A model generated the notes under the pieces. The model was not told the origin of the DNA. It made no database searches and saw nothing but the letters and a program-made list of their open reading frames with translations. Shown piece after piece: positions 1-40,096 of a stretch of DNA of 40,096 nucleotides. How positions within the stretch are numbered: position 1 is the stretch's first letter; each line of letters opens with the position of its first letter. This DNA is from an uncultured SAR116 cluster alpha proteobacterium (GTDB taxonomy: Bacteria; Pseudomonadota; Alphaproteobacteria; Puniceispirillales; Marisalimonadaceae). Position numbers and translations under genes: made by a program. Where the stretch lies: assembly GCA_902539895.1 (NCBI GenBank), contig CACBMD010000013.1:1-40096 (forward strand), read 5' to 3'.

Positions 1-823
1 TTAGATTTTTATGTGTGTCAGCTAAATTAGGGTCAAGCAATATTGAATTTTTATACGCCTGTATTGCTTTTTCAAACTCACCTTGATTTTGAAGAACACT
101 ACCTATATTTGAAAATGCACGGGCGTTATCAGGCTTAATTGATATAGATTTTTTATATGCTTCAATAGCCTCATCGTACTTACCTTGGTCTTTATAACTT
201 ACTCCCATATTGCAATAGGCTTCAGCATAATTAGGCTTCAACAATATTGATTTTTTGAAAGATTCGATAGATTCATTATACTTTCCTTGTTCCCAAAAAA
301 TATTACCCAAATTATAATAAGCATCAACATAATCAGATTTAATTTTTAACACTCGTTGAAATGATTCTATGGCTTCATCAAACGCACCTTGAATTTTTAA
401 AGCTACCCCTAAATTGTTATGAGCATCTACATGATTAGGATTAATTAAAATTACTTTTTTAAATGCAGTAATTGCATTGTCAAACATTCCTATTTGTAAT
501 GCAGATGCTCCTAAGATATTCCAAAGCATTAATGTATCTGGATATTGAATAGATAGTGAATTTGCTTTTTTGAATGTTAATGAAAACTTTCCTAGATTAT
601 ACAATCTTTCTAAATCATTGATTTTTTCTTGAGGTAAGATTTTTAAATTTACATTATTTTTTTTAATCTTTTTTAAATTTTCTAGCCCAAAATAAGCTCT
701 TTTATTACTTTTAAAATTCTCTAAAATATTATTGTATAGTTTTTCAGCCTCTAAAAAATTACCCTTCTTTTCAAATGATTTTGCCTTCATAAGCTTCTGA
801 TCTACAGACAATTTTGCTAACAT
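1..823 (-). CDS. TPR-repeat protein, 3' end beyond the window (partial)
   Basis: The first 274 codons are present; the gene runs off the left edge. After a basic, helical N-terminus of about 115 residues come at least five consecutive 34-residue tetratricopeptide repeats with the usual pattern (for example NLGVALKIQGAFDEAIESF and NMGVSYKDQGKYDEAIEAY), each ending in a Pro-Asn or Pro-Asp type turn. TPR arrays are protein-binding scaffolds. In many marine bacteria this kind of N-terminal array precedes a glycosyltransferase or sulfotransferase domain, but any such domain would lie outside the window. A good sigma54-type site sits about 30 bases upstream, so the gene is probably controlled with the flagellum. 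A role in flagellin modification or assembly is inference only. The start is the ATG at 821-823. Confidence 0.85.
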   Translation of the reverse strand, partial: MLAKLSVDQKLMKAKSFEKKGNFLEAEKLYNNILENFKSNKRAYFGLENLKKIKKNNVNLKILPQEKINDLERLYNLGKFSLTFKKANSLSIQYPDTLMLWNILGASALQIGMFDNAITAFKKVILINPNHVDAHNNLGVALKIQGAFDEAIESFQRVLKIKSDYVDAYYNLGNIFWEQGKYNESIESFKKSILLKPNYAEAYCNMGVSYKDQGKYDEAIEAYKKSISIKPDNARAFSNIGSVLQNQGEFEKAIQAYKNSILLDPNLADTHKNL

Positions 824-853
824 TTAAAAACCTTTATCTTTTACTTCAAAATT

Positions 854-869
854 AGCAAATAATATGCCA
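854..869 (-). promoter_or_regulatory. sigma54 (RpoN) promoter for the TPR gene
   Basis: On the minus strand the site reads TGGCATATTATTTGCT. The GG and GC dinucleotides are exactly 12 bases apart, as sigma54 requires. It lies about 30 bases before the TPR start codon and matches six other sites in the window. Confidence 0.7.
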
Positions 870-937
870 TGTAAAACATTAAAATTAGTGATAATTGATC
901 TTATAATTCAGTAATTATTGTGTAGATATCTATATGT

Positions 938-966
938 AAAAAAACCACCCCGAAGGGTGGTTTTTT
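938..966 (-). terminator. Rho-independent terminator of the flagellin gene
   Basis: A perfect CCACCC/GGGTGG stem is flanked by A and T tracts that extend the pairing. On the minus strand the loop is TTCG closed by C-G, the very stable cUUCGg tetraloop, followed by a T run. It lies 44 bases after the flagellin stop and before the TPR promoter, so it insulates the two genes. Confidence 0.93.
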
Positions 967-1009
967 CTCTTCTTAGTCCCCAATATATCCTATGGTGAGC
1001 TAATAAGGT

Positions 1010-3793
1010 TTAACCTTGTAATAAGGCTAATAAGTTTTGCTTAGAAGCATTTGCCTGAGCTAACATAGATGTAGCAGCCTGAGATAAAATCTGGCTCTTT
1101 GTCATCTGTGATGTCTCTTTTGCAAAATCTGCATCCTCTATTCTTGATTTTGCAGCTTCTGTGTTGACTTTCAAAGTTGTCAAGTTGTTTATAGATGCAT
1201 CAATACGGTTCTCAACAGCTCCAAATGATGATCTAAATAGTGATACTGTGTCAATCGCTTTGTCAATTAATGCTAACGAAGCATTTGCACCGGCTAATGT
1301 TTCCATTGATACACTTGTGCCTGTCACTTCAAAAGATTGGCTTTGGTTTCTTACACCAACTTTATCTAATATAGTATCAACTGTACCACCTGATGCCAAT
1401 GCAGTCGTAATATCAGTACCTACTGCTTCTATCTTAATTGGAGTACTAGAAGAATTTGAAAGCTGTAAAGCACCCTTCGCCTCAATCCTATCTCCAACCT
1501 GATATGTTCCAACAGTAACGTCACCTTGAACAACTACATCAGTTGCAACTTTAGTTACAGTATGAAATGCTTTTGTTCCGTGAACCATTCCAGCATTCAA
1601 TGCATAAGTGATATCTTCTGTAATAGTTGCACCATCTGCATCAGTACCTGTGATTGTAAATACTGTTGAGTTACTTGAGAAGTCAGTTGCACTTTCAAGA
1701 ACAATTACCGCACCAAATAAATTATCTGATGTGTTAGCTGTTGAACCAGCAGTGAAGTTAGTTGAAACTTTATTACCACCAGCAGCAGTTAATGCAATAT
1801 CACTTTTTAGACTTGTTGCACCATTAGTTGTTGTAACAGTACCAAGAGAAGTTACATCAAGGCCCACTGCAGTATTAGCTGTTGTTGCACCAATTACCCC
1901 GATATCATAACCACCGCCAGCGTTAGCAACGGCACCCCCTGTAATTTGAACTTGAGTTATCTTATGGAAGACAACAGTACCAACATCTTTCTTAGCTGAT
2001 GCCGTAAAGTTAATAAAATCAAGTACATCTGTAATAGTTGCACCTGTTGCGTCTTCACCAGTAACTGTAAGTTTAGCACTGTTACCACTCATATTGGCAA
2101 CAGCTGTTGATGACAGAACAACTCTAGCATTAACAACTTCACCAACTAATGGGCTACCTGATAAATCAAGAATAGCGTCCTGAGTTGTAGTTGTACCGCC
2201 GTCAACCAATCCATCAAGATCAAAAGCACCATTACCAAGACCTGTAGTAATTGATGTGCCGTGGATATCAGTAGCAGCAGTTAAGAAGTCATTGTCACTA
2301 TTTGATACGACAATATCAACACCTGATGCACTTGTAACTTTAACAGTACCAGTTTTTACTGATGCTTCTGCTCTCAAATCACCGATTGCAGCAGAGTTAA
2401 TAGCACTCACAACATTTGCAGCACTTACAGCAGTTGTAAGATCAACGGCCTGTCCATTTAATTTAAATGCTGTATTTGAACTTGGTTGAGCTTCAAAGTC
2501 AAAGGTAAGAGTAACAGCATTATTTGAGTCTGCAGTCACACCGTGATCTTCTGTTTTTTCGTTGATAGCAGCTGCAATATGAGTAGCTGAACCAGATACT
2601 GACTCTCCGATAAATACATCATTTATCTTTAGCTCATTGGCTACTAGGGCAGTTCCACTTACAGTATTACCTTCTAAAACACCAGCTTTACTGAACTCAT
2701 TAAAACCTAATGCGTTAACGTCAGCAAAAGTACCTGTTCCATTAGTATAACCATTTGTTGCAGATCCTGCTTCTATGGTAACCCCAGATCCATCAAGATT
2801 TTTTAACTCAACAAAACCTGTGTAAGTACCTTGTGTAAATCCTACAGTACTTGCATTAGCACCCATTTCAATATCAGCACCAGTAGTATTTGATAAAGTA
2901 ATAGTGTTATCAGAGTTTAGTTTAGCCTCAATACCAGATACAGCTTCGTTAATATTATCTGTTAGTTCTGCATAAGAAGATGCAAGAGCCACAGTTAAAT
3001 CATTAATAGTAAAGGTCTGTGACATATTAAAGGTACCCATAGCAGCTGAAGTCAATGTATTAAAAGCATTAGCTTCTGCACCATGAACTCCAGTATTAAG
3101 ATTTATAGCATCGGCGTATGATTTTGCTGTGTTTACTGTAGTTGCTACAAGGTTATCACTGAAATCAGCTGAAAATGCGTTAAAACCATTGATTTTTACA
3201 TCAGCAGCAGCAATAGCAGCTGTAGAATGATTTGTTTTAGCAACTCTCTCACTAGTTAGAGTAGTTACGCCTGTTGCACCTTTAAGACCTAAAGAAGTAG
3301 AATCAGAATTTTGTAGATTTACATTAAGGGCATTAACTCCATTGATACCTATCTGGAAAGTTACATCAGCATTGTCACCATTTAATAACTTAACATTATT
3401 GAAGTGAGTGCTTTCTGCAATATTATCAATTTCCTTGATAAGAGCATCAACTTCAGATTGGATCATTTTACGATCACTTGCTGAAAGAGTACTGTTAGAG
3501 GCCTGAACACCAAGTTCACGTACTCTTTGAAGAATATTTTCCATTTCTCCAAGAGCACCTTCAGCAGTTTGTGTCATAGATATAGCGTCATAAGAATTTC
3601 TTATAGCTACATCTAAACTTCTGACCTGAGCTTCCATTTTAGAAGCAATAGCAGATCCTGCAGCATCATCAGCGGCTGAATTGATTCTAAGACCAGATGA
3701 CAATCTTTCCATTGCTTCATCAAGTCTTTCGTTTTGTACTTGCATATTTTTTTGAGCAGTTAGAGCGCCCATATTAGTATGAATGCTATTCAT
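1010..3793 (-). CDS. fliC: Large flagellin (filament subunit)
   Basis: This is the filament subunit, 927 residues, against roughly 270 to 550 for common flagellins. The N-terminal D0/D1 part (about 1-175) has the classic NERLDEAMERLSSGLRINSA and DDAAGSAIASKM signatures. The C-terminal D1/D0 part (last 115 or so) has the ASINNLTTLKVNTEAAKSRI and DADFAKETSQMTKSQIL signatures. About 630 residues of Ala/Thr/Ser-rich, beta-type sequence lie between them, as outer D2/D3-like domains exposed on the filament. That insert holds two copies of the type I repeat also found in FliD and FlgK. The ATG at 3791-3793 is chosen because GGAG lies 8 bases before it; the ATG six bases upstream is too close to the GGAG. 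A FliA-type promoter and a strong terminator frame a single-gene transcript. Confidence 0.96.
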   Translation of the reverse strand: MNSIHTNMGALTAQKNMQVQNERLDEAMERLSSGLRINSAADDAAGSAIASKMEAQVRSLDVAIRNSYDAISMTQTAEGALGEMENILQRVRELGVQASNSTLSASDRKMIQSEVDALIKEIDNIAESTHFNNVKLLNGDNADVTFQIGINGVNALNVNLQNSDSTSLGLKGATGVTTLTSERVAKTNHSTAAIAAADVKINGFNAFSADFSDNLVATTVNTAKSYADAINLNTGVHGAEANAFNTLTSAAMGTFNMSQTFTINDLTVALASSYAELTDNINEAVSGIEAKLNSDNTITLSNTTGADIEMGANASTVGFTQGTYTGFVELKNLDGSGVTIEAGSATNGYTNGTGTFADVNALGFNEFSKAGVLEGNTVSGTALVANELKINDVFIGESVSGSATHIAAAINEKTEDHGVTADSNNAVTLTFDFEAQPSSNTAFKLNGQAVDLTTAVSAANVVSAINSAAIGDLRAEASVKTGTVKVTSASGVDIVVSNSDNDFLTAATDIHGTSITTGLGNGAFDLDGLVDGGTTTTQDAILDLSGSPLVGEVVNARVVLSSTAVANMSGNSAKLTVTGEDATGATITDVLDFINFTASAKKDVGTVVFHKITQVQITGGAVANAGGGYDIGVIGATTANTAVGLDVTSLGTVTTTNGATSLKSDIALTAAGGNKVSTNFTAGSTANTSDNLFGAVIVLESATDFSSNSTVFTITGTDADGATITEDITYALNAGMVHGTKAFHTVTKVATDVVVQGDVTVGTYQVGDRIEAKGALQLSNSSSTPIKIEAVGTDITTALASGGTVDTILDKVGVRNQSQSFEVTGTSVSMETLAGANASLALIDKAIDTVSLFRSSFGAVENRIDASINNLTTLKVNTEAAKSRIEDADFAKETSQMTKSQILSQAATSMLAQANASKQNLLALLQG
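1500..2095 (-). repeat. Two type I repeat modules in the flagellin insert
   Basis: Two copies of a module with core TFxITGTDxDGxxITED, then a GTKxFHxVTxV step, then VTVGT. The clearer copy is at about 1500-1676 and a more diverged one at about 1885-2095. The same module occurs in FliD and FlgK. Boundaries are approximate. Confidence 0.7.
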
Positions 3794-3893
3794 AATCATA
3801 ACTCCATGTGATGTTAAAAGTATGTGAACATCGCTTAGTGAGAAAAATTATCATTGCTACGCTCTAATATTCACAAAAAGCTGTTCATAAATA

Positions 3894-3919
3894 GATACGG
3901 CCACCTGAAAAAAACTTTA
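3894..3919 (-). promoter_or_regulatory. Sigma28 (FliA) promoter of the flagellin gene
   Basis: On the minus strand, TAAAGTTT is followed after 10 bases by GCCGTATC. This is close to the FliA consensus TAAAGTTT-N11-GCCGATAA. It would give a leader of roughly 90 bases. A closely similar pair, TTTAGTTT-N10-GTCGTATT, precedes the gene at 28899. Confidence 0.75.
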
Positions 3920-4091
3920 ATTTTTTTGTCATAAAAAAAAAAAATTTAATAGAAAACAATAAATTAACATTGTTTAAGAGAGAAGAACTCAAAAAATAAC
4001 TCCATAAAAACAATAACTTATAAAGATTTAGGATTTAAATTTCATAAAGAAAAAAAATAACAAAGATTTAAGATTTGAGCTAAAATTAGCC

Positions 4092-6719
4092 CTAATCGTC
4101 TTTATTCATAGCTTCGAATAAGTTCGTTAAATATTCACCAGTTGATTTTAAACTTGTTACAGTTTGTTCCATACTCGTAAATTGTTGAATATATCTATTT
4201 CTGAGAGATTCCATTTGAGAATTTAAATCAATTAATAATGCTGATTGATCTGTCACTTCTTGATTAATTGTAGTTTCTCTCGTTGCAAGTTGCCCGTTTG
4301 AGGTGTTAAGAGTGTCAGTTAAAAATGAAGTTAGTTTTTCGATCAAACTTTGGCCATAGTAAAGAGTTGCATCTGCACCAAGACCAGAATACTTTACTTT
4401 TAATCCTGCTGCATTTCCTGATGAAATTGTAAAAGTATTATTATTAATATCTGCTGACATTGAAACGCCGTCCAATGTTGCTGAACCTGTAACACCAGTA
4501 GTTGTAATCCCAGCTCCTGTAAAACCTAATGTCACAGATCCTGAGGTGTTAGCTGATGGAGTAATTGATGAAATTGTTTGAAATGTTTTAGAACCAAGAA
4601 CTGTTGCATTAGCCGCTGGTCCTGTAATAACTTCAGTTTGAGCGTTACCAGATAAATCAGTTCCAACAACAGTGAAAGTTTTACCACTCTCATCACCGCC
4701 AACACTTACGATTGATGGTCGTTTTCCTGTAAGATCAACAAAAGCTGATTTTGTACCTATATTTACTGCTGAAGCGCCTGCATTTGAAGAAATTTGTGTA
4801 ATGTCTTTAAAAATTTTTGTACCAACAACAGTATTTCCAGCTGTAGGACCAGTTATAGTTTCAGTTTGAGATGTCCCATTAATATCTGTGCCTGTAATGG
4901 TGAATGTTACTGATGATAAATTATTTGAACTTCCTATAGTTACAAATGAATTTAAATCAGTAGCTGATCTAGGACTTGTTGAAGTTGTTTGTGCACCATC
5001 AAGTGTAAAATTACCTGAACTACCAAGAGTTTCATTATCAACTAATCCATCAGGATCGGTTGCTGTAACTGACGCTCCATTTAGAGTTAAAGCGGTACTG
5101 GCAGTTCCAGTTTGAGATGTTCCAATATTATCTGCATCAGTTGAGCCTACAAACTTAAGAAACCCGTCAAGATTACTTCCTATTGCATTTATAACCATCG
5201 AAGATGATGAACCAATAGATCCTGACTTAATTGAATAGCTACCATTGGCATGAGTGACAATTACTGATTTCCCAGCCCCACTTAATGTACTGTCTGCATT
5301 TATTGCTGTTTGAATAGCTGTAGCAAGTGCTGCTTCAGAAGTATAATGAGCTGCAGGAACGGTTACTGATCCTGACTGAGTGCCATCAACAGTTATCTGA
5401 ATAGTATTATTAGAGGCAGTTACTTCTGGAGATGTGTCATTACTTACAAGGCCAGTAAAAGCACCTGATACATATGCTGTCATTTGAAATGCATAAGACC
5501 CTGCAACAGGTTTAGAGTTTGTACCCCCACTTACAGATAATAAACTTGAAGAAGAAGAATACATTGAATTAAAAATAGCATCTAATGATGTAGGGTTATT
5601 TTTTAATTCATTTTCTAATACAGTAGTATTGAGACTTAGTAATCCATCTTTTTCAGTTCTAACACCTAAATTAGAAAGATATACACCATTTGCACCAAAT
5701 CCTGTTAGTTGCGACGAAGTAAGAGATTTTAGTCGATTTTGAATACTGTTAACTACCGGATCATCAGATAATTCACCAGCCTCTTCTGAGGCTGATCCTC
5801 TAAAAGTTTTTTCGTTTAACAATGTTCTTGCATCATTAACTGCAGTTACAAAAGTTTGTAAGTTAGTTGTTGCAGAGGTTGTATCTACAGAGCCAGTTAA
5901 ATTTGCTGGAGTATCTACTCCATTAGATGATGTAGATGCAAGTAAATTTACATCATAACCCGTAAAAAGATCTGAAATATTATTTGATGACCTAGTTAAT
6001 GAAATACCATCAACGGTAAAAGAAGCATCAGTTCCAGCAACTTTTTGTTTTGATCCATTCGTTGACGTATTATCAATAGTAGCTAACCCTGATCCTGAGG
6101 GACTTTCTGTAGCTGTAACTCTTAACGCATTTTCTTTTCCGTTCTGTGATTTTAAAACAAGTGTATATGTATCGTCACCTGCGCCTAAAACACTTGCTGT
6201 TACACCATAGTTAAGTGCATTTATTTTATCCTTCAGTGATTCTAAAGTATCAGTTTCTGTAACTGTAAGTGTTTTTGACGTTACAGTTGAACTAGCAACG
6301 AAACTTCCTGACGACCAATCTCCTCTCTCTAAAACCAAACTTCCTGCGCCAACAAGTGAAGTATTTGATGCGTAATCTTCAAAAGCTAATGTTTGTCCTT
6401 TTGCAAGTGATGAGATGCTTATACTAGAATTTATAGCTACCGCGGTAGACGGATCTGAGATAGTTGCACTTACTGCTGAACTAGTTGAGCTTACTTTTAA
6501 AGAAGTGTTCCCAGTTAGAGTATTTAAAGACGTAGAAAGTTTAGATAAAGCACTTTTTATCTCACCAATTGCAGAAATAGCAGTATTTCTAGCATCAATT
6601 TTAGACTGAATTTGGTTTTCTTGAGGGACCTGTTCAGCTTGTACAAGACTATCAACAATTTGGGTTATATTTAAACCACTACCACCTTGATTAATTGCAC
6701 TTAAATAATCTACAGCCAT
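4092..6719 (-). CDS. fliD: Flagellar filament cap protein FliD, enlarged
   Basis: FliD caps the filament and folds flagellin subunits at the tip. The N-terminus has the family pattern (GLNITQIVDSLVQAEQVP, then a helix with KIDARNTAISAIGEIKSALS). The C-terminus has the typical end: a DTLNTSNGQLATRETTIN region, then a long helix ending in RYIQQFTSMEQTVTSLKSTG. The protein is 875 residues, nearly twice the usual 450 to 500. The extra sequence sits in the outer domains and includes two tandem type I modules shared with FlgK and flagellin. The gene lies just upstream of flagellin on the same strand but has its own sigma54-type promoter. FliS, usually next to fliD, is here beyond the CLC gene on the opposite strand. 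Confidence 0.95.
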   Translation of the reverse strand: MAVDYLSAINQGGSGLNITQIVDSLVQAEQVPQENQIQSKIDARNTAISAIGEIKSALSKLSTSLNTLTGNTSLKVSSTSSAVSATISDPSTAVAINSSISISSLAKGQTLAFEDYASNTSLVGAGSLVLERGDWSSGSFVASSTVTSKTLTVTETDTLESLKDKINALNYGVTASVLGAGDDTYTLVLKSQNGKENALRVTATESPSGSGLATIDNTSTNGSKQKVAGTDASFTVDGISLTRSSNNISDLFTGYDVNLLASTSSNGVDTPANLTGSVDTTSATTNLQTFVTAVNDARTLLNEKTFRGSASEEAGELSDDPVVNSIQNRLKSLTSSQLTGFGANGVYLSNLGVRTEKDGLLSLNTTVLENELKNNPTSLDAIFNSMYSSSSSLLSVSGGTNSKPVAGSYAFQMTAYVSGAFTGLVSNDTSPEVTASNNTIQITVDGTQSGSVTVPAAHYTSEAALATAIQTAINADSTLSGAGKSVIVTHANGSYSIKSGSIGSSSSMVINAIGSNLDGFLKFVGSTDADNIGTSQTGTASTALTLNGASVTATDPDGLVDNETLGSSGNFTLDGAQTTSTSPRSATDLNSFVTIGSSNNLSSVTFTITGTDINGTSQTETITGPTAGNTVVGTKIFKDITQISSNAGASAVNIGTKSAFVDLTGKRPSIVSVGGDESGKTFTVVGTDLSGNAQTEVITGPAANATVLGSKTFQTISSITPSANTSGSVTLGFTGAGITTTGVTGSATLDGVSMSADINNNTFTISSGNAAGLKVKYSGLGADATLYYGQSLIEKLTSFLTDTLNTSNGQLATRETTINQEVTDQSALLIDLNSQMESLRNRYIQQFTSMEQTVTSLKSTGEYLTNLFEAMNKDD
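4512..4920 (-). repeat. Two tandem type I repeat modules in FliD
   Basis: In protein order: VTFTITGTDINGTSQTETI, GNTVVGTKIFKDITQI, VNIGT (about 4741-4920); then KTFTVVGTDLSGNAQTEVI, ATVLGSKTFQTISSI, VTLGF (about 4512-4700). They share most core residues with each other and with the FlgK copies. A leader block with DGLVDNETLGSSGNFTLDG precedes the first. Confidence 0.8.
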
Positions 6720-6755
6720 AAAAAACCTAAATAATAGTTATAACTTTATAATACG

Positions 6756-6768
6756 GCAGTAATACTGC
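6756..6768. repeat. Short inverted repeat overlapping the fliD sigma54 -12 element
   Basis: GCAGT-AAT-ACTGC is a perfect 5-base inverted repeat that overlaps the -12 half of the fliD promoter. It could be an operator or chance; nothing else supports a protein site. Confidence 0.3.
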
Positions 6769-6780
6769 AATTTTTATGCC
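6766..6780 (-). promoter_or_regulatory. sigma54 promoter of fliD
   Basis: On the minus strand the site reads GGCATAAAAATTGCA, with GG and GC 12 bases apart. It lies about 47 bases before the fliD start. The base before GG is A instead of the T seen at the other sites. Confidence 0.65.
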
Positions 6781-6873
6781 TTTAATTAAGAAAATTTTCT
6801 TGGATTAATAAATTTCAATTAATTTAAAATGACAATCAATTAAAATTATGTAGTAATTCTATTGGAGCTCATA

Positions 6874-8586
6874 ATGTTTAAAAAAATAAACATAAAAGAG
6901 ATTAGAGAAAGCTTAGCTTTATTAGTTATTGCAGCAATAGTTGGCACTATTATTTCTTTTGTTGCGCAACTTTTTATTATTAGCGCAAAAAATATATATG
7001 ATTTCTTATTTAATAATGAAAATTTTATAGTATTAGTCGATATTGGAAATTTATCACTTAATTTGGTTCCATTATTGATATGTGTCCCAAGTTCTCTTTT
7101 AGTTGGACTGTTAATGTATAAACTCAAACTACCAAGATGGTTTGGTCCTGCTGATACAATTTATGCTGCACATCACCATGCAGGTATTTTAGATTTAAAA
7201 GGTGGTTTTGGATCAACATTAGCATCATTTATATCAATAAGTGGCGGTGCTTCAGTAGGTATTTATGGTCCTCTTGTACATTTTGGTGCAACTGTTTCAT
7301 CATATATTAGACGACAAAAATTTATACCTAAAATTCCTCATGATATCATTATTGGTAGTGGTGTTGCGGCGGCTATTTCTGCAGGATTTGGCGCTCCTTT
7401 AGCAGGTATAATTTTTGCTCATGAAACTGTATTAAGACATTTTTCTATGAAGGCAGTTGCTGCTCTAGCAATTTCATCAATGGCAGCCAATTTTTCTGCA
7501 ACAGAAATTGGAATCGTCAGCCCTCCACTTCTACTTACTGCTATTCCTTTTGATATGGGTGATATAATAATAAGCCTAGGGATTATTGGCCCATTAGCTG
7601 CAATTGTAGCAATACTTTTTATGAAACTAGTACTATTTACGGGTACCATTCCAACCAAAATTAATATTAAAAATTGGCAAGCTCCAATAATTGCTGGATT
7701 TGCTTGTGGAATATGTGGAATGGTTTTTAGTGAAGTTTTAGGTTTGGGCACTGATATTTTAATGTCTGTTATAACAAGCCAGTTATTATTCGGATATCTC
7801 TTTGCTCTTTTGCTAGGAAAATTAATCCTAACTTCAATTTGTGTAGGATTTGGTTTTTTTGGTGGATTATTCTCGCCTGCTCTTTTTTTGGGAGGAGTTT
7901 TAGGCGCAATAGTATTTCAATTGCCAGTCACATCAGCAAATCCAGATCTACTTTCTGTACTTGCAGTCTCAGGAATGGCAGCTGTATCTAGCTCAGTAAT
8001 TGGAGCACCTTTAACTGCTATAATTTTAGTTCTAGAACTTACTGGATCTTATGAATATGCAATAGCTGCAACTTTCCCAATTGTAGTTTGTTCTTTCATA
8101 ACTAGTAGAATTTTTGCAAATAGCGTGTTTGACAAACAGCTTATTTCAAGAGGAGTTAAAATTACAAAAGGTCGAGAACAAATTCGCTTAAATGAAGCTT
8201 TGATAAAAAATTATGTTGATAGTCAATATACAAAATTGAAACTTACAACATCTCCAGAAAACGCTATCAAATTATTAACTAAATCTAATACAACTGAAGG
8301 ATATATAGTATCAGATGAAAACAAATATATCGGTAAGATCAGTCTATTAAATTTAATTAATAAAAAAAGTTCTAAACTAGAAGATTTAGTAGAAAAAAAG
8401 CCTTTAATTATAGATCCAAATTCAAACTTAATTTTTGTAATAAAAAAATTATCGAAGTTTGTCGGTGAAAGCATACCAATTGTTAATAAGAAAAATAACG
8501 AAATGATTGGCATAATATCAGAAAATGACGTTTTAAAAGCATATCTTGATATTTCTGAAGAAATTAATCAGATAGAAAAACATTAA
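6874..8586 (+). CDS. CLC-family chloride channel/transporter with C-terminal CBS domains
   Basis: This is a 570-residue membrane protein of the CLC family, which moves chloride or related anions through a double-barrelled dimer. Recognisable parts are the helix-F region GGASVGIYGPLVHFGA, the helix-H region SAGFGAPLAGIIFAHE, the helix-N region VGFGFFGGLFSPALFLGG, and two CBS motifs at about residues 440-565 (KYIGKISLLNLIN; NNEMIGIISENDVLKAYL). The gating glutamate of the GREGP motif is Tyr131 (GIYGP), and the residue matching the inner proton glutamate of H+/Cl- exchangers is Thr185. Both losses are more like a channel than an exchanger. The start is the ATG at 6874, with TTGGAG 6 bases upstream; an in-frame TTG at 6862 lies inside that ribosome site. 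It is an unexpected neighbour between fliD and fliS, and no link to motility is evident. Confidence 0.93.
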   Translation: MFKKINIKEIRESLALLVIAAIVGTIISFVAQLFIISAKNIYDFLFNNENFIVLVDIGNLSLNLVPLLICVPSSLLVGLLMYKLKLPRWFGPADTIYAAHHHAGILDLKGGFGSTLASFISISGGASVGIYGPLVHFGATVSSYIRRQKFIPKIPHDIIIGSGVAAAISAGFGAPLAGIIFAHETVLRHFSMKAVAALAISSMAANFSATEIGIVSPPLLLTAIPFDMGDIIISLGIIGPLAAIVAILFMKLVLFTGTIPTKINIKNWQAPIIAGFACGICGMVFSEVLGLGTDILMSVITSQLLFGYLFALLLGKLILTSICVGFGFFGGLFSPALFLGGVLGAIVFQLPVTSANPDLLSVLAVSGMAAVSSSVIGAPLTAIILVLELTGSYEYAIAATFPIVVCSFITSRIFANSVFDKQLISRGVKITKGREQIRLNEALIKNYVDSQYTKLKLTTSPENAIKLLTKSNTTEGYIVSDENKYIGKISLLNLINKKSSKLEDLVEKKPLIIDPNSNLIFVIKKLSKFVGESIPIVNKKNNEMIGIISENDVLKAYLDISEEINQIEKH

Positions 8587-8599
8587 ATAAAATTATTTC

Positions 8600-8626
8600 T
8601 AAACAATTATAATTAACATCCGTTTA
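8600..8626 (+). promoter_or_regulatory. Possible sigma28 promoter before fliS
   Basis: TAAA is followed after 15 bases by TCCGTTTA, a loose match to TAAA-N15-GCCGATAA. It lies 36 bases before the fliS start. It is weaker than the flagellin site. Confidence 0.4.
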
Positions 8627-8662
8627 AAATATTAAGTTATTTAATTTTTTTAGGGGATTAAA

Positions 8663-9046
8663 ATGAATTATAATGCGTCTATGAGACAATATTTGAATGA
8701 TGACATTAATGCTAAAACCACTAGCTTAGATCCTCATAAAATAATTGAAGAGGTTTTAAAAGATCTTAAGAAAAATATGGAAACTTTAGCATATTCAATT
8801 GATCATGAACCTGTGATATCATCAATTAAATCTAGTAGTTTTTCAAAATCCTTAACGGCAATATATATTTTACAATCAAGTTTAAATTTTGATGAAGGAA
8901 GTGAAATAGCTGAAAACCTTTATCGTATTTACGAGTTTGCTAAAGATGGAATTATGAAAGGTTTTACAAAAAGGGATTCCAAGCTCATTTACGATGCAAT
9001 ACCGCCGATTGATGAAATCTTGGATGGATGGAAACAAATTAAATAA
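8663..9046 (+). CDS. fliS: Flagellin export chaperone FliS
   Basis: A small 127-residue, mostly helical protein. FliS binds the C-terminal helix of newly made flagellin in the cytoplasm, prevents early polymerisation and brings it to FlhA. The family pattern is visible: an N-terminal YNASMRQYLNDDINAKTTSL matching the usual Y-x-x-x-Q-x-x-T/A-S-P-x-x-L layout, then SFSKSLTAIYILQSSLNFD (normally the K-A-x-x-I-x-x-L-x-x-x-L-D helix) and IAENLYRIYEFAKDGIM (normally the L-x-x-L-Y-x-Y helix). Length is normal. An AGGGG ribosome site lies just upstream. It is separated from fliD by the CLC gene, unlike the common fliD-fliS order, and may be transcribed late by FliA. Confidence 0.88.
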   Translation: MNYNASMRQYLNDDINAKTTSLDPHKIIEEVLKDLKKNMETLAYSIDHEPVISSIKSSSFSKSLTAIYILQSSLNFDEGSEIAENLYRIYEFAKDGIMKGFTKRDSKLIYDAIPPIDEILDGWKQIK

Positions 9047-9125
9047 TATTACTATTGATTTAGCTACAAAAAAGTATATTTATCATATATATTAATACCA
9101 CGATCTTGTATTTATAGGTGATAAA

Positions 9126-9608
9126 ATGTCAAAATTTTGCCCTGAATGGATTTATTCTACATTTGCTGCACAGACCAGCAAAGAATTTTTATCTTCAAAT
9201 AATTCTATTGCTGCTATTTCAAGGAAATATTCAACAGCAATTTCTGAACGATTTAATGAAGTAAAGTTTGAAGAAACTATGGATTTAGCCGAAAAAATCC
9301 TTCAATTTTTATCTGAGATTAATGCTGGTGAAGACGCAGTTAATTACATAAATGATTACATTCATTATAGAGTTAGATATGAATCAGGCGGAAGCGAAAG
9401 AAAATTATCTGGAATGTTTTCGTCTGCTTTTAATCCGACAAAAGTTAAAGAATATGGTTCAGATAAATGCTTTAAAATATTTAAAGCTACAGTTTTTAGT
9501 ATAAGAAATGAGGCACTTCCTAAAGCAGAACCTGGATGGTTGATTACAGATGTAGAAGATATCGATTGGGTAGGTGAAGTCGTTAGTCAAGAAACTGAAT
9601 TATTTTAA
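9126..9608 (+). CDS. Unknown protein downstream of fliS
   Basis: A 160-residue soluble protein that I do not recognise. It has no signal peptide or membrane segment. The first two thirds look helical (MDLAEKILQFLSEINAGEDA, then YINDYIHYRVRYESGG). A Tyr-rich and basic centre is followed by an acidic C-terminus (ITDVEDIDWVGEVVSQETEL). It starts 79 bases after fliS on the same strand and ends 8 bases before the convergent flgL stop. AGGTG lies 7 bases before the ATG. Its position suggests a flagellar accessory or chaperone-like factor, but the sequence does not show a function. Confidence 0.75.
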   Translation: MSKFCPEWIYSTFAAQTSKEFLSSNNSIAAISRKYSTAISERFNEVKFEETMDLAEKILQFLSEINAGEDAVNYINDYIHYRVRYESGGSERKLSGMFSSAFNPTKVKEYGSDKCFKIFKATVFSIRNEALPKAEPGWLITDVEDIDWVGEVVSQETELF

Positions 9609-9616
9609 ACTTTCGA

Positions 9617-10897
9617 TTATCTTAAATAATCAAATAAATTAAGTTGTGAAATTTTTACAAATGATTGCTGACTTGCCTGCATAGACGTCAACATACTTTG
9701 TAAGTTAGTAACTAAAGCTGCAAGATCTGCATCCTTTAAATCACTTACATCTTTTTCAACCCCTAATCTTCGGTTAGCTAAAAGCTCTACTTGTCTTTCA
9801 AGAGAGTTAGTTCTAGCTCCAATTTCACCTCTATTATTTGCAATATGTACCTGAGTTGAAGCTACATTATCAAGTTGTTTTGACGGTAATTGATCATTGT
9901 CATATAACTTCTGAACACCACCTATGTTGTTTCCAATTCCATCTGTAGGTTGAACTTTAAAAAATGAAGAAGGATCTTTTTGTGCAGTGTCAATCCCGTA
10001 AACTGAAAGATTCTTGATTTCCATTGGACCGTTAACTGAATCAGTTAATTTAATTGTTTTTCCATCATCCATAATTGTTGCATCAACCCCAGTATTGCCA
10101 ATATTAATTTGTCTTACAAACTCTGCAGGATCTTCGCCTGTAATTTCAGCTGTAATTGTTGCTGTACCCAAATTTCCTGTTAAATCAAAAGTCCATGTGC
10201 CAGGGTTTTTATTCTCAAAAGTAAGTTCTGCTACACCTGTTGATTTAACTGAATCGACACCTCCAGAAGCCGTCCTTATTGAATAGCTAATATCTTCTAA
10301 CATTTGGAAAATTGAAACATTCTCTCCTGATGGTCCCTTTACAGCTTGAAATAAAGTTCCACCATCAAGAGTTGTTTCCATCACTCTTGACTCAGAAATT
10401 GATAAAGATGCTATACCCCTATCTCCTTTGTAATTTATTTTGCCAGTTAGATCTTTTACAAAAGGAATAGTATTTGTTTTGTAGCCACTGAATAAAAAAC
10501 TTCCATTACTATCTTGTGCATTAGCTAAACTTAATATTTCTTCTTTCATCTGATCAACTTCAATAGCAATTGCTTCTCTATCTGATGCACCTAAAACGTC
10601 ACTTGAAGCCTGGATGATCAATTCCTGAACTCTTATAAAAACATTTGATAAGTTTTCTAAATTTTTATCTATTAATGATAATCTATCATCAGCTGAATTT
10701 ACGTTTCTCTCATATTGTTCAATTTGCTTTTTAACAACATTTAGGCCTGATAACTCAACAGATCCAACTGGATCATCTGAAGCCCTTAAAATATTTTCAC
10801 CAGTAGCAATTTTATTCTGAAGATCTTGAAGTTCTTCAGTTGTTGATGAAAATTGTTTTAATTGCTGTTGATTAAATAATTTTGAACTAATCTGCAT
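9617..10897 (-). CDS. flgL: Flagellar hook-filament junction protein FlgL (HAP3)
   Basis: FlgL forms the outer of two adaptor rings between hook and filament. The N-terminus has the flagellin-like pattern of the family (LQDLQNKIATGENILRASDD, then ANSADD-type motif NVNSADDRLSLIDKNLENLS). The C-terminus ends as FlgL does, with a helix containing DLKDADLAALVTNLQSMLTS and then ISQLNLFDYLR. At 426 residues it is close to normal size. Unlike its partner FlgK and the flagellin it caps onto, it shows no type I or II repeats, so the expansion is selective. It is the last gene of the flgG-L run and starts 18 bases after flgK. Confidence 0.95.
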   Translation of the reverse strand: MQISSKLFNQQQLKQFSSTTEELQDLQNKIATGENILRASDDPVGSVELSGLNVVKKQIEQYERNVNSADDRLSLIDKNLENLSNVFIRVQELIIQASSDVLGASDREAIAIEVDQMKEEILSLANAQDSNGSFLFSGYKTNTIPFVKDLTGKINYKGDRGIASLSISESRVMETTLDGGTLFQAVKGPSGENVSIFQMLEDISYSIRTASGGVDSVKSTGVAELTFENKNPGTWTFDLTGNLGTATITAEITGEDPAEFVRQINIGNTGVDATIMDDGKTIKLTDSVNGPMEIKNLSVYGIDTAQKDPSSFFKVQPTDGIGNNIGGVQKLYDNDQLPSKQLDNVASTQVHIANNRGEIGARTNSLERQVELLANRRLGVEKDVSDLKDADLAALVTNLQSMLTSMQASQQSFVKISQLNLFDYLR

Positions 10898-10915
10898 TTT
10901 AAATAACTCTAATTA

Positions 10916-13900
10916 CTAAACAACCTCTATTAGAGATTGGAACATTTCTTTAGCAGTTTGCAAAATTCGTGCCGAAGCTTGATATGCTTGTTGAAACTCG
11001 AGTAAGTGTGCAGCTTCTTCATCAAGATTAACTCCAGCAAATTCACTTTGACTTGCCTCTGCTGCATCTAATGTGCTTGATGCTGAATCGAGAGATAACT
11101 TACTTGCTTGAACATTTGATCCTACTTTAGCAACAGTAGTATTAAAAATTTCTTGAAAATTTCCTTTATTGCCACCTGATTTGTCTGACCCTTGAAGACC
11201 TAAAATATTTACAATGTTTCTGTTGTCTCCAAAACCATCCTTATTACTTGAAAAATCAAAGCTATTATTAACTATAGTCTCATCAGAGAATTGAAATTTC
11301 GTATTATTTATTTCAAAAACTCTGTTAACGTCTAAAATTCTTGATGCGATCGAATGACCAGAAACTTTATCAAAAATTTCAACTTTATTCTTATTTGACG
11401 AATCTACCTTAATTGTAAGTTCAGGTATATCTTCTGTATATTCGCTCTCTGAAAATTTATCATATTCAGCACTAATTTTTCTAGCACCACCTCCCATAAC
11501 AAAGGTAATCAAATCCTCTGGTGGTAAATTTGTTAAACTTATTTTTTCTGCAACTGAATTTTGAATTGAACCAGATGGTACATCAACTTTTACTGGCTCA
11601 CCTGAGAACGATGAAACCTTAAGACTATCATTATCAATAACAGCTCTAATGTTTTGAGTTTTTAAGCCATATACAAAATCGGCATTAGGACTGCTTTCAA
11701 TTTTAAAGTCAACTTTATCAATAGTATTGCTTAATGATAATCTACCAACTTTTTGAGTACCTACCTTTACTGTTGAAGCAGATGCACTTGTAGGCACTAT
11801 AGATGAAATCTGAGTAAATACTTTGGTTCCTGTTACAATTTCATTAGCTGCTTTTGCAGTTAAAACTTCAGTTTGTGCGTTACCAAATTGATCCAAACCT
11901 GTAATTGTATATTTTTCTCCAACATCAGAACCTGCTGGTGTGATTGTAATTACCTGTGGCTCCATAACTACCTGAGTTGCTTGTATTCCAACCTTAATAG
12001 TACTTGCTGAATTGTTGGCGACAGTAATAGATGAAATTTCATTAAAAGAAATTGTACCAGTTACTGTAGAGTTGTTACCTCCAGAAATTGTCTCAGTTTT
12101 AAAAACACCAGATGTATCGTAACCTGAAACCACAAAAGAGTTACTTTCTTCATTTCCATTACAAAAAATGGTTACTTTGCCATTTAATGATTTAGATTTT
12201 GCCAAGGCCCCTTCTAAATATAAATTACCTGCTGTAACTGATTGACTTGTTAACAGACCATCATCGTCAGTGGTAGATAAAATACCATCAGTAATTATAC
12301 CAACTCCTGCCGACATATTGCCATTATATATAGAGGCGTCATCAGTCATGCCTGATGTTTCATTCCAAGACATTGTTATAGAACTTGGTGGTGAGCCACT
12401 AAGTGCTGATCCATCACTATTGAAAAATACTGGAACTTTTTTACTATCAAATTTTACAGTATAATTTGACTTTACATTGTTTTCAGTAACTTCAATACCA
12501 ATTGCTGGACTAGATGTTGTGGGTTGAACAACAAAATTTCCAAGCATTGTTGTTGTTCCTTCTTTTAAACCAAAAGTTTCAGCATTAGCAGTATTCGCGG
12601 TATTAGAAACTAATTTAAATTGAGCACCTTCAATTGTACCTTCTGCTGTTGCTATAAGCTCATATCCAGGTGCTGTTCCAATTTCAACGTTACCTGTAGT
12701 ATTTGAAGCTGGAGTAATTGAGTGGATTGTTTTAAATAAACCTGAAGATACAACAGTTTTTCCAGAATTTGGCCCAAAAATAGTTTCAGTTTTACTTAAT
12801 CCATCTGTACCTGTACCAACTATTGTAAATGAATTACTACTTTCATCTGCAGTGGCAGTAATAGACATTCTTGTGCCTAGTGATGAAACAAAGGCAGGTG
12901 TAGTTCCAATTTCAACATCGCCATGGTCACCATTAACTCTTATCTCAGTAACTGTTTTAAAAACTTTAGTTCCTGTATTGGTTGCATTCTGCCCATTCAC
13001 ACCATTAATTTCATCAGTTATTAGATTACCGTCTAGATCAGTACCAGTAATAGTGATTTTAAAAGCAGTATTATCATCGTTGTCGGTATTTTTAATTGTT
13101 ATTCTAGAATTAAGAGATGTGCTATCTTTTAGTGCTCCAGTAAGTGGAATTACCGGAAAATTAGCATTTGATGGGTCTGGATTCATATCTTGAACAATCC
13201 CATCACTATCTGCTGCTGTAGAATTTAAGCCATTAATAGTTAGGGGTGTTGCTGCAGTACCAGTCTGGGATACTGCAATCAAATTATTTATATTTTCTGA
13301 TGTTCCATTAAAGCGTGCTTTAATTCTATTTGTTTCAGGTCCCTCAACAATCAATTCTCCAGACGCCATTTTAAGAGTATAGACTTGTCCTTCAAAACTT
13401 AAATCTACAGATTTTCCATCTTGAGGTAGTGCATTAAGCACAACACTTTTTACTTGAGATGTTGGCGTTTGAGATCTAAGTGATGTAAGCAATGCAGTAG
13501 AAATTTCTTTTTGTGTATCAATGTTTAATGCATTTGCATCGATGGTTGTGTTCCAATTTCCGTCAGCTGCTTTAGTTCCAATCTTAATTTGTCCATTACT
13601 AGTACCTGAAGAGTTTATAGATGTAACAGACTTAAAAATATTGGTTGTAGTTACAACACCACCATTTGATCCAGCTATTCTTTCTGAAATAACTTCGTTA
13701 TTCAGACCCAACCCAGCAATCACAAACGTTGTACCCGTTGTATCTTCTCTACTCTTAATTTGAATTTTTGCTCCAAGATAATTAGACGTGCGCAATACAC
13801 CATTCATTGAAATGGCACCTGAAGAAAAATTTGTTAATTGAACCAAGCTATCATCGTCATTAATATCATTATGACCAATTGTTCCAATATTTATATTACC

Positions 13901-16900
13901 ACCTGGTCTAACAGTAGAGCTTATAGAACTTATAGTAGTAAATTTTGTAGAACCTTCAACTGTATTGGCTACTGTTCCAATCTTAATGTTGCCACTTGCA
14001 GTAACTGAAGTCGTAATTGAAGATATGGTTTTAAATTTTTTTGTACCTTCAGCTGTATTATTAGCTGTCGCACCTTTAATTTGTTCAGTAATAATAGTAC
14101 CATCTGCGTTTTTTCCAGTCACTGTAAATATATTTCCGCTTTCATCCGCAGAGGAGAAAATGGTTACAGCTGCATTTATATTGTTGACACCTACACCACT
14201 TAAAGAACCATTAAGTGAAATAGCACCTGCAGAACCAGGATTTCCTAAAGTGAATAAGCTATCATCATCAATAGATCTCGCACCTGTAATTTGTTCTGTA
14301 ATAGTTGAACCATTTGAGTTTGTTCCAGTAACAGTAAATATGTTTGCGCTTTCATCCGCAGAACAATAAATGGTTACAACTGCATTTAAATCATTAGCAT
14401 CTTTTAATGCTCCATCAAGTGTAATAGTTCCCGAAGAATTAGGTCTCTTTGAGGTGAACAAACTATCATTATCACTCACGAATAATTTATAATCTTTTTG
14501 ATTTAAATCAATTCCATACTTTGATAAACCAACAATAGCCTTTTTACCATTAGGAGATCCAAGACTATTATCTAAGTCATCAAAGATCTCGGGTTTAACA
14601 GTAACAACTTCGCCTGTTTTACTCCTATCAATATTTATATATCCATTAGTTAATGAGTCTATAACTGCTACTTTAGAAACTCCTGAATTTATTTGTGTTG
14701 TAAAAGTTTCACTAGATGTAAATTTTATCTCACCCTTGATATTTGCTGATACTTTCTTTGTATTACTAATGTCTATTAATAATTTTGAATTTAATTGAGA
14801 GTCGTTTTCACTAAATTTTTCAAAATCTTTTCCAAATCCTTCAAGATAAAAATCTGAGGGTGCAGTTATATTTTTTAAATTAATGTCATATCCATCTTTA
14901 GATTCAATGATTATTTTCTTAAAATCAGACGTAACTGTTGCTAATAAACCTGTCTGTGAAGAATACTCATTAATTCTTTTTGCAAGTGCTGAAATATCGC
15001 TGGCATCGATACTTGCGTTGATTGATACTGCATCAGAGTTTTTACCCTTTAAATCGAATGTTATTGCGCCACTAACACCATCATCAAACGGACCAAGTAA
15101 AACTCTTGTATTTGCTGATACATTTACTCCAGTACCCGCTAACTCGGTATTTAATTTATTAGCTAAATAAAAAGCACTAGAACCCACGGGTACATTTGTA
15201 GTTTTTTCTATATTATCATCATTAATAACTTTAAGAGTGTAGCCAACAGCTTCTGTTCCTATAGTTATCTTGCCAGCTGAATCACCATCTATACTTATAT
15301 TTCTTACCCTGCTGAAAACTTTACTACCAACTGCTGTAGTTGCATTACCACCAGGAATAGTTTCAGTTTGATATAATCCATCTAAATCATAACCTGTAAC
15401 GGTAAATGTTCTTCCTGATTCATCTTTCTCACATGCAATTGAAATATATGAATTAAGTTCTTTTGAATGTATTTTTGTTCCATCAAGTGTTATAATTCCA
15501 GAAGAAAAATCTTTTATTGAGGCGCCATTTGCGTGTGCTGCTGCTGTAGATGTAAGATTGTTAACTGTTGTTCCCCTAACTACACCTGTAAAAGAAGTTG
15601 CAGTTACGCCAGTATAAGTCACATATTCTGATCCAATTAACAATGTACCAGATGCAGGATATCCTGTTGTACTTGCGACATTAATGGTAGTAGCCGTAGG
15701 GTTTAATGCTTGAGAAATGGTTGTATTTCTATCATGTTTTGCAGCTGTTGTACTACTTACTGCTCTGGTTACCCCAGTAAAAGTTGTTCCTGTTTTACCT
15801 GTGTATGTAAAAAGCTCGTTACCAATTTGAATAGCACCAGCAGAATCAAATGCTGAAGTGTCTGCTACAGTTATTGTTCCTGAACTAGACATGATGTCGC
15901 CACTTCCAATAACTAAATTAACAGCAGCGCTATGTGCATGATTCTCAGCAGTACTACCTTCTTGAGCTCTGGTTACACCTGTTAGATTATTTCCATTGAC
16001 ACCTGTATATGTGAAATATTCAGAACCAATTTTAATTGTTCCTCCGGCACTAGGAAAACCTGTAGTAGACTGAAGTGGTATTTGAGTAACAGCGCTAGTA
16101 CCTAATGTTCCACCAGAGTTATTGTAAGTTGATTCTCCTCCTCTGACAGTGGTTGCAGCAGTATAATTTAATGATGTTTCTCTTAATGTAGTTTCAATCA
16201 ACGATACAGTCTTGGAAGTTAACAAACCATCCATATCTGTTTCTTGTTCATTATAACTAAGGTTTGATCCAAAACTACTTACAAAATCTCCACTTGCTGT
16301 TTTCCTTGTTATGTTTGTGCCTCTATAATTATTGTTTAAATAATCATTTCTATATTCAGCACTCTCTAAAAATCCATTTTCTTTTTTTATTAATGAAGCT
16401 ATTTGTATTGCATTAAGTGATGTTCCTGATACATGCCTACCATCTCTTGTAAAAATCTGTAAATTACTAGCTACTGTTTCACCAGCTGTTAAATTCGTAA
16501 TTGAGGGAGTAAATGAATTACCTTTAGACAAAATTGAAGAACTCTCAATATCTAAAGAAGATGAAGCAATTGTAAGATAACCATTTGATCCAGTGGCAAA
16601 TAAACCTAATTTTTTAAAATCATGTTGACTTTTCCCGTCTAACATTAAACCAGAGTTTAGCAAGTTAGCAAATTCTTCAACTGATCTGATGCCATCTCCA
16701 GGATCTGTTGCTGCAGAACTAATAGTAATTTCTTCATTATTACTACCGTCTGTAAGTTTAATACTAAATGATGAAAAACCTTTGATATCTGCATCTGAAA
16801 TTGTAAATGTAGCTGATGATTGGTTTCCAAGAGAACTTAAATTGATTGATTTAGTCGTTGAAGGAATTGTGGTTACAGGACCGTCTTTTAAAAAAGTTGT

Positions 16901-18331
16901 AGCAACTAGAGGGTTTCCACTAGAGGAAAAAACTTCATCAATAGTAGAAGGATAATCTATAATAGCTTGTGTTGTTGTACCTATAATGTTTAATTCTACA
17001 TTACCTACATTGGATGCACTTTTTGAAACTAAATTTCTTGAAGCAGCTGCAAAATCTTCAGGATTTTGAAGATTAAATTTCATAGCTCCCGCTTTTGTTA
17101 AAGATGGAGATATTTGAAAACCATCACCATCTCGGGGTTGACCAATAATTTCAACTTGAAATCCATTAAAATTAATTTTATTTCCTACAGCCTTAGACAA
17201 ACCCTTGGAGTCTCTTATTTCCCAGTTATTATTTATTTTTGAATAATTAACTAAAATTTTCTCTTGGGTAATTTTACTTGGATCACCCTCAATTATGTTA
17301 AATTTTAATTGTGATTTATTATTAAAGTTAGCTTGTGGTAACATTGAATTCACAGAAAACATAGCTTTTCCAGATTTACCATTTAGATCAATTCCAGAGG
17401 TTTGAATTTCATTTACATCATTTGAAAATTGTTCTGCAAGTTGACTTATTTCGCTACTCACTGAATCAACTAAATTATAGAATTTTGAGATTCCATTTAT
17501 AATTCCAGAAGAAAAAATTCCTGGATTTTTTTTACCACCACCTTCATTTATAACTAATGAAACATTTTTATCATCAAACGAAGATGAAATGGTTGAGCCT
17601 TTAGCTCTGTTGACTAAAAAAGCACCATTACCTGAGTCACCCAGTCTTACTATTGCCTCCCCCGTACCTGCATAATCAACAGTAAAATTTAAAAGTTTTG
17701 ATAAATCTATAAGCAACTTGTCTCTTGCATCCAAGACATCGTTTGATGCTTCACTTGAACCACTAGTGGCAATTAGTTTATTTATTTCTACCAACTGATT
17801 TATATATAAGTTAGCTTCTTCTATTTTGATGTCGATTTGCTTTATTGAGTTTGATTTAAAATTTTTAAATTGATTATCATAATTATTAAATGCAGAAGCC
17901 AGTGCTTTACCAGCTTCTAATGATACTGTTCTTGCAGAAATACTATCAGGATTACTTGCTACGTCTTGAAGAGTATCAAAAAATCTACCTATAAAGACAC
18001 CTAAATCACTTCCTGAGGGTAATAACATATTTTCTAAGTCACTCAGCTTAGAAACGAAATCATTTAACATTTCATAATCAGATTGTGAGGTTCTCGTTTT
18101 ATCTGCAAGATAAGCGTCAAACGATCTGCGAACATTAGTAACCCTGACACCCAATCCTGAGTTATCTGAAACGTTTGTTGGTCCACCTGTTACGCCAGCA
18201 ACTTCACTTATATCTGCACTTCTTTTATTGTATCCATCAGTGTTTATGTTAGCAATATTCTGACCTGTTACTGATAAAGCCTGTCTATATGCTTGAACAC
18301 CTGTTTTTCCAATTTCAAATAAGGAGGCCAT
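10916..18331 (-). CDS. flgK: Giant hook-associated protein FlgK (HAP1)
   Basis: FlgK forms the inner adaptor ring between hook and filament. Its ends are typical: N-terminal TGVQAYRQALSVTGQNIANI, NTDGYNKRSADI, then a long helical D1 to about residue 330; C-terminal ASKLSLDSASSTLDAAEASQ, GVNLDEEAAHLLEFQQAYQA and SARILQTAKEMFQSLIEVV. The protein is 2471 residues, against roughly 450 to 700 commonly, so some 1900 to 2000 residues are inserted in the surface-exposed middle. That insert holds three type II repeats (about residues 744-937) and eight type I modules (one at about 961-1033, seven at about 1317-2195). No frameshift or stop interrupts the reading frame. The start codon overlaps the flgJ stop as TAATG, with AAGGAGG-like sequence absent; translation may be coupled. 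It is the largest gene in the window. Confidence 0.95.
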   Translation of the reverse strand: MASLFEIGKTGVQAYRQALSVTGQNIANINTDGYNKRSADISEVAGVTGGPTNVSDNSGLGVRVTNVRRSFDAYLADKTRTSQSDYEMLNDFVSKLSDLENMLLPSGSDLGVFIGRFFDTLQDVASNPDSISARTVSLEAGKALASAFNNYDNQFKNFKSNSIKQIDIKIEEANLYINQLVEINKLIATSGSSEASNDVLDARDKLLIDLSKLLNFTVDYAGTGEAIVRLGDSGNGAFLVNRAKGSTISSSFDDKNVSLVINEGGGKKNPGIFSSGIINGISKFYNLVDSVSSEISQLAEQFSNDVNEIQTSGIDLNGKSGKAMFSVNSMLPQANFNNKSQLKFNIIEGDPSKITQEKILVNYSKINNNWEIRDSKGLSKAVGNKINFNGFQVEIIGQPRDGDGFQISPSLTKAGAMKFNLQNPEDFAAASRNLVSKSASNVGNVELNIIGTTTQAIIDYPSTIDEVFSSSGNPLVATTFLKDGPVTTIPSTTKSINLSSLGNQSSATFTISDADIKGFSSFSIKLTDGSNNEEITISSAATDPGDGIRSVEEFANLLNSGLMLDGKSQHDFKKLGLFATGSNGYLTIASSSLDIESSSILSKGNSFTPSITNLTAGETVASNLQIFTRDGRHVSGTSLNAIQIASLIKKENGFLESAEYRNDYLNNNYRGTNITRKTASGDFVSSFGSNLSYNEQETDMDGLLTSKTVSLIETTLRETSLNYTAATTVRGGESTYNNSGGTLGTSAVTQIPLQSTTGFPSAGGTIKIGSEYFTYTGVNGNNLTGVTRAQEGSTAENHAHSAAVNLVIGSGDIMSSSGTITVADTSAFDSAGAIQIGNELFTYTGKTGTTFTGVTRAVSSTTAAKHDRNTTISQALNPTATTINVASTTGYPASGTLLIGSEYVTYTGVTATSFTGVVRGTTVNNLTSTAAAHANGASIKDFSSGIITLDGTKIHSKELNSYISIACEKDESGRTFTVTGYDLDGLYQTETIPGGNATTAVGSKVFSRVRNISIDGDSAGKITIGTEAVGYTLKVINDDNIEKTTNVPVGSSAFYLANKLNTELAGTGVNVSANTRVLLGPFDDGVSGAITFDLKGKNSDAVSINASIDASDISALAKRINEYSSQTGLLATVTSDFKKIIIESKDGYDINLKNITAPSDFYLEGFGKDFEKFSENDSQLNSKLLIDISNTKKVSANIKGEIKFTSSETFTTQINSGVSKVAVIDSLTNGYINIDRSKTGEVVTVKPEIFDDLDNSLGSPNGKKAIVGLSKYGIDLNQKDYKLFVSDNDSLFTSKRPNSSGTITLDGALKDANDLNAVVTIYCSADESANIFTVTGTNSNGSTITEQITGARSIDDDSLFTLGNPGSAGAISLNGSLSGVGVNNINAAVTIFSSADESGNIFTVTGKNADGTIITEQIKGATANNTAEGTKKFKTISSITTSVTASGNIKIGTVANTVEGSTKFTTISSISSTVRPGGNINIGTIGHNDINDDDSLVQLTNFSSGAISMNGVLRTSNYLGAKIQIKSREDTTGTTFVIAGLGLNNEVISERIAGSNGGVVTTTNIFKSVTSINSSGTSNGQIKIGTKAADGNWNTTIDANALNIDTQKEISTALLTSLRSQTPTSQVKSVVLNALPQDGKSVDLSFEGQVYTLKMASGELIVEGPETNRIKARFNGTSENINNLIAVSQTGTAATPLTINGLNSTAADSDGIVQDMNPDPSNANFPVIPLTGALKDSTSLNSRITIKNTDNDDNTAFKITITGTDLDGNLITDEINGVNGQNATNTGTKVFKTVTEIRVNGDHGDVEIGTTPAFVSSLGTRMSITATADESSNSFTIVGTGTDGLSKTETIFGPNSGKTVVSSGLFKTIHSITPASNTTGNVEIGTAPGYELIATAEGTIEGAQFKLVSNTANTANAETFGLKEGTTTMLGNFVVQPTTSSPAIGIEVTENNVKSNYTVKFDSKKVPVFFNSDGSALSGSPPSSITMSWNETSGMTDDASIYNGNMSAGVGIITDGILSTTDDDGLLTSQSVTAGNLYLEGALAKSKSLNGKVTIFCNGNEESNSFVVSGYDTSGVFKTETISGGNNSTVTGTISFNEISSITVANNSASTIKVGIQATQVVMEPQVITITPAGSDVGEKYTITGLDQFGNAQTEVLTAKAANEIVTGTKVFTQISSIVPTSASASTVKVGTQKVGRLSLSNTIDKVDFKIESSPNADFVYGLKTQNIRAVIDNDSLKVSSFSGEPVKVDVPSGSIQNSVAEKISLTNLPPEDLITFVMGGGARKISAEYDKFSESEYTEDIPELTIKVDSSNKNKVEIFDKVSGHSIASRILDVNRVFEINNTKFQFSDETIVNNSFDFSSNKDGFGDNRNIVNILGLQGSDKSGGNKGNFQEIFNTTVAKVGSNVQASKLSLDSASSTLDAAEASQSEFAGVNLDEEAAHLLEFQQAYQASARILQTAKEMFQSLIEVV
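11745..14385 (-). repeat. Seven type I repeat modules in FlgK
   Basis: Modules of about 75 to 110 residues at roughly 14210-14385, 13935-14180, 13560-13790, 12890-13110, 12660-12880, 11975-12170 and 11745-11955. The shared core is DESxxxFTVTGxDxxGxxxTExI, then TVxGTKxFKxIxxI, then GxIxIGT. Many are preceded by a DDDGL...GAISLxGAL block. The first is cut short, and the second has a partial inner duplication of its second half. Copies are clearly diverged. Boundaries are approximate. Confidence 0.8.
15230..15450 (-). repeat. Isolated type I module in FlgK
   Basis: ESGRTFTVTGYDLDGLYQTE, then TAVGSKVFSRVRNI, then GKITIGTEA. It directly follows the type II block in the protein and is separated from the other seven modules by unrelated sequence. 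Confidence 0.75.
15515..16100 (-). repeat. Three type II repeats in FlgK
   Basis: In protein order: TTGFPSAGGTIKIGSEYFTY then TGVTRAQEGSTAENH; TSAFDSAGAIQIGNELFTYT then TGVTRAVSSTTAAKH; TTGYPASGTLLIGSEYVTYT then TGVVRGT...TAAAH. Each is about 60 residues. The same repeat occurs three times in FlgE. From memory it resembles a repeat common in cyanophage and pelagiphage tail proteins. Confidence 0.82.
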
Positions 18332-18663
18332 TATTTATCCTTTTTTGGATGCACATGAGGCTGAAATTGTTTTATTAATGCCTCAGCAATACCAAAGTTA
18401 TTCTTTTTGGATAAAATTTCTGAATACTCCATATCAAGCATATTGTTGAATGTATCTTGTGCTTCAGAACTAAATATTCCTTCGGCTAACTTACTTTGCC
18501 TTGCTTGTTTAAGCATTTGATAAACAAAAATAGACTCAAACTGATCAGCAACAATTCCTAAATCATTATTAATATGCTTTTGTAATAAATTGATCTTCTT
18601 TTCATCTACAGATTTTGTAGCTAAATGACTAATTTGATTGACTTTAGATAATGAATTATCCAT
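18331..18663 (-). CDS. flgJ: Rod-binding protein FlgJ, N-terminal domain only
   Basis: A 110-residue protein matching the rod-binding domain of FlgJ, which caps the growing rod. The conserved block is present: ADQFESIFVYQMLKQARQSK, then a short loop and AQDTFNNMLDMEYSEILSKK, then FGIAEALIKQ. The C-terminal muramidase domain found in enteric FlgJ is absent, as in many alphaproteobacteria and others that use a separate lytic enzyme; none is visible in the window. AAAGGATGAG precedes the ATG. The stop codon overlaps the flgK start. Confidence 0.92.
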   Translation of the reverse strand: MDNSLSKVNQISHLATKSVDEKKINLLQKHINNDLGIVADQFESIFVYQMLKQARQSKLAEGIFSSEAQDTFNNMLDMEYSEILSKKNNFGIAEALIKQFQPHVHPKKDK

Positions 18664-18674
18664 TAACTCATCCT

Positions 18675-19799
18675 TTAAATTATAATCATTTGTGCTCTTA
18701 ACGCACCAGCAGCTCTAAGAGCTTCTAGTATTGCAACTAAGTCAGAACTTGTAGTGCCAATTGCATTGATCGCATCAACGACATCTGCTAAGGAAGTTCC
18801 CGCATCAAAAACAAATGCCGATGCTGTTTCTGCACCAGCTTTTATTTCTGTATCGTTTTGTGTATTGGCATCTGTTGCTTGCGTAACATTTCCAGCATCA
18901 TCAAATAATGTTTGTCCTGGTGTGGTATTTGTATCTTCATTAACCTTTACAGTTAAACTACCGTGACTTACTGCAGCTGGAGTTACTCTTACATCACCTC
19001 CAATAACTATTGTTCCAGTTCTTGCATTTACAACAACTTTTGCAATTGGTGATGCAGGATCTACCTCAATATTTTCTAATAAACTCATAAAACTTACTTT
19101 TTGAGAAGGATCTTTGGGAGCTCTTACAGAGATTGAGGTATGATCTAAAGCTTTAGCAACGTCAGGACCAAATACTTTATTAATTTCTTCGGTAATTCTA
19201 TTAGCAGTTGTAAAATCTCCTTGATGTAAATTCATTACAAAATTATCAGAATTGATAAAAGGCGCTTCAACCATTCTCTCAACCGTTGCACCATTTGCAA
19301 TTGTGCCTACAGTAGGAATATTTACTGATAAAGAAGAACCATCAGCACCTTCAACACCAAAACCACCAACTGCAAGATTACCTTGAGCAATGGCATAGGT
19401 TTTACCATCTGCACCCTTTAAAGGTGTCATCAACAGAGTACCACCTCTTAAACTTTTTGCTTTTCCCATCGATGATACAGTCACACCAATTTTTTGACCT
19501 ACTTTTGTAAATGGATTTAAATCTGCAGTAATCATAACAGCAGCAGAGTTTTTTCCACTTAAACTACCTGCATCTACATTCATCCCAAATTGTGATATTG
19601 TAGATTGCATACTTTGAAGTGTTACTGCGAGTGATGAATCACCAGTTCCATCTAAGCCCACAACAATTCCATAACCCATTAGTTGGTTAGATCTTATCCC
19701 AGCAAAGCTAACCATATCTTTTAATCTATCTGCATAAGCAGTTTGAATAATTGTAGAAAAAAGAAAAATAAAGAAAAAATGTATTTTAAAACTTTTCAT
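18675..19799 (-). CDS. flgI: Flagellar P-ring protein FlgI
   Basis: FlgI builds the periplasmic P ring that acts as bushing around the rod in the peptidoglycan layer. An N-terminal Sec signal peptide ends near [10 protein letters not shown]. The mature part has the highly conserved family blocks [20 protein letters not shown], then [14 protein letters not shown]-like [40 protein letters not shown] and the C-terminal [18 protein letters not shown]. Length (374) is normal. AAGGA precedes the start. It is downstream of flgH and upstream of flgJ in the usual order. Confidence 0.97.
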
Positions 19800-19810
19800 A
19801 ATTAAATTCC

Positions 19811-20473
19811 TTAAAAAGGTGAAATGGCTCTAAAAATTTGACTTCCCCAACCTGGTTTTGAAGCACTATCAAGTATTCCTGCGCCTACATACTCAATTTG
19901 AGCCTCTGCAATCTTTGCCGAAGACACAGTATTAGTTGTGGATATATCCTCTGGTCTTATAATTCCGCTTAGACGAATATACTCAGTTCCCTCAGTAATT
20001 CTAAGCTTCTTCTGACCCTTAATTTCTAAGTTACCATTTGGGAATACTCTAACTATTGTAGCTGAAATTGTTCCACTTAAACTATTAGACTGATTTGTAG
20101 CCATAGATCCAGCAAATGAATTAGTTTTTTGAGCACTTCCACCTAATCCCGCAAAATTTCTTAAAATACCTGTTGGTCCAATCTCAGCTCCGATAACATC
20201 AGCTTTGGCAGAAGAATTTGTAACAGCTTTATTAGATGAAAAAGTTTCACTTAAAGTAACTGATAAAATGTCTCCAACTTTTTTTGCTCTTCTATCTGAA
20301 GAAAAAAGTCCTGATGAGCTAGTGCTATATATTGAACCATTAGATGGTTCAGCTCGTTCAAATTCTTCAAATGATGGTCTTAATGGTTTGAACTGTTGAT
20401 TATTTGCTTCTTCAATATAAGTCGCACAACCACCAAGTATTAGAAAAGATATTAGAAAAATTATTATTTTCAT
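19811..20473 (-). CDS. flgH: Flagellar L-ring lipoprotein FlgH
   Basis: FlgH is the outer-membrane L-ring lipoprotein. The signal peptide ends in a lipobox (ILGGC, cysteine at about residue 16). The conserved domain follows: [80 protein letters not shown] and the end [13 protein letters not shown]. At 220 residues it is of normal size. It lies 16 bases downstream of flgG and 12 bases upstream of flgI, all within one run. Confidence 0.97.
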
Positions 20474-20488
20474 TCTAGATCCTACACA

Positions 20489-21274
20489 TTAAAGATTTTG
20501 ACTTATAAATCTGAGCATATCGTCAACTCCTGAAATTGCTTTTGAGTTAACTTCGTACGCTCTTTGTGTTTCAATCATGTCAACTAATTCTTGAACGACA
20601 TTAACATTTGAACTTTCAAGCGCACCCTGAACCAAACTTCCAAATCCATCCTCAAAAGGGTTGGCTATTACTGCTGGACCACTTGCAGGTGTTTCAACTA
20701 ACATTGATTGTCCGATTGGTTGTAAACCCCTTACATTAGCAAAGTCTGCTAACTGGAACTGTCCAACCTCTTCTGCTTCCACCGCACCTGGATTTTGAAC
20801 TGACACAATACCATCAGCTGATACGTTAATGTTTGTTACTCCCTCAGGAATTTCAATTTCTGGTTGAACAACATAACCAGAAGCAGTTGTTAAAAGTCCT
20901 TCTGCATTTCTTCCAAAAGCACCATTTCTTGTAAATCCAATTCTTCCATCTGGCATCAAAACTTGGAAAAAACCAGAACCATCTATTGATAAATCTAATG
21001 CATTGTCTGTTGATACTATATTGCCTTGTGTAAACAGTTTATCAGCATTTATAATTCGTACACCAGTACCAACAGAAAAAGCAGAATTAGTTCTTGTTTC
21101 ACCGGATGTCTGAGCACCTGCAGCTTTAATAACTTGATATAAAAGAGTTTCAAAATTAGCTCTATCTTTTTTAAAGCCAGTAGTATTTACGTTAGCAAGG
21201 TTATTTGCAATTACCTGCATTCTACTATTTTGAGCATTTAAGCCAGTTTTAGCTACGTGCATTGCATTAGACAT
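20489..21274 (-). CDS. flgG: Flagellar distal rod protein FlgG
   Basis: FlgG forms the distal rod. At 261 residues it has the normal length and family pattern: MHVAKTGLNAQNSRMQVIAN, NLANVNTTGFKKDRANFETL, an LDLSIDGSGFFQVLMPDG block, a GFTRNGAFGRNAEGLLTTAS block, and the C-terminal GALESSNVNVVQELVDMIET then AYEVNSKAISGVDDMLRF. No repeats are inserted, in contrast to FlgE and FlgK. A sigma54-type promoter directly upstream makes flgG the head of the flgG-H-I-J-K-L run. AAGGAG precedes the ATG. Confidence 0.97.
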   Translation of the reverse strand: MSNAMHVAKTGLNAQNSRMQVIANNLANVNTTGFKKDRANFETLLYQVIKAAGAQTSGETRTNSAFSVGTGVRIINADKLFTQGNIVSTDNALDLSIDGSGFFQVLMPDGRIGFTRNGAFGRNAEGLLTTASGYVVQPEIEIPEGVTNINVSADGIVSVQNPGAVEAEEVGQFQLADFANVRGLQPIGQSMLVETPASGPAVIANPFEDGFGSLVQGALESSNVNVVQELVDMIETQRAYEVNSKAISGVDDMLRFISQNL

Positions 21275-21307
21275 ATTCTACTCCTTCTTTTGAATATAGA
21301 ATAATAA

Positions 21308-21323
21308 TGCAATTGATATGCCA
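21308..21323 (-). promoter_or_regulatory. sigma54 promoter of flgG-flgL
   Basis: On the minus strand the site reads TGGCATATCAATTGCA, with exact GG-GC spacing. It lies about 34 bases before the flgG start, between flgF and flgG. It implies flgG-L can be transcribed apart from flgB-F. Confidence 0.75.
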
Positions 21324-21339
21324 ATATTTTAAGGAAAAG

Positions 21340-22092
21340 TTAGCTTGGCATTCTCATCAGAGATGCACTTGCTTCGTCTATTTCTTGGGCAGTACTTATA
21401 AATTTAACATTTATTTCATAGGCTCTCGATTGATCGATGCCAGTTACTAATTCGTCGACTGACTTTACATTAGACCCTTCTAAAAACCCACTTAAAAGTC
21501 TTGTTCTATTATCAAGTTCAGGGATTGTTCCATCAACAGTTCTAACAAAACCATCAGTGGATTTGGCTAATGGTAATTCTGATCCAGAAGTAGTACCAAG
21601 TTGACCAACTCTTACCTTTTGTCCAAGTGGAGCATTGAGTGGCTCAATTTCGACAATCCCATCACCAGAGACAAAAATTTTTCTATGAGGTGGTATTATT
21701 ATAGGTTCAAGATCTACACTTAATGGCTGTGATCCAGCTCCATCTCTTAAAGTTCCATCAGCTGATACTGTAAAATCACCTCTTCTTGATAGTGCTAATT
21801 TACCATTAACAGGTTTTACTACAAAATAGCCGTTACCATCTATAGCAAGATCTAATGGAACTCCAGTAGGTTGAGTTGGTCCGGGTGTTGAGTCAAAGCC
21901 ACCTATATCTTGTAAGGCCATAACTCTTGGATCAATTCCCTTATCTCTATCTAAATATACGGATTCAAAGTTAATTTGAATATCCTTTTGGAAACCAGTT
22001 ACATTTAAGTTTGCTAAGTTTTGTGCTGTAACTGATTTGTTATCTCTCAAAATATTCATACTATTTAGAGCTGTATAAATACTTCTATCCAT
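21340..22092 (-). CDS. flgF: Flagellar proximal rod protein FlgF
   Basis: FlgF is a proximal rod subunit. The N-terminus follows the family (MDRSIYTALNSMNILRDNKS, TAQNLANLNVTGFQKDIQIN). The middle has VPLDLAIDGNGYFVVKPVNG and LSRRGDFTVSADGTLRDGAG. The C-terminus has GFLEGSNVKSVDELVTGIDQ and AYEINVKFISTAQEIDEASA. At 250 residues it is normal. It lies 29 bases after flgE with AAGAGGT before the ATG, and is probably the last gene read from the flgB promoter. Confidence 0.95.
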   Translation of the reverse strand: MDRSIYTALNSMNILRDNKSVTAQNLANLNVTGFQKDIQINFESVYLDRDKGIDPRVMALQDIGGFDSTPGPTQPTGVPLDLAIDGNGYFVVKPVNGKLALSRRGDFTVSADGTLRDGAGSQPLSVDLEPIIIPPHRKIFVSGDGIVEIEPLNAPLGQKVRVGQLGTTSGSELPLAKSTDGFVRTVDGTIPELDNRTRLLSGFLEGSNVKSVDELVTGIDQSRAYEINVKFISTAQEIDEASASLMRMPS

Positions 22093-22121
22093 ATTATTTA
22101 CCTCTTAAGTTACTTTCTCAC

Positions 22122-25100
22122 TTATGTTCTGATTTGAATAATCGCTTGTGTTAGACTTGTGTTAGTTTCAATTGTTTTAGCATTCGCTTGGAAGTTTCTT
22201 TGCGCAGTAATTAAGTTAACTAACTCTTCAGTAATATCAACATTTGATCTTTCTAAAGAACCAGATAAAATTGTACCATAACCATCTGCTCCAGCTTCTC
22301 CAACTGCAGCAACACCTGAAACTGAAGTTTCAACATATGTTGCGTTACCGATTTGCTTCAATCCGTTTTGGTTATTAAAATTAACCATAACCAATCTTCC
22401 AAGGGCAATGTTCAAACCATTAGTATAGTTAGCACTAACTAATCCGTTAGCAGCAATGTCCAAACCATCTAACTTACCAACTGTTTGTCCATCTTGGGTA
22501 ACCGTCCTAACATTAAAGTCAGATGCAAATTGAGTTGATCCATCAAAATCTAGATCTAAATCAATCGACAGAGCATTAGTACCTGCTGCTGCGTCTGCTG
22601 CAAAGTCACCTTTATAATTCACTTTTTGTGTAGGACTAACTAAGTTACCTTGAGTATCAAAAGTTAATTCTCCTGGTCTCAAAAATACTTTTGCAAAAGT
22701 ACCATCAGTAGTTGGTGTCCATGCATTATCTGGTGCTAGAGTTGTTGTTGTTCCAGCATCATTCACATACAAAGACTGACCAGTATCTGATTTAGCAATT
22801 GTATTAGCCATATTAACAAATGAGGGTGTAGTACCTGTTTGCAGTTCAAGATCATTTAATCCCATACGAGAACTTGCTGATACAAATATTTTACTATTTA
22901 AACCAGTTGTTCCTGTAGTAAATGTAAATGAATTGCTTGTTGTATTATATACTACAGTTACACCGTTAACAGTGTTACCTGAGGAATCTTCCATCTGATT
23001 AATTCTTGATTGCAATGCTGTTGCCAAAGAGGTTCCGTTATATACTCCTTCAGGTACTTTAATAGCAGCAGTTATATCATTTACGTTTACAACAAAAATT
23101 GTTTCTTCAGCGGCGTCTGATAAAAAGAAATCTTCAGACAAATCTTCGTTTGAAGTTTTTCCATTTAAAACTGCAGCTTCTGATTGTAAACCTTTACCAG
23201 AAGTGTCTGCAGTAACAGTGGTAATTTCGTTAGTAGCATTTATTCCTAGTAAAGCACTTGTACCACCAATACCTGCAGCAGAAGCTGTTGCAACGCCATC
23301 TACTATTGCCAATCTTCCAATTTCTATATTTGATGAGGCCTGACCAGCATCACCAACACCTACAGCAGAGTTTGCAGGTATATTTTCACCGGTAGTTCCA
23401 CTGGCAATGCTAAATTTTCTAGTCAGGTTGTTATAAGATACTTCTACACCAAAAGCTTGCTGAGTATCTGCAGCAATCTGGTCACCAGTAAATAAAACTG
23501 ATTCAGCTTTTAAAACTGCACCACCGCCAATATTTGATGATGCCTTATTACTTAACGTTTTTAAACCAATAGCGTTCGCACCACTACCTTCACCTGGTCC
23601 ATATGCTGAAAATGAAAACATTTTGCTTGAAGTAGATGTACCAATTTTTGAAGGAATGCCCTGTAAAGTAAAGTTTTGTCCAGATATATCATAAGCTATT
23701 CTTAATGCTGGGTCATCTTCATCTACCCAGTCATCAGAGTTAGAAATTTCTTGTGTAATAACAGTATCATTTGTGTGACTAGCCGCAGTCGTTCCCGCCA
23801 CACCTCTTGTTAAGCCTGTAAAGCTTGTTGCGGTTTTACCCGTATATGCAATCACCTCATTATCTATTCTTATAAAACCACTATCCTCAAAATCTGCAGT
23901 AGAATCTACAGTAATAGTTGTAGCTGTAGCATTTACATCGGTATTAACGTCAGTTGTTCTATTAGATAATCCTAGATTTACTACACTATCATACAAACTT
24001 ACGGTAGCTCCAACTGCAAGTGCCTTACTTTCGCTATTGTCAACACTTCGAGTGATACCGGTAAGAGTTGTAGCAGTTTTTCCAGTGTAGGTAATAATCT
24101 CATCGCCAAGCTTAATTTTTCCTGGGGCATCAGCCGTTGCGTCAGAAAATCCTGCTGTTGATCCAACATTTAACACTTCAGAATCTGCCGGTAGAAAAGA
24201 AATTGAGGTATCATCTGCTATAGCAGCAGTCGTAGCTGCACTTATAGTTATTGTATTTCCATTAACGTTTGTAACTGTAGTACCAGCAGTTACGCCGGCA
24301 ACTTCAACAATGTCACCTACTGAGATATTTGTGTTAGCATCTACTACAATGGTAGTTGCTCCAGCAGCTACTGCACCATCATTAAGAACTTGAGCACCTA
24401 AACCATCAGCGTCAACAAAATTTATCTCATCACCATTAATATCACCACCATTTACTGTTGTAGCTGCGTCCTTTGATAAAGTAATTACATTACCATTAAT
24501 TGCTGATACAGTTGTCGCTGTATCAATATTAGTTCCGTATACAGAATCTCCTACTGAGATGCCCGTTACATCTGCAACAGTAAGGCTTCGTCGATTTGCT
24601 GAATAATCAAGAGTTCCAGTAGTATGACTACTCGACAAAAATGTAACTTTAGTTCCAGCAACGGTTGCCGTTGTTGCTGTAAGGGCTGCAGTTGTATTGG
24701 CACTTAAAGTTACAGTAGAAGTACTATGATTAATGACAGTAACCCTTGTATTAGCTGGTATACCAGCACCAACAACCATGTCACCTACTCTAACACCTTT
24801 AGTTCCTCCATCTACAACTAAAGAATTAGTGCCAGCTCCTGCTGCACCTGTAGTTTCTCTAATTATATTTGTTGCTACAGTGGTTGATGTATTTCTTAAA
24901 ATATCCTTAAAACCACTCATAATACCATCCGTAAAAGTTAATAACTTTATTGAGGCATCATCAAGATGTGCAGCAGCAACAGTACTATTAGCACCTCTTG
25001 TTATTCCAGTAAAAGTTGTTGCAGTAGTTCCAGTATATGTTATTTGCTCTGTTCCAATCAATAAGGTACCAGATGTTGGAAATCCTGCTGTTGTGTCTAC

Positions 25101-27236
25101 AGTTAGTGCTGCACCAGTAGCTGGAGAGCTATTAGTAACTGAAGAGCTATTTAATAAAGTATCTGGCTGCTGAATATTTTTGTTTATATATGAATGCTTA
25201 TTAAGTTCTTTTAATACAATTCTATTACTTCCAAAATGCTCAGTCTGACCAGAAAAAACATCTGTTCCGCCCTCAAATTGTGCTGATATATCTTTAGATT
25301 CTGAATATAAAACTTTGATCTTAGTATCAGTTATATTTATTGCTGCAGTTGAATCAGATTTAAGGTTTAAAAATTCATTACCATTTGCATCCGTTCCTGC
25401 ACTTGATACAGAAAACTTTGCACCATTATATTTTAAATTGTTTACTGTTGAAACAGTTGTATCAAATTCTCCAGCAAGAAAAACTTCAGTAGGAAAACTT
25501 GTTGAACTGATTGTATTAGTAGTATCATTTATATAAACTTTTAATGTACCACTAGCATCTTGTACCATTGTGTTTCCACCAACAGCAGTGACGTCTACAG
25601 CTTTATCAAATACCTTTAAAGTAGGTGAAGAATTATAATAACTATGAAGTAAAAATTTTTCTTCAGTAGTAACATTATTTTCATCCGTTAAATCGGTTGT
25701 TGGATGTTTATAATTAAAACTTAAAACTTCAGTTTCCTTAATAGCACCTGTAAGAGCCTTACCAGTTACTCTATTAAATAATTGTGAACTTACACCATAT
25801 GTTGAGGAATTATTTGTATTCCCATCAGACGACACAGCTGCCCTATTTAGCGCATCATTAATTCTTAATTGTGCATGAGATAAAAACTCTTCTCTTGTAA
25901 AGTTTGGTGATGCAACGTTTTCAATACCATTCGTACCTGCAAAAAGCTTTTCAGTTACAAAACTGTCTTTCATCAGATCAACATTGATTGCTGACAAAGT
26001 TTGAATTTCATCGTTGTTATCAAGTTGGTTAAACTGAATTGAAAAACTTCCATCTGTTACTGGGTCAATTGCTAATTTTGAATCGTCTGACAAACCAGCA
26101 TTTATTGCTCTTTGAACTTCAGATGCAAGAGTAGTAGCAGTGTAAGTACCTGGTCTTATATCTATACTTTTAAAACTCGCACTACCAGTCGTATCATCAA
26201 CACGAACTGTTAAAAAATCTTTTCCCCAATATGTTGATTTATTTAATGTCGGATTTGCTTCATAAGTTGTGTAATATTGTAATGGATCAGTCACAACTGT
26301 AATGGAAGGAGCTGTTGCAGTAAAGGCAGCATCCTCTAAAACTGTTGACTCAACTGTTGCTGCCTGAGATACAGTCTTGTTAGACAAATCATCTAAGTAA
26401 AAAAGTGGTTGTGTCTGGGCAACTGAAATAATCTGTGGCTTTTCATTGATTGGAATAATTTGACCAAAACGATCAACAACTAATGTCTGTCCTGTAGGAG
26501 AAATGGCTTCTGTTAGTGATGGTTGGACCTCTCTTCCGTCAACAATAAACTTAGTTTGGTACTTATGTGTTACTTGATCTCCAGATGCAGCTTGAGTTTT
26601 GATAAAAAAGGCAGTTGCAATAACTGGATTACCCAAGTTATCAAAAATTGTAACAGAAGTTGATGAATTAAAGGTGGCAGGATTTTTAGGATCAAAATCT
26701 GCAGCAGATTCAAATACTGTTGATGATGCGGGTAAGTTTACAGCTAACTCAAGATTATCTGTTTTTTTAGCTTCACCTGCTTCCAACTCTAATTTTAATG
26801 GTTTAGCGTCTACAATTTCACCACCTTGCACGGAACCATCGTCTGACACTGGTAGTGCAAGAACGAACTGACCAGCTGAGTCAACAACAAATCTATCATT
26901 ATTAACTGAAAATGAACCATTTCTTGTATAAACAGTTTGATTAGTAGTTAATGACGGCTTTAGAGCAAAAAAACCTTGTCCGGAAATCGCCATATCCAAC
27001 GCATTAAGTGATGAGGAGACGTTTCCTTGAGTAAACTGTTGTTTAATACCTTTCAAAATTGTTCCAGAACCAATAGAAGATGAGGCATTTTGTAATGGGG
27101 ATGTAGCAAATATATCACCAAATTCAGCCTTACTTCTTTTGTAGCCTGTTGTTGCAACGTTAGCAATGTTGTTTGAAGTAGCTGAAATGTCAGCTTGTGA
27201 TCCGTTAAGTCCTGTAAGAGCGGTGTAAAATGACAT
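22122..27236 (-). CDS. flgE: Giant flagellar hook protein FlgE
   Basis: FlgE is the hook (universal joint) subunit. The ends are typical: MSFYTALTGLNGSQADISAT, SNNIANVATTGYKRSKAEFG, ALDMAISGQGFFALKP, and C-terminal GRLVMVNFNNQNGLKQIGNA, GTILSGSLERSNVDITEELV and NLITAQRNFQANAKTIETNT. The protein is 1704 residues against about 400 to 450 in enteric bacteria. The N-terminal 280 residues run as normal FlgE. About 1200 residues are then inserted before the conserved ELTFDTQGNLVSP strand, which in normal FlgE follows within the outer domain. The insert holds three type II repeats, at least three type III repeats, and other Thr/Ser-rich beta-type sequence. The frame is open throughout. It sits between flgD and flgF as usual. 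Confidence 0.96.
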   Translation of the reverse strand: MSFYTALTGLNGSQADISATSNNIANVATTGYKRSKAEFGDIFATSPLQNASSSIGSGTILKGIKQQFTQGNVSSSLNALDMAISGQGFFALKPSLTTNQTVYTRNGSFSVNNDRFVVDSAGQFVLALPVSDDGSVQGGEIVDAKPLKLELEAGEAKKTDNLELAVNLPASSTVFESAADFDPKNPATFNSSTSVTIFDNLGNPVIATAFFIKTQAASGDQVTHKYQTKFIVDGREVQPSLTEAISPTGQTLVVDRFGQIIPINEKPQIISVAQTQPLFYLDDLSNKTVSQAATVESTVLEDAAFTATAPSITVVTDPLQYYTTYEANPTLNKSTYWGKDFLTVRVDDTTGSASFKSIDIRPGTYTATTLASEVQRAINAGLSDDSKLAIDPVTDGSFSIQFNQLDNNDEIQTLSAINVDLMKDSFVTEKLFAGTNGIENVASPNFTREEFLSHAQLRINDALNRAAVSSDGNTNNSSTYGVSSQLFNRVTGKALTGAIKETEVLSFNYKHPTTDLTDENNVTTEEKFLLHSYYNSSPTLKVFDKAVDVTAVGGNTMVQDASGTLKVYINDTTNTISSTSFPTEVFLAGEFDTTVSTVNNLKYNGAKFSVSSAGTDANGNEFLNLKSDSTAAINITDTKIKVLYSESKDISAQFEGGTDVFSGQTEHFGSNRIVLKELNKHSYINKNIQQPDTLLNSSSVTNSSPATGAALTVDTTAGFPTSGTLLIGTEQITYTGTTATTFTGITRGANSTVAAAHLDDASIKLLTFTDGIMSGFKDILRNTSTTVATNIIRETTGAAGAGTNSLVVDGGTKGVRVGDMVVGAGIPANTRVTVINHSTSTVTLSANTTAALTATTATVAGTKVTFLSSSHTTGTLDYSANRRSLTVADVTGISVGDSVYGTNIDTATTVSAINGNVITLSKDAATTVNGGDINGDEINFVDADGLGAQVLNDGAVAAGATTIVVDANTNISVGDIVEVAGVTAGTTVTNVNGNTITISAATTAAIADDTSISFLPADSEVLNVGSTAGFSDATADAPGKIKLGDEIITYTGKTATTLTGITRSVDNSESKALAVGATVSLYDSVVNLGLSNRTTDVNTDVNATATTITVDSTADFEDSGFIRIDNEVIAYTGKTATSFTGLTRGVAGTTAASHTNDTVITQEISNSDDWVDEDDPALRIAYDISGQNFTLQGIPSKIGTSTSSKMFSFSAYGPGEGSGANAIGLKTLSNKASSNIGGGAVLKAESVLFTGDQIAADTQQAFGVEVSYNNLTRKFSIASGTTGENIPANSAVGVGDAGQASSNIEIGRLAIVDGVATASAAGIGGTSALLGINATNEITTVTADTSGKGLQSEAAVLNGKTSNEDLSEDFFLSDAAEETIFVVNVNDITAAIKVPEGVYNGTSLATALQSRINQMEDSSGNTVNGVTVVYNTTSNSFTFTTGTTGLNSKIFVSASSRMGLNDLELQTGTTPSFVNMANTIAKSDTGQSLYVNDAGTTTTLAPDNAWTPTTDGTFAKVFLRPGELTFDTQGNLVSPTQKVNYKGDFAADAAAGTNALSIDLDLDFDGSTQFASDFNVRTVTQDGQTVGKLDGLDIAANGLVSANYTNGLNIALGRLVMVNFNNQNGLKQIGNATYVETSVSGVAAVGEAGADGYGTILSGSLERSNVDITEELVNLITAQRNFQANAKTIETNTSLTQAIIQIRT
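23750..24195 (-). repeat. Two type II repeats in FlgE (distal pair)
   Basis: In protein order: KIKLGDEIITYTGKTATTLT then GITRSV (about 24000-24195), and GFIRIDNEVIAYTGKTATSF then TGLTRGVAGTTAASH (about 23750-23950). They match the FlgK copies, including the YTGKTxTTxTGxTR core. Confidence 0.82.
24195..24850 (-). repeat. Three type III repeats in FlgE
   Basis: About 65 residues each, with core VxVGDxVxGxxIxxxTxVxx then INGNxITLSxxTTAAI. The copies contain GVRVGDMVVGAGIPANTRVT, GISVGDSVYGTNIDTATTVS and NISVGDIVEVAGVTAGTTVT. They are packed between two type II repeats. I did not find this type elsewhere in the window. Confidence 0.75.
24945..25135 (-). repeat. Type II repeat in FlgE (proximal copy)
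   Basis: TTAGFPTSGTLLIGTEQITY, then TGTTATTFTGITRGANSTVA and AAH. It is nearly a consensus copy of the type II repeat and very like the third FlgK copy (TTGYPASGTLLIGSEYVTYT). Confidence 0.85.
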
Positions 27237-27269
27237 CTCTAATTTCTCCTAGTATTATAATATAAATTC

Positions 27270-27962
27270 TTAATTTTTAAATCTGACAACTTGAGAGGGA
27301 TCAATTGTTCCATAATCCTCAACCTCTAACATTACTCCAGTATCAGTTTTTGAAGTTCCTGAAACATGAGCAAAAACTTGAGTTGGCAACTCACCAGTAT
27401 CACCTGTATTACCAGTAAATGCTCTAATTGTTACTGGAGTGCCAGACTTTTTAATATCATCTGGTAAATCTTTCCATTCAAAACCAACTAAACCTGCCTT
27501 TTGCATTCCTAATGTATCTTGATGCAAGACCTCACCTTCACTATTTTCGAAAATAATATTTAAATTAGATGCTGTATCCGGTAAATCCACGACACCACTA
27601 ATAATGCCCTCTTTGTCAGGCCTTGCGAACTTTCCAGGTACTAATACGGAATGTCCCATCAGCTGTGTTGTTGAAGCAATTCTCATCTCAGATAACTGTT
27701 GACTAACTGACTTCATGGTCTGATCCATCGAAGTTATACCTGTTACTGTTGAGAATTGTGCCATTTGGGCTATAAAATCAGCATTATCAACTGGTGCAAA
27801 TGGATCTTGATTTTGCAACTGTGTTGTCATTAATTTTAAAAAATCTTCTTGACCAAGTTGATCTTTAGCTTCTTTAGGTGCAAATTTCTCTTTAGCTGAG
27901 TTAATACCTAATTTATCTAAAATTTTGGTTAATGATTGATTTGATGAATTAATTTCAGACAT
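27270..27962 (-). CDS. flgD: Hook scaffolding (hook cap) protein FlgD
   Basis: FlgD caps the growing hook and guides FlgE assembly. The N-terminal conserved block is present: LGQEDFLKLMTTQLQNQDPF, APVDNADFIAQMAQFSTVTG, with SMDQTMKSVSQQL after it and a STTQLMGHSVLVPGK region. The C-terminal half is the Fn3/tudor-like part with a GLVGFEWKDLPDD segment. At 230 residues it is normal. AAGGAT precedes the ATG; it starts 9 bases after flgC. It must cap a hook made of very large FlgE, yet is not itself enlarged. Confidence 0.95.
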   Translation of the reverse strand: MSEINSSNQSLTKILDKLGINSAKEKFAPKEAKDQLGQEDFLKLMTTQLQNQDPFAPVDNADFIAQMAQFSTVTGITSMDQTMKSVSQQLSEMRIASTTQLMGHSVLVPGKFARPDKEGIISGVVDLPDTASNLNIIFENSEGEVLHQDTLGMQKAGLVGFEWKDLPDDIKKSGTPVTIRAFTGNTGDTGELPTQVFAHVSGTSKTDTGVMLEVEDYGTIDPSQVVRFKN

Positions 27963-27971
27963 TTTATATCC

Positions 27972-28385
27972 TTATTTTCCAATATTAATTGTTCTCATTG
28001 TTAAAGCTCTCAAAGTTGAGATAACTTCAACATTATTTTGATACTGCCTTGAAGCTTCAAGCATATCGACCATTTCCTCATCTACGTTTACAGGAGCTTT
28101 ATAAACATATCCTTGTGCGTCGGCAGCTGGATGATTTGGCATATATTGTTTAATTGGTTCCCTACCTATTTCCTTAACCTCAATAGCATCAACAGTTGCT
28201 ACACCATTTTTTTTAACTAAATCACTGTATTGAGTTTCAAATACAGGTTTTAATGGTTTATAGGTTGTTTTGGGATCTCCTGTAGTAGAGCCAGCATTCG
28301 CAAGATTAGATGCAACCGTGTTTAATCTGACTAACTGGGCTGCCATGGCTCTTCCTGCAATGTCATAAACTGATTTAATATCCAT
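27972..28385 (-). CDS. flgC: Flagellar proximal rod protein FlgC
   Basis: FlgC is a proximal rod subunit. The family pattern is clear: YDIAGRAMAAQLVRLNTVAS, NLANAGSTTGDPKTTYKPLK, a central YMPNHPAADAQGYVYKAPVN block (normally P-x-x-P-x-A-d-x-x-G-Y-V) and the end VDMLEASRQYQNNVEVISTL. Length is 137, as usual. Its start overlaps the flgB stop as TAATG, suggesting translational coupling. Confidence 0.96.
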   Translation of the reverse strand: MDIKSVYDIAGRAMAAQLVRLNTVASNLANAGSTTGDPKTTYKPLKPVFETQYSDLVKKNGVATVDAIEVKEIGREPIKQYMPNHPAADAQGYVYKAPVNVDEEMVDMLEASRQYQNNVEVISTLRALTMRTINIGK

Positions 28386-28771
28386 TATTCACCCTTTATT
28401 GCTGAAATGATTTTACTAATTTTTCCATTCAGAAAATTTACAGTAGTTGTGTATCTCATTGAATTTTCTGCAAATTGCATTTGCTCAACAGCAAGCTCTA
28501 CTGTGTTTCCATCTAAAGAAGTTATCAATGGTTCTCTGTAAGAGGTCTCATGTATTGATTTACCTGAATTATGAACAATATGATTATTATGCGTTGTTAA
28601 TATCGGACCATTTTTATCAAATTTTTTTATTTCATCCTTAAAACTTATATCTCTTGCTTTATAATTTGGTGTTGCAGCATTAGCTATGTTTGATGCTAAT
28701 ATATTATTGCGCTTCCCTCTCAACTGTAGAGCTGATGAATAAAAAGATATTTGATCCTTAATTGTATCCAT
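28385..28771 (-). CDS. flgB: Flagellar proximal rod protein FlgB
   Basis: FlgB is the rod subunit at the base of the flagellar axis. The pattern is typical: YSSALQLRGKRNNILASNIA, NAATPNYKARDISFKDEIKK and a C-terminal GNTVELAVEQMQFAENSMRY followed by a helix ending TTVNFLNGKISKIISAIKG. At 128 residues it is normal. It heads the flgB-C-D-E-F run, with a sigma54-type promoter about 42 bases upstream. Confidence 0.95.
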   Translation of the reverse strand: MDTIKDQISFYSSALQLRGKRNNILASNIANAATPNYKARDISFKDEIKKFDKNGPILTTHNNHIVHNSGKSIHETSYREPLITSLDGNTVELAVEQMQFAENSMRYTTTVNFLNGKISKIISAIKGE

Positions 28772-28812
28772 TTTTAAAAAACTCTTTAAAATATTCGTAT
28801 TTCCAATACTTC

Positions 28813-28828
28813 TGCAAATTGAATGCCA
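28813..28828 (-). promoter_or_regulatory. sigma54 promoter of flgB-flgF
   Basis: On the minus strand the site reads TGGCATTCAATTTGCA, with exact GG-GC spacing. It lies about 42 bases before flgB and back to back with the FliA-type site of the divergent gene. Confidence 0.75.
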
Positions 28829-28847
28829 ATTTAATTTCTAAAAAAAC

Positions 28848-28873
28848 TTTAGTTTTTTTTATATTGTCGTATT
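28848..28873 (+). promoter_or_regulatory. Sigma28 (FliA) promoter of the 28899 gene
   Basis: TTTAGTTT is followed after 10 bases by GTCGTATT. The flagellin promoter is TAAAGTTT-N10-GCCGTATC, so spacing and both boxes agree. The start codon is 25 bases downstream of the -10 box. Confidence 0.6.
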
Positions 28874-28898
28874 AGATTTATCGTGTAGGATATTAAAT

Positions 28899-29351
28899 AT
28901 GGATTTGTCTGAAAAAATCATTGATAAAAAAGAAGAGCTTTTAGATGAGTTTGAAAATTTATCACTTGATCAAATTGCAAAAAAAATAAAAGAAATTGAA
29001 AAACGAGACGATGATGTGATTTTCAAAATTGCATACTTAGCTGCAAGAATTTCAGTTTTAAATCAAAGAATTCAAGCATTAATTAATGAAAATTCTGCAA
29101 ATGATAATTTAATTAGAGAAACCATTGATGATGCGAGTAATATTGTTGAAAAAATAATCAAAAGTTCAAAAAAACCTAAAGATATTCCCGTTGAATGGGT
29201 AAGAGTACAAATTAAAGAAACAACTGAGGTTAATGGGGTAAGGTTTCCATCTGGCATACAAATTGACGTAACTGAAGAAGATGCTAAGCAAATGATAGAA
29301 GGCGATAAAGCTATATTACTTGAAGAAACTGAGAAAAATGAAAACGAGTAA
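28899..29351 (+). CDS. Unknown coiled-coil protein divergent from flgB
   Basis: A 150-residue cytoplasmic protein of unknown function. Residues 1-95 are charged and helical, probably coiled coil (LDQIAKKIKEIEKRDDDVIF, then AARISVLNQRIQALINENSA). Residues 105-145 form a small compact motif, VEWVRVQIKETTEVNGVRFP then SGIQIDVTEEDAKQMIEGDK. From memory this last motif resembles a small beta/alpha domain seen in phage-associated hypothetical proteins, but I cannot assign it. There is no signal peptide. The FliA-type promoter just upstream suggests a late flagellar gene. Candidate roles include chaperone or regulator; this is inference. It ends 5 bases before the convergent gene at 29357. Confidence 0.8.
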   Translation: MDLSEKIIDKKEELLDEFENLSLDQIAKKIKEIEKRDDDVIFKIAYLAARISVLNQRIQALINENSANDNLIRETIDDASNIVEKIIKSSKKPKDIPVEWVRVQIKETTEVNGVRFPSGIQIDVTEEDAKQMIEGDKAILLEETEKNENE

Positions 29352-29356
29352 ATAAC

Positions 29357-29773
29357 TTATTTTTTATAATAAGTATATATAGCTTCTACTTCATCCTCTC
29401 TTAAACCTGTTTTATCAATAATTTCTTCCTTACTATTACCTTGTCTAGCCATATTTATAGCTACATTAAGAACATCTTCAGATCCTTTAATATTTCCTAG
29501 CCTATTAATTTCTCTTTCTATAAAGACTGTTTTTTCAGAAATATTTAATATTTCTTTTTTTTGATGTTCTAACAAATTTCCAATGACTATTAAATACTCC
29601 TTAATTTCTTTAGAAGTATTGTTTATACTTTTTGCATATTCAATAATTGAATTTTTATTTGATCTGAAATTCTGAATTTGAAGCAAAAATAATAATATAA
29701 AAGCAACTACAATTAATAAAATTGATAAGAATATAAAAATCTCAAAATTTGATAATAAAAAGTCAATAAACAT
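29357..29773 (-). CDS. DUF2802-like membrane-anchored flagellar-cluster protein
   Basis: A 138-residue protein with one N-terminal membrane helix (about residues 10-32, FEIFIFLSILLIVVAFILLF), then a cytoplasmic coiled coil, then a short C-terminal helix-turn-helix-like motif: VAINMARQGNSKEEIIDKTG followed by LREDEVEAIYTYYKK. That ending is the pattern of DUF2802, a family often found in flagellar clusters of gammaproteobacteria, where function is unknown. It is the last gene of the flgP-to-flgN run, on the same strand, 51 bases after flgN. The family call rests on the C-terminal motif alone. Confidence 0.7.
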   Translation of the reverse strand: MFIDFLLSNFEIFIFLSILLIVVAFILLFLLQIQNFRSNKNSIIEYAKSINNTSKEIKEYLIVIGNLLEHQKKEILNISEKTVFIEREINRLGNIKGSEDVLNVAINMARQGNSKEEIIDKTGLREDEVEAIYTYYKK

Positions 29774-29824
29774 AACTCATATATTCATGATTTTATGAAA
29801 AATTGCTATAAATAATTTTGGAAT

Positions 29825-30100
29825 TTAAGATTTTGACTTAGAAAATGAAGCTAATAGATTTGCTTTGGGTAAAATTTTAGTTTCAAGCATTTCTATTTTA
29901 TATAATATATTATTAAATATATTAGTATATTCTTGAGAAGATTTATTTATCTTAAGCGTTTCTTTATTAGATTTTAATTCCATTAATATTTTTTCAAATT
30001 GGGAATTAACTTCTTTAAACTTCTCGGATGAAAAACGCTTATTATTTATATCATCTAATGCATTAAGTGTTTTATCAAGAATTTCAAGTTTCTGTATCAT
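29825..30100 (-). CDS. flgN: Probable FlgN-type chaperone
   Basis: A 91-residue, entirely helical protein (IQKLEILDKTLNALDDINNK, FEKILMELKSNKETLKINKS). FlgN binds the C-termini of FlgK and FlgL and delivers them to the export gate. The call rests mainly on position: it starts 13 bases after flgM, the classical flgM-flgN pair, and size and helix content fit. Sequence identity to known FlgN is not obvious to me, and it is shorter than enteric FlgN (about 140). If correct, it must chaperone a 2471-residue FlgK. No good ribosome site is seen before the ATG. Confidence 0.6.
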   Translation of the reverse strand: MIQKLEILDKTLNALDDINNKRFSSEKFKEVNSQFEKILMELKSNKETLKINKSSQEYTNIFNNILYKIEMLETKILPKANLLASFSKSKS

Positions 30101-30113
30101 AACATGCCGATTT

Positions 30114-30407
30114 TTAAGATTTCATTTCTCTATAAGCTTGCATAAGTGCATCAGACAATTTGTCTAAATCCAAAGGATACTTGCCACTTGAAATAGCTTC
30201 TTTAATTTTTGCAACCTTATCGACATCTATTGGAGCGGATTGAGCCATTTCTGTTACTAACTTTTTAGTATCCTTAATGTCGACTACATTAGAAGACATA
30301 CTTTTATCTGATGTAACTATATCCACCTTATCAATATCAGATGGATTTGAGTCCTTAACATCTTTTTTAGGTATGTTATTTAATATATTATTTGTTATTT
30401 TATCCAT
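30114..30407 (-). CDS. flgM: Anti-sigma28 factor FlgM
   Basis: FlgM binds and inhibits FliA until the hook is complete and is then exported. The 97-residue product has the normal disordered, Asp/Lys/Ser-rich N-terminus. Its C-terminal conserved region is VDVDKVAKIKEAISSGKYPL-like: the sequence reads DVDKVAKIKEAISSGKYPLD, then KLSDALMQAYREM. The ATG at 30405-30407 is chosen because GGAG lies 9 bases upstream; an in-frame GTG at 30422 lies upstream of that ribosome site. A weak FliA-type site precedes it, which would give the usual autoregulatory loop with the fliA gene at 37724. Confidence 0.92.
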   Translation of the reverse strand: MDKITNNILNNIPKKDVKDSNPSDIDKVDIVTSDKSMSSNVVDIKDTKKLVTEMAQSAPIDVDKVAKIKEAISSGKYPLDLDKLSDALMQAYREMKS

Positions 30408-30429
30408 TTTACTTAACTCCACAGTATAA

Positions 30430-30456
30430 ATAACGACAACTTGTTAAATTATTTTA
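30430..30456 (-). promoter_or_regulatory. Possible sigma28 promoter of flgM
   Basis: On the minus strand TAAA (overlapping the flgA stop) is followed after 15 bases by GTCGTTAT. This fits TAAA-N15-GCCGATAA at core positions and resembles the GTCGTATT box before 28899. It lies 23 bases upstream of the flgM start. Confidence 0.45.
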
Positions 30457-31200
30457 GCGAAAAATTTTAATTTTTTTATCTTTTTTAATATAACCTTTAA
30501 TTATCTTACCGCTTTTTAAATTTTTGACTTTAATTAAATCTCCCAAGTTACCAGAATCCTGGGCTTCACCTGATACAGTAACCGAAACATTACCAAGATT
30601 TGAAACTATTGAAATAACATCTCCATTATTAATATCAAAACTCTCAAACAAATGCCTAGGATGCAAAATCTGTCCCATTTTCAGATTTGTTTTCAATTTT
30701 CGCCCAACTAAATCCTTTTTATTGGAAAAAAAAGATGTTTGATGTTTTTTTTCTGTTGAAACAATTTCAAGATCGTCCAATTCTAAAATATCATTTTTTT
30801 CTACTGATTTTTTTAATTTTATGATTTTAAGTAATTTACTTTTCTTTTTTGGTATTTTATTTTTAATAGTGGTTTTAAACACCACATCAGGTTTAGTTGT
30901 CTTTTTATTTTTATCATTTTTTAGAGTTCGCACTCTCATTATTAACTTAAACCCATTTATATCTGAACAATTGACTTTTATAGTGTTGTAATTTTGAAAT
31001 ATCTTTTTTATTTCAATTTCATTATTACAATCTTTATAAAAAGAGTTCTTTGAAAAAATTGGAGTTCCTTTAATACCCTCCTTAATTAACCATTCAGAAA
31101 CTTTTGTAGAAATTTCTTCCCCAGAAATTGCAATTACCTGTTTATTTATTATTGAAATAAAAATAAACAATAAAAAAATTTTTGTTATTATTTTAAACAT
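30454..31200 (-). CDS. flgA: P-ring assembly chaperone FlgA
   Basis: FlgA is the periplasmic chaperone for P-ring formation by FlgI. The 248-residue product has a signal peptide (to about residue 22) and the C-terminal SAF/FlgA domain: a KKSVEKNDILELDDLEI segment, KKDLVGRKLKTNLKMGQILH, RHLFESFDINNGDVISIVSN and SVTVSGEAQDSGNLGDLIKV, followed by NLKSGKIIKGYI. The N-terminal half is Lys-rich. The start is the ATG at 31200 with GGAGG 7 bases upstream; a TTG one codon earlier is less well spaced. It starts just after the LysM gene. Confidence 0.93.
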   Translation of the reverse strand: MFKIITKIFLLFIFISIINKQVIAISGEEISTKVSEWLIKEGIKGTPIFSKNSFYKDCNNEIEIKKIFQNYNTIKVNCSDINGFKLIMRVRTLKNDKNKKTTKPDVVFKTTIKNKIPKKKSKLLKIIKLKKSVEKNDILELDDLEIVSTEKKHQTSFFSNKKDLVGRKLKTNLKMGQILHPRHLFESFDINNGDVISIVSNLGNVSVTVSGEAQDSGNLGDLIKVKNLKSGKIIKGYIKKDKKIKIFR

Positions 31201-31203
31201 CAA

Positions 31204-31644
31204 TTATCCTCCAAAAAAATAAATATGTGATGTAATTGATGAATTATTTTTATCTTTATTTTCAAAATTTTTATCTTTCTTGATAATCAAATTCTTAATT
31301 TCATTTATACTTGGTAAGTGTAATTTCTTACCTGAATAAAGAAAGTTAGGATTATTTCTAACAAATGCCTTCTTATTAAAATGAACAATTGCCAAACTCA
31401 AAATTCTATTATTAAATGCACTAGAACCATAATAATTTAGCATAATGTCACTTAATGTTTCATTTTTTAAAACAACATGATTTGTATTATAATTTAAATC
31501 TTTTAGAAATAAGTTATCAGAACTAAAATTTCCACGATCTGAATTTCCTCTATACTCTAAAACGACAAATGGTTCTGAAAATGTTAATTTGGATAGAGAA
31601 ATAATAAACAGTATAAAAAAGCACAGTGTTTTAATTTTTTTCAT
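31204..31644 (-). CDS. Secreted LysM-domain protein with FimV-like pattern
   Basis: A 146-residue protein with a Sec signal peptide (KTLCFFILFIISLSKLTFS). Its single recognisable domain is LysM-like: HVVLKNETLSDIMLNYYGSS, then LAIVHFNKKAFVRNNPNFLY and SGKKLHLPSI. LysM binds peptidoglycan. The A-I/x-N-x-x-A-F-x-x-N-x-N-x-L-x-x-G-x-x-L-x-x-P order is that of the FimV/HubP N-terminal LysM rather than a plain LysM. FimV-type proteins are pole organisers, but this one lacks a membrane helix and a cytoplasmic part. It lies between flgT and flgA, close to where flgO would lie in Vibrio. The ATG at 31644 is chosen because GGAG lies 8 bases upstream. A periplasmic ring or stator-associated role is inference. 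Confidence 0.8.
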   Translation of the reverse strand: MKKIKTLCFFILFIISLSKLTFSEPFVVLEYRGNSDRGNFSSDNLFLKDLNYNTNHVVLKNETLSDIMLNYYGSSAFNNRILSLAIVHFNKKAFVRNNPNFLYSGKKLHLPSINEIKNLIIKKDKNFENKDKNNSSITSHIYFFGG

Positions 31645-31648
31645 TGTA

Positions 31649-32803
31649 TTACTCCACAAATTTAACAATCTTATTATTCAAGTTTGTTAATTTAACATTA
31701 TCGTTTAAAGGTAACAAAGTACTGTAATTGTCAAAAACATCATCTGTATGAACTATTAGTACACTGTCATTTAACATAGAATTTTGAATCTTAATCCCAT
31801 TCACCAGACCAATTTGTTTTTGTTTAAGTCCTTGCTTGCTTCCTAAATCTACTTCAAGTTTACCCTCATTAAGAGTTAACTTGCCCTCTAAGGGTGTGCA
31901 ATTAATATCATAAAAAAAACTATTTATTACCTTTGACAAATGACTATTCACATTTTGGTCGATTTTATCTAAATCCAAAGTAGAGATATTTTTTAAGAAC
32001 TGGAATTTACTATCTAATTGATAATTAATAAGTAGATCATAACTTTTTGACGTCTCTAACCTAATTTTTTTCCCCTTATATAAATCAAATGAAACTGTTA
32101 ATAAATAATTGGCAAAACTATTTTTATTTGTTTTTTTCAGAACTATTTTTGGCACAAGGCTATAATTACCAGGATACATTATCGGTATACCTTTAGTTAT
32201 CGCATTGTAATCAAAAGAAGGATTTTGAGATGATTTAATAATTTGATTAAGTTGTCTATTTTGAAAATTATTTATTTCTAAGTTTGGAAATTTAGATATA
32301 TAATCATAAGTTTTGTTATACCATAAGGAAGTATATCTCGCTAATCTAGAGGGAACGTTTGTATCAACTGTAATTGATCCTTTAAATAAATTGATATTTA
32401 TAGGTCTAGTTTTACAATTCTGTTTAGATAATTCACTTCCTACAATCGCGCTTATTTTTATAGTCAAGTATTCTTTGTTTTGTGTTTCAGATAAAATTTT
32501 AAAATCAAGTACTCTATTAGTTGCTTTTATAACTGACTGTTCATTTATTATTGTATTTGAGCTAATTGAAGAAAATCCATTAACATTAGCACCACCTTTT
32601 AGAGCAGCTAAGTATATTGCATCTTCTAAAGCTCTTTTTCTTGAGGTTTCAATATTTTCAGGTATTAAAATTGATCTGCCCGTTGCTTCAACTTGTTTGA
32701 AATTAGATTTATCTTGCGCATACAAGTCAAAATTAAACGTTAACAACGCTATAAATATGAAAATTTTATATATATTATTAAATTTAAAAATAATTTTATT
32801 CAT
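31649..32803 (-). CDS. flgT: Flagellar H-ring type protein FlgT
   Basis: FlgT in Vibrio forms the H ring around the LP ring and helps place the sodium stator. The 384-residue product has a signal peptide (to about 29) and an N-terminal domain with QVEATGRSILIPENIETSRK, RALEDAIYLAALKGGANVNG and KATNRVLDFKILSETQNKEY. The C-terminus has LEVDLGSKQGLKQKQIGLVN and the D/N-rich end DNYSTLLPLNDNVKLTNLNN. These match the FlgT N- and C-terminal domains as I know them. It starts 9 bases after flgP and is followed by the LysM gene. It supports a Vibrio-like outer ring on this motor. Confidence 0.87.
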   Translation of the reverse strand: MNKIIFKFNNIYKIFIFIALLTFNFDLYAQDKSNFKQVEATGRSILIPENIETSRKRALEDAIYLAALKGGANVNGFSSISSNTIINEQSVIKATNRVLDFKILSETQNKEYLTIKISAIVGSELSKQNCKTRPININLFKGSITVDTNVPSRLARYTSLWYNKTYDYISKFPNLEINNFQNRQLNQIIKSSQNPSFDYNAITKGIPIMYPGNYSLVPKIVLKKTNKNSFANYLLTVSFDLYKGKKIRLETSKSYDLLINYQLDSKFQFLKNISTLDLDKIDQNVNSHLSKVINSFFYDINCTPLEGKLTLNEGKLEVDLGSKQGLKQKQIGLVNGIKIQNSMLNDSVLIVHTDDVFDNYSTLLPLNDNVKLTNLNNKIVKFVE

Positions 32804-32812
32804 TATATATTA

Positions 32813-33334
32813 CTAAGTTCTTCTTGCGCTTTTTAACATCATAAGCATCATGTCTTTATCAATTTCTAAAACAGTTTCATATGTATCTACACCTGTAGGA
32901 TTAATTCTTACTGTTTTAGCACCTCTAATAATTCCTTTAACAACAGCTCTAAACGTGTCGTTTTGGACCATTAGATCAATTACAGTTGTATTAGAGTCAA
33001 CTTGAATACCATGAATTTGTTCTGCTAATTCTCTCATTGCTGCCATTCTAGCAGATCTGATAGCCATTAATCTTTTTTGTGCGTCTGTTCTGCCTGGTTG
33101 ACTAGAAACAACAGCATAGCCTACGGCTGAAAGAGTCGGTATTTTTTCAACAGAACTGTCAAATACTTCTTTTAGAGCAACTATCCCGTCACTTTCAGAG
33201 TTAATTTGTTTTGAATTGAAACTGCTTGTTGGTGAAAAATTTGAGTTAGCTAAATTCTGAAAGCATCCTGTACTTACAAATAAAGCACAAGTTGTAACAC
33301 CTACTAAAAGATTTTTATGTTTAAAAATTGACAT
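32813..33334 (-). CDS. flgP: Flagellar outer-membrane lipoprotein FlgP (LPP20 family)
   Basis: A 173-residue lipoprotein. The signal peptide ends at a lipobox (STGC, Cys at about 23). The mature part has the LPP20-like block SAVGYAVVSSQPGRTDAQKR, LMAIRSARMAAMRELAEQIH, the VDSNTTVIDLMVQNDTFRAV segment and IIRGAKTVRINPTG. FlgP forms outer-membrane-associated rings (Vibrio) or the basal disc (Campylobacter). Its partner FlgO is not seen here. A sigma54-type promoter lies 36 bases upstream, so flgP heads the run through flgT, LysM, flgA and onward. Confidence 0.9.
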   Translation of the reverse strand: MSIFKHKNLLVGVTTCALFVSTGCFQNLANSNFSPTSSFNSKQINSESDGIVALKEVFDSSVEKIPTLSAVGYAVVSSQPGRTDAQKRLMAIRSARMAAMRELAEQIHGIQVDSNTTVIDLMVQNDTFRAVVKGIIRGAKTVRINPTGVDTYETVLEIDKDMMLMMLKSARRT

Positions 33335-33369
33335 TCAACGCTCCTGAATAAATTATTTCGAAACATTTA

Positions 33370-33385
33370 TGCAGAATACATGCCA
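33370..33385 (-). promoter_or_regulatory. sigma54 promoter of the flgP run
   Basis: On the minus strand the site reads TGGCATGTATTCTGCA, with exact GG-GC spacing. It is divergent to the flhA site at 33453 in the same 227-base gap. Confidence 0.72.
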
Positions 33386-33452
33386 ACAATATTATTAATT
33401 TTTTATTGAATAATAAGAAAACACAATAATGTTTGTTTATAATTATTATTCT

Positions 33453-33469
33453 TGGCATTCTTTTTGCTT
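33453..33469 (+). promoter_or_regulatory. sigma54 promoter of flhA
   Basis: TTGGCATTC then TTTTTGCTT, with exact 12-base GG-GC spacing. It lies about 95 bases before flhA. It probably drives flhA-flhF-flhG-fliA, so that FliA itself is made under sigma54 control. Confidence 0.75.
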
Positions 33470-33561
33470 CCTCATTATTCGATTATTATTATAAAACTCA
33501 AATTAAATAACCTATTGTTTTTATTGTATAATTTATTTGAGCTAAAAATTAAGGAGATGTC

Positions 33562-35682
33562 ATGAATTTGACAAATACATTAGTAACACAATTTTTTGCA
33601 TCAGATAAATTAAAACCATTTGGTTTACCTATAGCTATCTTAATGTTAATGGTTATGATGGTTATTCCCCTTCCGTCTATATTATTAGATGTTTTTTTTA
33701 CAACAAATATTTTGCTTTCATTATTAATATTAATGGTTTGTATTCATACTTTCAGACCTTTAGATTTTTCTAGTTTTCCAACAGTTCTCTTATTTGCAAC
33801 AATTTTAAGATTAGGTCTAAATGTAGCCTCTACCAGAATAGTTTTAAGTGCTGGCCACACTGGCCCTGATGCAGCAGGAAAAGTTATTGAAGCTTTTGGC
33901 GAATTTGTTATTGCTGGAAATTATGTTGTTGGTATTTTTGTATTTGCAATATTAATTATAATAAACCTAGTTGTTATTACAAAAGGAGCTGGAAGAGTCT
34001 CTGAAGTTTCAGCAAGATTTACATTAGATGCAATGCCCGGCAAACAGATGGCTATTGATGCTGACTTAAATGCAGGTTTATTGACTAGTGAGGAAGCAAA
34101 ACAAAGAAGAGATGATATTGCAAAAGAAGCAGATTTTTATGGATCAATGGATGGAGCATCTAAATTTGTAAAAGGTGACGCAATTGCTGGAATTTTAATT
34201 CTCCTTATTAATATTATAGGAGGTCTTGTTATAGGGATTGCTCAACATGATTTGCCTGTTTCAATTGCTGCTGAAAACTATATAATTTTATCTGTAGGAG
34301 ATGGATTAGTTGCTCAAATACCTTCTTTGCTATTAGCAATAGCAACTGCTATTATAGTTACTAGAGTATCAACTAGCCAAGACTTATCTAAACAGATTGG
34401 TTCTCAAATAGGAGTTAAGCAAGCTTGGTTACCTAGCGCATGTGTTTTATTTCTTCTAGGTTTAATTCCTGGTATGCCAAACACACTATTTTTACTAGGT
34501 TCTGCTCTAACTTTTTCAGTTTGGTGGATTTTAAGAAAAAACAATGAAAGTTTTGATAATGGTGATACGAAAGTTTCTGAAAATAACAAGGATATTATAA
34601 ACGCAGAAAATAAAGAAGATGATAATATTATTTCTTTATCAGAAATAGCTGATAATTCTTCAATATCAATGCAACTAGGTTATGGACTGATTCAACTTGT
34701 TGATGACGAAAATGATGGCCCATTGATAGCTAGAATAACTGGAGTGAGAAAGCAAATTTCAAAGGAATTAGGTTTTATTATACCTCAAGTAAGAATTAGA
34801 GATGATTTAACATTAGAAGCAAATCATTATAGAATTAGAATTGGACAAGAGATTGTAGCAGAAGACAAAATTTTTCCCCAGTTACTTTTAGCTATCCCAG
34901 GAGACAATGCTCAAACTAAAATTGAAGGAACAGACGTCAAAGATCCAAGTTTTAACATGGATGCAACCTGGATTGAGCCTCATCAACAAGCTAGAGCTGA
35001 AAATTTAGGATATATGGTAGTTGAACCTGAGGCTGTTATTGCAACTCATTTAAATCAAATTCTTTCTAAGCAAGCTGCCGAATTACTTGGTCAAGATGAC
35101 GTTCAATTACTTTTAGACAATTTAGCCAAATCTTCACCACAATTAGTATCTTCAACCATACCTAAATTAATTCCATTAAATATTTTAACAACAATATTAA
35201 AAACCTTACTTGCTGAAAAGATGCCAATAAGTGATCTTAAACGCATATTAGAGGTTCTAGCTAGTCAAAATGTAAAAAACATGACACCAATAGAATTAGC
35301 TGAAGCAATAAGACCAACAATTTCAGGATTATTAATACAACAGATTGCACCCTTAAATAGCGCTCTTCCAATAATAACGTTCTCTGCAGATTTAGAACAG
35401 CTAATAGTAAACGTTGCAAAGCAAACAGGTGCAAATGGTCTTATATTAGAAGCCAATCTTATTCAAAAAATAGTCTCTGCAATAAATACAGTTATGGAAA
35501 AAATGCAAAGTGAAAATAGAAAGGCTGTTATGATTACAGCACCTGTGATTAGAAGAGATTTATCACACATGCTTAGACAACATATTCCAACATTAGACGT
35601 CCTTTCATTTACTGAATTGCCAGATAATAAAAAAATAGAAGTAGTTGCCAATATAGGCTCAGAAGAAGAAGAAAAAAATTAA
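33562..35682 (+). CDS. flhA: Flagellar type III export gate protein FlhA
   Basis: FlhA is the large inner-membrane export-gate subunit. At 706 residues it is normal. The N-terminal half has eight membrane segments and the highly conserved FHIPEP-family motifs TILRLGLNVASTRIVLSAGH, ARFTLDAMPGKQMAIDADLN, KQRRDDIAKEADFYGSMDGA and SKFVKGDAIAGILILLINII. The C-terminal cytoplasmic half has the chaperone/substrate docking domains, including GPLIARITGVRKQISKELGF, IVPQVRIRDD-like segment IIPQVRIRDDLTLEANHYRI, and NLGYMVVEPEAVIATHLNQI. AAGGAGA precedes the ATG. It heads the flhA-flhF-flhG-fliA run. Confidence 0.98.
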   Translation: MNLTNTLVTQFFASDKLKPFGLPIAILMLMVMMVIPLPSILLDVFFTTNILLSLLILMVCIHTFRPLDFSSFPTVLLFATILRLGLNVASTRIVLSAGHTGPDAAGKVIEAFGEFVIAGNYVVGIFVFAILIIINLVVITKGAGRVSEVSARFTLDAMPGKQMAIDADLNAGLLTSEEAKQRRDDIAKEADFYGSMDGASKFVKGDAIAGILILLINIIGGLVIGIAQHDLPVSIAAENYIILSVGDGLVAQIPSLLLAIATAIIVTRVSTSQDLSKQIGSQIGVKQAWLPSACVLFLLGLIPGMPNTLFLLGSALTFSVWWILRKNNESFDNGDTKVSENNKDIINAENKEDDNIISLSEIADNSSISMQLGYGLIQLVDDENDGPLIARITGVRKQISKELGFIIPQVRIRDDLTLEANHYRIRIGQEIVAEDKIFPQLLLAIPGDNAQTKIEGTDVKDPSFNMDATWIEPHQQARAENLGYMVVEPEAVIATHLNQILSKQAAELLGQDDVQLLLDNLAKSSPQLVSSTIPKLIPLNILTTILKTLLAEKMPISDLKRILEVLASQNVKNMTPIELAEAIRPTISGLLIQQIAPLNSALPIITFSADLEQLIVNVAKQTGANGLILEANLIQKIVSAINTVMEKMQSENRKAVMITAPVIRRDLSHMLRQHIPTLDVLSFTELPDNKKIEVVANIGSEEEEKN

Positions 35683-35709
35683 ATAAATTAAAAAATCACG
35701 GAGAAAAAA

Positions 35710-36903
35710 ATGACACAGCATAAAGTAATAGCAGATGATAGTTTATCAGCAATGGATGAAATTTCAAAAGTGCTTGGCAAAGAGGCTGTAATACTAAAAA
35801 CTCAAAAAGTTAATGGAAAAATTGAAATATTGGGTTCTAATAATATTGAAGACATAGCTTCATCCAATGCAAAAAAAAATAATAAGAAAAAAAATAATTT
35901 TAGTCACTTATTTTCGAACCATAATTTAGAAAATGATAATAAGGTTAGAAAATTTAATACAATCATTCAAAATCAAAATATTAAAAATGATGCTAGCATA
36001 CAAAATCTTAGTAAGGTTGAGAGTGATAATTTTGATAAAAATTTTGTTGATATTGAGACTTTTAGGACATTCACAACTAAAATTGAAAACTTACTAAAAA
36101 ATATGATAATCTCAGATATTGACGATTTCAATAAAGATAAAAATAATTCATTAACAATTGATTTACTAAAAAAAGGTTTTTCAAAAAAAGTTATATCTGA
36201 GTTTCAAGAAAAAATAATTAACAATAAAGAAATTGAAGATTTAGAATTGTTTTTTTATCATCATTTGGCAAAAAAATTAGTTTTTCCTTATGAGGATCAG
36301 ATTATAAACTCTGATGTTTTGTTTTTGAACGGTCCAACAGGCTCTGGAAAAACAACATTATGCGCAAAGCTTTCTTCGTATATTTTAGATAATTTACTTT
36401 CTACAAATGATAAACATAAATTATCAATTATAAATTTTGGTCCAAAATCCTCAGATTATTCTGAACTCTTAAATTTTGGAAAATTATTAAATTTAAATGT
36501 AGCTTCTGTCTCGTCATTGAATGACTTAATTCAATTTATTGAGGAAAATAAAATTAAAACAAAATTAATTATAGATGTATCTCAAGAAAATAGAAATTTG
36601 TCAGGTTACATAGATTATCTCGAAAAAATGTCTTTGAATAAAAATTGTTCTAATTTATTAACTATACCTGCAAGCACTAATAAAAATATGATCAATTCAA
36701 TGATGAATTTTTATAAAAATTCATTTCCAACTATCGCACTCACAAAATTAGATGAATCACACATAAGTGCTGAAGAATTGTCGATTTTTGCAGAATTAAA
36801 TTGTAAGATTGGTATTTTATCTGGCTCTAGGTCAATTATTGGTTCAATTGCTTTTGCCAAAAGTGAAGTTTTGGCACAATATATGAAAGACATTAGTGTA
36901 TAA
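35710..36903 (+). CDS. flhF: Flagellar placement GTPase FlhF, degenerate active site
   Basis: FlhF is the SRP-like GTPase that marks the pole where the flagellum is built. The 397-residue product has the N-terminal FlhF pattern (ADDSLSAMDEISKVLGKEAV then ILKTQ), a Lys/Asn-rich linker and a C-terminal NG domain. The P-loop GPTGSGKTT is at 208-216 and TKLDE at 345-349. The family's DTAG motif reads DVSQ (289-292), and the usual DTYRIGA element reads NFGPKSSDYSEL. Hydrolysis may therefore be weak or absent, while nucleotide binding could remain. The C-terminal GSRSIIGSIAFAKSE region is present. GGAG precedes the ATG. It lies between flhA and flhG, the standard order. Confidence 0.9.
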   Translation: MTQHKVIADDSLSAMDEISKVLGKEAVILKTQKVNGKIEILGSNNIEDIASSNAKKNNKKKNNFSHLFSNHNLENDNKVRKFNTIIQNQNIKNDASIQNLSKVESDNFDKNFVDIETFRTFTTKIENLLKNMIISDIDDFNKDKNNSLTIDLLKKGFSKKVISEFQEKIINNKEIEDLELFFYHHLAKKLVFPYEDQIINSDVLFLNGPTGSGKTTLCAKLSSYILDNLLSTNDKHKLSIINFGPKSSDYSELLNFGKLLNLNVASVSSLNDLIQFIEENKIKTKLIIDVSQENRNLSGYIDYLEKMSLNKNCSNLLTIPASTNKNMINSMMNFYKNSFPTIALTKLDESHISAEELSIFAELNCKIGILSGSRSIIGSIAFAKSEVLAQYMKDISV

Positions 36904-36923
36904 ATTTAATATTGGAATTATTT

Positions 36924-37700
36924 ATGACTACAACGATTGCTATAACTTCAGGAAAAGGAGGGGTAGGTAAAACTACAGTTGCCGTAAATCTTGCATTAAG
37001 CCTAGCTTTGCAAAATAACGAAACACTTCTTTTAGATGCTGATTTAGGAATGGCGAATGCACATATTTTACTTGGCATAAATCCAAAATATTCATTAGAG
37101 GACTTTATTACTGGCAATTTGTCAATGGATAAAGTAACCACATCCATAAATAAAAACTTGAAGTTTGTTTCAGGTGGTAACGCTATAAATAACCTTTTAA
37201 ATTTAAGCGATCTTGAGCGTCATAAAATTATCAAAAGTTTTGATGATCTTAAGAAAAAACCAGAATTCATGTTAATTGATGTTGGTGCTGGTGCAGAATC
37301 TTCATCTATGACATTCATGGCATCTGCAGACAAAATTATTGTTGTCATTACTGGTGAGCCTACAAGCTTCATTGACGCATATACTCTAATAAAAACTTCT
37401 TTTTTAGATTATAAAATAAATAATTTTGGTATCATTGTAAATATGGCATCATCACCAATGCAAGCTAAATTAAACTTTGACAAATTTCAATCAATTACTC
37501 AAAAATTTTTAGATGTTAACATGAAATATGTTGGACAAATCCCAAACTCACAAAAAATTAGAAACTCAATTATTTCAAGACAAGCCGTAGTTTCTTCAAC
37601 CAACAATAATATTGAAACTAGAGCTTTCAATGAACTTTTGTCCAAACTGTTGCTAGTTGAAACAAATAAAACTGGTACAATTAAATTTTTTGATAATTAA
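36924..37700 (+). CDS. flhG: MinD-like ATPase FlhG (FleN), flagellar number control
   Basis: FlhG controls flagellar number and antagonises FlhF. The 258-residue product starts directly at its deviant Walker A box (AITSGKGGVGKTTVAVNLAL, box at about 9-17). LLLDADLGMANAHILLGINP follows, then LIDVGAGAESSSMTFMASAD (Walker B region, normally D-T-G/A-A-G) and VVITGEPTSFIDAYTLIKT. The N-terminal DQAxxLR helix that activates FlhF in other species is absent. The ATG at 36924 has TTGGAA upstream; the same frame has a stop at 36894, so at most ten more codons could be added. It lies between flhF and fliA. Confidence 0.94.
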   Translation: MTTTIAITSGKGGVGKTTVAVNLALSLALQNNETLLLDADLGMANAHILLGINPKYSLEDFITGNLSMDKVTTSINKNLKFVSGGNAINNLLNLSDLERHKIIKSFDDLKKKPEFMLIDVGAGAESSSMTFMASADKIIVVITGEPTSFIDAYTLIKTSFLDYKINNFGIIVNMASSPMQAKLNFDKFQSITQKFLDVNMKYVGQIPNSQKIRNSIISRQAVVSSTNNNIETRAFNELLSKLLLVETNKTGTIKFFDN

Positions 37701-37723
37701 AATATTATGATGAAAGTATCAAT

Positions 37724-38428
37724 ATGAACAATTATTCTAAAATTATCAAACCTTCTATTAATCAACTAATTAATGATAATACCAATTTAGTAAAAAAAAT
37801 TTCTTGGCATTTACATGGACGAGTGAATTCTATAGTCGATATTGAAGATATTATTCAAATTGGGATGTTAGGTCTAATTTCTGCTGCCCAAAATTATGTC
37901 CCTCAAAAAAATGCCTCTTTTACTTCATATGCTAGTATTAGAATTAAAGGTGAAATTTTAGATTATTTGAGAAAAAGTTCTAATTTGGATAGATCAACAA
38001 TTTTAATTAAAAAAAATGCCGAAAAAGCTAGTAATCATCTAAGAAATAAATTAGGACGAGATCCCTATCAAAATGAAATAGCCGATGAACTTGGTATATC
38101 GTCTGAAAAATATCAAGAGTGGTCTCATGCTTTTGAAGCAAGTGTTACAAAAAGTTTGGAGGATTCATATGATGATTATTCTAATTGGTTTGTTACTAGC
38201 GATCTAAATCCCGAAGAACAAATAAATGATACAGAACTGAGAGATAATTTAAAAAGTGCTTTAAAAAAATTAGAAGGTAAAGAGGCTCTTATTATACAAT
38301 TATATTTTGTAGAAGAGCTAAACATATACGAGATTGCTGAAGTAATGCAAGTTACAACTGGAAGAGTATCTCAAATTAAAACTTCTGCAATCAGAAGAAT
38401 AAGAGAAAAACTTAAAAAAGATTATTAG
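37724..38428 (+). CDS. fliA: Flagellar sigma factor FliA (sigma28)
   Basis: FliA directs RNA polymerase to late flagellar genes. The 234-residue product is of normal length. Region 2 has DIEDIIQIGMLGLISAAQNY, ASFTSYASIRIKGEILDYLR and KSSNLDRS (normally R-x-x-D-W-x-P-R-S, here without the Trp). Region 3 has NKLGRDPYQNEIADELGISS. Region 4 has ALKKLEGKEALIIQLYFVEE, LNIYEIAEVMQVTTGRVSQI and KTSAIRRIREKL. Its target sites lie at 3894-3919, 28848-28873 and possibly 30430-30456 and 8600-8626. FlgM at 30114 is its inhibitor. Confidence 0.96.
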   Translation: MNNYSKIIKPSINQLINDNTNLVKKISWHLHGRVNSIVDIEDIIQIGMLGLISAAQNYVPQKNASFTSYASIRIKGEILDYLRKSSNLDRSTILIKKNAEKASNHLRNKLGRDPYQNEIADELGISSEKYQEWSHAFEASVTKSLEDSYDDYSNWFVTSDLNPEEQINDTELRDNLKSALKKLEGKEALIIQLYFVEELNIYEIAEVMQVTTGRVSQIKTSAIRRIREKLKKDY

Positions 38429-38435
38429 TTTTACA

Positions 38436-38816
38436 ATGCAAAAATTAGAAATGCTAATAAAGACAGTAGATGCGCATTATGATTCCAAGCATCAAATACA
38501 ATGTTTTTATTTATCCTGCAGTCTTGTTAACATTGCAAGGGGCACATGTAATCTAATAATAGCTAATGAAAAAAGTAATTTTCAAAATAAAATAACAATA
38601 AAATATGAAAGAGCTATAATGTCAGGCTCAATAAAAGTAAATGATAATTATTTTTATGCATTGCAGAATCAATTATCAATAAAAAATGAACGGCCAGCTA
38701 GGCTAGAATTAACTATTTATGATAATCTAAATATTAACAAAAATGGTATTTTATTTCTTGAAAAAGAATTAATTTCAGAAATATTAGAATATAAATTTTA
38801 TATTCCCTTACTTTAA
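38436..38816 (+). CDS. Unknown small protein after fliA
   Basis: A 126-residue protein with no signal peptide or membrane segment; I do not recognise it. It is 7 bases after fliA on the same strand and is probably in the same transcript. The sequence looks like alternating beta strands (SKHQIQCFYLSCSLVNIARG, NKITIKYERAIMSGSIKVND, ARLELTIYDNLNINKNGILF) with two or three cysteines in the first third. An in-frame ATG at residue 6 is an alternative start; no clear ribosome site favours either. It ends 13 bases before the convergent small hook-like gene. Confidence 0.72.
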   Translation: MQKLEMLIKTVDAHYDSKHQIQCFYLSCSLVNIARGTCNLIIANEKSNFQNKITIKYERAIMSGSIKVNDNYFYALQNQLSIKNERPARLELTIYDNLNINKNGILFLEKELISEILEYKFYIPLL

Positions 38817-38829
38817 GAAAATTATACTA

Positions 38830-39633
38830 TTACCCGTCAATTAATCTTTTTGTGATATCAACTTCTGTTTGAAGGAGTCTAGAAACACCCGAAAATGCCT
38901 GTTGTGCTTTAAGCATAGTAATCATTTCTGAAGTCACATCTACATTTGATCTTTCTAAATTACCAGATTCAATTTTACCAAATGCTCCATTCATTGGAAT
39001 ACCAAAATTAGGTAATCCTGATTTTGAATTAGTTTGATAACGATTATTACCAACTTGCTTTAATCCTGTTTCATTGGGAAACGATGCAAGAATGAAATTT
39101 CCTATAACTTCTTCATCATCTAACCCATAAGTAGCAGTAATTTTACCGTTAGAATTTACATTTATATTTGATAGCAGAGATGTAGTTTGATCGTCATTTA
39201 TTTTTATAGGAGGGATAATTAAATTTACTAAAATCTCATTATCTTGACCAAGGTAACCCATAGCTTTTAATCCATCATTAGTTACTACTTCGCCTGTTGC
39301 TGTGATATTAAATGATCCATCGCGTGTAAAAAAAGGAGTATCAACAGCATTTTCACTAACAACTTGGAAAAAACCTAATCCTGTAACAGCTAAATCTAAA
39401 GCACCATTGGTTGTCTTGAGGGATCCTTGACTCATTTGTAAAAGTGGATCATTTACACCTACTCCTTGACCAGAAAATTTACTTGGTGATGAGGATCTAT
39501 CTCTTGAGTAAATATGCTCAAAGTTTGTCTTACTTTTTTTAAATGCAGTACTATTTACATTTGCAATATTATTTGAAACTATACCCATTTCTTTGGTGTT
39601 TGCATTAAGAGCGCTTTTTAAAATTGATAACAT
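38830..39633 (-). CDS. Small FlgE/FlgG-type hook-basal-body protein (second copy)
   Basis: A 267-residue axial protein separate from flgE, flgF and flgG. The N-terminus is typical (SILKSALNANTKEMGIVSNN, IANVNSTAFKKSKTNFEHIY). The middle has LDLAVTGLGFFQVVSENAVD and FFTRDGSFNITATGEVVTND. The C-terminus has ASFPNETGLKQVGNNRYQTN, GKIESGNLERSNVDVTSEMI and TMLKAQQAFSGVSRLL. The GLKQVGNNRY and LERSNVDVT blocks are closer to FlgE of this cluster (GLKQIGNATY, LERSNVDIT) than to FlgG. It could be a minimal hook subunit, an adaptor or an extra rod protein. The start at 39633 is chosen because GGAG precedes it; the in-frame start at 39663 would lie within the sigma54 site. Confidence 0.9.
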   Translation of the reverse strand: MLSILKSALNANTKEMGIVSNNIANVNSTAFKKSKTNFEHIYSRDRSSSPSKFSGQGVGVNDPLLQMSQGSLKTTNGALDLAVTGLGFFQVVSENAVDTPFFTRDGSFNITATGEVVTNDGLKAMGYLGQDNEILVNLIIPPIKINDDQTTSLLSNINVNSNGKITATYGLDDEEVIGNFILASFPNETGLKQVGNNRYQTNSKSGLPNFGIPMNGAFGKIESGNLERSNVDVTSEMITMLKAQQAFSGVSRLLQTEVDITKRLIDG

Positions 39634-39658
39634 TTTGTATCTCCTATATGCTGAATTG

Positions 39659-39674
39659 AGCAATATTTATGCCA
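39659..39674 (-). promoter_or_regulatory. sigma54 promoter of the small hook-like gene
   Basis: On the minus strand the site reads TGGCATAAATATTGCT, with exact GG-GC spacing. It overlaps the longer possible start of the gene, so it decides in favour of the ATG at 39633. Confidence 0.72.
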
Positions 39675-39704
39675 TTGACTTTATGCATAATAAAATTTTA
39701 TAAA
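39675..39704 (+). promoter_or_regulatory. Possible sigma70 promoter of the NHLP-like gene
   Basis: TTGACT, then 17-18 bases, then TTATAA/TATAAA. It directly abuts the divergent sigma54 site. It is a plausible housekeeping promoter, but such sequences are common by chance in AT-rich DNA. Confidence 0.4.
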
Positions 39705-39770
39705 CATATTATTAATTTTTACGTAATTGTAATTAGTTATAAAACATAAGAATCTGGGGTTTTAGTTAAA

Positions 39771-40096
39771 ATGAGTATTCCGTCTAAAAGTACAGATTTA
39801 GTTAAATTCAATGAAAAAAAATCAAAACTTCCTATAAAATTTAAACCAAATGAGATTACTCAAGCTCTACAGTTAGTTGATAATGACTTAATATTAAAAA
39901 ATAGAGAAGAAGTTAAAAAATATTTACCCGATATTTTAGGCAGAGTTCTAGCAAGAATATGGATTGATAAATCATTCAAAGAAAACTTTAAAACAAATCC
40001 TAGACAAGTTCTTAATGATAATGGGGTTTTTTTACCTGATGATATGATTTTAGAATTTCAAAAACCAAATTCTGACAGGCCAAAAATAATTGTGTA
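39771..40096 (+). CDS. NHLP-type (nitrile-hydratase-like leader) peptide, 3' end at window edge (partial)
   Basis: The first 108 codons are present. The first 45 residues are basic and unremarkable. From about residue 48 the sequence follows the nitrile-hydratase-alpha-like leader family: YLPDILGRVLARIWIDKSFK, then ENFKTNPRQVLNDNGVFLPD and a DMILEFQKPNSDRPKIIV end. The hallmarks are A-R-x-W-x-D-x-x-F, the N-P/D-P step before an L-x-x-x-G, L-P, and a hydrophobic Val-rich end. In natural-product clusters such peptides are leaders of ribosomal peptides; related forms occur in nitrile hydratases. Whether a core peptide follows cannot be seen. It is divergent from the small hook-like gene. The family assignment is by pattern from memory. 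Confidence 0.65.
   Translation, partial: MSIPSKSTDLVKFNEKKSKLPIKFKPNEITQALQLVDNDLILKNREEVKKYLPDILGRVLARIWIDKSFKENFKTNPRQVLNDNGVFLPDDMILEFQKPNSDRPKIIV

Follow-up and report, generated by a model that had tools for sequence, protein, structure and literature searches.

The window analysed here, a stretch of 40,096 nucleotides from an uncultured SAR116 cluster alphaproteobacterium, carries a single intact gene for the hook-filament junction protein FlgK, whose product, at 2471 aa, has about four times the normal length. We consider it probable, at roughly 70 %, that this product is a genuine FlgK which retains its whole core and bears a chain of ~1930 aa of surface modules drawn from a pool common to the axial proteins, and that it is part of a decorated flagellar exterior in which a changing surface is beneficial.

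The flgK gene and its insert

The gene is a single open frame on the minus strand (the plus strand of the same interval contains 204 stops), and the flg operon has the order flgJ-flgK-flgL, the ATG of flgK sharing 1 base with the flgJ stop codon. In a Pfam scan the N-terminal part matches Flg_bb_rod and FlgK_D1 (PF22638, 7e-45, residues 96-325) and the C-terminus matches Flg_bbr_C; these are present in place of Flagellin_N and Flagellin_C, which are absent. The whole protein scores 242.6 bits against the NCBIfam model TIGR02492 (flgK_ends), for which the cut-off is 170.75. Residues 1-441 and 449-552 of Salmonella FlgK (9go6, 553 aa) align co-linearly with residues 1-434 and 2366-2470 of the window protein, and a GDNRN motif lies 104 residues before its C-terminal end. 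Since Salmonella FlgK is matched over nearly its whole length, the window protein is, as judged from this alignment, a complete FlgK with no standard part missing and with ~1930 aa added at a single site on the return from D2 to the C-terminal D1. The preliminary description had proposed, with no strand given, a FlgK of 2471 residues with intact N- and C-terminal axial domains in one open 7.4 kb frame; the frame, the profile scores and the near-full-length Salmonella alignment bear this out. The gene, its parts and its neighbours are as follows.

9617-10897, minus strand: flgL, 426 aa, not enlarged (Pfam, NCBIfam)
10916-18331, minus strand: flgK, 2471 aa, intact (open frame; Pfam and NCBIfam profile scores)
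10916-11236, minus strand: FlgK C-terminal core, residues 2366-2471 (D1-C, D0-C) plus stop (Salmonella alignment; GDNRN motif)
11237-17029, minus strand: insert, residues 435-2365 (~1930 aa), predicted outer β modules (between Salmonella FlgK residues 441 and 449)
17030-18331, minus strand: FlgK core, residues 1-434 (D0-N, D1, D2), aligned to Salmonella FlgK 1-441
18331-18663, minus strand: flgJ, rod-binding domain only, 110 aa (Pfam)

Protein profile searches resolve two families of diverged modules in the insert, eight copies of A (~70-115 aa) and three of B (~65 aa), with identities to the first copy within FlgK of 29-41 % for A and 39-43 % for B. Together they cover roughly half of the insert, the remainder being made up of other predicted β domains. 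The 1900-2000 residues of β-type repeats expected from the preliminary description are thus right as to length and as to the presence of repeats, but the array is not uniform and also holds predicted flagellin-type D2/D3 domains and a phage-tail-like module.

16481-16831, minus strand: putative flagellin/FliD D2-like domain, residues ~501-617 (AlphaFold model m28bf0f7c61b7, model residues 68-184)
14642-16303, minus strand: predicted discontinuous flagellin D2/D3-like unit, residues 677-693 plus 1066-1230 (AlphaFold model compared with FliC)
15506-16204, minus strand: sub-clade-specific 233-aa insertion, residues 710-942 (B1-B3 block), precisely missing in FlgK of other congeners
15497-16105, minus strand: B modules 1-3, residues 743-945 (profile matches)
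15200-15514, minus strand: A module 1 (profile matches)
14273-14488, minus strand: A module 2, N-terminal part only (profile matches)
13958-14278, minus strand: A module 3, residues ~1353-1454, present or absent among congeners (profile matches; congener alignment)
13544-13876, minus strand: A module 4 (profile matches)
12884-13225, minus strand: A module 5, residues 1710-1818, missing in several relatives (profile matches; congener alignment)
12629-12889, minus strand: A module 6 (profile matches)
11954-12283, minus strand: A module 7 (profile matches)
11714-11956, minus strand: A module 8 (profile matches)

AlphaFold models of residues 434-1459 and 1460-2420 have mean pLDDT values of 57 and 74, respectively; the B modules are poorly modelled in the former, and weight is placed only on its better parts, the flagellin-like domains. 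With moderate confidence, residues ~501-617 resemble the D2 domain of flagellin and FliD (Z 6.6-7.5 against Vibrio cholerae flagellins, ~6.3 against FliD). The predicted D2/D3-like unit matches Pseudomonas aeruginosa FliC both in VIA (8sug, Z 13.6, 205 residues aligned) and in Foldseek (8erm, TMt 0.70, prob 1.00); B1-B3 and A1 are nested between its two sequence parts, the split point being approximate and taken from the model. Residues 241-356 of a flagellin from the same genome are 33 % identical to FlgK 1050-1155, and there is a Flagellin_IN match, under its cut-off, at FlgK 1091-1146, so that the sequence agrees with the modelled flagellin-like fold. Attempts to assign a fold to the A modules were set aside: the matches of the 1460-2420 model are generic β sandwiches with Z below 7, and those in a viral library are full-length noise or short unnamed phage proteins.

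FlgK length and selection among relatives

FlgK_D1 was found above its cut-off in 34 of the 61 genomes of the genus and order, where complete frames encode 1199-2474 aa. The same range, with a median of 1789 aa, is seen in 69 complete FlgKs from SAR116 and other marine alphaproteobacteria, a sample selected by similarity to the window FlgK that includes named loci and from which contigs recognised as duplicates were removed. A GDNRN-type motif lies 100-106 residues from the end in 66 of these (the pattern missed the motif in the other three), and the variation in length among relatives is upstream of it, the C-terminal core being fixed in length. Across the class, sampled evenly with 389 genomes, the FlgK_D1 frames among the matches listed are mostly 450-910 aa, with few longer than 1000 aa (1186-1785 aa) outside this order; the best-scoring matches of a phylum sample include no FlgK frame above 914 aa. 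We note that five genomes from other families of the class (G066, G136, G172, G329 and G357) have FlgK frames of 1408-1785 aa, and that the first three also encode FlgE proteins of 1254-1539 aa, so that a giant FlgE can accompany a giant FlgK in other orders too.

Purifying selection acts on the insert. By a simple counting method, in which synonymous sites are close to saturation in distant pairs, its dN/dS is 0.22-0.24 when the two nearest relatives are compared and 0.12-0.17 for other close congeners; the N-terminal core has 0.04-0.07. Over the C-terminal 81 residues, close congeners share 95-100 % identity.

Assemblers can be misled by repeats, and the genome to which the window belongs is incomplete and in many contigs (1.44 Mb, 71 contigs, 69 % complete), which would favour an assembly artefact, a gene fusion or a pseudogene, with no single 2471-aa gene behind it. 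We reject this explanation and give it next to no weight. No DNA-level tandem repeat is reported in flgK, and the gene is therefore not an assembly-prone array; genes for FlgKs of 2469-2474 aa are present in three other genomes, three single-contig genomes (2.59-2.75 Mb) encode FlgKs of 1199, 1402 and 1620 aa, and dN/dS is well under 1. Comparison with related genomes, which the preliminary description had proposed as a check for a split gene or a repeat artefact, turned up neither, flgK being intact in many independent genomes, some of them in one contig.

Modules shared among axial proteins and with phage tails

In the genome of the window, searches with the alignments of the two families gave 14 matches to A and 9 to B, all in frames of axial proteins. 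The A matches are in FlgK (eight), FliD (two) and two flagellins (two each), and the B matches are in FlgK, FlgE and one flagellin (three each), in a genome that is 69 % complete and from which other carriers could be missing. A 99 % complete relative has A matches in FlgK, in its ~980-aa flagellin and in one further frame, of 678 aa; no A match was obtained in the four genomes of other genera tested. Three of the carriers lie elsewhere in the window.

22122-27236, minus strand: flgE, giant hook protein, 1704 aa, three B modules (Pfam, NCBIfam, B profile)
4092-6719, minus strand: fliD, filament cap protein, 875 aa, two A modules (profile matches)
1010-3799, minus strand: flagellin, 929 aa, two A modules, one of them weak (profile matches)

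Most relatives have a FlgE of 1244-1741 aa, and a few loci have shorter frames; in the class sample most FlgE proteins are 400-650 aa, and some above 1000 aa occur in other families too. In one genome (G025, L043:2634-7328) a break or a sequencing error divides flgE into frames of 400 and 1151 aa, and the adjacent FlgK is intact. There are at least three flagellin genes in one incomplete genome, encoding 664, 978 and 929 aa (L064:199-2193, L064:3494-6430 and window 1010-3799). Within the flagellar cluster, fliD and fliS are separated by a gene for a voltage-gated chloride channel (CLC) that has a CBS domain (window 6862-8586).

Whole blocks of the insert, corresponding to residues 710-942, 1353-1454 and 1710-1818, have been gained or lost among relatives with clean borders, and some relatives have extra blocks of 98-201 aa near residue 1962. 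The first of these, the B block, is present in the FlgK of five genomes of one sub-clade (G000, G003, G012, G014 and G022), and in four of them a flagellin of ~980 aa carries the same three B units in the same order; this copy was not found in G012, an incomplete genome. Neither FlgK nor flagellin has the block in the 13 other congeners searched (FlgK is incomplete in G021, G027 and G030), most of which have weaker B units in FlgE-sized frames only. Phylogenetically this co-occurrence represents one clade and may be a single event. Protein identity between the FlgK and flagellin copies of the block is 79-88 %, and 63-66 % for the flagellin copy of the window's own genome. In G003 the two genes share an identical tract of 118 bp, against at most 65 bp in other FlgK-flagellin pairs, and the flagellin of this genome agrees with FlgK at 20 of the 38 sites private to the latter. 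This suggests within-genome exchange between flgK and flagellin, a lead that comes from one clade and mainly from G003.

The B module is 34-49 % identical over ~70-130 residues to phage proteins (phrog_4406), its relatives including pelagiphage tail tube B, cyanophage baseplate wedge proteins and gp40, a structural protein of Roseobacter phage CRP-902. It thus resembles marine phage tail modules and appears, on sequence comparison, to belong to one family common to the flagellum and phage tails. At least 271 stretches were confirmed in viral contigs from at least 600 candidate pattern matches, and the best 80 of the 271 were retained; the module is common in these contigs (L185-L264).

Modules of the exterior proteins (FlgE, FlgK, FliD and the flagellins) probably form a pool from which FlgK has drawn, with gain, loss and exchange by recombination. 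A more far-reaching version, in which a private recombining pool, some of it sharing its origin with phage tail modules, serves the whole flagellar exterior and the junction and filament gain modules in concert as a changing coat, is possible rather than probable.

The junction ring, alternative explanations and known systems

At the junction, Salmonella and Campylobacter have a single layer of 11 FlgK subunits, which in Salmonella measures ~19 nm across (PMC12221982). The window FlgK would be exported and assembled as usual via its conserved ends, with 11 copies forming the junction ring. The insertion site, on the way back from D2 to the C-terminal D1, is fixed, and the chain should for that reason point outward from the ring. 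If assembled, the inserts would add about 11 × 1930 aa outside the ring, or about 2800 nm3 by our arithmetic (11 × ~1930 aa × 0.13 nm3); we estimate a layer of roughly 30-40 nm in diameter with the inserts packed, and of up to ~65 nm with extended arms. Giant flagellins form filaments of at least 30 nm (PMC6248924), and if the filament is thick here too the junction may be only moderately wider than it. The arms may also cover the neighbouring ring of FlgL, which is not enlarged.

A large collar at the ring of about eleven subunits had been anticipated, and the extra mass does follow if the protein is assembled, but such a collar would not stand alone: the same modules are carried by FlgE (1704 aa), flagellins (929 and 978 aa) and FliD (875 aa). 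We have set the isolated collar aside, since FlgE and FliD have extra modules, the flagellins are large and the modules are common to all. Hook, junction, filament and cap would instead share a thick, decorated exterior, although a uniform coat does not fit with a FlgL of only 426 aa in the neighbouring ring. That modules are common to the whole exterior and turn over between relatives leads us to favour a changing exterior, which might alter exposure to phages or grazers, or else surface and swimming properties; this benefit is the least certain part of the reading.

Export of so long an unfolded chain, and its chaperoning by a very short FlgN-like protein, had both been thought demanding. 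The genes concerned with the latter are in the window.

29825-30100, minus strand: FlgN-like gene by position, 91 aa (directly after flgM)
30114-30422, minus strand: flgM, anti-sigma-28 factor (profile matches)

The 91-aa ORF has no FlgN profile match and its putative identity rests on its position after flgM; it was found in 12 congeners, in one only as a weak, broken match. Flagellar chaperones bind the C-terminal region of their substrate (PMC8527033), and a short FlgN-like protein would for that reason be no paradox. The initial rate of flagellar export measured in Salmonella is ~1700 aa per s (PMC5386592), at which 2471 aa would take about 1.5 s, so that length need pose no special problem. 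Given this rate, C-terminal chaperone binding and the near-invariance of the last 81 residues, export and chaperoning of the giant FlgK would seem to need no new mechanism. The region 30114-38428 further contains flgT, a gene for an LPP20 lipoprotein, flhA, genes for an SRP54-type GTPase (flhF-like) and a ParA/MinD-type ATPase, and one for a sigma-70 factor with regions 2-4 (fliA-like); the flagellar cluster may be of gammaproteobacterial type.

The insert could also have grown with no benefit, modules spreading by recombination among axial genes onto a ring exterior that tolerates them. The frequent clean gain and loss of whole modules, the apparent flgK-flagellin exchange, the very different lengths of inserts at the same place across families and the lack of A in the four tested genomes of other genera would all be compatible with this, but we think it rather unlikely in view of the purifying selection on the insert (dN/dS 0.12-0.24), frames that stay open over 7.4 kb and the large size of all 69 complete FlgKs, the shortest of which is 1199 aa in a sample selected by FlgK similarity.

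We find it improbable that the insert is an adhesin whose 11 arms bind glycans or particles and make the junction an attachment collar near the cell. Long strings of β domains are common in adhesins, there are weak matches to a tandem repeat of a large adhesin (6xi3, Foldseek) and to discoidin- and CBM-like sandwiches (VIA), and B has relatives among phage tail and baseplate proteins; yet these structural matches are below or near β-sandwich noise (Z below 7), no binding site or ligand signature was found in the insert, and hook, cap and filament carry these modules too, which argues against a binding tip specific to the junction. In the Pfam scan of FlgK, no adhesin family scores above its cut-off. 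Processing after export, with full-length FlgK made and the outer chain then cut off to leave an ordinary junction, is compatible with the sequence but very improbable, as the Pfam scan of FlgK shows no protease domain and selection extends over the insert as a whole.

A FlgK with a decorated exterior can be compared with several known systems. It has the flgJ-flgK-flgL order, D0/D1/D2 core and C-terminal motif of canonical FlgK (HAP1), as represented by Salmonella 9go6, by Burkholderia pseudomallei 4ut1 and by the Campylobacter jejuni protein; the solved chains are 553-673 aa against 2471 aa here, and the modular insert of ~1930 aa is without counterpart in them. One insert unit has the same predicted fold as D2/D3 of P. 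aeruginosa FliC (8erm, 8sug), although it lies inside FlgK, is split by other modules and is 16-17 % identical. To marine phage tail and baseplate proteins the likeness is the B motif, and the difference is that a single small module only is involved. No description of a junction protein of comparable size, and nothing useful on SAR116 flagella, was found in the literature searched.

The nearest parallel in architecture is with giant flagellins, in some of which the outer domains are repeated and which form thick filaments in two marine bacteria; FlgK is absent from the main text of that report (PMC6248924). By sequence the window protein is a FlgK and not a giant flagellin, and it is giant-flagellin-like in having a very long outer insert between conserved axial ends, one that extends over several hundred residues and has repeated modules. 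It is more than twice as long as the flagellins of its own genome. Giant flagellins are filament proteins present in thousands of copies, whereas this is a junction protein expected at 11 copies per ring. Since the order includes several single-contig genomes, cultured relatives may be open to structural work, and a further lead is offered by the connection of a flagellar surface module with tail proteins of marine phages. Giant flagellins were already known; a giant FlgK in SAR116 makes it testable how much cargo a junction ring can bear before filament assembly stops, and whether the exterior parts of one organelle exchange domains.

Follow-up and report, generated by a model that had tools for sequence, protein, structure and literature searches.

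The flgE gene in the SAR116 window, i.e. the whole stretch of 40,096 nucleotides analysed here, encodes a hook protein of 1704 residues, in which an insert of ca. 1,200 residues interrupts domain D2. The flagellum has its universal joint in the hook, and in these free-living ocean bacteria this bendable joint would consist of a protein of ca. four times the ordinary size. As judged from sequence comparison, the giant size is shared by an entire clade of marine alphaproteobacterial FlgEs and is not confined to one genome. The giant FlgE follows a known principle, namely a hook protein with extra outer domains, but is extreme in size and has an unusual phage-related tip. We found no earlier report of a FlgE this large in the open-access literature on large hooks, SAR116 flagella, and marine hooks.

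The interrupted hook protein

The flgE ORF starts with ATG and contains no internal stop. At the two ends of its product, the Pfam domains Flg_bb_rod (residues 3-33), LlgE_F_G_D1 (residues 83-127), and Flg_bbr_C (residues 1658-1702) all exceed their cut-offs. FlgE_D2 (PF07559, 61.9 bits) matches in two stretches on either side of the insert, located at window positions 26370-26735 and 22488-22721 (residues ca. 168-289 and ca. 1506-1583). The two separated halves demonstrate that the insert interrupts D2, while D0, D1, and both D2 halves are themselves intact. The protein scores 272 bits against TIGR03506 (cut-off 70). The FlgE equivalog models of NCBIfam still rank first and match both ends, but remain under the whole-protein cut-off (NF004240, 369.5 bits versus 472; NF004238, 355.4 bits versus 400). 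This is expected because D2 is interrupted, and the cut-off serves annotation and does not mark a biological feature. The original prediction, made from the letters of the DNA, had described a FlgE of 1704 residues with an insert of ca. 1200 residues at a fixed place, and the ORF, the Pfam matches, and the split D2 agree with it. The motif GELTFDTQGNLVSP lies directly after the insert as claimed, and the insertion site is inside D2, where known outer hook domains are inserted. Independent single-cell genomes have a FlgE of the same length (1704 aa and 98% identical in L066) or close to it, so the giant flgE is no assembly artefact. Together with purifying selection, these genes also rule out a pseudogene. 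The features of the window are collected in Table 1.

Table 1. Positions of flagellar genes and of the parts of FlgE in the window
Feature	Position	Strand	Remarks
flgE, hook protein	22122..27236	minus	ORF and Pfam; 1704 aa, 177 kDa, pI 4.4, cysteine-free
D0 and D1 N-terminal parts, first D2 half	26370..27236	minus	residues 1-289; Pfam, split D2, dN/dS <0.03
Insert base, N half	25167..26369	minus	residues 290-690; 387-425 aa in nearly all relatives; dN/dS 0.02-0.06
Insert tip	23742..25166	minus	residues 691-1165; 25-512 aa in relatives; dN/dS 0.12-0.28
Bead A copy 1	24948..25109	minus	residues 710-763
Bead B copy 1	24633..24821	minus	residues 806-868
Bead B copy 2	24408..24584	minus	residues 885-943
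Bead B copy 3	24186..24356	minus	residues 961-1017
Bead A copy 2	24000..24173	minus	residues 1022-1079
Bead A copy 3	23742..23921	minus	residues 1106-1165; 226 phage records match
Insert base, C half	22722..23741	minus	residues 1166-1505; contains domain predicted to resemble flagellin/FliD outer domains
Second D2 half, D1 and D0 C-terminal parts	22122..22721	minus	residues 1506-1704; Pfam, split D2
flagellin (FliC)	1010..3799	minus	929 aa, enlarged
fliD	4092..6719	minus	875 aa, enlarged
flgL	9617..10897	minus	426 aa, ordinary
flgK	10916..18331	minus	2471 aa, enlarged; three bead A copies
flgJ	18331-18663	minus	110 aa; rod-binding part only, muramidase domain absent
flgG	20489..21274	minus	261 aa, ordinary
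flgF	21340..22092	minus	250 aa, ordinary
flgD, hook scaffold	27270..27962	minus	230 aa, ordinary
flgT-like, H-ring component	31649..32803	minus	FlgT_N 41.6 bits, cut-off 28.8
LPP20/FlgP-like lipoprotein	32813..33334	minus	adjoins flgT

Base, tip, and beads of the insert

An alignment of 69 named relatives and the genomes of the order resolved the insert into two layers. A conserved base of ca. 780 residues (ca. 400 plus ca. 375) is broken by a hypervariable tip, from which most of the FlgE length variation among relatives comes. The C half of the base has 368-383 residues in relatives. The exceptions in the N half are a half of 500 residues (L113) and one with ca. 330 extra residues at a second site (G030). 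In the latter protein (L053, 13857-18581, minus strand), the usual tip is nearly absent. Its extra segment means that FlgE can be enlarged at another site. Nei-Gojobori dN/dS stays below 0.03 in D0-D2, lies at 0.01-0.06 in the base, and reaches 0.12-0.28 in the tip, which indicates that the whole FlgE is under purifying selection, the tip being least so. The tip contains ca. 20% threonine, has a pI of 4.2, and is cysteine-free; it is a possible target of O-glycosylation.

Structures of the insert were predicted in two parts by AlphaFold2. The tip model (541 aa, 32 sequences) has a mean pLDDT of 75, with most bead stretches at 80-95. The base was modelled with 50 sequences on 1200 residues from L121, a relative with a short tip, whose insert core reaches a pLDDT of 75-93. 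D0-D2 of this model are mostly below 50, and the position of the base against D2 is not given by it. The structure prediction that had been suggested for the insert hence yields confident folds for the tip beads and for the relative's insert core. A domain in the C half of the base (model residues 883-1003) aligns with outer domains of flagellin and FliD and with a phage sheath domain (Z 6-10.5 over ca. 95-111 residues). The models thus provide no more than moderate evidence for this likeness. Long Foldseek alignments of the base with endosialidases were not accepted, as their rmsd is near 30 Å, and a Pfam match of the base to RM6_Med14 is weak and implausible. Our searches of the insert, Pfam among them, revealed neither a catalytic domain nor a known binding domain.

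The tip in this genus is a row of ca. 60-residue β beads. The repeats of the original prediction are found here as three copies of bead A and three of bead B. Two layouts, A-BBB-A-A and A-A-A-A, occur within the genus. The three bead A copies in FlgK of the window (ca. 15512-16087) are 34-50% identical to bead A copy 3 of FlgE. A tblastn search (E≤0.001) with one 63-residue bead found 226 phage records, nearly all of them from Synechococcus, Prochlorococcus, Pelagibacter, and other marine phages or cyanophages. The matched proteins carry the annotations tail tube B, baseplate wedge initiator, or structural protein, and phrog_4406, a virion structural protein, matches bead A at 6e-16. Bead A and the phage beads share 40-61% identity over 41-63 residues. 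Their folds are also alike: comparison of the modelled tip beads with phage domains by VIA-align gave Z scores up to 11 over 64-83 residues, and comparison with phage proteins in BFVD gave, for example, 73 aligned columns with an rmsd of 0.9 and 37% identity. With sequence, BFVD, and VIA-align as its basis, the homology of bead A to a bead of virion proteins from marine phages (e.g. tail tube B of Pelagibacter phage Skadi, and baseplate wedge initiator and structural proteins of Synechococcus phages) is well supported. Unlike the beads of FlgE, those of the phages belong to virus particles. Foldseek detected nothing significant for the tip in the PDB (best E 0.02). Scanning viral_contigs with an alignment of the entire tip gave no relative, since the search patterns fell outside the beads. 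The bead homology ties phages into the evolution of the flagellar surface.

Hook assembly and the role of the insert

We searched the window's own genome (69% complete) and 15 insert-bearing relatives, several of which are 99-100% complete, for FlgE_D2. Each genome has two matches, which are the halves of one gene, and no second D2-bearing gene was found in these 16 genomes; in one of them (G014), the D2-bearing flgE is split by contig ends. As the sole D2-bearing gene, it almost certainly encodes the single hook subunit, judging from sequence. Another protein could in principle form the hook, with the giant gene encoding a specialised non-hook surface protein, and there is a second FlgE/F/G-family protein in the window (38830-39663, minus strand, beside fliA), which the original prediction had considered in this role. 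This protein has 277 residues, close to FlgG in size, and we rejected it as the main hook subunit since it lacks D2. It is conserved in relatives with frames of 263-319 residues, and is perhaps a rod or proximal-hook piece. In contrast, the giant gene is flanked by flgD and flgF within the hook-basal body operon, a FliK gene is present, and D0/D1 are the most conserved parts of the giant FlgE, its first 120 residues sharing 83-93% identity with those from other families in the order. A non-hook role of the giant FlgE is thus very improbable. It is just as hard to credit that the insert is cleaved or trimmed after export to leave an ordinary mature hook. Such a cut would part D2, D1, and D0 into their two halves, although these have to remain together in a single fold, and the base of the insert is under strong purifying selection.

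We consider it fairly probable that the giant FlgE combines a normal D0-D2 joint with an outer sleeve for toughening and decorating the hook, in the manner of Campylobacter D3/D4 but larger and unrelated in sequence. D0-D2 would pack as the usual tube of 11 protofilaments and do the bending. The base would form an extra concentric ring that contacts neighbouring subunits and thereby stiffens and toughens the joint. The tip beads would project from the base ring as a fast-evolving decorative surface layer with a minor role in packing. The near constancy of the base fits a packing role, and the variability of the tip fits a surface role. The strengthening by the base is an analogy only: no solved hook could be linked to the base by sequence, and searches with profiles of its N and C halves retrieved no FlgE from the PDB at E≤1.

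The proposed architecture is closest to that of C. jejuni FlgE (865 aa, PDB 5jxl), which, as described in PMC5069557 and PMC5097172, likewise has conserved D0-D2 and outer domains inside D2 that are fixed inside and variable at the surface. The C. jejuni insert has only ca. 386 residues, and no phage-type beads are reported where these two papers describe it. Structural comparison of our insert effectively covered two parts of the base. We rejected a sequence relationship between our insert and D3/D4, as the best phmmer stretch against 5jxl comprises residues 1522-1703, outside the insert. An alphaproteobacterial hook with an extra domain at the same place is that of Caulobacter crescentus, whose FlgE D3 is described in PMC5069557 and is much smaller. 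According to the same paper, the outer domains of FlgE are hypervariable while D0-D2 form a common tube, and the number of 11 protofilaments is thought to be constant whatever the subunit size.

A solid-packed radius of 12.9 nm, calculated from 177 kDa and an assumed rise of 4.12 Å, was scaled by the ratio in the Salmonella and C. jejuni hooks. By this mass scaling, the hook would be ca. 37-39 nm wide, compared with 18 nm for Salmonella and 28 nm for C. jejuni with its D3/D4 (PMC5097172). It would thus be far thicker than known hooks, as the original prediction had proposed. The question raised there of how such a hook still bends is a smaller puzzle than stated, because the 28-nm C. jejuni hook curves (PMC5097172) and Salmonella FlgE carrying 386 residues inserted in D2 supports motility, although the cells swim more poorly than the wild type (PMC5069557). 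For C. jejuni, D3/D4 are described as adding contacts and making the hook sturdier with its curvature kept (PMC5097172). Through the giant clade, the maximal hook width that still bends becomes testable, and the division into base and tip offers clean deletion targets.

The insert might instead be mainly a surface device, for adhesion to particles or algae or as a shield against flagellum-binding phages or grazers, with the beads selected by outside partners and the mechanics incidental. Tip length and bead make-up differ among close relatives, dN/dS is highest in the tip, the beads are homologous to marine phage virion modules and common to FlgK, and the outer variation of C. jejuni FlgE is attributed to surface exposure in PMC5097172. 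However, dN/dS of the tip is still far under 1, the larger part of the insert is the nearly constant base, which fits packing better than an arms race, and the searches of the insert recovered no catalytic or known binding domain. We therefore regard this reading as possible but rather unlikely. A doubtful variant is that the hook is a second functional surface and not only a joint. Here, the phage-shared beads would be exchanged among the hook protein, FlgK, and viruses, and the collar would be species-specific for binding or shielding, e.g. with respect to flagellum-binding phages or algae. The sleeve around a normal joint remains our preferred reading.

The giant clade and its flagellar system

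FlgE length across sister genomes, the measurement called for by the original prediction, is 1546-1741 aa in the window's SAR116 genus; in the order's other families, it is 1269-1575 aa. Complete base-bearing FlgEs among the relatives found have 1244-1741 residues, whereas the usual length is about 400-780 aa. They are thus 1.4 to 2 times as long as the 865-aa Campylobacter protein, which was called one of the longest (PMC5069557). We scanned the genomes of 84,980 species with the C half of the base, and 163 stretches encode a relative. The best 80 of the 163 include SAR116, HIMB59, the PS1 clade, Nereida ignava (FlgE of 1364 aa), and MAGs of Lentibacter, Sulfitobacter, and Pseudorhodobacter. 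FlgE has 1244-1575 residues in the relatives of the genus, which comprise other SAR116, HIMB59, the PS1 clade, and some Rhodobacterales. The base is carried by 9 of the 289 genomes in a class-wide sample, own genome counted. The next longest D2-bearing frame in the phylum sample has 777 residues. Three other long FlgEs of the class (1071, 988, and 1029 aa in G099, G130, and G068, respectively) have no homologous base, so FlgE enlargement arose more than once. The insert-bearing FlgEs group as a single clade (100/99) in a tree built from 256 columns of D0-D1. This clade adjoins one 421-aa alphaproteobacterial FlgE and FlgEs of other classes of the phylum, and stands apart from the ordinary alphaproteobacterial FlgEs; Caulobacter is not in the tree.

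The surrounding gene run is intact and comprises flgB, flgC, flgD, flgE, flgF, flgG, flgH, flgI, flgJ, flgK, and flgL, with fliD and flagellin beyond; flgB, flgC, and flgH were named by their sequence, without a profile scan. FlgA, FlgM, FlhA, FlhF, a MinD-like FlhG, FliA, and FliS are also encoded in the neighbourhood. As part of the same explanation and with the same likelihood as the sleeve, the system is a polar, gammaproteobacterial-type flagellum present in SAR116 and several other marine alphaproteobacterial lineages. As in Vibrio-type polar flagella with a FlgT/FlgP H-ring (PMC6375700), FlgT_N and LPP20/FlgP-like proteins lie beside the hook operon. Of the 21 insert-bearing genomes tested, 20 have FlgT, and it was not detected in any of 24 further alphaproteobacterial genomes. 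Because the insert-bearing FlgEs form one clade, this association counts as one evolutionary event, not many. Unlike the giant clade, a FlgT-bearing genome elsewhere in the phylum (G381) has an ordinary FlgE of 434 aa.

FlgD, FlgF, FlgG, and FlgL are normal in size as had been noted. The claim that expansion is limited to the outward-facing proteins holds only approximately, as the junction protein FlgL is not enlarged whereas the cap protein FliD is. Since FlgK, FliD, and flagellin are enlarged as well, the extracellular surface of the flagellum may be built out as a whole, and the giant clade makes this testable. FlgK has 1200-2475 residues in insert-bearing genomes versus 450-904 in 19 ordinary genomes of the class, and that of the window is the longest found save a 2475-aa frame in G014. 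We do not claim a fine-scale correlation between FlgE and FlgK lengths, as rho is 0.73 over 22 genomes but falls to 0.12 with one genome per genus (n = 12). A marine precedent is provided by the giant flagellins of Bermanella and Oleibacter, in which the outer domain of an axial protein exceeds 1000 residues, contains repeats, and makes filaments of at least 30 nm (PMC6248924). These build the filament, whereas the giant FlgE builds the hook. Whether the remaining flagellar components are large to a matching degree is a question raised in that paper, and the window's system, in which hook protein, FlgK, FliD, and flagellin are all large, bears on it.

In an order relative (G036, contig C1), twelve Flagellin_N matches occur, most in frames of ca. 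400-520 aa and some in frames of 951-1015 aa. Between flgA and flgT of the window, a small protein (31204-31668, minus strand) has a weak match to the FimV/HubP core, under the curated cut-off. Past flagellin, a TPR protein gene (2-823) runs off the window edge. At the other end, an open-ended ORF (39771-40094, plus strand) has a sub-threshold match to the nitrile hydratase alpha chain (E 0.055) and might encode a leader-peptide-like protein.
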